Below are positions 1 through 64,000 of a DNA stretch of 64,000 nt, piece by piece. The translations under genes and the position numbers were made by a program. Below the pieces are notes generated by a model that was given only the letters and a program-made list of their open reading frames with translations, did not search any database and was not told where the DNA came from. Every line of letters starts with the position of its first letter. Position 1 is the first letter of the stretch. Source of the stretch: Phylloscopus collybita. Its lineage: Eukaryota; Chordata; Aves; Passeriformes; Phylloscopidae. Where the stretch lies: contig JAJNNQ010000098.1 in NCBI GenBank assembly GCA_027886175.1, positions 372,001 to 436,000 on the forward strand, read 5' to 3'.

Positions 1-1
1 G

Positions 2-229
2 CACGTGACCTGGGGCCGTGGCTACGTGTGCCTAGCTATGCCCTCAGGCCCTCGGTGGATCCCCCAGAAGTGGGTGAAACCTTTTGTCCCCAAAAATCCA
101 GCTCCAGCAGAAGAGGATGGAAGGCAAGTAACCACTGCCTCCAAGAGAAGATGCCATCAGACAGAGGAAAGAGAATCTTCCTGGGTGTGGACCCTTCCGG
201 CAGTAGCAGAAACGTTTCACATGTTTTAA
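2..229 (+). pseudogene. pol: ERV-A pol, C-terminal end of integrase (partial)
   Basis: The frame is open from the window edge to the TAA at 227-229. The first codons encode the integrase C-terminal DNA-binding region, with WGRGY followed by a GPRWIP segment; the same motifs occur at the pol end of the intact provirus near 15020-15080. After the domain comes a basic, low-complexity tail that diverges from its relative. The catalytic core is not in the window, so integrity cannot be judged. The stop lies 51 nt before the env ATG, the usual spacing in this lineage. The domain assignment is firm; functionality is unknown. Confidence 0.8.
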
Positions 230-232
230 AAA

Positions 233-252
233 TGTTTGTTTTTCCTTTTAGA
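233..252 (+). promoter_or_regulatory. Candidate env splice acceptor of ERV-A
   Basis: A pyrimidine tract (tttgtttttccttttag) ends in AG at 250-251, 29 nt upstream of the env ATG at 281. The intact provirus (15315) and the minus-strand provirus (52336) have acceptors in the same place. Confidence 0.6.
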
Positions 253-280
253 AAAAACCTTTCTCCCACTCTACCCTGTG

Positions 281-1337
281 ATGAACCTCATCCAAATTGT
301 CATCTTGTTAATGCTGAACAGTCTGGCAGCTGCATGGATCGTCCCTCAGCCACGTCAAAATGTCTGGGTGACCCTGGCACAGACACTTCAGCAGGAAAAC
401 ATATGTTTGTCTACTGCTTCGGCAAAGAATCCTATGTCCACCTGTCTGGTAGGAATTCCATTGCAGGCTGGAGAGTTTCCTGAGGGATTGGACACTCATA
501 TATCCAATGAAATTCCAAAGTCATTTCCCCTCCAACCATACAAAATCTGCAAAAAGGTGGTGTCATAACCTAAGCCACATTGCAGCTGACAACCCATCTC
601 ACTCAAACCCCAAAAGCCTCCCTAAGGGATTGTTCTTGATTTGTGGGGATCAAGCATGGGCAGGAATTCTGTCTCGGCTTTTAGGAGGGCCATGTACTGT
701 AGGGCGATTGTCCATATTGACACCCAACAAAACTCTAATTGGAGAATGGACTCACAAAAACAATTCGGCAAACAAAATTCATAAGAGAAGTGCTGACAAA
801 TTGGACTCAAATTGTAATTCAGACATTTTTCATTGGGCAAAGTCAAAAAGAGTTGCTGTGTCCCTGTTTCTTCCGTGGGTCTCAGCAGCCAAAGCTCTAG
901 GTGAATTGGGCCACCTAAAGTGCTGGGTAGTCAAACAGGCAAATTTGACATCAACCGCCATCAGTGCCCTCCTAGAAGATGAGGAAATCACCAGACAGGC
1001 CACGCCACAGAACCGCGCAGCGATCGACTTTCTCCTGTTACTTCATGGACATGAATGCCAGGAATTTGAAGGACTCTGTTGCATGAACCTGACGTCGAAA
1101 GCACCAAATGTCCACGCTTCCCTTCGGAGCATGAAAAACCTGATCAGACAAGTGAAGCAAGAATCTGAGGACTGGTTCAAAGAACTGTTCAAGGGCTGGG
1201 GATTCACAGGGTGGTGGATTTCTATAGTTAAAACAATTTTGTTATTCCTTGTTATCCTTTTCTTTGTAACCTTAGCATTCGGGATCCTACGCTGTTTAGT
1301 TTTCAAAGCTATCAATGGTCTCATACCTCCTACCTAA
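281..1337 (+). pseudogene. env: ERV-A env, SU-deleted and frameshifted
   Basis: The ATG at 281 begins a hydrophobic signal peptide followed by AAWIVPQPRQNVW, matching the start of the intact Env at 15339. This frame closes at 566-568; homology resumes in another frame from about 570 (the WCHNLSHI segment) and runs to TAA 1335-1337. About 100 residues of SU present in the intact relative are missing and a frameshift lies in roughly 480-600. The TM subunit is otherwise well kept: a basic HKR cleavage-like site, a cysteine-flanked internal hydrophobic segment, the LQNRAAID-type heptad region (here PQNRAAID), CQEFEGLCC (CX6CC) and a membrane anchor near the end. SU is not functional; TM alone keeps an open frame. 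Confidence 0.85.
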
Positions 1338-1460
1338 GAAGTCAACCACATAGAGTTGGCAAACCTAAGGCAAACTGATTTCCCCACCAATTGTAACTGG
1401 TGGGAAAGAGAAACTTCACATTATGTATAACCTAATGCTTTCCCTCTAACTTTCTTAAAC

Positions 1461-1474
1461 AAAAAAGGATGAGA
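1461..1474 (+). other. Polypurine tract of ERV-A
   Basis: The purine-rich run aaaaaaggatgaga immediately precedes the proposed LTR start TGTTTTATCC, the position of plus-strand DNA priming. Confidence 0.5.
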
Positions 1475-1751
1475 TGTTTTATCCCTCTGGGGAATGATTT
1501 ACCCCAAAAGGAACCCCAAAGCCTGTAACTATGTAAGTTTGACCCTACCTTCCCCCCTATCTCTGACCAATTGGCTCAGTGCCAGCTATCTGTCCTGGGA
1601 CAGAGGGTCTAGATAAACCCATGCTCTTCCTTGTTCAGTCTCTTTGCCCCTGGAACCCCTTCAAGAATAAAGCCTTGGAATATCCTGAGGTAAGGAGCCT
1701 CTTTTGGGTCTCTTTCCCTATCTTGAAGTCTTCCTTGCCCAAAGCCCCCCA
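1475..1751 (+). repeat. 3' LTR of ERV-A
   Basis: The LTR starts TGTTTTATCC after the polypurine run and ends near CCCCCCA at 1751. It contains AATAAA at about 1668 and a short pyrimidine-rich U5. No second copy exists in the window, so both boundaries are inferred from TG...CA and context; the true end could be some bases away. Confidence 0.55.
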
Positions 1752-2482
1752 GAATCTGAGCTAGCAGCCGGCCAGGAGGGCAGAGGGAGGGAATACTTTA
1801 AGAGATTTGTCCACAGAGAAAGAATGCAGGAGCACCACCATAGAATGCGCTGGAAAACTCTGGAGGAAGGAATCCAACAGCTGAGGGAAGTGACAGTACT
1901 GGAGGTACTTTTTGGGAGGAGCGGACAGCAGGATAATGACCCCGACAAAGTTAGATGCACAGGACAGATGTTGTGGAATCTGGCAAATCTAGTGCCATCT
2001 CAGTACACTACCTTCATTGCAACAATTAATGCTGAGGACAACAGAGAGACAGCGGGGTCTGTTGCCAATAAGCTTAGGAATTATGAGAGTATGATCAATG
2101 GCCCGATGCAGGCTCATATCTCTGCCGTGGTAAAAGAACTCAGAGGAAATGAGGGAGGAGATGAGGAAGATTAGTGCAGCACCTGTGCATGTTAACAGGC
2201 CCCAGAGTTGAAGCCCAACGACCCCCAGCCAGAGAGAGAGGGTACACCCCAAGAGCTGACTTGTGGTCTTATCTGCGTGACCATGGGGAAGACATGGGAG
2301 TGTGGGATGGGAAACCCACTTTTGTCCTGGCAGCACAGGTGCGTGAGCTTAAAGAAAAAAACAGTCACCAAGGGGGTTCCACTAAAATGAAAGTAACCTC
2401 AGCTTCCCATGACCAAGCTGCCAGTAGTCAGGATGCTGGAACCTCTTGTATGTATGCTCAGGGAGGGAATAACCAGTGCTAG
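1752..2482 (+). pseudogene. gag: ERV-L gag remnant
   Basis: An open stretch to TAG 2172-2174 encodes a charged helical region, then WNLANLVPSQYTTFIAT and a capsid-like segment ending in an acidic EGGDEED. It then shifts frame and continues at 2174-2482 to a TAG at 2480-2482. No start codon or matrix region is recognisable, so the N-terminus is lost. No zinc knuckle is seen, as expected for ERV-L Gag. The assignment rests partly on position directly before an ERV-L protease in the same frame as the second half. The TAG at 2480 could be an old readthrough stop or a simple nonsense mutation. Confidence 0.6.
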
Positions 2483-3007
2483 AGGGGCCCTGCCCCTAGC
2501 CAGGTAGAGGAAAGGGACAATCGGATCTATTGGACTGTGTGGATCCGATGGCCTGGCACATCCGACCCACAAAGATATACGGCTTTGGTTGACACTGGTG
2601 CCCAATGTACCCTGATGCCATCGCGGTATGTAGGAGCAGAACCCATTTCTATTTCTGGGGTGACAGGAGGGTCCCAGCAGCTGACTGTAGTGGAGGCCGA
2701 AGTGAGTTTAACTGGGAATGGGTGGCAGAAACACCCCATCGTGACTGGCCCAGAGGCCCCATGCATCCTTGGCATAGACTATCTCAGAAATGGATATTTC
2801 AGAGACCCAAAAGGATATTGTTGGGCTTTTGGAGTAGCTGCTGTAGAGACGGAAGACATCAGACAACTGAATACCTTGCCTGGTCTCTCAGACGATCCCT
2901 CTGCCGTGGAATTGCTAAGAGATGAAGAACAACAGGTACCAATTGCCACAGCAACAGTACACCATCGGCAATACTGCACTGACAGAGACTGTGACTCCTA
3001 TCCATGA
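2483..3007 (+). pseudogene. pro: ERV-L protease (aspartic)
   Basis: This is a retropepsin: the catalytic motif LVDTGAQCTLMP has Asp codon 2591-2593, and a C-terminal ILGIDYLR segment matches the second conserved hydrophobic-G-hydrophobic block. It lies in the frame of the second gag half, after the TAG at 2480. The frame closes at 3007 and overlaps the pol frame, which starts near 2922, so gag-pro to pol now needs a frame change. The protease triad is intact, but translation into it is blocked upstream. Confidence 0.8.
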
Positions 3008-5663
3008 GACGATTCGTAAACTGGAGAGCCAAGTGGTGGTCAGCAAGGCTCGTTCACCTCTCAACAGCCCTATATGGCCAGTGCATAAGCCCAGTGGAGA
3101 ATGGAGACTGACGGTGGATTACCGTGGCCTGAATGAAGTCATGCCACCACTGAGCGCTGCTGTGCCAGACATGTTGGAGCTCCAGTACGAGCTGGAGTCC
3201 AAGGCAGCAAAGTGGTACGCGACCATTGATATTGCCAATGCCTTCTTCTCCATTCCTTTGGCAGCAGAGTGCAGGCCCCAGTTTGCTTTCACCTGGAGGG
3301 CCGTGCAGTACACCTGGAACTGACTGCCCCAGGGGTGGAAGCACAGCCTCACCATCTGCCATGGACTGATCCAGGCTGCACTGGAAAAGGGTGAGGCTCC
3401 GGATCATCTACAGTACATTGATGACATCATTGTGTGGGGGAACACGGCAATGGAAGTCTTTGAGAAAGGAGAGAAGATCATCCAGATTCTCCTGGAAGCC
3501 GGTTTTGCCATCAAGAAGAGCAAAGTCAAGGGACCTGCCCGAGAGATCCAGTTCCTGGGAGTGAAGTGGCAAGATGGACAGCATCAGATTCCCACTGAGG
3601 TCATCAATAAGATCACCGCAATGTCTCCACCGACCAGCAAGAAGGAAACGCAAGCCTTCCTAGGCGCCATAGGCTTTTGGAGGATGCACATCCCTGAGTA
3701 CAGTCAGATTGTGAGCCCTCTCTACCTGGTTACCCGCAAAAAGAACGATTTCCACTGGGGCCCAGAACAGCAACACGCCTCTGCCCAGATCAAGCAAGAA
3801 ATTGCTCATGTGGTAGCCCTTGGCCCAGTCAGGACAGGACCAGAGGTGAAGAATGTGCTCTACTCTGCAGGCGGGAGCCATGGTCTGTCCTGGAGCCTGT
3901 GGCAGAAGGTGCCAGGTGAGACTCGAGGCCGGCCACTGGGATTCTGGAGCCGAAGCTACAGAGGGTCTGAAGCCAATTACACTCCCACAGAGAAGGAAAT
4001 CTTGGCCGCCTACGAAGGAGTTCAAGCTGCCTCAGAGGTGATTGGCACTGAAGCACAACTCCTACTGGCACCCCGACTACCGGTGCTGGGGTGGATGTTT
4101 AAAGGAAAGGTTCCCTCCACCCACCATGCCACCGATGCCACATGGAGCAAATGGATCGCCCTCATCACTCAGCGCGCCCGTATTGGTAACCCGAATCGCC
4201 CTGGGATTTTGGAAGTAATCACCAACTGGCCAGAAGCTGAGAACTTCAGTCTCACTGACGAAGAAGAACAAGAGCAAGTAACCCGGGCTGAAGAAGCTCC
4301 ACCATACAACCAACTGCCAGCAGAAGAAACACGCTACGCTCTTTTCACTGACGGTTCCTGTCGCATCATAGGGATGAAGTGGAAAGCAGCCATATGGAGC
4401 CCCACAAGACGAGTTGCACAAGCCACTGAAGGAGAAGATGGGTCAAGCCAGCTTGCGGAACTCAAAGCTGTTTAATTGGCCCTGGACGTTGCTGAAAGAG
4501 AGAAGTGGCCAAAGCTCTACCTCTACACTGATTCATGGATGGTAGCTAATGCTCTGTGGGGCTGGCTGGAAAGGTGGAAAAAGGCCAACTGGCAGCGTAG
4601 GGGTAAACCAATCTGGGCTGCTGATGAGTGGAAGGACATTGCCACCAGAGTAGGGAAACAACCTGTGAAAGTCCGCCATGTGGATGCCCATGTCCCCAAG
4701 AGTCGGGCTAATGAGGAGCACCGGAACAACGAGCAAGTAGATCAAGCCACAAGGATAGAGGTGTCCAAAATAGACTTGGATTGACAACACAAGGGAGAGT
4801 TGTTCCTAGCTCAGTGGGCCCATGATACCTCAGGTCATCAGGGCAAAGATGCCACCTATAAGTGGGCACGAGACCAAGGGGTGGGTCTAACTATGGACAG
4901 TACTTCACAGGTTATCCATGATTGTGAGATGTGTGCTGCCATCAAGCCAGCCAAGCGGGTCAAGCCCCTATGGTACGGTGGACAGTGGTCCAAATATAAG
5001 TATGGGGAGGCCTGGCAGATTGATTACATCACCCTGCCCCAAACCCACCAAGGCAAGCGCTACGTGCTGACCATGGTGGAAGCCACCACTGAGTGGCTGG
5101 AGACCTGCCCTGTGCCTCATGCCACTGCCCGGAACACCACCCTGGGTCTGGAAAAACAAGTCCTGTGGAGACATGGCAGCCCCGAGAGAATTGAGTCGGT
5201 CAACGGGACCCATTTCAAGAACAGCCTTATAAACACCTGGGCTAAAGAACACGGCATTGAATGGATATATCACATCCCTTACAATGCACCAGCTGCTGGG
5301 AAAGTTGAACAGTGCAACGGACTACTTAAGACCACCCTGCAGGCACTTGGCGGGTGGACCTTCAAAAACTGGGAAGTGAACTTAGCAAAGGCCACCTTTA
5401 TGGTCAACACCCGAGGCTCCATCAATCGAGCTGGTCCTGCCCAGTCTACCCCTTTGCACACAGTGGATGGAGATAAAGTCCCTGTGGTACACATGAGAGG
5501 TATCTTAGGAAAGACTGTTTGGGTTAACCCCACCTCAGGCAAAGGTGAACCCACCCATGGGATTGTTTTTGCTCAAGGACCTGGTTGCACTTGGTGGGTG
5601 ATGCAGAGAAATGGAAAAACCAGTTGTATACCACAGGAAAACCTAATCCTAAGTGAGAACTGA
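2922..5663 (+). pseudogene. pol: ERV-L pol: RT, RNase H and integrase with three in-frame stops
   Basis: One continuous frame runs from 2922 to TGA 5661-5663, interrupted by TGA 3321-3323, TAA 4473-4475 and TGA 4782-4784. RT shows the DYRGLN and LPQG blocks and YIDD at 3414-3425. RNase H has FTDGSC and, after the TAA, YTDSW and a VRHVDAH segment. Integrase has the HHCC finger (two His, then CEMC), the first catalytic Asp at 5022-5024 and Glu at 5307-5309, but the middle Asp is Val (GTC, 5199-5201) in ESVNGTHF. No ERV-L-type dUTPase follows integrase. The first stop falls just before LPQG, so RT is truncated early. A dead copy with good domain preservation. Confidence 0.9.
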
Positions 5664-5741
5664 GTGTAAGGGTTCATTCTGTATAGTAGAGTTTATTGTT
5701 TTAGGTATGCTGCAGATGATAATAGAATAAGGGGTGGATAA

Positions 5742-6516
5742 TGTCTCAGGTTGTGGAGCCAGGGGTGTGTATTCTCTTTTCAGCTGTTAAAAGCAGTTGG
5801 GAAGATGTTTTTCTTTATCTCTTGTAACTCTAGGGGGAGAGGGGCGGGTGCCTTCTGATAATGGGCCAACTGTTAAAACCAGGTGGGGCATTGTTTCTTA
5901 TCTCTTTCATCACCTGTCCTCCCTCCAGGAGAATATTTTTTGCTGACCATTAAGACACCCCTAAAAGCACACATCCCCAAAGCAGAATATCCACATTATA
6001 TCATCCTATTGTGAGATGCTCCACCCAGTGCGGGGAGCCAACCATTCCTACCTGGATAAAAACTGAGACGTAGGAACAGAAAGTATCTAGCTTTGCCCGA
6101 TTCCTGGAGGAAGACTGGATCCCTTCTCACCATCACTGGACCCTTGTTCTACAGGATCATTTCTACTTCACCAGAACCACATCTGCAACTCCAGGAGGAC
6201 TCACTTTTGGACTGCTTCCAACACCCTGACCAACAGGGTGTCAGGTTGTAGCTCTGACTCTGTCAGGGTTCTCCAAAATTGTTGTTTGTTTGTTTGCTTG
6301 TTTGCTTGTTTGCTTGTTTGGTTGGGTGGTTTTGTTTTCTACTACATTTGTATTATTATTATTCCTAGTAAAGAACTGTTATTCCTATTCCCAAATCTTT
6401 GCCTGAAAGCCCTTAATTGCAAAATTATAATTTGGTGGGCTGACGGGTTTACATTCCCCATTTTAAAGGAAACTCCAGCTTTGCCTGGCTGATACCTGTC
6501 TTTCGAAACCAAGACA
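5742..6516 (+). repeat. 3' LTR of the ERV-L
   Basis: The LTR starts TGTCTCAGG after the purine-rich aataaggggtggataa and ends CCAAGACA, forming imperfect inverted ends. It aligns along its length with the solo LTR at 20310-21039 (shared blocks: tctgataatgggcca, gagatgctccacccagtg, ccaacaccctgaccaacag). A simple TTTG/TTGC-rich stretch at 6282-6340 is longer here. The right flank GGGTG has no partner because the 5' LTR is missing. Confidence 0.85.
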
Positions 6517-7904
6517 GGGTGGCAAGAACTTGCATCAGGAGCATTCCCTGTATCACGACAGAGGATTCAAGTTCTCTTTACAGAGAGCAAGACAGGAGCT
6601 GGCATTATTAATTGATAAGGGCAATTACATGCCCTGCTTCTCAACTGATACTGTAGCTCTGATAAAATAAAAGGGAATGAACTGATAAAAGGCAATGAAC
6701 TGCAGTGTTTAAGTGGGGATCTGCAAGTCACATCCCTTGGGTTCTGCACCTGATCCTGACCTTAACACAGCTTCAAATGACTCCAGGTCCCCTCCCTTTA
6801 CACTTACAAAGTGACAATTTTACTTGATCAGCATGCTAAATGTAAAACAAGGAAGAAAAAGAGAGCAGTTGGTCTTTGGGGAAGTCTCTGGGAGCCTCAA
6901 CAAGCCCATGGTCTTTACTTCACAATAAGGTTGTGTTGTGCAGGAAAAGAATTAACAGAAATAAAACTTAAATATACTATTAGACTGGTGAGGTGGTGCG
7001 TTGGTTGAAGTTTTTGGTTTGATTTTTTTGTCCTAACATGTTCTCAAAACCAGAATTACGCGTATTGTTCTACACAGTTATTTTGAAGCACCTCTGATGA
7101 TCTTGACTAATGATTATCATATGTAAAAACTGCAAGGGACAGAAAATTCTGCTCTGAAATGTTGCCATTTGTTTCCCAGCTAGCCAACAAAGATCAAATA
7201 TACTCACAACATCTAATGCAAAGGTACTTTTCAACTCTTCCTGAAAGTTAACTGACAGTTGCCTACCCTGTGTTAAATACCTACAGCCCACAGGTACTAC
7301 CCAAAATCTGGGCCATGATTAAATCTGTTTCAGGAAGAAACTGTCCCACATAAAGCTGAATGCACACTGAAAGACATCCTTGAACTAAAACTGCTGTTAA
7401 AGTCTTGTTACCTTATCAGGTAAATGAACCAAGAGAAAAAGCAGTATAATATGATTTGGCTGTAACCCAACAAGAGGCCAGATATTCTCTTGGTTCTCAA
7501 CAGACTTCATGGAAAACAGCTTTGGTGCTCTGGAGAGCTCTGAGAGCTTTCACCTCTCAGCCTGTGGGTCAAAATATGTTGGCCCTGCCAAAAAATGTGT
7601 GTTGGTCTTGCTAAGCAGAGCAGCCACTTGCATTTGGGCTTTGTTAAAAACAAAATGGAAAATCAAATTGCTCTGAAAGAATTATTTTTTTTATTAAAAA
7701 AAGAGAAATGTTTTGTATCACATTCAGAGCTTATCCTGCTTTCATTATCCTGCCCCTGTAGCCTGCAGGGTGATAGAACACACATGTAACACACCTCAAA
7801 GTTATCAGAGCGAAATCAACATCAGAAAAATGTCAGCCAGGTTCTTAGAGCTTGGTAGAAATAAAGGAAATAGCAAAGGTCAGTGAGGGTTTGTAAAACA
7901 GGAC
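6517..7904. other. No gene recognised
   Basis: Moderately AT-rich DNA between the ERV-L LTR and the young provirus. Only short ORFs occur, none with recognisable domains, and no repeat was identified by eye. Confidence 0.5.
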
Positions 7905-7910
7905 AGTATC
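7905..7910 (+). repeat. 5' target-site duplication of ERV-B (AGTATC)
   Basis: AGTATC precedes the 5' LTR and recurs at 17401-17406 directly after the 3' LTR. A 6-bp duplication is usual for alpha- and betaretroviral integrases. Confidence 0.95.
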
Positions 7911-8310
7911 TGTGGCTGTGTAAAAAAAAATGTTTTGTAAGTTTTAGTTTTGAATGTAGTATAGTTTTTTTTATATTGTAAGTTTTAGTATAGTAGATAC
8001 CCTAAAAAGGCCCCTTTGTTTCAAGGTAAATGATAAAGTTGCTAAGACAACCAGAGTCTCTGTACAGAGTCTCTTCCCTATTGGTTCCCTTTCTGTTACA
8101 TCCCTGTTTCATGTATGATCTTCTCCCTTTGTCTATCATAAAACTTTTATCTTCAAGGTCCAAGAGCTTCGGCCCGTGGTTGGCAAAGCCCTGAGAGACC
8201 ACTCCCCAACTTATTTGGGATTTGTTAGTGTTTATGTAATCTAGCTGGCATGTATCGTTTTAATTGTTTTATTGGTTCAAACACATTATACCCACCCATA
8301 AGATTGTTTG

Positions 8311-8317
8311 TATAAAA
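8311..8317 (+). promoter_or_regulatory. TATA box of the ERV-B 5' LTR
   Basis: TATAAAA lies 82 bp upstream of AATAAA. The same element is at 17128-17134 in the 3' LTR. Confidence 0.8.
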
Positions 8318-8392
8318 TGCCCTGCAGCCCAGGTCCGGGGTCTTTGAAGAGGCACTGACCTGAGGCTGGGGGAACCTCTGACTCCCCCACCA

Positions 8393-8398
8393 AATAAA
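8393..8398 (+). terminator. Poly(A) signal in the ERV-B 5' LTR
   Basis: AATAAA is followed within about 30 bp by a T-rich stretch; the copy at 17210-17215 would end proviral transcripts. Confidence 0.75.
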
Positions 8399-8585
8399 GC
8401 CTCTTTTTCAAAGCTTCTCAAAGTCCCCTCTTTTACCACCGCCATGTCAGCGTGAGCTAAACTGCCTGCAAACCCAAAACCCCACCAACGAACTTTCCGG
8501 GGGCCCAGCCTGAATATCGAGCTGGGTCAAAAACCGAAAACGCACGGTCGCAGCACCCAGCGCCCTGGGGCTGAGACGCAACAGC

Positions 8586-8603
8586 TGGCGCCCGAACGTG
8601 GGG
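8586..8603 (+). other. Primer-binding site, Lys-tRNA type
   Basis: TGGCGCCCGAACGTGGGG starts two bases after the LTR. Its first 12 bases fit the Lys3-type site, while the last part (GTGGGG) fits the Lys1,2-type site, so it is a mixed Lys-type PBS. Assignment to tRNA-Lys is from general knowledge of retroviral PBSs. Confidence 0.8.
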
Positions 8604-8805
8604 CAGTGCAGCCGCAGTTAGCACGCTGAGTCGTGTGTTTGACACAGTGGCCCAGAGTGGACCCTGTGAGAAGTCTGCAGAGACTCTCAAATGCATGAGC
8701 CATCAGGGTGAAGCCCTGGTGGACGAAGAGAACAGCTCCTGCCCCAAAGGAGTCCTCTTCGGCGTGTGGTTGTATCAGCATCCTACCTCCTGCTGTCCTC
8801 CGGGT

Positions 8806-8816
8806 TTGGTGAGTAT
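8806..8816 (+). promoter_or_regulatory. Candidate major splice donor
   Basis: TTG|GTGAGTAT is a near-consensus donor (GT at 8809-8810) in the leader, 214 nt before the gag ATG. It would pair with the acceptor at 15315 to make subgenomic env mRNA. Confidence 0.65.
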
Positions 8817-9022
8817 ATTTTCCTCAGAGAAGGGGAGGGAAATACCCACAGTGCAGGCTTGAAAGAGCTGCACAATCTTAAGGTTGCATAACCCCTGAGA
8901 CAGGAAAGAAGAACGGCTGTAGGTCCTTCTTTGTGCAAAGGCACCCTTCTCAGGAAAAGAAAACCTGTGAGGAAGTGAAGGGGGGGAATCTGAGGAAGTG
9001 GTGGAACAATAACAACTAAAAA

Positions 9023-11575
9023 ATGGGAAACACTGAATCCATCACTCAGAAAGAGGTTTTTAAAAGTTTAATTGGGATTTTATTAGTTGCTAAAGTAAAG
9101 TATTCAAAAAAGGAATTGAAAAAATTTATTAAGTTTTTGTTTTTGCACTTTTCAAATGTTAATTCAAACCAAGTAAATTGTATTTTGTTTTGGGAACATG
9201 TTTTAAAAAAGTTACAAAAGCTAGCACAGTCAGGAGATGTTTTAGCTTCAAAATTTATGTTTTGGCCTTGGCAACTGATGTCTGCCTTGAAAGAAATTGA
9301 GAAAATGCAAGAAAAAAATAGTGCATCTTCGCAAAACTGTTTTTCAGCTTCTTCCCCTTTGTTTCCTTCTAATGCTTCTTTTTCCCCGCCCCCCCCAGCG
9401 TTTTCCCCTCCTCCCACCCCTCCCGCCAGACCCAAAGTTCCCAAATCCCCAAAAGACCCCTTTAAAATTTTTAAAAATGCAAAAACCATTCCCAAAACCG
9501 AAAACCTTGCCCCTTTAAGCCAAGGCAGTAATGGCCGAACTGCCGCAGCATCCCAAAACCGTTTAGTAAGTCTAAACGAAAAAAAAAAACCCCCTCTCTC
9601 TCCTTCGGTTCCCCGAGAAAACAAACCCAGAGTTCGTTTTTCGTTCGCGGAGAACGAGACTCCCTCAGCCCCTCCTGCCGTTGAAGACGGCTCCGGTGAC
9701 CCATGCATCCCCAATCCTGAAATTTTTCCCTTCCCAGAGAACAAAGAAAGCTGCCCTAAACATGGCGAAAGCCATGTGCTTGGAACAGATGCTCTTTGTT
9801 CTTGGTCTCCTCCCACTTCTTTTTCCCAGAGTGCACCGCTATCCCCGCCCTATTTCACTCCCTTTTCTTCCTTTTCTTTGTCCCCAAGCTTGCCCCCGCC
9901 CCTTTCCCCGCCCATTCAAAACCAAAAATGGATTTGGCCCTTCCCCTGGGCTCCAGTTCCAACAGTTCACCCGGCCGCGGCCCCCCCGGCCCCGGCGGCC
10001 ACCCCGGCCGCGCCCGCCGCCCCTGCCCCTGCCGCGCCGGCTGTCCCCGCCGTGCCGGCGGCTCCCGGCGCGCCGGCTCTCACGGCGCCGCCGGTTCCCG
10101 CCGCGCCGGCTGCCCCCGCCGCGCCGGCGGTACCCGCCGCGCCGGCTGTCCCCGCCGTGCCGGCGGCTCCCGGCGCGCCGGCTCTCACGGCGCCGCCGGT
10201 TCCCGCCGCGCCGGCTGCCCCCGCCGCGCCGGCGGTACCCGCCGCGCCGGCTGTCCCCGCCGTGCCGGCGGCTCCCGGCGCGCCGGCTGTCCCCGCCGCG
10301 CCGGGGGTCCCCGCGGCCCCCCCGGTTCCCGCGATCCCGGGAAGTGTTTTTCCTCATTTTTGCCGCAGGTCCGAGTTGACGTTGCAGCCTTCGCCGCCAT
10401 TGCTGAGAAGAGGGGCGGAGCCGGGAGCCGTCCCAGGCAGTCTCCTTCCCCCTCCCCGCAACGTCAGCGCGGCACCGCCCACAACCTGTTGCCATAGTAA
10501 CAGGCAAACACACTGTCAGCTTGAAGTTCCTGAAATCATAACAGCAGTTACCGAAGAAAAAGTCTCAGATAAAGCAAATCAAATGCAAAGCAAAGAAAAA
10601 CTGCCCACAATTACACCAGTTACCTATCGCAGAACTCGTGGGAACGGAAATACCTTTGCAAATTGGCGTGCTTTCCCTCAGTCACTCATTAAAGATTTAA
10701 TGAAAGCTTTAAAAGAATTTGGCCGTGAAAGCTCATATTTTGAAGGAATGTTGTATTCTTCCTTTGCTAGAATCACAGCTGTTCCCTCAGATTTAAAGCA
10801 GCTTTTCAAATGTTTGTCAAAAAAGGCTCAGTTTGAGCTTTGGGAAGGCACATGGGCAAACGTGTTGAAAGATGCACTCCCAGCTTTGTTAGAAAACCCA
10901 GACACCGCAACAGATAACGCAGGCAACCCAATCACCCTCAACCATTTAATAGGCGAGGGAGATTGGAAACTAGCCACTGACCAAGCAGATGTTATTCCAC
11001 AAAATGTTTTAGAATTTGTAACTGAGCTAGCTTGCAAAGCCTTTTTAAAAATGCAACCTACTGGATCTTTTCAATGTTATTTAGAAATTTTTCAGGAACC
11101 ACAAGAATCATATGTTGACTTTGTAGACCGCCTCTCGATGGCCGTCCAGCAGCAAGTTGTGGCAGAAGAAGCCCAAAAACAAGTGATTCAGCAGCTGGCA
11201 TTTTCCCATGCAAACGAAGAGTGCACAGCTGCCATCAACCTCATTCCAAGAGAACCAGGGACCATCCCTCAGCTCAGGCAAATGCTGCAAGCCGTGAGTG
11301 TCACAGTTCCAAGGAGCAAGAAACCAGCTCCCAAAGAAGCAAAAACACGCCCAAAAGTCACTGCTGCTGCTGCTGAAACTTCGAAAGCCCAAAAGACATC
11401 AGAGCCACAAAAGAAAAACACTTCTGCACAACCAGAACGCCCCTGTTTCCTCTGTGGTCAAAACAATCACTGGACAAACCGGTGTCCAATGAAAAAAGAA
11501 TTTGACAATTTTTTAAAAGAAAGGGGAAGTGGGGAGAATGAGAACACAGAAAACAACAAAGAGTCAAAAAACTGA
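9023..11575 (+). CDS. gag: ERV-B Gag polyprotein
   Basis: An 850-residue precursor of the virion core. ATG at 9023 is chosen because MGNTES gives an N-terminal Gly-2 myristoylation-type signal. Residues 1-95 are a helical, Lys-rich matrix domain. Residues about 110-430 are Pro-rich, with a PSAP late-domain motif at 214-217 and a Pro/Ala region (about 315-440) made largely of a 35-residue repeat. Capsid follows from about 530, with a major homology region at 691-704 (QEPQESYVDFVDRL). Nucleocapsid has a single CCHC knuckle (C808, C811, H816, C821). The TGA 11573-11575 directly follows a slippery heptamer. No disabling lesion is visible. The repeat region is far more GC-rich than the AT-rich codons around it. 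Confidence 0.95.
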   Translation: MGNTESITQKEVFKSLIGILLVAKVKYSKKELKKFIKFLFLHFSNVNSNQVNCILFWEHVLKKLQKLAQSGDVLASKFMFWPWQLMSALKEIEKMQEKNSASSQNCFSASSPLFPSNASFSPPPPAFSPPPTPPARPKVPKSPKDPFKIFKNAKTIPKTENLAPLSQGSNGRTAAASQNRLVSLNEKKKPPLSPSVPRENKPRVRFSFAENETPSAPPAVEDGSGDPCIPNPEIFPFPENKESCPKHGESHVLGTDALCSWSPPTSFSQSAPLSPPYFTPFSSFSLSPSLPPPLSPPIQNQKWIWPFPWAPVPTVHPAAAPPAPAATPAAPAAPAPAAPAVPAVPAAPGAPALTAPPVPAAPAAPAAPAVPAAPAVPAVPAAPGAPALTAPPVPAAPAAPAAPAVPAAPAVPAVPAAPGAPAVPAAPGVPAAPPVPAIPGSVFPHFCRRSELTLQPSPPLLRRGAEPGAVPGSLLPPPRNVSAAPPTTCCHSNRQTHCQLEVPEIITAVTEEKVSDKANQMQSKEKLPTITPVTYRRTRGNGNTFANWRAFPQSLIKDLMKALKEFGRESSYFEGMLYSSFARITAVPSDLKQLFKCLSKKAQFELWEGTWANVLKDALPALLENPDTATDNAGNPITLNHLIGEGDWKLATDQADVIPQNVLEFVTELACKAFLKMQPTGSFQCYLEIFQEPQESYVDFVDRLSMAVQQQVVAEEAQKQVIQQLAFSHANEECTAAINLIPREPGTIPQLRQMLQAVSVTVPRSKKPAPKEAKTRPKVTAAAAETSKAQKTSEPQKKNTSAQPERPCFLCGQNNHWTNRCPMKKEFDNFLKERGSGENENTENNKESKN
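10041..10289 (+). repeat. 105-bp tandem repeat coding the Pro/Ala region of Gag
   Basis: The block ctgtccccgccgtgccggcg recurs at 10041, 10146 and 10251, exact period 105 bp (35 codons); two full units and a partial third. It is almost all G and C. The period is a multiple of three, so unit gain or loss keeps Gag open. Confidence 0.9.
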
Positions 11576-14500
11576 ATGAAGAGCGAGGGACAGCCCATCG
11601 TGTTGAACCAAATCGGGCTGATGTAAACACCAAGAAAAGAAAAAAGTCATTTAAATCAAATTTGTCTTTCTTTTCACAGGATTTGACAAAACCAGACAAA
11701 CCGAGGCACATAATTTTGCCTGAACCAACAGGATCCTTGACAACGACAGACAGGTATGAGCCTTTTAGGCTCAAGCTGGCTGAGCCTCTTCACCTGCGGG
11801 ACAGTCAATGGCACACAGCCGTGGTCTCAAAAGAACCAGGCACGTGGCATTTGATAGGTACCAAATGGGTTGTTGTCGGAGACTGTAAGTACACTCCCAA
11901 AGACATAAAGATTGCTCCTGGGATTGTAAGAACAGACCCAGGGCGATTTGTGGTGTGGTTGGGCAGTGATAACCCACCCACATTTTTACCAAAAGGGCAA
12001 ATCATCGCCCAAGCCATTCCATCTCTCCAAGAGCTTGCAGTGAGAACAGATTTAGAGAACACTGCCACAGAAGATGACAAAGAAGAAAGCGACACAGACA
12101 CCACAGTCGCTGTGATAAAAAAGATAAGCTCTGACAGGCCAAAAGATTACTGTAAACTCTCCATGGGTGGCGAATCCAGACTCCTTGAAGGAGCCTGGGA
12201 CACAGCTGCAGATGTCACAATTGTACCAGAAAAGGTGTGGCCGTCACACTGGGAATTACAAGATTATGTCAAACATGTAAATGGCATTGGGGGTTTGCAA
12301 TTGGCCAAGCAGTCAAAGAAAGCAATCACATTTGAGGGACCAGATGGGCAATTGGCAACTTTACGCCCTTTTGTGTTGGATTTTGACGAACCCCTGTGGG
12401 GAAGAGATTTAATGTCCCAATGGGGAGTCACAATCAACATTCCTGACCCTTCAAAGGTTTTTCAAGTTGCGGTCACTGAGGAGCGCCCTATCCAAAAACT
12501 GAATTGGCTGACAGATGAACCAGTTTGGGTAGAGCAGTGGCCGCTTTCTAAGCACAAATTAAAGGCGCTCAATGAATTGGTAGAAGAGCAATTGAAAAAA
12601 GGCCACATTGAAGAGACCACTTCACCGTGGAACTCTCCAGTGTTTGTCATTCAAAAAGCAGACAAGACCAGATGGAGACTACTTCACGATCTTCGAAAAA
12701 TTAACGAGGTAGTTGAGGACATGGGATCACTGCAACCAGGGATGCCTTCCCCAACTATGCTCCCTGAAAATTGGAATTTAACTGTGATTGACATCAAAGA
12801 TTGTTTTTTTCACATTCCTCTTCACCCCGATGATGCACCACGCTTTGCTTTTTCCGTGCCCACCCTCAATCAAGACGCACCCCGGAAGCGGTACCAGTGG
12901 AGAGTCTTACCGCAAGGCCTAAAAGTGTCTCCCATGCTCTGCCAACGGTACGTTTCCTCCCTGCTCGAACCCGTGCGTGCAGCAGTGCCCCAAGCGATCA
13001 TTTATCATTACATCGATGATGTTTTGATTTCCGCGCCAACAGACGACCTGTTGAAACATGCACTCGACCTCACAGTGTCTTCACTAGTTGATGCAGGTTT
13101 TGAGCTGCAAGAGTCCAAAATTCAACAAATGCCGCCCTGGAAATATTTAGGGCTTGAAATCGGAAAAAGAACCATTGTTCCTCAAAAATTGAAAATTAAA
13201 ACCCAAATTCAGACCCTTGCAGATGTTCATCAACTGTGTGGAACTTTAAACTGGGTGAGGCCGTGGCTCGGTCTTTCTACTGAAGATCTAGCCCCCCTTT
13301 TTGATTTGTTAAAAGGGGGAGAGGGGCTCAGTTCCCCCAGGACCCTCACCCCAGAAGCAAAAATTGCGCTTGAAAACATTCAGCACGCAATGTCCACCAG
13401 ACAGGCCAACAGGTGCAAGCCTGACCTGCCTTTTCGATTTATCATTCTGGGAAAGCTGCCACATCTTCATGGAATGATTTTTCAATGGGACAAAAAAACC
13501 ATCCAGAAATCAAAAAAAGTCCAAGACAAGGAAGATCCCCTCTCAATTATAGAGTGGGTCTTTCTGAGTCACCACAGGTCCAAACGAATGACAAAACCAC
13601 AAGAATTGATAGCCGATTTGATTCGAAAAGCCAGAATTCGCCTTCGGGAACTGGCTGGCTGTGACTTTGAGTTCATTCACATGCCAATCAAATTACAATC
13701 AGGCCAAATTACAAAAGCCATGCTGGAGCATTTGCTCCAAGAGAACGAAGCACTGCAATTTGCTCTAGATAGCTACCCCGGCCAAATTTCAGTTCATCGG
13801 CCTGCCCACAAACTGTTCAATGCCGATGTTTCATTTCAATTAGAGCTAGAAAGTATCCAGAGCAAAGTGCCTCTTGACGCTCTAACTGTTTTTACAGACG
13901 CATCAGGAAAGTCACACAAGTCAGTCATGACTTGGCAAGACCCCCTTTCCCAACAGTGGGAATCAGATGTTGCAGAGGTAGAAGGATCGCCTCAAGTTGC
14001 TGAGTTAGCTGCAGTCGTTAGAGCGTTTGAGAAGTTCTCTGGACCTTTCAATTTAGTAACCGATTCAAGTTATGTTGCAGGGATAGTTTCTAGAGCAGAA
14101 CATTCTGTGCTGCAAGAAGTTTCCAACATCGCTCTTTTTCAGTTGCTTTCTAAGCTTGTGAAACTGATTTCTCACAGAGAACACCCCTTTTACGTGATGC
14201 ACACCAGATCACACACAGAGCTCCCAGGATCCATTGCAGAAGGAAACAGGAGAGCTGATGCTCTCGCTGCTCCTGTTGAAGTGACCCCACTGCCAAATCG
14301 TTTTGAGCAGGCAAGAATTAGTCACCAACTCCATCACCAAAACGCACCAGGTTTGGTCCGGCAGTTTAACTTAACCCGTGACCAAGCCAAAGCGATTGTA
14401 AATAGCTGTTCACAATGTCACAAAAGTGCCATTCCATCCATGCCCACAGGCGTGAATCCCCGTGGTTTGTCCAGCTGTGAAGTGTGGCAATCAGACGTCA

Positions 14501-15297
14501 CGCACTTTGCCCCCTTTGGAAAGCAGAAGTACGTGCATGTCTCTGTCGACACGTTCTCGGGAGCTGTTTTTGCTTCTGCCCACACAGGAGAGAAAGCTGG
14601 AGATGCTATCAAGCATTTTATCCAAGCTTTCGCTGTTTTAGGCATCCCAAAGTCTTTGAAAACTGACAACGGACCAGCTTACAAATCCAAAGAATTCCAC
14701 AGTTTTTTACAGCAATGGGGAGTGGAACACAAAACTGGGATTCCCCACTCTCCGACAGGTCAAGCAATTGTAGAAAGGACTCATCAGAATCTCAAAAGAG
14801 TCCTCAGTCAGCAACAACCAGTTCTCAAAATTGAACCACCATCTGTAAGATTGGCCCGTGCTTTGTTCACTTTAAATTTTCTTAATTGCTCTTTTGAGTC
14901 CATGAAGCCGCCGGTGAAAAGGCATTTTCAAGGGAGCTCACAGTTAGAGCCCCATGAAAGGCCAAAAGTTCTTGTCAAAGATCCAGAAACTTTGAAAATA
15001 CAGGGTCCTCACGATTTGGTCACCTGGGGGCGTGGGTACGCCTGCGTCTCCACTCCCACTGGCTTGCGGTGGATCCCCTCCCGATGCGTGAGACCCTATG
15101 TCCCAAAACCTTCAGAAACAAAATTGCCCCAGGCCACTGTGGCCTCTTGGAGAAGGAAAAAAAAGGAAAAAGAAGAGAAAAATTCAGAGGCAAAGCCTCC
15201 TTGCCCAGTTACTCTTCCCTCCTGGATGTTTTGGCAAGAGAAAGAAGCAGAAGAGCTGCTTCCTCCAGATGATTGTGTTCAGTATTTGTTTAACTGA
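11542..15297 (+). CDS. pol: ERV-B pro-pol: dUTPase-like, protease, RT, RNase H, integrase
   Basis: The -1 frame is open from 11542 to TGA 15295-15297 and would be entered by frameshifting. Residues counted from TTG 11662: about 30-125 resemble a retroviral dUTPase (PGIV...KGQIIAQ) but lack clear catalytic motifs. The protease motif WDTAADVTIVP has D180 and the DTA triad where DTG is usual; GRDL marks its C-terminal end. RT has LPQG 416-419 and YIDD 450-453. RNase H has D746, E781, D801 and D866. Integrase has the HX3H...CX2C finger, then D945, D1002 and E1038 (D,D-35-E), and a WGRGY/RWIP C-terminal domain. The frame ends 42 nt before the env ATG. Apart from the protease triad, all catalytic residues are present. 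Confidence 0.92.
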   Translation, partial: EHRKQQRVKKLNEERGTAHRVEPNRADVNTKKRKKSFKSNLSFFSQDLTKPDKPRHIILPEPTGSLTTTDRYEPFRLKLAEPLHLRDSQWHTAVVSKEPGTWHLIGTKWVVVGDCKYTPKDIKIAPGIVRTDPGRFVVWLGSDNPPTFLPKGQIIAQAIPSLQELAVRTDLENTATEDDKEESDTDTTVAVIKKISSDRPKDYCKLSMGGESRLLEGAWDTAADVTIVPEKVWPSHWELQDYVKHVNGIGGLQLAKQSKKAITFEGPDGQLATLRPFVLDFDEPLWGRDLMSQWGVTINIPDPSKVFQVAVTEERPIQKLNWLTDEPVWVEQWPLSKHKLKALNELVEEQLKKGHIEETTSPWNSPVFVIQKADKTRWRLLHDLRKINEVVEDMGSLQPGMPSPTMLPENWNLTVIDIKDCFFHIPLHPDDAPRFAFSVPTLNQDAPRKRYQWRVLPQGLKVSPMLCQRYVSSLLEPVRAAVPQAIIYHYIDDVLISAPTDDLLKHALDLTVSSLVDAGFELQESKIQQMPPWKYLGLEIGKRTIVPQKLKIKTQIQTLADVHQLCGTLNWVRPWLGLSTEDLAPLFDLLKGGEGLSSPRTLTPEAKIALENIQHAMSTRQANRCKPDLPFRFIILGKLPHLHGMIFQWDKKTIQKSKKVQDKEDPLSIIEWVFLSHHRSKRMTKPQELIADLIRKARIRLRELAGCDFEFIHMPIKLQSGQITKAMLEHLLQENEALQFALDSYPGQISVHRPAHKLFNADVSFQLELESIQSKVPLDALTVFTDASGKSHKSVMTWQDPLSQQWESDVAEVEGSPQVAELAAVVRAFEKFSGPFNLVTDSSYVAGIVSRAEHSVLQEVSNIALFQLLSKLVKLISHREHPFYVMHTRSHTELPGSIAEGNRRADALAAPVEVTPLPNRFEQARISHQLHHQNAPGLVRQFNLTRDQAKAIVNSCSQCHKSAIPSMPTGVNPRGLSSCEVWQSDVTHFAPFGKQKYVHVSVDTFSGAVFASAHTGEKAGDAIKHFIQAFAVLGIPKSLKTDNGPAYKSKEFHSFLQQWGVEHKTGIPHSPTGQAIVERTHQNLKRVLSQQQPVLKIEPPSVRLARALFTLNFLNCSFESMKPPVKRHFQGSSQLEPHERPKVLVKDPETLKIQGPHDLVTWGRGYACVSTPTGLRWIPSRCVRPYVPKPSETKLPQATVASWRRKKKEKEEKNSEAKPPCPVTLPSWMFWQEKEAEELLPPDDCVQYLFN
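11566..11572 (+). promoter_or_regulatory. -1 ribosomal frameshift slippery site A AAA AAC
   Basis: In the gag frame the codons read TCA-AAA-AAC-TGA, so the heptamer A AAA AAC is in the correct phase and touches the stop. A -1 slip enters the pro-pol frame, which is open from 11542. The inverted pair CAGCCC (11591-11596)/GGGCTG (11615-11620) downstream is a possible stimulatory stem. The same site is found in ERV-C at 56589-56595. Confidence 0.85.
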
Positions 15298-15316
15298 ATT
15301 TTCTTTTGAGTTACAG
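15297..15316 (+). promoter_or_regulatory. Candidate env splice acceptor of ERV-B
   Basis: The tract aattttcttttgagttacag ends at AG 15314-15315, just after the pol stop and 24 nt before the env ATG. Proviruses A and C have the same arrangement. Confidence 0.65.
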
Positions 15317-15338
15317 AACCACAAGTCTGGTGTTCAAC

Positions 15339-16703
15339 ATGAAAACTCGCAGCACGACAGTGTTTACCCTTGCAGTGCTGCTCAGTTTGCCATCAATAAC
15401 CATCCCCTGGATCGTTCCACAGCCAAAAACCAATGTGTGGAAAACCCTCGCACGGAGTCTAGGCCAAGATCACATTTGCCTAGCCTCAGCAACAGCCCAA
15501 GATCCCATATCTTCCTGCCTGGTGGGAATCCCTGTGAAAGAAGAAGAGTATCCGTACTCACTTCTCCAATTGCAACAGAAATTTAATCGAAAACCCAGCA
15601 CAGTTCATCATTTTGAAGAAATAGGTGAACCCCCGTCAACCTTTGTCTTGAATCCCCTTGCTTTTTGGGAGGAGTGGTCACAAACTCTTTCGCGTGTTCA
15701 CCAAGAGCCCCAAGAATTAGAACTCCTTGGGTCCTCTAAAGCTCCTTTTTGTGTTCAATTTCTGTATACTCCTTCCAAAGAACAAGAGAAGTCATTTTAC
15801 AATTTGCTGCAAGTCAAAAGTTCATATATGGCAGCAAATTGGTGCACAAGAATTGTGCATGTTAAAGTTTCCTTTACTGACAACACCTTTCCCCGTTCCC
15901 TTCCTAAAGGTTTTTTTTTCATTTGTGGTGACAGAGCATTCACAGGCATTCCTGCTCGTCTGATTGGAGGCCCATGCACATTAGGCAAGTTAAGCCTGTT
16001 CACCCCAAACATGACTCAAATTTTCAATTGGCACAAAAGAAATTCCTCTTTTCAAATTCAGAAAAGAGACCTAACAAGTCTCGACCCTGACTGTAATTCA
16101 GAAATTATTCATTGGTCCAGAGCAAAAACTACAGCCTTGACAGTTTTTTTACCATGGGTTTCAATTGCAAAATCTATGGGAGAATTGAGCCGTCTCGAAT
16201 GTTGGGTGGCCAAGCAAGCAAATTTGACAACACAAGCTATAAGTGACCTCCTTTCGGACGACGAGGTCACCAGGCAGGCAACCCTCCAAAACAGAGCTGC
16301 CATTGACTACCTACTTTTGTTAAATCAGCATTCATGCGAAGAGTTTGAAGGACTGTGTTGTTTCAATCTATCGTCCAAAGCAGAAGACGTCAAAAAATCT
16401 GTCCACCAGCTGCGAGAAATGGTCAACTCCATCAAAAAAGAAACAGGAGACTGGTTTGACAACATCTTTTCAGGTGTTGGACTTTCTAGCATTGCCAGCT
16501 CGTGGATCAAAACAGGACTGTTAGTTTTGTTTATTGTTTTAGTTGTAGCCATTGCTTTTAGTTTAGTGAAAAATTTAATTATGCATGCAATTTTTCCCAC
16601 TTCCACCCCTTCTGTGCACTCAGTAGTGCCAGCCATCGAATTTCCACCAGATGATGCCTCAAGCAGTGAAGACAGCGCAGAAATTTACACTCCAGAACAG
16701 TAA
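15339..16703 (+). CDS. env: ERV-B envelope glycoprotein (SU-TM)
   Basis: A 454-residue precursor. ATG 15339 is preferred over the upstream TTG because it starts a signal peptide (residues about 1-24, hydrophobic LAVLLSLP core) and is the first ATG after the acceptor. SU is short (about 220 residues). A basic QKR site at 241-243 is the likely SU/TM cleavage; it is weaker than a standard RXKR furin site. TM has a hydrophobic segment lying internally between two cysteines (fusion-peptide candidate), an LQNRAAID helix, CX6CC at C333/C340/C341, a membrane span about 393-411 and an acidic Ser-rich tail. These TM features resemble alpharetroviruses. Several NXS/T sites occur. No frameshift or stop is seen. 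Confidence 0.93.
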   Translation: MKTRSTTVFTLAVLLSLPSITIPWIVPQPKTNVWKTLARSLGQDHICLASATAQDPISSCLVGIPVKEEEYPYSLLQLQQKFNRKPSTVHHFEEIGEPPSTFVLNPLAFWEEWSQTLSRVHQEPQELELLGSSKAPFCVQFLYTPSKEQEKSFYNLLQVKSSYMAANWCTRIVHVKVSFTDNTFPRSLPKGFFFICGDRAFTGIPARLIGGPCTLGKLSLFTPNMTQIFNWHKRNSSFQIQKRDLTSLDPDCNSEIIHWSRAKTTALTVFLPWVSIAKSMGELSRLECWVAKQANLTTQAISDLLSDDEVTRQATLQNRAAIDYLLLLNQHSCEEFEGLCCFNLSSKAEDVKKSVHQLREMVNSIKKETGDWFDNIFSGVGLSSIASSWIKTGLLVLFIVLVVAIAFSLVKNLIMHAIFPTSTPSVHSVVPAIEFPPDDASSSEDSAEIYTPEQ

Positions 16704-16727
16704 CAAAATAAAAAAAAAAGGGGGAAG
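16704..16727 (+). other. Polypurine tract of ERV-B
   Basis: The A-rich run ending AAAGGGGGAAG abuts the 3' LTR. Confidence 0.85.
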
Positions 16728-17400
16728 TGTGGCTGTGTAAAAAAAAATGTTTTGTAAGTTTTAGTTTTGAATGTAGTATAGTTTTTTTTATATTGTAAGT
16801 TTTAGTATAGTAGATACCCTAAAAAGGCCCCTTTGTTTCAAGGTAAATGATAAAGTTGCTAAGACAACCAGAGTCTCTGTACAGAGTCTCTTCCCTATTG
16901 GTTCCCTTTCTGTTACATCCCTGTTTCATGTATGATCTTCTCCCTTTGTCTATCATAAAACTTTTATCTTCAAGGTCCAAGAGCTTCGGCCCGTGGTTGG
17001 CAAAGCCCTGAGAGACCACTCCCCAACTTATTTGGGATTTGTTAGTGTTTATGTAATCTAGCTGGCATGTATCGTTTTAATTGTTTTATTGGTTCAAACA
17101 CATTATACCCACCCATAAGATTGTTTGTATAAAATGCCCTGCAGCCCAGGTCCGGGGTCTTTGAAGAGGCACTGACCTGAGGCTGGGGGAACCTCTGACT
17201 CCCCCACCAAATAAAGCCTCTTTTTCAAAGCTTCTCAAAGTCCCCTCTTTTACCACCGCCATGTCAGCGTGAGCTAAACTGCCTGCAAACCCAAAACCCC
17301 ACCAACGAACTTTCCGGGGGCCCAGCCTGAATATCGAGCTGGGTCAAAAACCGAAAACGCACGGTCGCAGCACCCAGCGCCCTGGGGCTGAGACGCAACA
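16728..17400 (+). repeat. 3' LTR of ERV-B
   Basis: 673 bp, same termini, TATA box (17128) and AATAAA (17210) as the 5' LTR, with no difference seen by eye. The TSD AGTATC follows at 17401-17406. Confidence 0.95.
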
Positions 17401-17406
17401 AGTATC

Positions 17407-20304
17407 CAAACAGACTGATTGCATGTCTTAGGTGTTATTTTTGTGACCAAACATTCCAGCTTCTCACAGGAAAGAAATGCTATTTATGAACCCAATCAGA
17501 AAAGAAGCTGCCAGCCAAACTCAGCAATTAATTTTTTTTTTTCCTTGGTGAATATTTACATCCCAGCACTTTAGCTCATCCTCTTTATTACTCTATTGTT
17601 CATCCCAAAGTCAATGGTTTATTTCTTGCTGCTTGGAATGTTAGATTTCAAACCAGCGTGTGAATTAAAACCCAGCCCCTGTCCAGAGTGAAAGCAGATC
17701 TGTAGTTAAGAGCATCCTCTAACAGATGGAGAAGAGTTTGACTGAGGCAGCCCCCAGGAACAATCACTTCTGAGCAACCTCATTGAGAGAGAGGATCCTG
17801 CTGAGAAACACAGAGCAGAAATAATTATCTACACTCTGGAGCAGCAACAGGGACTTGGCTGAATGGTGCTTGGAGAGTCAGATGAGTGTGCTGTGGATGC
17901 TTTGGGCACCAGGAAAAGAATAATCAGCATTTGACTGTGCTCATAAAATTCAGTCTGAGCTAGGACTTTTCTGTTCCAGGGAAAAGAGGATGGAACACAG
18001 ACAGATTTAATAATATTAATTGATGTTTGTCTTCCTGTTCTTCATATACTATGTAAGATATATATTTGTCTTTATACACTATGACAGATTTTAATAACTG
18101 GGAAATCTGCCTTCAGATCTTGCAGTAAGAAGGATATAGCAGAACTAAGTCTAAAAAGGTTTTCAGAGTTAATGAGTATATTAGATGCCCACAAATATAA
18201 ATCACCTTGATATAACCAAGACACCTCTGCTGTTAAAAATATAACTCTAAAACTAAAGAATATGCATTGATAATGACAAAAAAAATATATATTTTAGGAT
18301 TCTTGCTGCAAAGTCACTTTGAAGAAAAGAGAAGCATTCCTCAAAACCAAAGGCAAGAATATTATCATCATAATTAATGGTTCCTACAAAAGGAATCTTC
18401 ATCCCATAGTCACGTTCACTTGGCAGTAAAGCCCCACAACCTCAGTGAACCTCAAGGATTGTGCAATTAAAGTCCCATCTTTTTAACTGTGTTAATTAAA
18501 TGTAGTCCTGAATAACTGATGGCAGAAAAAAAGGTGCAAGGGAGGTGAGGGGTGTTTGCTGTTTTCCTATTAAGAGTCAGAGTAAATAAAGCACTGTTTT
18601 TGTGTGCCATGGATCACATCTGTGCTCCCAGGCACTATTTAGTCTATTTACAAGAAAATAAAGTTATGCAGGACAGGACAGGTTTTACTGCACATGTGGT
18701 GGCAAGGAATGTACTCCAGGCAGTATCACCCTTGGACAGGACACTCCTGGTGTCATTCCATCCTTCAGAAATGAAACACACTTGGGAAGGTGGGATTGTC
18801 TCTAAAACTGAGCAAATAATTTACATGGAAACATTTAATTTCAAAATCCCAGTATGAACAAAGAATTACACATAAAATGGGACTTTATCACAGCATTTAC
18901 CTGCTGAATGCCTTCAACACACAGTTTGAGGAAATGGTGAGCAGAAAAGCTCCTTGGGAAACTCAGTTTTTATTCTCTTTAAGCTGAACCAACTCAGTTT
19001 TGTTTACAAGTGTTTAAAACACTCAGAACATGCCAATGAGCACAGAGTGAAGTATAAAGTTCATGTTAGGGATAGAGTATGTGTGATGTTGGCTCTTGGA
19101 AGAGAGGAAATCTAATCCAGATTTACATTTCAGCAAAGATGTAGCACACTAATAAGTTTTACAAATTGCAGGGAGATTCTTAAATCAGAAGTATTTAGTG
19201 AAGATTTTCTTGCAAATTTGCCTGTCAATAAAATGTTGATTAGAAGATTCTTATTGAACACTACATCAACAGAAGATAAATATTAAGTCAGAGGAGAGCT
19301 TGTTTATGATTTTATGATGAGTTTTGAGGAGGCAAGTAGTAGATAGAAGACTTAGGCATTTAAAACAATTTAACATAGGAAATGTGTCAGTTCAATTAGT
19401 CTGGAAAAAGAATTTTAATTTAAAAGCATTGCTCAGTGGAGAGCCTAACTCTTCTCCCATTAATTATAAGATGTACAGAATTGGTTTTTATAGCACTGAC
19501 TGGTGTATTGATTCATTTCTAAAATTCATGTTCCAGACCGAACAAATTGCTTTAGTCTGTGGCATCCCAAAAATACAGCAAGTTTTCTCAAGCAGTTCAT
19601 CACACACGTTCTATCAAGAGAATTCCAGGTTCCTTTTATTTGTACTCAGGTTTTTCACCGAGGTGCCCAGAATAAAAAATATGTTGATTAGGCATCAACC
19701 ACTCCAAAGCAAACCAGGAGAACTGGAATTTAACAGAATGTTATTGAGCACCTGGAAGGTAAAACAAGAGGTACATAAAAAACAAAGCAAAATATTTTTA
19801 TCTTACAAAGGAATAGCTGGAAACTCACTGGAGGCAGAGCTCCCACCCATTCTGGATCTGGTGACACCATATCCATTTTCACAATATTTCCATCACAGGG
19901 TGTGACAATGCACAGAGGAATCTCTGTGGCAAAATGCTAACATCCATTTTCTCTACTGGGAGAAGAAAATGAAATGCAAAGGTGTCAGGTCATGTAAAAA
20001 CAACCTTTCAGTGCTGTTTAACAAGGTGCAGATTAAGTACATTGTATTAAAATGAATCATCTGTCAGCTGCAGCGTGTGCTGGAGCTATGTTTTCGTAAC
20101 ACTGCATTTTCAAACAGAAACCCACTGCAGAATAAACAGCCCCTCACACAAAGTTACCCCATGAACAAAAGTCACACTGGTGCAAGTTATAGGTGAAAAA
20201 GCAGCAGATTAGTTCTGCAGGAGCTAGGGTTCATGTCAGCCAGTACAGAGACAAAGGCACACCCAGAATAGCTTTTGAGGAGATTTTGGCATGTCTGGTT
20301 TTGA
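17407..20304. other. No gene recognised
   Basis: AT-rich DNA with no recognised domain. The longest ORF (19324-19905, 193 codons) has no motif, is low in composition bias typical of proteins, and is treated as chance. Confidence 0.5.
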
Positions 20305-20309
20305 GTAAC

Positions 20310-21039
20310 TGTCTTGGGTTATGGAACCAAAAATGCGTATTCTATTTCATCTGTTGAAAGCAGTTGGGGAGATGGTTTTCTTTCTCTTGTAATTCTGGGG
20401 GGAGGGGGGTGGATGCCTTCTGATAATGGGCCAGCTGTTAAAACCAGGTGGAGCAATGTTCCTTATCTCTTTCACCACCCTACCTCCCTCCAGGGGATAT
20501 TTTCTGCTAATGGGCCATTAAGACTCACCAATGACATGACACATTACATCATCCCATTGTGAGATGCTCCACCCAGTGGGGGGGAGCCAACCATTCCTAC
20601 CTAGATAAAAACTGAGAAGTAGGAACACAAGGTATCTGTTTTTTCCACTGGATTCCCGGAGGAAGACTGGACCCTTCTCACCATCACTGGACCCTTTTCC
20701 CTCAGGATAATCTCTACTCCAACAGAACCACATCTGCCAGTCCAGGAGGACTTACTGTGGACTGCTTTCAACACCCTGACCAACAGGGTGTCAGGTTGTA
20801 TCTCTGACTCTGTCAGGGTTTTCTAGGATTTTTGTTTGTTTGCTTGCTTGTTTTTTTGTACTACTACATTTGTATTGTTAATATTCCTAGTAAAGAACTG
20901 TTATTCCTATTCCCATATCTTTGCCTGAAAGCCCCTAATTGCAAAATTATAATAATTTGGAGGGAGGGAGTTTACATTCTCCATTCCAAGGGAAACTCCA
21001 GCTTTCCCTGGCAGATACCTGTCTTTCCAATCCAAGACA
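20310..21039 (+). repeat. Solo LTR, ERV-L family
   Basis: 730 bp with perfect 8-bp inverted ends TGTCTTGG...CCAAGACA and a perfect 5-bp target duplication GTAAC (20305-20309 and 21040-21044). It aligns with the 3' LTR of the ERV-L at 5742. The 5-bp duplication fits class III elements. It marks LTR-LTR recombination of a former provirus. Confidence 0.95.
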
Positions 21040-21044
21040 GTAAC

Positions 21045-22790
21045 TAACAGGAATACCAATAGGTCAACAGAAATTTTATCTTAGATATTGATAACAGTTT
21101 AAAAACCCAGTGCTTACAGCACAAGCTTGATGAAGTTTTGATTTCAAATTAGAGTCAAAACATGGTAATTTTCAAGCAAGTCTGGCCTGTAATGATGCTT
21201 TTCCCTCAGGGAAATGACCCAGACAATTACTGGCAAGGGGGAGAGCAAGAGCAAAGGGAATTGAAGATGTACAGGTGAGTGGAATGTAAAACTGAAAGGA
21301 TTTTCCTGTTTTACAAAAACTCACCGGACCTATACAGAATTCACAGAAGTGAATTGCTTGTCAGAAGCCAAGCAAGGATCAAAGTGTCAGAAATCAGATG
21401 ACAAGCACAGGTGATTGAACCATGTGAAGGAGATAGAACAAAATCACAGGGAGAAAGGTAAGAGTCACGTGATCCTACATTTTGTTAGGAAGCCTATTGA
21501 GAATATGCACTTTCTCCCTGCTCCCTGTACTCTTTCTACATCAGAGCAGCTGAAAAACCCAACAGACATTAAAGCTCTCCATTCCATTCTATATAAAAAA
21601 GGAAATTCATGTCAAATGCTATGCAGGATGGAGGCTACAGCATTGTGCCTTGTACAATTTAAAGCTTAAAAAACCAAGGGTGAATGGAGTAGACTGCCTT
21701 TAGAAAGTAATAGGAAAGCAATTTCTTATAGTTCAAACCCTGTTTTAGGCATTTAATGAGGTAGGGAGGCTTAGCACTCACTCTGAGGATGCTTTAGGAG
21801 TGATACTGCACAGAAACTAAAATGTTTATGCTACACATGTATAAAATTGTTACATAACGCTCTGTATCATAACTAATAATATCCACTAACACCATTAAGG
21901 CAGGTGGACTTATTGCTGCCCTGCTTTTCCAATAAATCCTCCTTTAGTTTCCTTGAATAAAGACAGACAAACCCAACTGCAGTTTCACAAAAGTGGGGTG
22001 ATTCATTATTTTTATGTCCACTTCATTGTCACTCAGGACTTGCAGGGTCCTTTGTCTTGCCAGCTGCAGTCTTGGCAGAGATGATGCTTTACTCTTAATT
22101 TAAAATGCCTCAGGAATGGTGGGAAGGGGAACTCAGGTAGTTCTTTAATACCAGCAATGAAAGTTAATATAAATATACAAAAACAGAAGTCATTTTACTT
22201 GGACTGAAATAAACTGTGGTGGAGGAAAGCGATTTTTCAGTTGTTCTTCAGTCTGCTGCTGAATTCCTTTTGTCTGAGTTGGTCTGAATGCACAGTTCAA
22301 GGCTGGTTTTCCTGAATGTCCAATAATTACTGTGACCATGGATTTGGAAGTTTGGGGTGTTAAAAGAATGTGGGTTTGGATTTGTCCCACCTATGATCAA
22401 TGGAAGACTTACAGAAATAGGAATTTAATCTAGATTTGCCATTTCAGTGCACATGACTGAATGCAATTTTACTGCTGACATCTGAAAAGTTATGTAATGT
22501 TTCAACCTCAGAAGAAAATGACAGTATTTATAAAACACAATGGTATATAATACTAGCCACAACTCTCTGAGAATATAATGCTAAAAATAAAGTTTCATCA
22601 AGCATTTTCTTAGAAAAATGGGTTATTAGCAGATTTTGAATAAAATTATTTTATTGGAAGTAAGAATTAAAACAATGCTGTACAGATTTATTTCTTTTAA
22701 AGACTTTAAAAAGTCTCTTTAAAAGAAACTTTTCCCTAAAGAAGGGGAGGTAACTAATAAGGAAATCAGGGAGGAGGATCACAGGCACTA
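21045..22790. other. No gene recognised
   Basis: AT-rich non-coding sequence; only short ORFs without domains. Confidence 0.5.
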
Positions 22791-22839
22791 TTTTTTGTGT
22801 CGAAGGCGGGAAAATTTGGCACCAAAGCACTCAAAATGG

Positions 22840-23420
22840 TGGATCACCTCATGGGGTCGGCACCATTTTGAGACATAACATTTAATGAGGGAACCGTGTA
22901 AATGGGCATAGGGAGGAGGGTTAGGTTAGAGCCCAGGGTGGTGTGATCAGGGCCATCCTGGGAAGGGGACAGAAGGAGACAGGAGATGGCAAAAGGCAGG
23001 GAGCACTCCTGCGCCTGTGGTTTCCACCTCCACACCCCTTCTGAGGGGATGAGGGAATAGGAACGCGGGGGGAGGAATGTGATAACTGAGGTGACAACTG
23101 GGGTTCCGAACCTTTAGCATTCCCCAAATTCTCCCCCAAACCCTCAATCACTTCATAAATGGAACGAAAAATCAGACAAAATTTCCCAAGCTGAAAATCC
23201 CCTTCAGTTTGTAAAAGATATAACCTTTTCCCAACACTGTCCCAAAACTCAACCAACAGAACTGATTCCCACAGAACACCCGTAAATACTTAAAAACCCA
23301 ATGGACAAAAATCTTTAAATTCCCCTTAGAAAACTTAAGACATTTATTAGCAAGGATGCTATGAACTTCCCACTGCAGGATGGTGAGTCTCACGTCCATC
23401 TCGCTCCTCTCTTCCCCCCC
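22840..23420 (-). pseudogene. gag: ERV-F gag, matrix region fragment
   Basis: Two overlapping minus-strand frames (23513-23172 and 23256-22921) share one broken matrix domain: first a VRLTILQ start with KFSKGNLKIF and FKYLRVF, then in the other frame FWDSVGKRLYLLQ and FRSIYEVIEG. The order and spacing match the Gag N-termini of ERV-B and ERV-C (KYSKKELKKF, FWEHVLKKL). A Pro-rich stretch follows. At least one frameshift near 23250 breaks it. The initiator is unclear because MD, not MG, stands at the expected position. Identification is by similarity of pattern only. Confidence 0.5.
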
Positions 23421-23690
23421 CCCCCCCCCCCCAAGATTAAAATGCAAAAATAAAACAAAAAACAACCTGCACTCCTGCACTGCAACACACTCACCACTCT
23501 GGTGGGTCAACAAAGGAATCTTGTGGGGGTTTCGCTGACGTGACCAATCCTCAACTTCACTGAGGGTTGCTGGTTGCCCCTTCAGGATTTCCCCCAGAAA
23601 ATTGGGGTTTTCCCTCGGGGAAGTGGAACACCCGAATGCGACTTTTGTCCAGTGGTGGCAGTGGAGATGCTTTCAGACACCCCACGGGAG

Positions 23691-23708
23691 GCCTCACATT
23701 GGGCACCA
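23691..23708 (-). other. Primer-binding site of ERV-F, decayed Lys type
   Basis: Minus strand TGGTGCCCAATGTGAGGC. Differences from the Lys1,2-type site are C-to-T or G-to-A changes, mostly at CpG positions. Confidence 0.55.
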
Positions 23709-23710
23709 CT

Positions 23711-24200
23711 TGTAGCGGCGCGGGTGGATGGTGATTTGCTGCTACCTTCCCGAAAGCGTCTCCACAGGAAGGCATTCAGGGAAGTACACAATGGTCACAT
23801 GGTCCAAGCACACGCCCATTACAGATAGCTCGACAAATGAGAGGCGGGAAAGGTCTTCTATATGGAGTTCTGACGGGGTTTATTGAGGCCACACGCTGAA
23901 AGGGTCCAGGGATAAAAGACAAGGAACAATGGAGGGTCCAGGTTAAATATGGGGCAAGAGGGGGTGGAGCAGAGCATCAGGAGCCAATAATCTGAGGGCA
24001 TAGGTGGGGCAAAGGACGACAACCAGTAGGGAATGCCAGAGCAAATAGGCAGGGATACAAAAGCCAATGGGGAAATGGGGAATGGAGAACTTCCTAGGAC
24101 TGGGCCTTATATGGGTAATAGAGGTAGGTGAGGCCAACAGGCCAATGAGGAAAACAGAACTAGGGTTAATTAACATGGTGCTACTCAGCACTGGGGAGGA
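23711..24200 (-). repeat. 5' LTR of ERV-F (approximate)
   Basis: On the minus strand it ends CCGCTACA two bases before the PBS and contains a CAATAAA signal (plus-strand tttattg at about 23879). The upstream limit near 24200 is a guess. Confidence 0.5.
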
Positions 24201-26066
24201 ATCTCTTTTCTCATGCTATGTTGCAAGGTATTCCTGGAGCCTATGGTACACTCTTCCAGGGCATTGCCATTGATGTTTCCCTGGTAGGCTCATGGGACTC
24301 CACAGATAGCATTTGTTTTCTTTTATTATTATGCACAAGCTCTTTGACATCAGTAATTTCAGATATCGTGAAAAACAAAGGGTTCTTCTCAAGCACTTTG
24401 TTCTATGCAGATTATGACTTCAGTACAATGGAGTTAAAGAACCTGTGTAAAACATAAGGTAATTGAAAATAATTCAATTTTACCTTTCTTAAAGAGTGTG
24501 GGGTGGGAAAATCTAGATTATTCTGTATTTTTTTTAAGTTAACACCTTCAGGAAAGCTGACAAATATTCAAGATGAGTCTCACACTAAGTATTCTACCTT
24601 TTGAAATAATGATTCTGTTGAACAGTCACAAGGCAGGGGAAATGGGAACATTGGTGCAGCTTTAAGCTCACTGGCTGTAGTAAAAACTGATCCCCTAAGT
24701 AAAGTTGTCTGATTAAGCTGACAAGAAAAGCTTCTAAGCAATAGTTGTGCTGATGCCACTGAAGGATAATGAAAATAAAAATTAGAAATAAATATTTTCC
24801 TCCTCACTCTACTAAAATAATGCAGAAGTGAAAAGGCTGTAAAGAAGACTCTTTAATGAAAACATTCCAACAAATTATATTCTGAGGGTATGACTCCATG
24901 TGTTTGTTAGATACAGGTATAGAAACTTCAATAGATTGGAACTATTTAAAAATAAAGTACATACTATTCATAGGATCTCCTTTCCATGCTGTGCTTTATA
25001 TCTGGCTCCTTTTGTTACTTTCAGTGACTAAAGGAAATGCTGCTGGTTCTGAACTATAATTACATTTTTCATATAGGCACTGTAGACATACCTTGAAAGA
25101 TAAAATTTATAACTAAAGAATTGGTGTTTGGGACTTCTTGTTTGTTCTTCTCCCCCCATTATATCATATCTGACTCTACATCAATGTGCTCATCGTGGGT
25201 AATTTCAAAGCCAGACTAAAAGGCCAGAAATAATTACTTTTTTTTTTTCTTTCAAGCTGAACAGGGTGTGAGCTCTGCCATCCAAATAACTGCACTGTTA
25301 TTTGTCAATGAAAACTAAGCTTCTGCACTTCCTGCCAGGGGAGTTTGGGTTGATACATGGCCCATTTAGCTCATTCCATGCCTTGCTTGCTTTGTCAAAA
25401 GAGCTCGGGATCAGATGAGTGAAAATGTCCGAACTCAGCAGTTGCAAAATCTCCCTAATCCCTGCAAACATTTTAAGCTTTGAAGAATGACTCCCATCTT
25501 TTTCTAACCTATTTCTTTGGTCCTTTCCAAGATGTACTTGATCACGTAATATTGGGGATGTCTAATGTGTTTTGCTGGAATGTTTCTATTACTTTTTTTT
25601 GTCCTAGTTGTATTTTTGTACTGTTTGCTTGTCTTGTAATATATTTTGAATTAAAGTGGCTTAAAAAAAAAAACAACAAAAACTTTCAACTTTGATACCT
25701 GTAACTGTCCTGAACAGGCAAATTTTGGTTATCAATTCATATTTAGGCTTTTTTACTAACAAAACCAAACAAACCAACCAACCAAAACTCCGATATGTAG
25801 TGAAATATCAGAAAGAACTACTTGAAAGAGGATCTGATCTGCTGATTAACCATCACATATTCCAGCTGGTGCTGGGGTCTGCAGCTTGGGACCCAGAGAG
25901 CCACAGCCACCCCTAAAAGGTGTCTCATTAATGACAGCTTCTTGGGGGGTCAGGGCGCTCCTCAGCTGGCAGAGAAGTGTCTCAGCAAGAGGGCAGAGCA
26001 GTGATTTTTCCAGCTCAGTGATTTCAGCTCCTGCCCTTGCGAGTTTGCTCCTCTTTTAGCCGGCCG
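24201..26066. other. No gene recognised
   Basis: AT-rich sequence with poly-A and poly-T runs; no domain-bearing ORF and no repeat that I can name. Confidence 0.45.
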
Positions 26067-26406
26067 TGATGAGAGAGAGAGAGGGTCTCGTATGGGATTT
26101 CCACATGAGGTAACTTTATTGCAAAAGTACCAGCGAAGGGGTCCAGGGACGAGGTACCCTGCAGACTAGGGGGACCCAAGGGTTTTTATGGGACACCAGG
26201 GTGGGAGGGAAAGGGTACAAAGCCAATCCTTTATAACAGATCTACATAAGATCCCGAGGGGACTTGTGGGTCTTCAGAAAAGTTGCCGTGACAAGAGAGC
26301 TTGCTTTTTATCTTAGGGGTTCTGGGTGAAGTTGCGAAATTCTTTCTTAACTCCTCAGCATGGCTCCCTCCAGGGCAAAGCTACCGGGGCTCCGCCCACC
26401 CCCACA
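26067..26406 (-). repeat. Candidate LTR, minus strand
   Basis: Minus strand starts TGTGGGGGTGGG and ends CTCTCATCA, with GCAATAAAG about 50 bases before the end. No target duplication is visible, so the boundaries are uncertain. Confidence 0.4.
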
Positions 26407-28372
26407 ATCACATTCCATTTTTTGCTTGGATTTTTTTCATAATATTGTTAAAAATCCCCTAAGTTTATTGATATGAGATTTCCTTGCCTTATCCACATTT
26501 CAAATGCTCAGAAATTCTTTCAGCGTGTGTGATGGTTTCATCACTTACTATATTTTATGTGACTAGGAGAACATAAAGAGCAAAACAGGCCTATCTTCAA
26601 ATTACAAAGATAGTTTGTTTACACACACTGAAAGGATAAAAATAAGAAAAAAGGAAAGAAAAAAACAAATGAAACTTTCAAAACATCCTTCCCTCCCTCC
26701 CTAAGCGTTCACTTTCCCACACCCAATATAAAAAGAAAAACCTGTAATTTCAGTCAGTTTTACCATTTAAAGATAATCTTTCATCAGTTCTTTAAGAAAG
26801 GAGTCTCTCTTGGTTCCATAGAGACATCATCTGCAAGGACCTGAAAGGAACCGCCGCAAACTATGAAATCCCACCCATTACACAGCTTTCCCAACACTGA
26901 ACACGGGCCATGTACTCAAACACACTGCAAACTGGGGTGTCACTTTTTAAAGGTGACCCACTTCAGAGGCAAAAGATTCATCTCAAGGAACAGAGATATC
27001 TTTTCACTTCTCCACTACACACAGAAGGCTTTTCATCTCTCTGTTCAAGCATCTCATAAAATCAATTTCACTTAGTCCATCACACACACCTTTGCTCAAA
27101 AATCTACACATAAATTAAAACAATCACCTTCCCAAATGCATATTTTTCCATGGGTTAAAGGAATAATTTAGTCCAGTCTCCATGTTACCAGAAATGTCCA
27201 GCCAAATTAGGCCACTCCTCCTCCTTTGCCTCAAATAGTCTTTTCACTCTCTCTTCACTGACTTCAGTTTCATGCTGTGTCTCTTTATGGTTCAATCACT
27301 TTGTCTGTCCTCACTCCGGGAAGGTCGGGAATTTGGAAAGTTCATTTGCTGACAGGAAAGAGTTAAAGCTTGCCCAGACCTACTGTGCTTGCCCACATGG
27401 TCCTGCCAGCGGGAGCTCGAAAAATCTCAAGGCCATGCCGATGGAGGGGGTGGAGGGGCTGCTGGATGCCTTCTTTTCTACCCCTCGATCTCGTGGTGTG
27501 GGCCGCTCAGAGCTGCTCCCTGAGGAAGGGGGGGGAGGGGAGCGGGGGTGGCGGCGGCGGGGGAACATCCCAGCCCCGGCTGGCAACACGGACAGCTGCC
27601 GGGGCTTTTCCTCCCCTCCCCTTGTTAGCGTTGGAAACACATAATCACGGAATGATTATATGCAGGTGCTTTTATTGAGGAGCTCCGGGAGCCGGGGTAC
27701 ACAGACAAACCCAAATCTGACTCCGACAGTGATTCGCAACACACACGTTTTATACCCCTCTGCCACACAGCTACATATTGATTGGTTACCCTAGATTGTT
27801 CTTAAGCAAAATTTCTTGTAATTTAGCCAAACAGTGATCGTATTCAATTCTCCCGAACAAAGTCATACTTGATTTAGTTAAAACAATGGACTTAGCTACT
27901 GCAACTATAGCAAAGCTAATGTTCTATTCTCAAGGCCCTGTTGACTAGCAAGCCTGGGCCTTTCCCTTCCCAACCGTTACCTTTCCTAACCACCACCCCC
28001 CTAAGTTACCCGCTTGCAGTTCTACGAAAATCATTTTAACCCTATACTATCACCCTGCTGCTGTTGTTCTCAGGCCCAGGCATGGCTGGGCTGCTCCCCC
28101 CACAGGGCAGCGGGCCTCCCAGAGGCCCGGGCCAGGTCCGACCAGGTGCAGCAGGGCCTGGCCCAGCCCGGCCCAGCTCCCTCCCTCAGGATGTTACCTG
28201 GTGGCTCAGCCAGAAGAAAGAGGAAGGCTCTCACCCCTTCTCAGCTTTATATGGGTATTACCCAAAAGTCGCATTCTGCTTTCTCAGTGGTCAAACCACC
28301 TGCCAGTTGAAAAACTGACTCCTGATAGGTCTGTCCTTTCCAACAAAATCCAAACTATGTTAACCCATGACA
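26407..28372 (-). repeat. Old LTR/ERV-derived sequence, minus strand, split by a solo LTR
   Basis: On the minus strand it begins TGTCATGGGTTAAC at 28372, has a TATATAAAG-like box near 28245, then a GC-rich segment, then AT-rich non-coding sequence. A separate LTR (27623-28052) interrupts it. No coding domain is visible. Its status as one element with 26067-26406 is inference. Confidence 0.3.
27623..28052 (-). repeat. Candidate solo LTR, minus strand
   Basis: Minus strand TGATAGTATAGGG...CGCTAACA with CAATAAAAGC near the end. The plus-strand flanks are CCCT on both sides (27619-27622, 28053-28056), a possible 4-bp duplication in C-rich DNA. Confidence 0.5.
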
Positions 28373-28385
28373 GCGTGTTGGGAGG

Positions 28386-29660
28386 TCAATCATGGAATAC
28401 TTCAGGATGGAAGGGGCCTCTGAAAATGCCCCAGTGAAAGTTCTGCTCAAAGCAGGGTTACCAGCAAAGCAAATCAGGGCTGTTCCCAGCCAGGTTTCAA
28501 GTTCTACCAAAGCTGAAGATCCATAAACACTTTGAGACTGTTCTTGCTGTCAATTACTCTTTTATGGCCAGGAAATATTTTCATTGTTGCCATTTCCATC
28601 TTCTTCTTGACTCTTAACCTGTTATCATCTCCTCTCACCTCAGAGGAAAGTTTGTCTCTGTCATTTCTGTAACTCCCATTCCTGTTATTTCTGTAACTCC
28701 AGAGCTGGAAAGGCTGAGATCAGCTGCTGCTGCTTGTCCCAGCTCTGCTCTCCAGGCTGAGCACATCCAACTGAAAGAAATTAGCCCCAGGTTATGCACT
28801 CCCGAGTTGTACTGTTACACTGTTTTGCTGTAAAATTAAAGTTGCACTGTTACTTGCTTGTTTTAAACCGTTCATGTTGAATCTGTACCCTAAATTTCTG
28901 CTCGTTATGTCCAAGTTCTGTACCCTTTCTCCCTAAATCCTGGGCTTTCCCCTCTCCATTGAAAGCCCGCACGCCGCTGCCTAGTCGTGCCTCCCTGCTG
29001 CTTCCTGCTGCTCCCTGCCGCCTGCCGTCGAGCTGTGGGCTCCGCCCAATATGGAGATCAAGGAACTCCCATGGTGCCTGGCTGCGACCGGGAGTCCAGT
29101 TAGAGCTAGAAAAGCCCCTGAGACAGCGAGCCAACACAGAAACTAGACCTAAGAAAGACAAAACTGTGCGAGGCACATGTCTAGCTACCTGCAGGCAGCA
29201 GGTATTCTTTTGTTACTTTCTCGCCATGACCTGAAAGGAACTGGAGAGAGGTGACCCCCCTGGACCACACGAGCCAAAGCGATTCTATTGGAACCCCCGT
29301 GAGGAAGGAATCCCGACTCTGCAGCAGCACCAGCAGCAGCAGATTCGACTGCACCTCCTCCTCCGTGGTGTCTACAGGGAGCAGCGGCGGCGTGCGCAGC
29401 CCCTCGGGCCCCCTACCCAGAGCTGATTTCTAATAAAGGCCTTTTTTAAAGGAGCTGGTCTCCTGGCCAATTTATAACACAACCCTTCCTCCTCTCTTCA
29501 CACCTCATGTGCTCCTGTCCCCTCATGTCCTTTGTGGCCTTCTGCTGAACTCCCTGTAGTCATGAGGGGATCTAAACCTGGCCTGCCCACTCAGAATGAT
29601 GTCCCAGAAGTGCTGAGTAAGGAGGAAAGAAACTCAGTTCTTGTACATTACATCAAACAG
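28386..29660 (-). repeat. CR1-type LINE fragment, split by a solo LTR
   Basis: The plus-strand wording (aatcatggaatacttcaggatggaa near the left, then gctgagcacatccaac, resuming ttctgctgaactccctg) is the reverse complement of CR1 3' regions. The two halves flank the LTR at 28772-29479. Highly decayed; no RT frame remains. Confidence 0.55.
28772..29479 (+). repeat. Solo LTR, possibly class I (gamma-like)
   Basis: 708 bp, TGAAAG...ATAACA, with CTAATAAAGG at about 29430. CAAC on both sides (28768-28771, 29480-29483) gives a 4-bp duplication, the size expected for gammaretrovirus-like integrases. It is inserted in the CR1 fragment. Confidence 0.6.
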
Positions 29661-29713
29661 TTTGAAGTCTTTTAACCCAATTTTGACATTATTTTCTTTC
29701 ATTTCTGTATCAG

Positions 29714-30363
29714 TGTCCTAGGGTGACTTTATGATGCTTGTATCCCCAATCGTCTGTTCTGTTTGTGCTGTATATTAAGTTCTGTACCTTTAAAACTGGT
29801 TCTGGGAGCGAAGGGGGAGAAAGAAGCAGTGCACAGTTTGTTTTGCGAAAACTGCCTGACTCCCACACGTCCTTGCTCCGGCGGTTCATCTGAGGCACGG
29901 ACAGCGGTGGAACAGAGCTCTCCTGTGCTTTTAGTTAGTTTTAGCTAGCAGAGGCAGAGAAGTTCCCTGAACTGGTTTTTTTTTTTCCTTTTTCTTGGGA
30001 CTGTTTAAATCTGCTCTGAACTAAAAAACCCAGAAGAGCACCAAAGGCTCGCACCTGCGGCCCACCGGGCCTGGACCTCCAGAGGGAGTGGGACTGGTAA
30101 AAAACTAAATGAGCTGAGCTACACCCACAGCAAAGACTTTCTCAGTTTGCCATCTCTCTTCAGAGCAGCAAGAAGTTTTATTGTTTCATATTATTCATTC
30201 TTTATGCTTGTAAGCATTTTGTTTGTTAAATAAATAGTTTTTTCCACTTTTCTCCAAAGAAGTTCTTTTTCCCAGACCGGCTGGGGGGAGGGGCCATTTA
30301 AGTGTGCTTTCCATAGGAACCCCCTTTGGAAGTTCCCTCCCAAATTTGCCCTAAACCAAAACA
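29714..30363 (+). repeat. Solo LTR, second ERV-L-like family
   Basis: 650 bp, TGTCCTAGGG...CCAAAACA, with the perfect 5-bp duplication ATCAG (29709-29713, 30364-30368). AATAAA lies near 30226. It is nearly collinear with 63220-63847. Confidence 0.9.
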
Positions 30364-30368
30364 ATCAG

Positions 30369-32907
30369 CAGTGCTTTTTGTTCATATACCAAAGGATCTA
30401 GAGCTTTCATTTGTCATTTCAAGGTGGTAAGGGATAGAAATTTTCCTATTTATCTATGCTGTTTTCTGAGATGCAGTTCAAGTTTTGGTGAACGTTGAAT
30501 AAAAGCAAGTAGTAAATGATAGGATTAGGTATTTTGGCAGGGAACTTTTTGAAAGAGGGAAAAGAAGATCCCAGCTGAAGTGTGAATATAAAAAAAAGTC
30601 CTTTGTTTTATACATTAAGAATTTAAAGAGAAAGTTCAGAAATCCAGAATAAGGATTTTTGTCATTTAACTTTTCTCAAGTGTCACTGTAAAGAGAGTGA
30701 TTTGGCTTTTATGATACAATTATTAATTGTATTAAATAAGTGCTGCTTTGGTCATCTCTGAAAATCTTGACAAGGTTGAGAGCTACAAATCTTTCAGTTT
30801 GTGTGTCATTCTGCCCTGATCACAATGGCTGGAGCCTCTGAGAGAAGATGAAGTGTAGCATATATGTCTTTAGAATTAGTCTGCTCTCTGTGTCACGGGA
30901 CTCAGCTCTGGCAGACGGATGCTCTGAGATACATAAATCAGGAACTAACCTGGATGTGTCCTGATTTGGGATGCTGGAATCCAGCTGTGTCTGTGGGAAT
31001 ATGTTCTTTAATGCTTCATTGAGCCTGTTCCCACAGAAATGAAAATGCATGTGTTTGGCATACTCCTGTGCTTGGCTGGTTGATCAAAATTGATTTTTTC
31101 TCAGCCTTTTTTTCTCACTCCTCTTTTCATGGGCATCATTTTCCATTACTTAAATTTATTCTGAAGCTTCCTTCCCCCAACTTATTTGAATATGCCTGTA
31201 TAATCTGCACAAAGCAGTGTCCTTTTGGACATGTGATAAAAAATTATTAGAGCTTCAAATTTTTTAACAGTTTACTCCAGCTGCTGGATTTCTTCCTGTA
31301 TTAAAATCACTTAAAATCTCTTTTCAGTTCTGTTCAGAAGGCAAATTATCTAGGAAGGGAAGATAAAGCAAAACTGGCAGATTGAGTATTTCCTGGTGAG
31401 CTGTGTGTATTTTAAAACATGCAGTTCTGGGATGCAATGTATAAAACATGCATATTCTATTCTAATGACATTCCAGAAAGTTCCATTCCCAGGTCTGAAA
31501 TGTTTGGAAGTGATAGGAAGGAATGTGCAGCTTCAGATGGCAGCCTGACTCCTGTGAAATTAGGGGGGGAGTTATCTGTGGAGTCCAGAACAAAATGTTC
31601 CTGTTACTGTCTACACTGCTTGTACTGCAGCATGGGGAAAATGTCCTTTTTTAAACTGAAATAAAAGAAGAACAAGAAGTTGAGCCATGTTTTACTAAAT
31701 ATCCCATATTGCACTGTAAAATCATCTTGGTAGAGTGAGTTCCTCTTCCTCTGCTTTCCTTTCCAACTCAATGTGATAGAAGGTAGGAGAGAGAAGAGCA
31801 ATTCTGTTACCAATATTTTGGAGGCTGAAAGATGTTAATGGATTTTTTCTAGCATTAGGCAAATAGTCTGACAGGACAATGAATAATTTTTAAAATCTCT
31901 GCTCTCACAGTATAAGAGCAGAACACTTCTGTGTTCCGCACATTTTAAAATTTTCAATAACATAAATGATGTTCTAAGAGGAATGATTATTTGGCTCAGA
32001 ACTGCACTATCCTTTTCAGTAATAATTTATTTTCAAAGTATTTGAAATTTTTACATTATGATAGGTAGTGTCCTGGTTTTGCCTCATATTTACTAATATA
32101 TTACAGGTATTCTGTTAATTAATCCATCTTTTCTAGTTGTCTGAATCTAAGAAAAACTTTTGAATATTACTTAGGACATTACATACTGTGAAGATAGAAT
32201 TCCAAAGGCAAATTAAACAGGTACCAGATCTATTTATGTCAGACAGTCCAGCAGAAAGAACCATGGCCCTGAATAAACCCCAAATTTGAGAATGCAAATG
32301 AGAGATTTCCGAAATGGGACACCTGGGGCAGCTGATGATGGGTATTGAAATGTGAATTGTATCTTGAGTCTTTGGGTTATTTTTTTTGGTTTTGTTTAGG
32401 TTTAGGTGGTTTTTGTTGGGATTTTTGGGGTTGCGAGGGCATTTCCAGCATTGTTAAAGGAAACATGAGAAAACAACAAAGATTCTGCCAAAAAAGAGTA
32501 AACATATTACATCTTGTCAACCTTTTATCTGTCCTTTGGCACAAACTGGAGTTCAGTGGGATGTCAGGTACATAACTGAATTTGATTTTCTGAATCTCTC
32601 TTCTGGTGAAGCAGGAACAGCCATCCCTGTCCCTGGGTGTTGGCTGTGCTGTTTATGTGATGAGGTTTCAGGGGACACCCTGGGAGAGGATCTAAACTTC
32701 TCACATCAGTTCTTGTCCCACTTGAGGCACAACATTGTTGGCAATTTCCAGGAATACCCTTGAAGTCACCTCGTGATTTGAAATGCTACATAACTTTTAA
32801 ATCACAGCATATAACTAATATTAAACCAAAAAATATCTGCTGTCTTTACAGTTATATCAGCATTACAGCCAGAGGGAAAATCCCTCCTTTCCTAGATTGC
32901 CCATCAT
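30369..32907. other. No gene recognised
   Basis: AT-rich non-coding DNA with no domain-bearing ORF. Confidence 0.5.
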
Positions 32908-32912
32908 CCTCT

Positions 32913-33535
32913 TGTGATGGTTTAAGGCCAATTTGGGAGGAGAACTCCTAGGGAAACCCTCCCACCCCTCCCCCCACTCGGTTCGGGAGAAGAACTTCTC
33001 AGAGAGAGAATGGAAAGAAACCTGTTTATTAGACCAGCAAAGCACTCCCCCAGCACAATAAATTGAACAATACCGGATGATGAATTAGGGAAAAGCAAAG
33101 TCCCTCCTGTAGGTGGTTTTTGCTCTCAATTATTTCCAGCGCTGGTGGATTTTGCTGCGCTGAATTGGTCCCTGGTGGGTCCTGGTGCCAGCTCCCCCGG
33201 TGCCCCCCGGGTCCTCAGTCTAGGGGGAGGTTTGAACAGTTCCAAAAAAACAGGCAGAAAAAAGGGATAAAAAGCAAAAAAGGAAAAAAAAAAAAAAAAA
33301 AAAAAAAGGCAAAGCTTCTCAGCCCTAACTAAGCTAAGCTAGCTACAAGCAAAGCAAAGCGAAAGTGAGTGCTGCAAGGAAAAAAAACCTGCGTCTTGGT
33401 GCCAGTGACTCATGTTCTCAAGGTCAGTCTGTGAGATTTCTGAAAACAAACTGTGCACTTTCTCCCTGTTTACTCTCAGATCCAACATAAACCAAACAGA
33501 CGATTGGGGATACATTGTAACATCAACCCAGGACA
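32913..33535 (-). repeat. Solo LTR, third ERV-L-like family, minus strand
   Basis: On the minus strand TGTCCTGGGTTG...CCATCACA, 623 bp, with the perfect 5-bp duplication CCTCT (32908-32912, 33536-33540). It is the same family as 49773-50375 and contains a 23-base A-run (plus, 33285-33307). Confidence 0.92.
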
Positions 33536-33540
33536 CCTCT

Positions 33541-34555
33541 TTTCCCTTTTTTTTGCCCATGTACCTGCTTGTGAGGTGCTGCTGTGGAAAAATTAGCCCT
33601 CATTTGTCTGCTATTTTAAAAGATAACTGCAAACTAATGAAATAAGAACAGTAAATACTGTGGAAGCTGAGTAAGAGGCAGCACTTAAAGGAGGAGGAGA
33701 AAGTAATACATCAAAACAAAAACCAGCTTTTTTTGTTGCACAAACCTCGAGGTGTCTGTGGCTAGTTTGCAGGGACTGAAGTGCCTTTTGTAGTTCTCCA
33801 ACATGGTCCTACTGTAAGCAATCAATACCTGGGCTGGGGGAAGCTTGTCCCTTTGACCAAACCTGTAAGATGGATCACCTGCATCAGTGTTATTTTTAGT
33901 AATAATTCATCAAGCTTTTACAGACACCTTGGTGCCTACAATAACATTAACACCTTTGAAGCCTCCCCTCTCCCCCCCCCATCACAGTCAATCTTGCTTC
34001 AGTCTTTTACAGCTTGGAAAGAATTCATCTATGGAGGCAAACAAGGCTAAGACAGGGTGTGTTGACAAGTCTCAAACTCACAGAAGCTATTTAGCATCTC
34101 CTAATAACGAGCAGAAAGTCCCTGGGTGACCCAGGCCAGGTTTCTGGAGGGGCAGCTGGAAGGAGTTCCCCAGTTTGCTGGAGTTCCATGGGGCAGCACT
34201 TGGCTGCAGAGCAGCTGCTGTCCCCAGGAAAAAGCAGCAGCAGAGTCCTTTTATTGTCTATAACCCCTCCTGATACTTAGGAACTTGCCCCACCCTATTC
34301 CTTCTTGTCCACTTGTTCCCAGATGCTGGAGAAAGGAAAACTGGGGTTTCTGAGTTGGAGGGCAGAGGGGACGGCTTTTTGCTGGATGGCAGCAAAAAGG
34401 GGGAAAGGAAAGGGGGATCTGGATCCCAGAGAATGATGGAGATAAGAAGGCTGCTCAGAGAACATGGGAGAGATCCTGCAAAGTCCAGGAGGGGGATAAA
34501 AGAATTTCTTTCATTGAAATGTGGGAGGGGAAAGGGATCTTAGATTAATAGGATA
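33541..34555. other. No gene recognised
   Basis: Non-coding sequence between two solo LTRs; only short ORFs without domains. Confidence 0.5.
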
Positions 34556-34561
34556 GGTTGG

Positions 34562-34903
34562 TGTCGCACACGACACAAAGAAACAACACTCACATGTTGC
34601 GGTGTCCAAGGCAGAAAAGAGGGCAGTTTATTTACAGCTTCAACATTTATCGAATTCCAGCAGTGACCATGGATTGGAGGAAGAAAATCTTCCTCTTCAA
34701 CCACACTGGACAACTCAACAGTCCATCAACAGTCTCCTCCTCATGAAAGGAATGTAAACATTGTTAGATTTTACAATAACAAAAGGTTATTTATATAAAA
34801 TTTTATCTGACTCCATTACAAAAGGTAAAAACAGAAGGCTAAAAATAAGACTTTAGAAAACTCCTTAAAGGGACAGAGGAGAACAGCAAAAACTCAGACA
34901 ACA
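34562..34903 (-). repeat. Solo LTR of the ERV-E family, minus strand
   Basis: 342 bp on the minus strand, TGTTGTCTGAG...TGCGACA, with the perfect 6-bp duplication GGTTGG (34556-34561, 34904-34909). It aligns with the LTRs of the provirus at 45274-50445. Confidence 0.93.
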
Positions 34904-34909
34904 GGTTGG

Positions 34910-37631
34910 GGAAGAGAGAAATACAAAACTCTAAACCACTCATAATCTTGTGAAGTTTTTGACAGTCCCTTGAGCCTCACTGACCCTTTTTTAACAGAAG
35001 CTCGTTGTAATTCCTTTGTGCTTCTGTGTCCTGTCTTTCATCCACGATACTGCCTGAAATTCCATGACTGTCTGATACTCCCCATGCATGGAATATCATT
35101 GTTCCACTCACGCCTACAGTAACTGCTCGTGTTCTCCAGTTGCCTTTGAATTTTGCATAATTGCAGAGCTTCCCCGAGCCCTTATTACACACCTGAGAGC
35201 TCTCTTATTGTGAAACATTCTGTCATTCATTTCCCACCTATGCTTCCTCTGCATTCTAGAAGAAATAAATAGATCATGCTACAATTAAAGCTAACCAAGT
35301 CATGGGCTTTCCTGTTTTCCTGAAAGCATTTTACATGGGTTCAAGACTCACAAAAATTATTGAGAAATAGGAGCAAAATTATTTGTTAGCTGCAAACCAG
35401 GGCAGAAGCCCCCTGCTCTACCACAGTGCAGCTGACTACGCTGCACCTTTTTCAGAATAAAAAGATAACCCATATTCTTGTTTACCAGATTTCTTTCTGA
35501 GCCATGGAAATTACTGTGAATGAGTATGGAAATGTTAACAGAGAAATTGGATGTTCTGAGATGGGAGTTCAGAGACAATTCCAGCTGCTCTTTTAACAAG
35601 AAAAGAATGTCAGATTTCTCACTGTGTGATTGTACAGGCACTCTAAACAATTTTTTTTGTTCTTGGTTTAGAATTGTGTTTCTAAAGTTGATTTATGTCT
35701 GAAACTGGTTGCTGATCTTAGGAAGACCAATTCAAAAGAATAAATTCTTGCAGCTTGGCAAGCTTCAGTGCAGAATGTTTAATGGTTGATTGTAGTCATG
35801 GTTCGTGCTGTGATGTTTTGGTTTTTCTGAAACTCTCCCAGGCACTGTTCTGTAAACAAGAGACATGTTTTCCTAAACGTATCCTATGTTTTGCATTCCT
35901 TTCCCTAGGAGGGATCTTTCCTGATGTCCCTCTGACTTGACCAATGTAGTTGAAGAAGTTTGTCTTTCTTCCACCCCTTGGGTGGGTTCTTTGCAAAATA
36001 GTATAAAGGGAAGAAATTCCCGGGTAATAAAGATTGATTTGGAGTCATTTCAGCCTTCTGACCTTGGGAGTCCGTGTCGTCGTTAATCTTAAACAGCATC
36101 AGTTGATTATTGTGGATCATTGAACTCCTTTCTGGAATAGTGTTAAACTGGTATATGGGGGTGTTATTAGTTTGAATTAATTTAATGTGTACTGGAACCA
36201 AATGGGATGATTCCATAAGGGATGTATTGATTACTTCTATCTTTCTGTGATGCTTCAAAAATTTTGGTTTTTAAAAGTGTTCACAAGCAAAGCTTTTTGT
36301 ACCTATCCTGTTCTACAGAAAGGACAGGAATTAAAATTTCTCCTTTAACCACAGCAGAGTATTTCTTAACCACAGTAGAGTATTTCTTAACTACAGTAGA
36401 GTATTTCTTTGTCTTTATGGATGTTCTGTTATTGGCAGTTCTTTATTGACCTCCCTTTCAACTCTGAAACTTTGGTTTTACTGTGGAAGTTAGAGATGAT
36501 GATTTAATTATGACCCGTGAGACAACATGGATTATTTTGAAACTACACAACAATGAAACAATGATAATTGAATGGTAATTTTTGTTACAAAAACCTGCTA
36601 TGTCCACATGGTAACAGATCTTGCCACGTGCATTTTGAGATGAACATCACTGCTGCTCAATATAACCCAGGCTGGTGAGTGGGATAAAATGGGAATACAT
36701 TGAAATAACACATGGGAGAGCTGTGTTCATGTAGCAGCAAGACAATTCAGGCCCTGAGGCTTTGTAGTTACTCTGAGAGATAAATTATCAGGGTTAGAGG
36801 GTGTAATTTAGTGAGGGTTGTGAAGGAAGAGGGAATTCAGTGGATCTCTTCAGGCAGGGCTGCAGACCCAGGGCTGGGGTTGGTGTTGATTTGCTGCCAG
36901 CTAGAGTAGGTTTTATACTGGAGGAAAGAAGCTAAATTCTGCTTGGATGAGGGGATTAGTAATTGAGGAGAATGTTCCCCTATCTGCTTCAGATTAGCCA
37001 TTTTACTCTTTCTTACACCCCAATGTGAAAATCTGTGGAGGGCAAACACTGTGTTTTTATTTTTGATTTCTGCAGCAAGCAGCAAAGAAAATTCTGTCAG
37101 CTTAATCAGACAGTATTATGTAAATGTGGGGGAAATTACAGTAGTTGATGTTTGAAGAGGGTTGTCAGCAGTGAAAGCATTTATAATGTTTGATAAAGTT
37201 ACGGCACTTTTTTTTTTTTTGAAACAAGTAAAAATAAAGCATGCACCACCACAATTTTCCATCCATTTACGTTTTAGATTCCCAGTGAAACTCAAATTCA
37301 ATTGTATCAAGTTTTGTCTAATCAGTGCAAATAGCTGACCGGTGTTAAATGCTAGTGTGATATATTTTTGTATTGATTTTGTTCACTCTTTCAACTGCTG
37401 AAAAAATAATGAACAAAATGAAGGGGGGGGGGGGGGGGAAAGCTGGAGCTGCATTAGCTGTGGTGAGGGCAGTTTGTGCCCAAGGAATTGACACGATGCA
37501 GGAGAATCCCAGCTAGCCCACGCTCCCTGGATCGTGCCGAGTGGCTGCCCCCGAGCCAAATCAGGCTCAAGTGGCAGTAGAGCAGGGCTGCTGATTCTGG
37601 CAGCAGCGAGGCTGCTCTCTACAGCACCAGT
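34910..37631. other. No gene recognised; G-run at about 37423-37438
   Basis: AT-rich DNA. A short tandem repeat of a 24-bp unit (gtagagtatttcttaaccaca type) occurs at about 36353-36410, and an uninterrupted G-run of about 16 at 37423-37438. No gene is visible. Confidence 0.5.
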
Positions 37632-38155
37632 TGTGAAGTGCCAAGGATCGGAGTAAAGACCAGGGAGGGGTCTTTCGAGTGCTTCTCAAAGGACTTTATT
37701 CCCTGAGGGGGGCAGTGACAAATAACTGAAGGACAAAGCACTGCACAAAATTTTAAACGGGGGAGGAACAGGGGAGGATACAATTCTTCAACCAATCAGG
37801 GATACAACTGGGAGGAGATTAAGGAGGGGCTCACAATATGACAACCAATAAGAAAGACAATGGGAGTGGAAAGGGTCACATGGACCAACGGGGCTTCGAA
37901 GAATAGGGGAATTCCTGGGAGGAGTTTAGGCAGGGGGTTGGGATAACAAGGACTGACAGGGAACTCTCAAGAACCAGGGATAGGGGTTAGGGAAGATTGA
38001 CATTATGTAAATGAGGTAACAGGTGGGTCCAGAGAGTGATGGACAACTGGGCAAGGGAGGAGGAAACTTGGGGTAAAACCATCCACCCAAGGGGAGGAAT
38101 AGGAACACACCATTCAAAAGGTTTTAGAAAAATATGCATAAAGAAAAACACAACA
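37632..38155 (-). repeat. Candidate LTR, minus strand
   Basis: Minus strand TGTTGTGTTTTTC...CACTTCACA with GAATAAAGTCC about 60 bases before the end, followed by TGGTGCTG, which could be a decayed PBS. No target duplication is seen. Confidence 0.45.
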
Positions 38156-38465
38156 CCACAAGGAATGGTGTGTTCACACAGAAGGCAGCAGAAAATATGG
38201 AACTCATTTTCTGTCTCTAGAGACGGATGTTTGGTGGTGATGGCTTCATTGTGTTGTTTTTGTGACATCACTGAAATACCAGAACACCTGAGATTTATTG
38301 GAGATTTAGAAATAAATAACCATAGTGGCTTTGACTCTTACAAATGAAATGCATTAGAATAAGCTGGAGTTACCTAAAGCTTGTAGAACTCAATGCAAAA
38401 CCTGGAAATTGAGAACAAGGGAGTGGAAAAAGCTGCAGTATTTCCATCACTGGATGTTAAAAATG

Positions 38466-38650
38466 AAGAATCACAGAAGGGTTTGGGTTGGAAGGGACCT
38501 TAAAGCCCATCCAGGGCCACCCTTGCCCTGGGCAGGGACACCTTCCACTGTCCCAGGCTGCTCCAAGCCCTGCCCAACCTGGCCTGGAACATTCCAGAGA
38601 TACAGGGGCAGCCACAGCATCTCTGGGCACCCTGTGCCAGGGCCTCAAAA
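38466..38650 (-). repeat. CR1 LINE 3' fragment
   Basis: The plus strand reads gggttggaagggaccttaaa, then gggcagggacacc and ctgctccaagccctgcccaa, the reverse complement of the typical avian CR1 3' end. The 3' end of CR1 is to the left. Confidence 0.9.
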
Positions 38651-39818
38651 CAGACAGAATCTCTCTGTACTGATGAGTACAGCAGAATTTTTGCTGATTT
38701 CACAGTGAGAAGTAGAATAACATAAAGTTTCTCCTACTGAAAGACATTTGCACTGCACTTTGGAATACCTGGCTGTTTCCACAGAAATCCCAGTTTAACC
38801 AGGATCCTCTCCTGGGATTCAGAACTGGTGATTTACCCTGTTTCAATAGTCCTACACCCTGCTGATCACACTTCTGTTTAAGCACCTCTGCAAAAGAAAC
38901 ACCTCATGGATCATTCAATTCAATTTCAACCTAGAAGTCTTTTTAGTGTAATTCAGTGAACTTTGATTTTTCATTACTCTATAATTGGAAGCTGAAAAGT
39001 AGCAGCATGTATAATTGTATGTCACAGTGCCTACAATATACCTTACTTGCAGGTGCATTTCCTTGATTTTCTTTTTGGTGTTGTAGGGTATCTGAATAGT
39101 TTTGAAATAGAAAATAATACTTCTGAGGTAGCATGCATAAAAAAATTATTTCATGTACTGAGCTTCTCTGGATCGAATTCTTTTGGTGCTGTGCAATTGC
39201 TTTACCTAACTTACAGCTCTGTTGGTTGACATATATCAACAAAGATAGCAGCAGACAGTCAATTATTTGCATTATGTTCAAAAGTATTCTCATCTCTGTT
39301 TTATAAGAAAAGAAACTTGAACAGAATAGAGCTTTTCCTATGCCAATTACTACTGTGCAGACTCCTGAGAGGAAGGAGCCATTCAAGTCAGACTTTTGGG
39401 GTTTGGTTGGTTGGTTGGTTTGTTGTTTGTAGTTTGTTTGGTTTCTCACATTGCTGTCAAAAATCAGACGTTTGAGAACATCAAATTATTTTAGGGGTAA
39501 AAAGTGCACTGACTTCAGCCTTTTCATTTGAAAACAGTCCTGCAAAAACAGTGTATAAAATACACTAAATGGCGGTGCTGCTTTTAAGAGAGAGAAGAAA
39601 AATTCTGGGTAGAGATCTTAAAGGGTTTTTTGTGGTTCCTGTTTAAAATTTCAGTGATGCTTTGCTAAAACCAGTACATTGGATAGCAAACACGGCAGAG
39701 TGGGTGGGAGGCTTTGTTTCCTGGAGTAACCAATGTGTGTTCACTCCCATGGCTGAGCATTTTCTTCTGTCCCCAGATAAACAGATTTGGGATTGATCAG
39801 ATATCAGATCAGGGATGA
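38651..39818. other. No gene recognised
   Basis: Non-coding sequence between a CR1 fragment and the ERV-D remnant. Confidence 0.5.
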
Positions 39819-39925
39819 TGGTGATTGACAAAGAGACATGGACTCCGTTGATTGCTCATATGAAGCTGATTTGTTTACCTAGCTGGTTTATATACTCTTC
39901 TATAGCTTGCTTATAGCAAAGCACT
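39819..39925 (-). repeat. 3' LTR remnant of ERV-D
   Basis: About 107 bp matching the PBS-proximal end of the LTR at 41989 (tggtgattgacaaagagaca..., tttatatactcttc). The upstream part is lost. Confidence 0.75.
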
Positions 39926-40099
39926 TGTTTGGGGTTCTGGTGGGCTAAAAATTCTTGTAGGGAGTAAATGAACAGAGGAGTCAAGCAACGTTACTGTGTC
40001 TGAGGTTGCCAGGTCTAGTCCAGAGCTTTCTGCAGTTGCTGGGCAAAGACTTGAGATAGTCTTCTGCTGGGCGTTCTCGGTGGCTTGTGGAGCTGACAT
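39911..40099 (-). pseudogene. pro: ERV-D pro, dUTPase N-terminal fragment
   Basis: The minus frame contains SSGLDLATSDTV followed by LLPTRIF, the first conserved block of retroviral dUTPases as found at the start of betaretroviral pro. Only about 40 residues of the domain remain before the deletion junction. It lies immediately downstream of the Gag zinc-knuckle region in a different frame, as expected for a frameshifted pro gene. No catalytic centre remains. Confidence 0.6.
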
Positions 40100-40147
40100 C
40101 TGCAGTAGTACTACCTGTGTTGGCTGATGTGTCGGCTGATGGGTTAT

Positions 40148-41583
40148 TTATGTCATCATGCGTCGCCAAGCTGCAGGCTTGTTCCAGTTTCCCTGGACTG
40201 GGCGACCTTTAGAATCATACTTAGAATGACGTTGACTAGCAAAATGACGACCTTTATGGCATCGTGGACATAAATCAAGAATCTTAGGCTTAGCTCTTTT
40301 TTGAGTAAGGCAGGTTTTTTTTAAGTGGCCTGATTTTTCACAGTTGTAGCAAACTGTTGAAGTGTTAGAAGCACCCTTGGCTGCTGCAAAAGCTGCAGCC
40401 ATAGCTTCATACTGATGTTCTATAGTTCCAATACACTTGCATGCTTCAACTATTTTGACAAGGCTTGGTTCTTGGTTTGGCAGGGACTTAAGGAGTTTTT
40501 TACAGTCAGCATTTGCATTTTCAACAGCAAGTTTTAAAAGCAAGATTTCACGGGCATCTGCATTATTAATTTGGCATTCTAGTGCTTGCTTAAGGCAGTC
40601 AATGAAATGCATATAAGGCTCTTGGGGCCCCTGGATAATAGTTGTAAATGCTTTCAGGGGTGTTTTTGTATTAGAGACCTTAAGAATGGCTTGGCGAGCT
40701 GCATCCTGAGTTCTATCAAGGGCTTCTCTTGGGCAATCTCGCACCTGGGTAGCTGGGTCGGAGTACGGACTCATCTTCATGAGCTGCCTGATAGTAAGGG
40801 CAGCCAGGGCTTGATTTGCATGACTTATGTAAGTTAAAAGAAGGTTTTGCAAGCCTTTCTTCTATTCTTTCTTCCACAGGCTGTATTGGATGGGACATAG
40901 CAACAAGCGAGCGAGGGTCTATAAATCATACGGAGTCATAATGTGGGCAGCAAACACAGAATCTAACAAGCTGATAAAATGCAGTGAACTGATACCATGC
41001 TCTGTAGCCGGCTGCCGTAACTTTTTGATTTTCGAAAAAGACAGCTGTTCTTAGTGGGCAGCCCGTTTTCTGATTTCAGAATACATTATTGGTGCTACAA
41101 TTCTTTCAGCAACTTTAAGTTCCCCCTCTCTTAATGCTTGTTGTTTTAAGCAGACTCAGTTGTCATGAGGGTCAGGAGGATATAAATTAGGCTCCTTGTT
41201 AGAGTCAATAGGTCCAGGATCAAAGGGATCCTCCTTTGGACTATCACTGTCTTCACCATAGCTAGCAGCGAAAGCCTTTACAGAGTCCAGGGGGGCCCCC
41301 TTCCTTTTCTTTTTAGAACACGGAGCTGAAACTGCAGGTGTTTTCTGTGGCAGAGGGGGGGCGGTGAGGGAGACAAACACTGGGAAGCAGTTTCATTGGT
41401 ATTTAGACAATTCTGAGACTCCTCCGAAGTGGAGGAGCTAGCAGCAGCTTGGTTTTTAGCAGCAGTTTTTTCAAGTGTTAAGGTAGTCTGAGAATCTGCT
41501 GTTGCAGGACAGGGTTTTCTTGCATTTTGGGAGTTTTCATGAGCTTTTAAAGCTTCAAAGGTCACTCTCCAGGAAGGTAGCAT
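40148..41583 (-). pseudogene. gag: ERV-D gag, frameshifted
   Basis: Upstream pieces (41583-41278 and 41380-41156) form a Ser/Pro-rich matrix-linker region. The best-kept piece (40852-40148) holds capsid and nucleocapsid: a major homology region QGPQEPYMHFIDCLKQAL, a CCHC knuckle CYNCEKSGHLKKTC and a second knuckle CPRCHKGRHF whose last cysteine is replaced. Two knuckles and an adjacent dUTPase point to a betaretrovirus-like element. At least two frame changes lie between 41380 and 40852. The ERV-B type Gag has only one knuckle, so the two lineages are separate. Confidence 0.75.
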
Positions 41584-41965
41584 TTGTGCAGCGGCTTTGT
41601 TTCTTCTGGTGGCTGAGTTTCACAATTTAACTCCTGCTTTGTCCCACAGATCTACTGTAAAGATCGTGGATTTGGTAACTCTGGGAACTTTAGTTGCCAC
41701 CTACTGTAATAAAAGTTTCAAATCATGCAAGGGCAAAGTTTTATCATGCTGTTGCAACAGCTTAAGCATAAGTTCAAAAACGTCCCTTTCTTGGCTAGAA
41801 ATCTCCTGACCTATAGTTCTTTGCAGCGAGCTAAACCCCAAACCCAGCGGGGTAGCTCACCTCCTAATCCTGGAGGAATCGTCGCTGGCTGGCTTCCCGC
41901 TTCTTTCAGCAGCACTTCAGTTCTGCAGGGCTCACCATCCAATCGCTCAGCTAGGAGAACATCGC

Positions 41966-41983
41966 TCCTCACACAGGGCACCA
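41966..41983 (-). other. Candidate PBS of ERV-D
   Basis: Minus strand TGGTGCCCTGTGTGAGGA, five bases after the LTR end. I cannot assign the tRNA. Confidence 0.4.
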
Positions 41984-41988
41984 TTTAA

Positions 41989-42415
41989 TGGTGATTGACA
42001 AAGAGACATGGACTCCATTGATTGCTCATATGAAGCCGATTTTATTGTTCACCTAGCTGGTTTATATACTCTTCCATTATATAACAGAATATATTGCCAA
42101 ATAATATTGCTTAATATATGCCTCATACCAATTAACACTGGTATGACTAAAATCTGCTAGCAAAGCGTGTTCTGTACCAGGTACACCATTATCTCCTGCA
42201 TTCCTTTCTCAAAATCCTGCTTCCCTTTGCCAAGGCTTGAGGCCTAGCAAATCCACTCCTGTCATGAGCTGAACAGTACTACCAGTTTGGTTCTCTAGCT
42301 GTATACCCACAAGGGAGATTGCCTGTCCCTGTTTAGGAAATTGTGTATCCTGTAAGGATTTTGCTTTGACAGAGAACTTACAGGCCTTCATGATGTAATT
42401 TTCATGTTGAGAACA
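41989..42415 (-). repeat. 5' LTR of ERV-D
   Basis: Minus strand TGTTCTCAACATG...CAATCACCA, 427 bp, with GAACAATAAAATCGG near the end and a TATATAAACC box upstream. The start is inferred from TG; no target duplication is found because the other end is deleted. Confidence 0.65.
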
Positions 42416-42739
42416 CATTCCCCACTCTTATATAGCTGATAATTCTAATAAACCATAAAACAATTTTGCACTTAAAAGTTTTCTTCCCTTACAAGCTTCT
42501 TTTAATGTGTCCAAAAGCTTGATTTACTGTAAGGTAATGGGACTTCCTCTTCTAAATCACCAAGATATTTCTGTACGTTCATAATTAAAGCAGTGGGATT
42601 TTTTCAATCTTTTATGTTTGGTGGCTGGAAGCTAACCTGGTTATCTGTGTTTGGGAGAATAAAGGAAAATCTCTGGACACAGTGATATCAGATACAACTG
42701 ACAGCAGTAATGCATTTTTAAGATAAAGATGTGAGGAGA

Positions 42740-44074
42740 TGTCTTGGTTTGGAAAGACAGGTGTAGTGGTGTGTTATTTTATTTGCCTTTAAATTATTAA
42801 TGGTTTGTTCTATGTACCCCGGTTTAACTCCCACTTTGGTTTATCCCACAGCTGTGTACCCAGTTCTATGTCAACCTCTCTTCCCCCTACCCCTGAGACC
42901 TGTCAATCTGGACTCGGTCTCTCACTGCCTCTGGAAAGTTCCAGGGGGAGCGTCGAGTGATTGGTCAGGATGTCAGGGGTCCCCCCCCCTCCCCAGGGGA
43001 TTTGTCCCCTATCCTGTCTCTCACCCCTGGAGCGAATTCCTGACCTTCCCTGATTCCCTGTTCCCCCCCGGTATGAAAGCAACAGTCACGGGGCAGTCGC
43101 CACTCTGCCCGGGGAGAACCTCTGAGGTGAAGTTGCCCCCATCCACAGGTGTTCCAATAAACCCTCATTGATAAACCCCTGCAGAGTCTTCCTCTCTTCT
43201 ATCCTCACCATAGTCACGCTGCTGCTAAAAGAACCCACGGGACTTGCCCAGATCGCCAGCATACAGGGCAGCACCCAGCAGTCACGGAGCAGCTGCGCGG
43301 GCTAGCCGAAGCAGGTGGGAGAAGCCGCCACGGCTTCAGACAGGTATCTGCCGGGGTAAGCTGGAGTTTCCCTTGGAATGAAGAATGTAAATCCCCTCCC
43401 TCCAAATGATTATAATTTTGCAATTAAGGGCTTTCAGGCAAAGATTTGGGGATAGGAATAACAGTTCTTTATTAGGAATATTCAAAATTACAAATGTAGT
43501 AGTACAAAAAAACCCAAGCAAACAAACAACCAAAAGTCCTAGAAACCCTGACAGAGTCAGAAATGTAACCTGACACCCTGTTGGTCAGGGTGTCGGAAGC
43601 AGTCCAAATAAATCCTCCTGGAGTAACAGATGTGGTTCTGTTGGATTAGAGATAATCCTGTAGAAAGGGTCCAGTGGTGGTTAGATGGGTGCAGTCTTCC
43701 TCTGAAATACAGTGGAAAACTGGCTACCTGGTGTTTCTGAGTCTCAGGTTTTATCTAGGTAGGAACAGTTGGCTCCTCCCACTGGGTGGAGCATCTCACA
43801 ATGGGATGATGTAATGTTTTCAGTCATGTGGTGAGCCTTAATGGCCCATTACCAGAAGATATCTTCCTGGAGGAAGGATGGGTCATGGAAGAGATAAGGA
43901 ACATTGCTCCACCTGGTTTTAACAGCTGGCCCATTCGCAGAAGGCACCTGCCCCCTCCCCCCTGGAGTTATGAGGAATGGGTTATACAAGAGATAAAGAA
44001 AACACCTCCCCAACCATTTTCAACAGACGGAAAATAGAATAAACATTTTTGGTTACATATTACAACCGAAGACA
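42740..44074 (-). repeat. ERV-L solo LTR, minus strand, split by a younger LTR
   Basis: Minus strand TGTCTTCGG...CCAAGACA; without its insert it is about 752 bp and aligns with 20310-21039. The flanks GGAGA (42735-42739) and GGGGA (44075-44079) form a 5-bp duplication with one mismatch. It is interrupted at 42762-43338. Confidence 0.88.
42762..43338 (+). repeat. Solo LTR of the ERV-C family nested in an ERV-L LTR
   Basis: 577 bp, TGTAGTGGTG...CGGCTTCA, with the perfect 6-bp duplication GACAGG (42756-42761, 43339-43344). It aligns with both LTRs of ERV-C: a C-run before GGTATGAAAG, CCAATAAACCC signal, U5 ending GGCTTCA. Confidence 0.95.
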
Positions 44075-44079
44075 GGGGA

Positions 44080-45267
44080 GAAGAAAGAATCCTTAATAAA
44101 ATTAAGGGTTTATCAAGCCTTGTTCTTGGGCTGAAAATTATGTTTATTATATGTAGTTTGCACAATACAAAGTGCTATTAGTTATTGAAAATAATTCCTG
44201 GCTCCACAGTTACCTACTTCTGCTCAAATTGACTTTTCAAATGTTTGACATTCAGATTATTCTTTCTGTTTGAGTGCAACTGCAGACACTATTATGGAAA
44301 AATACAAGCATTCAGAAATTTGGGCTTTTCACTGGAATATCATATTAACATTTTAATATAGATTTCTTAATGTTTTCAAAACACAGAGTAAAGAAAAATA
44401 AAGGTAAAATAATATAGCTTCTGCTGGTGACCAACATACTTGTTTAGATGCTGAAAATTGGTTTTCCAGATTATCAAAGGACAAAGTTGCAAAGCACCAG
44501 GTGTTCTATAGTATATTGCAAAATGGAGTTGATTGCTGTTCTGGCTGCTTTCCTGATTTTCATAGTCTTCATTAGAACCATCTAATAAATAACAAGCTGA
44601 ATCAGCATTTTGATTAAGGAGATTGTTCTAATAATAAATTAATAGGCTTTTTACTTTGGAGCAAAATAGCAGCCAGACAACTCTTAAAGCTTTTGTTTCT
44701 ATGAGCCTTCTCTTCCCAGGAAAGTTCTGGAGCTCCCAAATTTCCTTCATTTGACTGCAGCAGGATAAACTGCATTCCATGGCAGGTCTGCTATTTAATA
44801 GTGCCCTTAAGAACACAGAGATCAAGCTGGAAGCTTCTAGAAAAATGTCTGTAATGAGCAGAATAGTGTAGGTTTATAAAATGAAGACCATTTATTTAAA
44901 CAACAAAATCAAAACCAGCAACTAAGTCCCAATGAAATCTCTGATTGGAATGAATAGAGGTGCTCACTAGGACAAAGTGTGAGTATTGATACCTTTTGTT
45001 ATTCTCAGTTCACCACCTCTTGGTATTTAAATAGCATCTTAATGAAGCAGACTTTAAGAAAAATACTGGCAAGAATATGAGGAATTTGGGGGAGTGCTGT
45101 TAATGATCATTTCCACTCATTCTGTCATCATCACGATCTTTTAACAAATTTTCCACAGTCCAGATCTAAGATATTTTTCTGTCTCTTTCTGGTTTACAGT
45201 TTCTTGTGCAATAGTGCTCCCAAATCTTTCCTTCTAATTCTCTTTTCCCTGGAAAATAATAAAGGCT
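44080..45267. other. No gene recognised
   Basis: AT-rich non-coding sequence; the longest ORFs are short and lack motifs. Confidence 0.5.
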
Positions 45268-45273
45268 ATTTTG

Positions 45274-45608
45274 TGTTGTCTGGGTTTTTGCTGTTCTCCT
45301 CTGTTCCCTTTAAGGAGTTTGGTAAAGTCTTATTTTTAGCCTTCTGTGTTTTGGAGTCAGATACACTTTTATATACATAACCATTTTGTTATTGTAAAAT
45401 CCAACAGTGTTTACATTCTTTTCGCAAGGAGGAGACTGTTGATGGACTGTTGGGTTGTCCAGTGTGGTTGGGGACGAAGATTTTCTTCCTCCAATCCATG
45501 GTCGTTGCTGGAATTCGATAAATGTTGAACCTGTAAATAAACCCTCCTCTTTTCTGCCTTGGACACTGCAACGTGTGAGTGTGTGAATCCTTTGTGTCGT
45601 CTGTAACA
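45274..45608 (+). repeat. 5' LTR of ERV-E
   Basis: 335 bp, TGTTGTCTGGG...CTGTAACA, with AATAAA near 45536. It aligns with 49520-50445 (minus insert) and with 34562-34903 reversed. Confidence 0.92.
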
Positions 45609-45610
45609 TT

Positions 45611-45628
45611 TGGTGACTGCCGAGCATG
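45611..45628 (+). other. Candidate PBS of ERV-E
   Basis: TGGTGACTGCCGAGCATG, two bases after the LTR. The first seven bases agree with a tRNA-Trp-type site; the rest does not, so the primer is uncertain. Confidence 0.4.
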
Positions 45629-45727
45629 TGTGAACCGTGGGTGAGATTTATAGCTCTTTCCCCCCCTCTCCTTGCTTTGGGTCGGTGACCGTGGGCTGTT
45701 TGGCACTTTGTCTGCAGTTTTGTGGTA

Positions 45728-46830
45728 ATGGCTGTGCTTTCTCGTGACCATTCTCTGGTCTTGGAGATCTGGAAAGATCTCATGGAGCTGAAGAGCTTTG
45801 TCTACCTCTCCCCGGGGGCCCTTGATAGGCTGTTTTTGTGGGCCAGAGATCAGCGTTTCTTTCCAGTCCCTGAGGAGGCGCTCTCTCCGGCCGTGTGGGC
45901 TCGGGTGGGAGAAAAATTGGTAGCAGCTCTCTCTATTTCCTTTACTGTGGAGGTAGAAGAACTTTTGCTATATTGGAAAAAGTTTAATGGCTTTTTGCGG
46001 GAGCTGGACTCCGTCAGCTCTCAGGCTTCTGTGGAAAAGCAGGGTTCCCAGGGAGAACCGCCCGTCTTGGACGCAGACGGGGAGGTGGGGGGAGGGGATG
46101 TGGCTTCCCTCTGTGCCTTCCCGGCGCTCGAGGGCACTGAGGACTCCTTGCTTGGGTCCCGGTCTCTGTCTGAGCCAGGGCCGACGGCTGCTCTTTGTCC
46201 GACTTGTGGTGTTTCAGTGCGGTGTGATCCATGCGCGGGGGGGCGAGGCCGGAGGCTCCGCCTCAGCCATCCGCCCCGGGGGGGGTTCCGGGCCCTCCCT
46301 GCGCCGTGCTGCCTGTGCTGGGCCCGGCGGACGGTGCTGTCTTTGGGTCAGGTCGTGTTTTGGGCGGCTCGGCACGGCTCCCCCCGCCCGCGTCGCTCCC
46401 CCCGCCCGAACCCTCGGAGGCGGCGCCGCTCTCTTCGCCGCGCCCCGGCCCCGCACCGCGGGGGTATGATGGCCCCGAGCTGCGGGGGTATGATGGCCCC
46501 GTGCCGCGTGGCGGGGGTGGTCCCGCGTTAGCTCCGCTCCGGTTCGTCTCGGACTCACGGACTCTGCCAGAGCCTGTGTCTGCCGCAGCACCTTCTGCCC
46601 GTGCTGTGGCCGGCGCTGCTGGGCTGCTGACAGGCGCCGGTTCTGCCGAGGCTGAAGCAGATGTGGACGCTGCGGTCAGCAAGAGACCAGTGAGCAGAAA
46701 AAAAAAAAGAAAAAAAAAGAAAAAAAGAAAAAAAAAAAGAAAAAAAAAAGACACAAGCCTCTCTTCAAGCCCTGCAGCCGACGTTTTAGAATCTTGCAAG
46801 GTACACAAGGTCCCTCTGGATGCCTTTGGT
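45728..46830 (+). pseudogene. gag: ERV-E gag, N-terminal part
   Basis: ATG 45728 starts MAVLSRD and a helical matrix-like domain (LEIWKDLMELKSF, LDRLFLWARDQRFF, EELLLYWKKFNGFLREL). The frame becomes low-complexity and ends at 46531; a second frame (46231-47049) is open through a GC-rich Pro/Ala/Gly region with two RGYDGP repeats and then a Lys/Arg tract coded by A/G repeats (about 46697-46750). No capsid homology region or zinc knuckle is visible, so capsid and nucleocapsid seem deleted. There is no Gly at position 2. I recognise no close family beyond class II context. Confidence 0.6.
46697..46750 (+). repeat. A/G-rich tract
   Basis: Near-pure (A)n-G sequence coding Lys/Arg runs within the gag remnant; the length is probably unstable. 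Confidence 0.8.
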
Positions 46831-47350
46831 CCCTTGGGTGATGGCATGAGTGTCTTATGGGGCAGTCGAGTGCCACCATCCAGGGCATCATTGTGCACAT
46901 GGGGCTCATTGATGAGGATTTCACAAGACGGATTTCTGCCATGGTCTCCACACCCCCCCCCCACCCCCACCCCCCCCCCCCCACCACCCCCCCCCCCCCC
47001 CCCCCACTATCCCGAAAGGCACATGGATTGCTCAACTTGTCCCCTTTGAGTTTTCTGTTCACAGGACAGTTGACCGATTGCGGGTAGATGGTGGCTTCGG
47101 ACCCACTGGGCCATCTCATGTTCACTGGACTGCTGTCCTGACCAAGGACCGTCCCAAGATGCTGTGCACCCTGTCTCTCCCTTGCTGCTTGGCCTCCGGA
47201 GTGGCTCCTGGATCCCGTGGGTGGAACTACACGATGCTACGTGAGCCAGCGGCCCGTGTTGATCATGAACCCAGAGGGAAAGACAGCCATGATTCGGCCT
47301 CATGTTACTTCAACTATTGCTGACCTCTGGGGGAGGGATGTTCTGTCCGT
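46831..47350 (+). pseudogene. pro: ERV-E dUTPase and protease remnants
   Basis: The frame at 46857 encodes ATIQGIIVHMGLIDEDFT, resembling the third conserved block of retroviral dUTPases. It is followed by a C/A-rich simple repeat (46949-47006). Broken frames after 47080 end near 47345 with [14 protein letters not shown], the C-terminal signature of class II proteases. The protease active-site motif itself is not recognisable. Several stops and frame changes are present. Confidence 0.5.
46949..47006 (+). repeat. C-rich simple repeat
   Basis: CCCCA/C-run tract of about 58 bp inside the ERV-E dUTPase region; it interrupts coding similarity. Confidence 0.85.
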
Positions 47351-49276
47351 GTGGGGGGTGCGCATCGGGATGGATTTTTGATGGGGGCCACTGCAATGAA
47401 GGGCGCAGAGTGTCCTACGCCTCCTTTACGGTGGCTGATGGACGAACCCATCTGGGTCAACCAGTGGCCCCTCCCTCAAGATAAATTAGTCACCCCTCAA
47501 AACTTGGTGCAGGAGCAGTTGGACCACGGCCATCTAGAAACTTCTACCAGTCCTTGGAACACTCCTGTATTCTGCATCAAGAAAAAATCTGGGAAATGGA
47601 GGTTGCTACGAGACCTCCAAAAAGTCAATGCCATGATGGAAAGCATGGGAGCACTGCAGGTGGGCATGCTTTCACCTACCATGCCTCCCACGGATGGCCA
47701 GTCCTCATCGTGGATTTGAAGGATTGTGTTTTTTTACAATTCCTTTGCATCCAGATGACAGACCAAAATTTGCCTCATTGATCCTTCCATTGATGTCACT
47801 GTGTTCATTACCACTCCATATTTGCATCCCACAGGTATTATCGGCCAATGGAGTGAAAAATGGTCCAATTCCTTGCACATCTTGGAATGGGTCTCTCTGC
47901 CCCATCAGCCACAGAAGACGGCAACTGCACTGTTTGAGCTAATTGCTTGCTTGGTAGTCAAATGCCGGCAACGGTGTTTGCAATTGATGGGCGCTGATCT
48001 GGCAAAGATCATACTCCCGGTACAGCGGGAAGATTTTGACTGGAGCTTTGCAAACAATGTGTCCCTGCAAATGCTCTGGAAAACTTTTCAGGGCAGATTG
48101 CTTATCATCTGCCCAGCCACGAGCTCCCAAAGGAGGCGAAATGCACACAGATTTCTTTGTGGCCCAAATATAGCCAGGAACCAGTGCAAGGACCCACCGT
48201 CTTCACTGACAGTTCAGGGGAAACAGGAAAGGCCATTGTTACTTGGATGGATGGATGGATCTGAGTGGCAGGTCCTGGAAGGTCATGAGGATGGGTCAGC
48301 CCAGTTGGTTGAGTTGAGGGCTGCTGTCATGGCATTTGAGAAATTTTCCCAGGAACCTTTCAATTTGGTCACGCATTCTGCCTATGTGGCCGACATCACA
48401 CAGCGGTTGGGTTATTCAGTTGTGAAGAAAGTCAGTAATCCTGCCCTGTTTCAGTTACTGAACACCTTGTGGGGTGCGATCCAGGCCCGAGTTCATCCGT
48501 ACTATGTTCTGCATGTAAGGAGTCACACCGATTTGAGAGGGTTTGTAACGGAAGGTAACGCGAGGGCTGACAAGTTGGCTAACCCAGCCTGGGCAGCACC
48601 TCAGCCTGACATACTTGTGCAGGCCAAGGCATCGCATGGGTTTTTCCATCAAAATGCACATACCCTGCAGAAGCAGTTTCATTTGACGCCAACTGAGGCT
48701 CGTGGCATTGTCGAGTCATGTGATGACTGTCACGCGCTTGCTGCGCCCTTGCCAGCAGGGGTAAACCCCAGAGGCCTTAGAGCCTTGGAGCTTTGGCAGA
48801 CTGATGTCACCCAGATTGCCGAGTTCGGCCGGCTCAAATATGTGCATGTCACAGTGGACACGTTCTCCTCTGCGATGTGGGCTTCTGCTCACACTGGAGA
48901 AAAGGCCCGCGATGTCATTGCCCACTGGAGTCAGGCCTTTGCTGTTCTAGGCGCACCTTCTGCTGTGAAAACCGACAATGGTCCTGCTTAGGCATCGCAG
49001 AAGGTGCAGCAGTTCCTGCAGTCATGGGGTGTGTCACACAAGTTTGGTATCCCTCATTCTCTGACTGGTCAAGCTATTGTAGAACGCGCTCATGGCACTC
49101 TGAAGCAGGTTCTTCAAAAACAAAAACGGGGAATGCAGGGTGAAACCCCGCACAGTCGGTTGGAAAAAGCTTTGTTCACCATTAATTACCTTACGGTGCT
49201 GCAGAACTCAAATAATCCTGTCATTTCAAATAATCATTTCTCGTGGCAGGGTTTGGACGAGACGCATCAGCCTTGA
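47351..49276 (+). pseudogene. pol: ERV-E pol with deleted RT palm; RNase H and integrase largely kept
   Basis: RT fingers are seen at 47430-47719 ([25 protein letters not shown]), with a frame change near 47710 (DLKDCVF to FTIPLHPDD). Similarity then jumps to the thumb/connection region (PTGIIGQW, LLEWV-like, AKIILPVQREDFDW), so LPQG and YXDD are deleted. RNase H follows (AQLVELRAAVMAFEKF, GNARADKL), with a Ser/His change at VTHSAYVAD where Asp is usual. Integrase has the HHCC finger, WQTDVTQ, KTDNGPA and AIVERAH, so the D,D,E residues are present, but TAG 48989-48991 interrupts it directly after DNGPA. The frame ends at TGA 49274-49276. Confidence 0.85.
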
Positions 49277-49519
49277 GCGAAGGTTCAGGTGCGGAATTTA
49301 GTAATGCGGCCAACAGGTGAAATGGGAACTGTGACCAAACTGAAAGTCATCATGTGGGTAAATCATTGGGTGATGACTCTGATGCAGACAATGCGAGTGA
49401 TCACTCCGATGATTCTTATATGAGTGGGCACTGAATATTGTTCATATTTTCCTTTTTTAACATTGTTCATTTTTCTTTTTTTCTTTTTTTTTTTTTTTTT
49501 AAACAGAAAAAGGGTGAGA
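49277..49519 (+). other. Integrase tail remnant and polypurine stretch; env absent
   Basis: A broken integrase C-terminal frame (about 49278-49440), a T-rich run, then aaaaagggtgaga before the LTR. There is no room for env. Confidence 0.6.
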
Positions 49520-50445
49520 TATTGTCTGGGGTTTTGCCGTTCTCCTCTGTTCCCTTTAAGGAGTTTGGTAAAGTCTTATTTTTAGCCTTCTGTGTTTTGG
49601 AGTCAGATACACTTTTATATAAATAACCATTTTGTTATTGTAAAATCTAGCAATGTTTACATTCTTTTTATAAGGAGGAGACGGTTGATGGACTGTTGGG
49701 TTGTCCAGTGTGGTTAGGGACGAAGATTTTCTTCCTCCAATCCATGGTCGTTGCTGGAATTCGATAAATGTTTGTCCTGGGTTGACGTTACAATGTATCC
49801 CCAATAGTCTGTTTGTTTTATGTTGGATCTGAGTGTAAACAGGGAGAAAGTGCACAGTTTGTTTTCAGAAATCTCGCAGACTGGCCTTGAGAACGTGAGT
49901 CACTGGCATCGAGATGCAGTTTTTTTTCCTTGCAGCACTCATTTTCGCTTTGCTTTGCTTGAAGCTAGTTTAGCTTAGTTAGGGCTGAGACGCTTTGCCT
50001 TTTTTTTCTTTTTTTTTTCCTTTTTTCCAGCCTGTTTTTTTGGAACTGTTCAAACATCCCCCCCAGACTGAGGACCCGGGGGAGGTGCTGGGGGAGCTGG
50101 CACCAGGACCCACGAGGGACCAATCCAGCGCAGCAAAATCCACCAGCACTGGAAAGAATTGAGAGCAAAAACCACCTACAGGAGGGACTTTGCTTTTCCC
50201 TAATTCATCATCCGGTATTGTTCAATTTATTGTGCTGGGGGAGTGCTTTGCTGGTCTAATAAACAGGTTTCTTTCCATTCTCTCTCTGAGGAGTTCTTCT
50301 CCTGAACCGAGTGGGGGGAGGGGTGGGAGGGTTTCCCTAGGAGTTCTCCTCCCAAATTGGCCTTAAACCATCACAATGTTGAATCTGTAAATAAACCCTC
50401 CTCTTTTCTGCCTTGGACACTGCAAAGTGTGAGTGTGTGACAACA
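49520..50445 (+). repeat. 3' LTR of ERV-E with nested LTR
   Basis: LTR halves 49520-49772 and 50381-50445 flank the insert 49773-50375. The first two bases read TA rather than TG. Near the end 17 bases present in the 5' LTR (after gtgtgtga) are missing. The duplication ATTTTG follows at 50446. Confidence 0.88.
49773..50375 (+). repeat. Solo LTR (third ERV-L-like family) nested in the ERV-E 3' LTR
   Basis: 603 bp, TGTCCTGGGTTG...CCATCACA, with the perfect 5-bp duplication ATGTT (49768-49772, 50376-50380). AATAAA lies near 50262. Same family as 32913-33535. Confidence 0.93.
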
Positions 50446-50451
50446 ATTTTG

Positions 50452-51144
50452 TTATCCTAACTTAAAGACAATCAATGAAATTAAAATGAACTGTCACGTA
50501 ACAGAAATGCAAATGTAATCTGCCTTAGTAATTTCCCTGCCCTTGCTTATCAACAGATACCCTTAGAGAGCTCTCTGCATATGAGATTGCCTTCTCTGTT
50601 TATCTCTCTCTCATCTCCTGAGAGTAGTGATACCTTCGGATTCTTTACAGACCCTACCAGAGTTACCTCAGTATTTTAAGATGATGCTCGATGACTTTCA
50701 CCCAAAAAAACCCATCAAATATTTCTGACAGTCAGAGCAATGAGATGTACGGGGGGGGGGGGGGGGGGGGGGAAGCAACAACAAAAAAAACCCCCAACAA
50801 ATTACTCCTTGGAAAAATAGAATCTAAAGATAAAATGTAGAGATATTCTTATTTCAGCTTATTAATTATTCCTTGTAAGCAATGAATCAAATCACTTTGC
50901 TGTATAATACAATTACTGGTGTAATTTGTAGTCATTACAGTTTGCACTGAGGTATAATTGTGTAATTCATTTTCTGCAGCTTATTGACAAAGTCTTAACA
51001 ACTCCAGCATGGAGGCTTTGGGTTTGCTACAGTTTAATTGGCAGATCATTAGCACAATAGACCTAATAGCTTGCTGTGTCTACCCATCAAGGAGTTATTT
51101 ATGTTGGGATCAGGCACAAAAGAGAAAGATTAAGAAGAGATTTG
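50452..51144. other. No gene recognised; G-run at about 50752-50772
   Basis: AT-rich non-coding DNA between two proviruses, with an uninterrupted G-run of over 20 bases. Confidence 0.6.
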
Positions 51145-51150
51145 AGGTAG

Positions 51151-51753
51151 TGAAGCCACGGGGGCTCCGAGGGACAGCTTCTTGCACCTGCTTCTGCTAG
51201 CCTGCGCTGCCATCGCTCTGCTCTTGCCAGGTTCTGCACTGTTCGCTGACGACCCGGGAAGATCCTATGGGTCCCCTTAGCAGCAGTGTGACTATGGCAA
51301 AGGAATGATGAAAGGAGGACTTTGCAAGGGTTTATCGGAACCCCCGAGCAGGGGAGGCAACTTCACCCCAGAGGGTCTCCCCAGGCAAAGCGATGATTGC
51401 CCAGTGACTGTTGCTTTAATACCGGGGGGGGGGGGGGGGGGGGGGAACAGGGGAAGGGGACCAATCAGGGAGTCACTCCAGGTGTGAGAGACAGGATAGG
51501 GAACGAATCCCCTGGGGAGGGGGAGGGACCCCTGACATCCCAGCCAATCACTTGATGCTCTCTCCAGAACTTTCCAGAGGCAGGGGGGAGACTGCATCAG
51601 GATTGACAGGGTCCCAGGGGCAGGGGGAACAGAGATTGACATAGAACAGAACAGGGGATACAGCTGTGGGATAAACTAAACTGGGAATTAAACCAGGGTG
51701 CATAGAACAAACCATTAACAATTAAAAGGGAAACAAAATTATGCACCACTACA
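51151..51753 (-). repeat. 3' LTR of ERV-C
   Basis: 603 bp, minus strand TGTAGTGGTGC...GGCTTCA. A G-run (plus, about 51426-51447) lies directly upstream, in the LTR sense, of GGTATTAAAG, the likely TATA-type box. A 13-bp deletion relative to the other LTR removes the AATAAA signal (here CCGATAAACCC). The polypurine tract AAAAGAAAAGGGGGAGA is at 51754-51770. Confidence 0.93.
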
Positions 51754-52333
51754 TCTCCCCCTTTTCTTTTTACTAAAAAGAAGAGACCAAGTTTGGGGGG
51801 GGAAGATAAACCGAGTTGGGGTACAAGTCCCCAAACCAATCTTGACTGGTAGGCCACTCATCAGGAGAGGGATACAGGGATATCCATCCTCCTGGAGCAG
51901 GATACCCTCCTCTGGGTCTTTCTCGGGTGTAGTGGGGATGGTGATTTGATTTATTTCAGGGAGAGTGGTGGATCTTGAAATTAACTTATAAATCACATGC
52001 CGAATCAAAGCAAAACCAATTGAAATACTAATTATAATTAACAGAATTAAAAGTCCAGTCCTAAGTAGTGACCCTGCCCACCCAGAGAGTCCCCATTTTT
52101 GAAATAGCCCGCTCAGCCAGTCCTCAAGTTTCTTTCTTGATTTTGCCAACCATGTTTTTCAATAGTCTTGTGGACGTCCTCAGCCTTAGATGATAAATTC
52201 GACCCACACATTTGCCTTGGGCTGAAGAATGATCCACTTGATGGTTGGCGTCAGGAGGCTGGCAATCAGGAGCAGCTGTATGAGTTGGGCAGACAATGGG
52301 GTCCCCCATTGAGGGCAGGGTAACCTCGGGCAT
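51739..52333 (-). pseudogene. env: ERV-C env, SU and most of TM deleted
   Basis: Minus ATG at 52333 follows a splice acceptor (TTTCTTTTAG, AG at 52337-52336). A short N-terminal piece (MPEVTLPSMGDP...) passes directly into sequence matching the TM region after CX6CC (SNLSSKAEDV in a shifted frame), then DWLSGLFQKWG, a membrane anchor (LLRTGLLILLIIISISIGFA) and a long tail. The frame at 52149-51739 runs through the polypurine tract 15 bases into the LTR. Signal peptide, SU, fusion segment and CX6CC are absent. The upstream piece may be leader/SU of a divergent env; I could not match it. Confidence 0.8.
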
Positions 52334-52896
52334 TCCTAAAAGAAACTTAAGACATTAATAAGTTCACACTGGAGCCTGTGGGGAAACTGTGGGGAAACTC
52401 TTCCCAGGACCTCCCTTTCTTTCTCCTCCTGCGCCAGGAGGCCACTGCAACCTGCTGCACCTCTTTTCCAGAGATCTTTGGGACATAGGGCTTTACCCAC
52501 ATTGCTGGAATCCAGCATAGGCCCGTGGGGGTGGATACACAGGTTTATCCATGTCCCCACGTAACCAAATCATGGGGTCCCTCTGTCCTTCCAGTCTCCG
52601 GGTCCTTAATCAGGACCGGCTGTTTGGCCTTCAGAGCCAGTTGGTCACTTCCCCCAAAGTGATGGACGATTGGCGGGTTCAAATTTTCAAAGGAACAGTT
52701 AAGGAAATTTAGGGTAAATAAGGCCTTGGCCAGGTGGATTGAGGGTGACTCTACTTTCAGCACCTGTTGATGTTGGTCGAGGACCCTCTTCAGTTCACGG
52801 TGGGTCCTCTCTTTCACGGCTTGGCCTGTGGGGGAGTGGGGGATGCCCTTCTTGTGTTCCACCCCCCATTGCTAAAGGAAGCTGCGGAACTCCCTG

Positions 52897-53478
52897 TGTT
52901 GGGGAGGATGAAGCAGGAAGGCCCTGCAGAGATGATTTATTGATGAAAGATTCTAAGAGTGTAAAACCTGCAAGAGAGATAGAGTTAAAAGCAAGATTTG
53001 AGCTATAGAATGCTAAGCAGGAAGATAGTGATTAGGTTAGCTGAGGACCAGGACCCTGGTGATTGAGCAATACTCCTCCCCAGACAAAGGGATGCAAAAG
53101 GGGGTTGGGCCCTGCCATGTAGCAGGAAAAAAGTGGTTTTCCAGGTTTTTAGTATGTAGAGTAGTATGGTAATGTAGTAGTTCTCATAGGCTGTATGTAG
53201 ATTCTGTAGGTTTTGTATCCTGTACTGGTTGGTTGGTGCTAACCAGAATATTCAGCATGGAAAGGGATAAAATGTAATGTAACAGGAAACTCACTCTCTT
53301 GGATACTCTCCCTCTCTCGGATTCTCCCTTCTGCTGCTCCCTTCCCTTCCTTTTGCTGACCACGCTTCAGCCGGTGCTGGTCAGGTTGCCTGTTCCCACG
53401 ACCAATAAACACGTGTCCTAAGAGCACCCCAGTCTCCAGAAGTCTCTCATCGGACCCCATTGCAGCTCATTTCCTATA
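52897..53478 (+). repeat. Solo LTR nested in ERV-C integrase; ends TG...ATA
   Basis: 582 bp, TGTTGGGGAGG...TTCCTATA, with the perfect 6-bp duplication TCCCTG (52891-52896, 53479-53484). AATAAA near 53404 lies about 70 bases before the end. Removing it rejoins the integrase frame. The 3' terminus ATA rather than CA is unusual; compare 57748-58244. Confidence 0.85.
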
Positions 53479-56400
53479 TCCCTGGACCGGTAGGTAGGCC
53501 CGTTATCGGTTTTCAGGGCTTTCAGGATACCCATATAGGAGAAAGCCTGGATTAGATGGTTAATCGCCTCCCATGACTTCTCCCCTGCGTGGGCAGAGGC
53601 ATAGATTGCACCAGAAAAGGTGTCCACTGAAACATGGACGTACTTCCTCCTCCTGAACTGCGGGACATGAGTGACGTCCATCTGCCACACCTCGCAGCTG
53701 CTCAGATCCCGAGGGTTTGCTCCTGCACGCAGGGTGGGCAGCGCGTTCTGTTGACAGTTGGGACACGTGGCCATGATCGCCCTGGCCTGTTCCCGGGTGA
53801 TGTGGAACTGGCGAACCAGACCTGGTGCATTTTGGTGGAACAGCTGATGGCTGATCTTGGCCTGTTCAAACACATTAGGCAGCGGGGCCATTTCTGCAGG
53901 GTCAGCAAGAGCGTCTGCTCTCCTGTTTCCCTCGGCAATGAATCCCAGCAGATCCGTGTGTGATCTTGTGTGCATCACATAAAAAGGTTGCTCCCAGTGG
54001 GAGACTAGCTTGACAAGCCTCGAGAGCAATTGAAACAAGGCATTGTTGGACACCTCCTGCAGGACAGCCTGTTCTGCTCTTGACACTACTCCAGCAACAT
54101 AAGCCAAATCAGTTACTAGATTGAATGGTTCAGAGAATCTTTCAAAGGCCCTGACGACTGTGGCCAATTCAGCAACCTGAGGTGATCCTTCCACCTCAGC
54201 AATGTCTGCCTCCCACTGCTGAGTCTGAGGATCTCCCCAAGTCAGAACTGACTTGTGAGACCTTCCGGACGCATCTGTGAAAACTTTCAAGGCTTTCAAA
54301 GGTGTTTTACTCTGAACGCTTACCAGCACCAATGAGAATTGGGCTTCTGAATTAAAAATTTTGTGGGCAGGCCGATAAATTGAAATTTGGCTTGAGTAGG
54401 AGTCCAAAGCAAATTGCAAGGCTTCATTCTTCTGAAGCAAATGTTCCAACATTCCCTTAGTAATTTGGCCTGAATTTGGCTGAATTGGAATGTGAATACA
54501 CCCAAAATCACATCCGGCTAATTCCCTAATCCGGGTCCTAGCCTTCTGGATCAGATCAGCCACCAGTTCTTGGGGCCTTGTCATTCTTTTGGACCTCTGA
54601 TGGCTGAGAAAGACCCACTCTATTATCAAGAGGGGATCTCTCCTGCCCTGGTCTTTTCCAGAGGTGGAGGTGATTTTGTCCCACTGAAAGATGGCTCCAT
54701 GTAGGTGTGGCAAATTTCCAAGAATGATGAAGTTGAAAGGCAGGTCAGGATTGCACCTGTTAGCCTGCCTGGTGGACATAAGATTTTGCACCTTCTCCAG
54801 CGCTTTCTGTGCCTCTGGGGTGAGCGTCCTTGGAGAACTAAGCTCTCTCCCCCTTTCAATAAATCGAAAAGGGGGGCTAGGTCTCCGGTGGTCAGACCCA
54901 GCCAAGGCCTCACCCAGTTCAAAGCCCCACACAGTTGATGGGCATCTACGAGGGTCCTGATTTTGGTTTTAATTGCCAATTTCTGCGGAGCAATGGTCCG
55001 CTTACCGATTTCGAGGCCTAGATACTGCCAAGGTGGCATCCTTTGAATTTTAGTTTCCTGCAGCTCGAACCCTGCAGCAACCAGTGCATTGACTGTCAGG
55101 TCTAGCGCATGGGAAAGTAGGTCTTCATTGGGGGCACACACAAGGACGTCATCCATGTAATGGTGGATGATGGCCGTTTCCGCAGCTGCACGGACCGGGG
55201 ACAGCAAGGAAGAGACATACCATTGGCAAATCACCGGGCTGTTTTTGACTCTCTGGGGTAGTGATTTCCAATGGTATCTCTTCCTCGGAGCCTCTCGGTT
55301 GATGGTGGGTACCGAGAATGCAAACGTGGGGCATCGTCAGGGTGTAGGGGAATTTGAAAGAAACAGTCTTTGATGTCAATGACTGCCAATTGCCAATTTT
55401 GGGGGAGCATCGTAGAGAACGGCATCCCAGGTTGGAGAGATCCCATGTCTTCAGTCACATTATTAATTGGCCTGAGGTCATAGAGGAGCCGCCATCTGGT
55501 CTTGTCAGCCTTCTGGATGACAAAAACGGGGGAGTTCCATGGTGACGTGGTCTCCTCTATGTTTTCCTTTTTCAGCTGCTCTTCCACAAGCTCATTGAGT
55601 GCCTTCAATTTTCGTTTAGAAAGCAGCCACTGTTCTACCCAGACTGGTACATCTGTTTTCCAACTCACTTTCTGGGCAGGGCACTGCTCAGTGACTGCCG
55701 CCCAAAAATCCTGTGAGGGGTCTGGAATGTAAATTGTGACCCCCCCCACTGGGCCATCAGGTCTCTCCCCAGCAAGGGCTCCGTGTAGTCTAAAACAAAT
55801 GGGCGGAGATTCGCCAATTGCCCATTTGGCCCCTGAATTTGTACGATGCTCTTTGATTGTTTGGCCAATTGCACCCCACCTACACCTTGAACGTGTCCGG
55901 TTACATTTTGCAAGGCCCAATGTGATGGCCAATCCCGTGAGGGTACGATCGTCACATCCGTCCCCCATGTCTAAGAGTCCCTTAATGTTCATTGTCTCTC
56001 CACCCAACCGAACCTCGCAGTTGATTTTCCTTTTTTTCTTTCTTATTCTCTCAACTGCATTGATAGTCGGGAGGGGCTCAGACGGATTCCCAAAGGGAAT
56101 AATCTGTGCTATTACCTGCCCCTTAGGAAGGAAGGATGGAGGGTGGGCGCAGTGCAACCAGAGAATGAAGTGCTCAGGGTCGGATGTAACGAGCCCTGGG
56201 GCAACTTCTATCTCCTGCAGTGTGTGCTTGCACTCCCCAATTACCACATACTTGCCGTCAACCTGTGGCCAAGTACCCTGTACTACCAGGTCAACGGAGA
56301 CACAATGCCAATCGCAGTCACTAAGGTGAAGCGGCTCTGTCAACTGAACCCTGAAGGGCTTGTACTGCGATTCTGTGGTGCAAGCTGGTAAAGTCTGGTC

Positions 56401-56588
56401 TGGTGTTGAGTTCCCAGAGGAAACTCTTGTCAATTCTGGTGATGGACTCCTGGAAGGAGCCTCTCTCAGGTCCTGTTCATTAAAAGAGACAAGAATGTTA
56501 TTATCTTTTTTCATTCTCCCTCTCCCCCTCCTGGCTCGGGCCACCCAATTTTTGTCTTCACGCTGGGTAGACCCACACTTGCCCTCTA

Positions 56589-56595
56589 GTTTTTT
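56589..56595 (-). promoter_or_regulatory. -1 slippery site A AAA AAC of ERV-C
   Basis: Same heptamer, phase and immediate contact with the gag stop (here TAG) as in ERV-B, showing the frameshift signal is a conserved lineage feature. Confidence 0.85.
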
Positions 56596-57530
56596 GAGTC
56601 TTTTGATTTACTCCCAGTCAGCTTGTTTTGGTTGCCCCCTTTCTGCTTATTAAACTCATCAAACTCCCTTTTAACCGGGCACTGTTGGCACCAATGCCCA
56701 GTTTTGCCACAGAGCAGACACAGTCGGCTGGGATCTCCTCAGGAGGGGCGTCTGCGTGGGGTCGTCTGAGGCCAGTGAGCAAGTGTATCAGGTGTTGAAA
56801 TGGCATCTGTGGCTGCAGTCCTCACGGCAAGGCGTGACGTTTGCTTCGCATCGCCGTGACAACTCAGTGGTGGACCCATCAATGGAACCTTTCTCTCACA
56901 AACCTGAAGCATTTCTTGGAGCGTGGGGTCTAAAGGCAAGCTCAAGATGGCGGCACAACACTGCTCATTGGCATTCGTGAACGCCATCTCCTCCAGCACC
57001 TCATCCCGTGCATGCTCCTTTCTCACCTGAAGCTCTACTGCTTGGGTGAGCTTCTCCACAAACTGCACAAAAGGTTCCGAGAGACCCTGCTTAATTTGAG
57101 AATAGGGTGGTATTGGGTCATTTGGCTGCATGGTGAAAAATGCTTTTTTTGCCATTTTGATTACCTCTAAAGCCAGAATAGGGATGTCCGAGGCTTGAAC
57201 TGGGGCTAGGGCCCACTGGCCTTCACCACATAAATGCTCTATTGTTATTGTATTCTCCTTCTCATCAGTTGCTGTGTCAGGATCTCTCAACAGGCTTGGA
57301 AGGGCATCCCTCAGCAGACCTTTCCATGCCACCTCCCACAGCTTGTACTCTGGTTTGTAAGGCATGTGAAAAGCTGCTTTAATTGAAATGGGACAACTAC
57401 CATTCCAGCAAGGTTGGCATTTAACAGGCCTCTGAAGTATAGACTGTCATGTCCATACTCCTTGTGCACCCTGCAGAGATCCTTAACCACATACTGTGAG
57501 TAGGGTTGCCAGGATGTGTGTGTAACATGT

Positions 57531-58612
57531 TGGGCTGGTTTGAAAGCAAAACCAGTGAGACTCCCAGTCAGAGATACAATTTAATAGGAGAAGAGAGAAA
57601 AAAAGGTAAAATAAAATAAATGGAATAATACAACCTAACACTCTGTTGGTCAGGGTGTTGGAAGCAGTCCAAAAGTAAGTCCTCCTGGAGTGGCAGATGT
57701 GGTTCTGTTGGAGCAGAGATGATCCAGAGAGAGAAGGGTCCAGTGATTATCGCAGTCAATACATGGTGGTAGTCGACATGGACACTGCACTTGCACTCGA
57801 GGTGCTTTATTAGAATCATCAGAAGGCTTCAAGAATCAGCATCTTGATATTCCAGAGTCTCTCATACCTTTTCTCCATATCTTCTAAGAGCAGCTTCGTA
57901 CAGCTCTGGCTCTCTCCTTCAGCTCTGGCTCTGGCTCTCTCCTTCAGCTCTGGCTCTCCTTTAGCTCTGGCTCTAGCATGGCTGCCTAACCCTGTTTGTC
58001 CTATGTACAGCAGCTTACCTTTTCTGGCCCTTGCATGACCTCCTGTCCCTAGGTCTTCACAGCACAGTGAGCAGACTCCAACTGACTCCAACTAACTCCA
58101 ACTGAACTCCTCACCAGCTAACTCACTCTTTATCATGCCCATAGCTGTGATGGCAAGGCTGTTTCTACTCTAGGATAATTAGCACAGCTGTAACATGTCG
58201 GGGGGGAGACTGCCTTCAGCAGCATCTCCTTTTATCTCCCCACAAGTGATGGTGAGAAGCGTCCAGTCTTCCTCCAGGAATCCAGTGGAACCAGATACCT
58301 GTGTTCCTGCATCTCAGTTTTTATCTAGGTAGGAATGGTTGGCTCCCTCCACTGGGTGGAGCATCTCACAATGGAATATGTCATGCCCTTAGTGAGCCTT
58401 AATGGCCCATTAGCAGAAGATATCCCCCGGAGGGAGGACGGGTGGTGAAAGATATAAGAAACAATGGCCCACCTGGTTTTAACAGTTGGCCCATTATCAG
58501 AAGGCATCCACCCCCCTCCCTCCAGAATTACAAGAGAGAAAGAAAAACACCTCCCCAACTGCTTTCAGCAGATGAAATAGAATACACATTTTTGGTTCCA
58601 TAACCCAAGACA
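57531..58612 (-). repeat. ERV-L solo LTR nested in ERV-C gag
   Basis: Minus strand TGTCTTGGGTTATGG...CCAGCCCA with the perfect 5-bp duplication CATGT (plus; 57526-57530, 58613-58617). It aligns with 20310-21039, and is split by 57748-58244. Gag reading continues across it once one duplication copy is discounted. Confidence 0.92.
57748..58244 (-). repeat. Solo LTR nested in the ERV-L LTR; ends TG...ATA
   Basis: 497 bp on the minus strand, TGTGGGGAGAT...ACTGCGATA, with the perfect 6-bp duplication AGTGAT (57742-57747, 58245-58250). CTAATAAAGC lies about 65 bases before the end. It carries an imperfect (AGCTCTGGCTCT)-type tandem tract at about 57899-57975. Start (TGT-GGGGAG) and end resemble 52897-53478. 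Confidence 0.82.
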
Positions 58613-59904
58613 CATGTCCACCCCTTGACCTGTGATAGGTCACTAGAGCAAGAGACGGAACCTGGCTTTGGCCTGGACTCTGTAGTGTTGGCTTATCTTC
58701 CTTTGATTCCCAATTGTGGGAATTGGAAGTCTGAGCGTGGGAACCAAAAGTCAAACATGGCTTCCAGCCTGCTGGGGGTATGGTCTGGGAACCAGCTGAC
58801 ATCATCCGGGGTGCGTGCCTTGGGGCGGAGCAAGAAAAAGGGGTTTCAGGAGAAGGCAGGGAAAAGGGAAGAGTTTGGGACAGGAAGAGGTTGGAGGGAT
58901 GGTAAAAGGGATTATGGGAAGAAGAAAGCGTTAACCATGAGACCGACCATGCCATGTGGTCACCTCCATTTTGAATTTGAGGGGTAGGGAGGCCATTTCG
59001 TGGCAACTGTCCTTCACCCAAACTGAACCGAACTTGGGGTTTATGAACCGGGTAAAATGGGGATGGGGAAGGTTCCTGAGAAGCCTGGCCAAGACTGCTG
59101 CGGGGATCTCGAGCAGTCTGGCCAAGACTGCCCAGGCAGGGGGACTTGGGCACTCGTGGGGAGCCAGGGCTGGCAGGCAATTGCTTCCCTGCTGCTCCCT
59201 TCAGAATGCCTGCTTTTGGGGTAGAGGATTTGGGACTGGGATGAGGAGAAACCTGGAAAGGCTGTTCACACCTTAGCTCTTTCTTCACTCCCCTTGCTTC
59301 ATAAAGAGCAGAGTGAATCTGCAATGGCCAATAACTCAATTGTGCTGCTATCAGGTCTCCTGATTTGGCCAAATCAATAAATTTTGCATTTACAGCATTC
59401 CAAAAGGGAATGCTGTTCACAAGTTCAGGAGATGTCTGAGGAAAATGAAGAAAAAGCAGGCGAACAAACCTCTTTAACTGAGCCTTAGAGAATTTAACTT
59501 TTGCAACATTGAGAACGTTTACAATTTGATAAAAAATTCCTTTCTGTGCTGTGGAGAGCCTTGCACCCATGTCAGCTCACTGGAAAAGTTCCACAGCAAA
59601 ATCCCAAACAGCCCGACAAGAAAAAAACCAAACAAAATTACAAAAGCCCAACCCCTAAAAACCGAAGGGGAAACCCAGAATCCGTGCCCTCGGGGTGCTG
59701 TCTCAAATTAGGAGGACCGGTAGCAAAGCCGGACCCGTGCCGGGGGCTACTGATCAAAACTTAAATAGTAAAAACTGAAAAAACTAGACGGAGTCACGAC
59801 CAGGAACTCTGCTGAAGGGGGGGCAAACGGCACCTCCCTCAGGGCTGCTCAGCCTGCTTCTTAAGAGAAGCCCACAAAGGAAATTGCTCTGGTGGAAGCA
59901 AAAA

Positions 59905-59914
59905 TCGCTTACCT
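59905..59914 (-). promoter_or_regulatory. Candidate splice donor of ERV-C
   Basis: Minus strand AAGGTAAGCG in the leader, about 340 nt before the gag ATG; it would pair with the acceptor at 52336. Confidence 0.5.
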
Positions 59915-60413
59915 TTTCCTGGTGCTGTAGTTTAAGGTCTGGCTGGGGGGGGGGGGGGGTAAGTCCTTGCCTGGGGAAGGCTTCCCGGGGTATCGAGAAG
60001 CTGCCTTCCCCTCCTGTTTGGAGTGTGCCCTCGAAAGAACCTCTCTATGAACAGGCACGAGACGCGCACCGGTCCGGTATGGATAAATCCTACAGATTGT
60101 GGGACCTCCTCCACGAGGTCCGGTGGTGGACTCGAGCCAGCCCATGTTGGGGCGCCTTGCTGTCACTTATCTTGCTGCTGTACATTGGGACCCACACTGA
60201 AGCCACTGTCGCGGGCAGCACGTGTGGCCGTGGTGGTGCAGGCAGGTGGTGTGGGCTCCGCGCATGGCAGCGGAGTGTGGCACGGGCTCTGCATGCGGTC
60301 TGCCATCAGGGCAGGGCTGAGCGCATGGTGGCTTCTCCCACGTGGCTGGCTCATGGCGGCTTGGCGCTGTCCTGGCTGAAGCCATGGCTTCTCAGTCCAT
60401 TTGGGCTCCGATT

Positions 60414-60431
60414 GCCCCACATTGGGTGCCA
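60414..60431 (-). other. Primer-binding site of ERV-C, decayed Lys type
   Basis: Minus strand TGGCACCCAATGTGGGGC, three bases after the LTR end. It differs from the Lys1,2-type site by one G-to-A and one C-to-T change, both at CpG positions. Confidence 0.75.
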
Positions 60432-60434
60432 GAC

Positions 60435-61595
60435 TGAAGCCGCAGGGGCTCCAGGGGATGGCTTCTCCCACCTGCTTCGGCTAGCCCATGCTGCCGCCAC
60501 TCCACTCTTGCCTGGTCCTGCACTGTACGCTGGCGACCTGGGAAGATCCTGTGGGTCCCCTTAGCAGCAGTGTGACTGTGGCAAAGGAATGATGAAAGGA
60601 GGACTTTGCAGGGGTTTATCAATGAGGTTTATTGGAACCCCTGTGAAAAACACGATTCACTTTTATGTAAAATTTATAAGTTTAATAAAAATAAAATAAA
60701 ATAGACAATTAGGAGACAAAAAAAACAAAGCTTTTTCGGCCGAGGTGCTGATACCAACAAGATCAGCACACCGTCTCTTTTCAGATCCTTTGTTTTAAGG
60801 ATTTCTGTGTTACATATTTAAATAAGCTAATACATGATTCAAATAGTCATTTTGGTTTCAAGACCCCCCCTTAAGTATACAGTTTATTTATGGGACTCCA
60901 CGCAGTCTGGGGGGACGTTGTAAATCTGTCTTCAAAAGATTCAGACTCTAACAAGGCTCAATTGTTCTTTATCTTTAGTTCAGGAATTCCAGACGTCCCT
61001 TCTGTTTTTTATCTAGTTGAGGAATTACAAAAAAACAACCCCTAATTGTTACAATCTAAGAATATTAATTTATCACATTTTTCAAATTCTATTAATAAAA
61101 GAACATACGATACAACCTTCCCATATTATACATAAAGCAATCATCTTACTATATGCGAAAAGCCAACTCCAAAACATGCATTTATAACACCCTGGAGCTG
61201 AGGAGGCAACTTCACCCCAGAGGGTCTCCCCAGGCAAAGCGATGATTGCCCAGTGACTGTTGCTTTAATACCGGGGCGGGGGGGGGGAACAGGGGAAGGG
61301 GACCAATCAGGGAGTCGCTCCAGGCATGAGAGACAGGATAGGGAACGAATCCCCTGGGGAGGGGGAGGGACCCCTGACATCCTGGCCAATCACTTGACGC
61401 TCTCCCCAGAACTTTCCAGAGGCAGGGGGGAGACTGCATCAGGATTGACAAGGTCCCAGGGGCAGGGGGAACAGAGATTGACATAGAACAGAACAGGGGA
61501 TACAGCTGTGGGATAAACTAAACTGGGAATTAAACCGGGGTACATAGAACAAACCATTAACAATTAAAAGGCAAACAAAATTATGCACCACTACA
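60435..61595 (-). repeat. 5' LTR of ERV-C with nested LTR
   Basis: Minus strand TGTAGTGGTGC...GGCTTCA; about 609 bp without the insert 60644-61190 and its extra CCCTG. CCAATAAACC is intact here. The C-run next to the TATA-type box is shorter and broken by a G compared with the 3' LTR. Confidence 0.9.
60644..61190 (-). repeat. Solo LTR nested in the ERV-C 5' LTR
   Basis: 547 bp, AT-rich, plus strand TGAAAAACAC...TTATAACA with the 5-bp duplication CCCTG (60639-60643, 61191-61195). Minus orientation is preferred because ATTAAA then lies near the 3' end; a hairpin GTGCTGAT/ATCAGCAC lies near 60747-60771. Family unknown to me. Confidence 0.75.
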
Positions 61596-61601
61596 AGGTA
61601 G

Positions 61602-63214
61602 AGAGATTATTACCTGGTGCCTTGTTCCCCTTACAGTCTATAGGTTCTGTTGCATCAGTCCTGGGCAGACTTAATTCTCTGGTCAGCTGTATTTCCTAGC
61701 AGGTTGTATGAAGATGAGGTGGCTTTCCTACCTGCAGTGAATTATTCCAGTTAACAAGTTCATATTTTGGCATTGTCTTCTGCATCTGATTAATGTTCAT
61801 TAAATCAATCGTGATTTGATTGAAATAGATTTTTAAGTGTCAACTTTCCCATTTAAATAGAGCACAAGAAGTGCTGTTCCTGCTGATGTCTGCCATGGAA
61901 TAAAATATAACACATAAGTCATGTTCCAATTGTGGTTTTTCTTCTGGTTCTGCTAAATGTATATCTTGACTCTTATTCATGGTGGATTTGGGTTTTTTTG
62001 TTTGTTTTCCTTTTGTGTGTGTGGTTTTTTTTGCCTTTGATGTGTCTCTATAGTATTTTAAGAGTGATTATTTTTACACTTATTCCAGCTCCTTCTCAAA
62101 TAACTGGCTGTGCTTCTAAGTTATTGTGAGTACAATTATTTCCAGTAAATCTAAGATGTGATTAAATGTGCTCACTGAGGTGAAGGGGACAGAAAGAAAA
62201 ATCTTGTATTTGACCCAAGCAACAGCACCCAGGGAATTGGTATTCATGATTATGGAAAATATCATGTTCTGTATGGAAACCATATTTATTCTTCCACACT
62301 TCCTGCCATTATTGAAAATTTCTTTTAATTTACCATTCGCAATTAGCATGTTTTCATGCAGTCCTAATTTCCATGTCCTATCTCCTGAGAGTTACACACA
62401 TCCTACACTATATTTAAGAAAATTATAAGCCATTATATTCCTTCCTGTTTGCATGTGACTTCTTTTTTAAACTACTCTTTAGGGAGAAAAAAAAATCTTT
62501 TTAAAAGCTGCCATTAGGACCTGCAACCAAATAAAGTTCTTCTATTCTTTTCCTTGATACAAACTTTATCCTCAGAACGCAGAATTCAAATTTTAGAGCC
62601 TCAGAAATTCTTTGAAAAAATAATAATGGCAAATGTGTCTATGGTTACAGAGCCATTCCCATTTGCTTTGCTTTTCTGCCTCAGTAATGAAAGTGGAATG
62701 AGGGGTTTTTATTCCAACTGTCTGTATGATGCTTTGTAGGGAAAATGCATATCCCACTAAATATTCTCCATTAATTTCTGAAACCAGAATGTTTTGGGGG
62801 TTGGTGTTTCTGAAGCTGTTTTGTCTTGTTTTCTTATTAAAGTTGATTAAATCTAATCTTAAAAGCTGCAGTGAAAGTGTGAGTTTTGCTCACAATTACA
62901 CTTGGATAAAGGACAGGCTCAATTTCTATCCTTCCTCAGTCTAACACCCCTTGGGTATAAAATACTGAGTTTGAGTTGCCTTAATTTATTGAGTTACCTT
63001 ATTCTCAGGAGTGACTGGCACTGGGTTGTTGTTGGTTTTTTTTTATTTTAAGATTGAAGCACAGGATATCCTTAAGATTTCTTGAGCTCATGTGGAACAG
63101 ATAAAGTAGTGCTTTAGGATGTTCAATTTTATCCCTCTGGGTTGCTGGGTTTTTTAGTTGTACTTTTGTGATCAACTTGCAGTTCCTCGTCCTTCCAATA
63201 ACACAAACCTCTGT
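61602..63214. other. No gene recognised
   Basis: AT-rich non-coding DNA; short ORFs only, no recognised repeat. Confidence 0.5.
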
Positions 63215-63219
63215 GACCC

Positions 63220-63847
63220 TGTCCTAGGGTGACTTTATGATGTTTGTATCCCCAATCGTCTGTTCTGTTTGTGCTGTATATTAAGTTCTGTACATTTAAA
63301 ATGGTTCTGGGAGCGAAGGGGGAGAAAGAAGCAGTGTGAAGTTTGTTTTGAGAAAACTGCCTGACTCCTACACATTCTTGTTCTGGCGGTTCATCTGCAG
63401 CACGGACAGCGGTGGGACAGAGATCTCCTGTGCTTTTAGTTAGTCTTAGCTAGCTGAGGCAGAGAAGTTCCCTGGACTGATTTTTTTCCTTTTTCTTGGG
63501 ACTGTTTAAATCTGCTCTGGACTGAAAAACCCAGAGGAGCAGCAAGGGCTCGCACCGGTGACCAACTGGGGCCTGGACCTCTGGAGGGACTGGCAACAGA
63601 CTGAGTGAGCTACACCCATGGCAAAGACTTCCTCAACTTGCCATCTTTCTTCAGAGCAGCGAGAGGTTTTATTGTTTCATATTATTCATTCTTTGTGCTT
63701 GTAGGTATCTTGTTTGTTAAATATTTTTTTCCACTTTTCTCTGAGGAAGTTTTTCTTGAACCGGCTGAAGGGAGGGGCTGTTTGAGTTTGCTTTCTGGAG
63801 GAACCCCCTTCGGAGGTTTCCGCCCAAATTTGCCCTAAACCAGGACA
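63220..63847 (+). repeat. Solo LTR, second ERV-L-like family
   Basis: 628 bp, TGTCCTAGGG...CCAGGACA with 6-bp inverted ends TGTCCT/AGGACA. The flanks GACCC (63215-63219) and GTCCC (63848-63852) are a 5-bp duplication with one mismatch. It is nearly collinear with 29714-30363. Confidence 0.88.
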
Positions 63848-63852
63848 GTCCC

Positions 63853-64000
63853 ACATTTCAAAACAAAAAAACATCTGTCCATCCCCCTCTGCTCTGGGTA
63901 CAGCTTTCTGATGCTGCAGCTGGCCTGGGGGTTTTGAGCTGCACTGCAGAAATATCTGAATTTGGAGGTGGGATTGCCTTTTTAAATTTTTTTCTTTCCT
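63853..64000. other. No feature recognised
   Basis: Short non-coding stretch to the window end. Confidence 0.5.

What the first reader, a model, noticed from the sequence alone, without database searches (positions are those of the whole stretch)
7911..17400. Complete, very young endogenous retrovirus with all reading frames open
Seen: two 673-bp LTRs with no visible difference, perfect 6-bp duplication, PBS, splice sites, slippery site, polypurine tract and uninterrupted gag, pro-pol and env. Inference: insertion is very recent, possibly polymorphic, and the lineage may still be active.
Basis: partly seen in the sequence, partly recalled or inferred. Interest (0 to 1): 0.9.

Follow-up and report, generated by a model that had tools for sequence, protein, structure and literature searches.

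The report
Young songbird retrovirus, unusual protease
The window holds a very young, complete copy of a retrovirus family that has recently multiplied in this songbird's genome, and the copies read carry an unusual alanine in the protease active site where related viruses mostly have glycine.

Summary
In detail: window 7911-17400 is a complete provirus with identical 673-bp LTRs, a 6-bp target duplication and open gag, pro-pol and env. The recency inference holds, but this copy is one of many. In the same 1.25-Gb bird genome, 12 of 18 proviruses compared (window included) have identical LTR pairs. There are 66 LTR-PBS junctions: 37 lead to a provirus of this family, 27 to a short derivative (23 loci), 2 are unassigned. 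Young full-length ERVs are expected in passerines, so that alone is ordinary.

Two things are not ordinary. First, the protease active site reads Asp-Thr-Ala, not the usual Asp-Thr/Ser-Gly. All 25 copies read have it; 65 of 67 exact WDT[A/G]ADV sites genome-wide have Ala. A babbler relative (Cyanoderma ruficeps) shares it; 76 of 101 readable public relatives have DTG. Changes in pro within the family are skewed to synonymous, so the enzyme is probably functional. Second, a 5.06-kb derivative with the same LTRs, no pol, and a 645-codon chimeric truncated Gag frame lies at 23 loci.

Insertion polymorphism was not testable: the empty site found (85% identical) is an old paralogue or gametologue, not an allele.

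The parts
7905..7910 (.). 5' copy of the 6-bp target-site duplication AGTATC
7911..8583 (+). 5' LTR, 673 bp, TG...CA; TATAAA-like and AATAAA words inside
8586..8603 (+). primer binding site TGGCGCCCGAACGTGGGG, tRNA-Lys-like with one extra base
8808..8813 (+). consensus-like splice donor (untested)
9023..11575 (+). gag, 850 aa: N-terminal MGNTES, PSAP, P/A-rich array, p24 domains, one CCHC knuckle
10023..10314 (+). tandem array coding the Pro/Ala-rich stretch of Gag; differs in length and type between copies
11566..11572 (+). slippery heptamer A_AAA_AAC, -1, stop codon follows at once
11542..15297 (+). pro-pol open frame, 1251 codons: protease, RT (YIDD), RNase H, integrase
12199..12207 (+). 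protease active-site codons Asp-Thr-Ala in place of Asp-Thr-Gly
15339..16703 (+). env, 454 aa: avian gp85-like SU, TM with CX6CC and cysteine-flanked internal hydrophobic (fusion-peptide-like) stretch
16710..16727 (+). polypurine tract
16728..17400 (+). 3' LTR, identical to the 5' LTR
17401..17406 (.). 3' copy of the target-site duplication AGTATC

Best explanation
The feature is a recent germline insertion of a class II (ERVK, betaretrovirus-like) retrovirus lineage that has multiplied very recently in this songbird. Shown: complete anatomy, distinct insertion sites with 6-bp duplications, identical LTR pairs, mixed gag and LTR types among copies. Inferred: copies arose by reverse transcription of RNAs packaged together (mosaic patterns), by re-infection or intracellular movement. 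The lineage uses a retropepsin whose catalytic triplet is Asp-Thr-Ala. I think this enzyme works, because the change is common to the copies read and the pro coding sequence shows an excess of synonymous changes. The same machinery probably also moves a 5.06-kb derivative that lacks pol.
For: LTR identity, TSD and open frames. 18 proviruses compared: 12 identical LTR pairs, 14 perfect 6-bp TSDs. env 454 codons open in 17 of 18, start codon kept in 16 of these. DTA in 25 of 25 copies read, in 65 of 67 exact genome sites, and in P0121 of Cyanoderma ruficeps. In 23 copies against the window: 14 synonymous and 9 non-synonymous changes, null 6.6 and 14.8, P 0.0005; protease part 7 and 4, null 3.0 and 7.1, P 0.01. 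Retropepsin, flap GIGG and GRDLM words kept. Derivative at 23 loci.
Against: No RNA, protein, second individual or enzyme assay was available. The synonymous skew is as strong in the spacer before the protease (7 and 4, null 3.2 and 7.2, P 0.018), so it is not special to the protease, and the 23 changes come mostly from four more divergent copies (L112, L114, L119, L127). The protease-to-RT divergence ratio of the DTA pair is 2.08, at the upper end of the 1.45-2.15 that 14 other relatives give against the window, so a slight relaxation is not excluded (from the counts). gag is broken within the piece read in 7 of 18 copies; in 5 of these an indel in or beside a homopolymer run is the likely cause and may be an assembly error. 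The 18 were chosen by similarity to the window's LTR, so they lean young. Another ERV could supply protease.
Confidence: 0.7

Rival explanations
1. The DTA protease is dead or nearly so; the family spread because another ERV with a normal protease cut its Gag in trans.
For: Other ERV families in the same genome have DTG proteases. Movement in trans fits this family: a derivative without pol lies at 23 loci, and two copies share a gag nonsense change.
Against: Synonymous excess in the DTA protease part; the change is shared with a babbler relative that differs by about 10% in RT; flap and GRDLM words kept; the DTG proteases read in this genome are only about 34-47% identical.
Confidence: 0.25
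2. An ordinary young ERVK provirus; the alanine is a neutral, known-type variant with no consequence.
For: Young full-length ERVs are common in passerines (PMC8310711, PMC11009239; passages read). One human ERVK element with DTAAD is tabulated as potentially active (PMC6058741, passages read).
Against: Asp-Thr/Ser-Gly is described as the conserved triplet of retroviral proteases (PMC8148205, passages read); here a whole recently amplified lineage lacks it, not one stray copy.
Confidence: 0.3
3. Identical LTRs are an assembly artefact (collapsed or copied LTR).
For: The window's LTR is identical to both LTRs of another copy on C58.
Against: Distinct flanks and TSDs, different gag arrays, small private differences between copies.
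Confidence: 0.03

Closest known systems
Passerine ERVK (class II, betaretrovirus-like) endogenous retroviruses, e.g. pro-pol P0121 of Cyanoderma ruficeps and P0122 of Zosterops borbonicus
   Same: Pol domains; 82% identity over residues 150-420 to P0121; P0121 shares the DTA triplet
   Different: P0122 and 76 of 101 readable relatives have DTG. The gag array type and the derivative were not looked for outside this genome
HERV-K and MMTV (Betaretrovirus-like)
   Same: p24 best matches HERV-K capsids (59.0 bits; Rous sarcoma capsid 34.5). RT best matches chain 7sr6, which I recall as HERV-K RT (421.1 bits, next HIV-2 RT 203.0). Integrase best matches 7usf, recalled as MMTV (250.3 bits, against 129.6 for the entry named RSV integrase)
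   Different: Single gag to pro-pol shift, Env of the avian alpharetrovirus kind, no dUTPase found by Pfam
Avian leukosis-sarcoma viruses (Alpharetrovirus)
   Same: SU hit to avian gp85; TM best hit is ASLV fusion TM
   Different: p24, integrase and protease score clearly lower against Rous sarcoma entries than against betaretrovirus-like ones (no avian RT was in the lists seen); protease lies in the pol frame, not the gag frame
Non-autonomous LTR elements carried by an autonomous relative (chicken ART-CH, barley BARE-2; recalled, no call)
   Same: Shared LTRs, spread in trans
   Different: Here a 645-codon chimeric truncated Gag frame runs to the same end in 5 of 6 units read

Membership tests
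Class II / ERVK endogenous retrovirus | capsid, RT, protease and integrase closest to betaretrovirus-like members | tested here: met
   p24: HERV-K 59.0 bits, Rous sarcoma capsid 34.5; RT: 7sr6 (recalled HERV-K) 421.1; integrase: 7usf (recalled MMTV) 250.3, RSV integrase 129.6; protease: 3sqf (recalled M-PMV) 56.5, RSV protease 24.2. No tree was built
Class II / ERVK endogenous retrovirus | 6-bp target-site duplication | tested here: met
   14 of 18 perfect 6-bp, window included; the other four match in part
Class II / ERVK endogenous retrovirus | tRNA-Lys primer binding site | tested here: inconclusive
   Of 18 copies 14 have the Lys-like form with one extra base, 1 the exact Lys form, 3 other forms. 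Five genome places carry the Lys-type end, ARAGORN calls tRNA-Lys (CTT) at two of them; no place matched the pattern with the extra base
Betaretrovirus (strict) | pro in its own frame, two frameshifts, with dUTPase | tested here: not met
   One -1 shift; pro and pol share a frame; no dUTPase by Pfam at E up to 5 in the first 208 residues
Alpharetrovirus | gag and pro in one frame, shift between pro and pol | tested here: not met
   Protease lies downstream of the gag stop in the pol frame
Avian gamma-type Env | CX6CC motif and internal fusion peptide flanked by cysteines (definition in PMC3758190) | tested here: met
   CEEFEGLCC at env 333; two cysteines 36 residues apart flank the hydrophobic stretch after KR; passages read
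Retropepsin (A2 / RVP) | Retropepsin domain by sequence | tested here: met
   PF00077 E 4.6e-12; the window's domain alone hits solved retroviral proteases, best E 3.8e-14
Retropepsin (A2 / RVP) | Asp-Thr/Ser-Gly catalytic triplet | tested here: not met
   Asp-Thr-Ala
Retropepsin (A2 / RVP) | Proteolytic activity as a dimer | not testable with these tools
   needs an assay

The most novel reading that the evidence does not exclude
A retroviral lineage has replaced the glycine of the catalytic Asp-Thr-Gly triplet by alanine, kept that protease under purifying selection across divergence between two songbird ERVs, and still amplified to tens of copies: a working natural exception to a motif held to be conserved.
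Probability: 0.55. Interest if true: 0.68.

Novelty: new variant of a known kind. Interest (0 to 1): 0.5.

Why it matters
A young complete ERV in a songbird is expected. A whole amplifying lineage with an Asp-Thr-Ala protease is not: it would show how far the catalytic triplet of retroviral proteases can drift in nature, and it can be tested with a small purified domain. The family also offers, in one genome, a young autonomous element, gag-broken copies, a pol-less derivative with a truncated Gag frame, and solo LTRs, so rules of movement in trans can be studied by copy counting.

Tried and rejected
An accessory gene in the 162-codon frame 15098-15586 that overlaps pol and env: rejected. Leaving out copy H, most changes among copies alter it while several are silent in env, and one copy truncates it.

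A shared gag frameshift as proof of master copies: weakened. The insertions sit at an A8-C5 run, with C inserted in two copies and A in two. Only the G-to-A stop at 9930, shared by N and Q, remains.

Selection on the derivative's 645-codon frame: weak. Ten pairwise pN/pS ratios lie between 0.33 and 0.69, but with the mutation types held fixed synonymous changes are 30 against 23.1 expected, P 0.053; stops 0 against 2.1, P 0.11.

A tRNA that matches the odd PBS: none with the pattern used.

Exact junction of the empty site: a 20-base junction word with up to 2 mismatches gave six places, none at the C4 locus, and six in the reversed control, so only the contiguous 85% alignment stands.

Rfam at gathering thresholds found nothing in the window.

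The comparison with alpharetroviruses was redone by domain.

Literature: ten searches. Searches (1 of 1 listed; 10 of 50; 15 of 119) were aimed at the protease motif; none of the titles and abstract openings seen is about a DTA retroviral protease lineage. I read passages of PMC10536682, PMC3758190, PMC6058741, PMC8310711, PMC8148205 and PMC11009239, no whole paper. This does not show that it is unpublished.

Full report
What is there. Window 7911-17400 is a complete provirus. The LTRs (7911-8583, 16728-17400) are identical over 673 bases. AGTATC flanks both ends. A tRNA-Lys-like PBS starts at 8586 and a polypurine tract ends at 16727. gag is 850 codons (9023-11575). A_AAA_AAC at 11566-11572 abuts its stop. 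pro-pol is one frame of 1251 codons, 11542-15297. env runs from 15339 to 16703, 454 codons. Pfam assigns p24, protease, RT, thumb, RNase H, integrase and avian gp85.

Kind. By domain, against solved structures: p24 scores 59.0 bits to HERV-K and 34.5 to Rous sarcoma capsid. RT scores 421.1 to 7sr6, which I recall as HERV-K RT, and 203.0 to the next, HIV-2 RT. Integrase scores 250.3 to 7usf, recalled as MMTV, and 129.6 to the entry named RSV integrase. Protease scores 56.5 to 3sqf, recalled as M-PMV, and 24.2 to RSV protease. No tree was built. Env matches the ASLV fusion subunit best, with CX6CC and a hydrophobic stretch between two cysteines 36 residues apart. [quoted passage not shown] Strict alpharetrovirus and betaretrovirus frame layouts are both not met. 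An Env search listed 120 of 280 relatives; those with names are passerine in the rows seen, so the combination is probably common there.

Not one copy but a family. The genome has 1.247 Gb in 517 contigs and no name. The best pro-pol relative is from the babbler Cyanoderma ruficeps (82%; taxonomy), so the host is probably a passerine near the babblers; this is inference. An LTR search scored 40 of 1038 candidates. Of these 40 rows, 2 are the window, 28 make 14 further pairs, 3 are single ends whose partners I fetched, 5 are singles, and 2 were not followed. Of 18 proviruses so compared, 12 have identical LTR pairs. The others hold 8 substitutions and 1 indel in all; 14 of 18 have a perfect 6-bp TSD. 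Of the 5 singles, 3 are solo LTRs with TSD and 2 follow a polypurine tract. The LTR end 30-mer occurs 293 times with up to 2 mismatches, 0 in the reversed control. LTR-PBS junctions number 66, control 0: 27 lead to the derivative, 37 to a DTA protease, 2 to neither. If each non-derivative junction stands for two LTRs (78) and the derivatives for 50 (22 loci with two, the array with six), at most about 165 of the 293 are left as solo LTRs or fragments.

Age. With 0 of 673 differences the 95% bound is about 0.7-1.1 million years at 2 to 3.3e-9 substitutions per site per year (rates recalled). Pooled over the 18 pairs, 8 in 12,114 sites gives about 0.1-0.17 million years, but the sample leans young.

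State of the frames in the 18. env is open for 454 codons in 17; one of those has lost its ATG. gag is open in 11: 4 to the natural stop and 7 to the end of the 3000-base piece. It is broken in 7, in 5 probably by indels in or next to homopolymers. One copy has lost 12948-15315 of pol. The Pro/Ala-rich stretch of Gag is a tandem array of two types and several lengths among copies. Columns of gag show mixed groupings of copies, which fits recombination between packaged RNAs.

The protease. The active site reads EGAWDTAADVTIV. 25 of 25 copies read (window, L102, L105-L127) have DTA. They were picked by RT or LTR likeness to the window. Eight other ERV loci of the genome (L001-L008) have DTG, as do L128 and L129. 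Exact WDT[A/G]ADV codons occur 67 times, 65 of them Ala and so 2 Gly; reversed-pattern controls gave 1 and 0. Three searches of public proteins gave 243 sequences (of 280, 251 and 74 matches the best 120, 120 and 74 are listed). 124 match the protease and 101 are readable at the triplet: 76 DTG, 1 DTA (P0121, Cyanoderma ruficeps), 24 other; most of those 24 are swallow copies that look degenerate. Window and P0121 differ at 21 of 104 residues in protease and 31 of 320 in RT, a ratio of 2.08. The 14 other relatives compared give 1.45 to 2.15, most near 1.7 (counts; P0131 among them has DMG). So the DTA pair is at the upper end: no clear relaxation, but a slight one is not excluded. Within the family 23 unique changes in pro are 14 synonymous and 9 not (null 6.6, 14.8 and 1.5 stops; P 0.0005). 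In the protease part they are 7 and 4 (null 3.0, 7.1 and 0.8; P 0.01); in the spacer before it also 7 and 4 (P 0.018). The null keeps base, CpG context and new base but treats changes as independent. The best reading is a working enzyme with the smallest possible side chain in place of glycine. PMC6058741 (passages read) says the glycine must be small and lists one human DTAAD element as potentially active. PMC8148205 (passages read) names Asp-Thr/Ser-Gly as conserved.

The derivative. Six loci read in whole or part share the LTR (about 96-99%) and nearly the same joints: 9417/9807, about 15130-15135, and 16262/16376. All five single elements have 6-bp TSDs, with 0-3 LTR differences. A frame starting at the gag ATG is 645, 645, 645, 644, 621 and 510 codons. 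Part of it is only about 72% identical to the window's gag, and that part matches 13 further loci at 85-94%, so the element is probably a recombinant with another family. 27 matches at 95% or more lie at 23 loci, from 40 scored of 149 candidates. On C2 it forms a tandem array with six identical LTRs and five inner units of two lengths. Its constraint test is weak.

Empty site. 350+350 bases of joined host flank match C4:18270849-18271586 in one piece at 85%; the junction word itself was not found there with up to 2 mismatches. This is a related locus without the provirus, perhaps a Z gametologue of a W-linked C100. It says nothing about alleles.

Setting in the literature. [quoted passage not shown] Youth and intactness are therefore ordinary here; the DTA lineage is what deserves follow-up.

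Noticed in passing
C2:28398905-28422302 (L095, L103, L104, L096): Tandem array of the pol-less derivative: six identical LTRs, five inner units of 3668 or 3719 bp; outer flanks lack a perfect TSD.
   Followed up: partly
PBS 8586-8603 and copies: At least four PBS forms among the 18 copies (14, 1, 1 and 2), one being the exact tRNA-Lys complement; no tRNA end found for the commonest form.
   Followed up: partly
11658-11679: A strong acceptor-like polypyrimidine-CAG inside the 5' part of pro.
   Followed up: no
11575-12100: The spacer before the protease of P0121 holds the word LPKGQIIAQ, which recalls a decayed dUTPase; Pfam finds none in the window.
   Followed up: no
453-5660, 40148-40861, 47759-48988, 53421-56607: Further ERV pieces in the window: env with avian gp85, RT and integrase of another kind, gag and pol of class II kind.
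   Followed up: partly
C59, C52: 20 and 8 of the 65 DTA sites lie on these two contigs; C59 is also dense in RT hits and may be W-derived.
   Followed up: no
whole genome: 28 of 65 DTA sites have no matching LTR-PBS junction within 5.5 kb, so the DTA change may be older than this LTR type.
   Followed up: no
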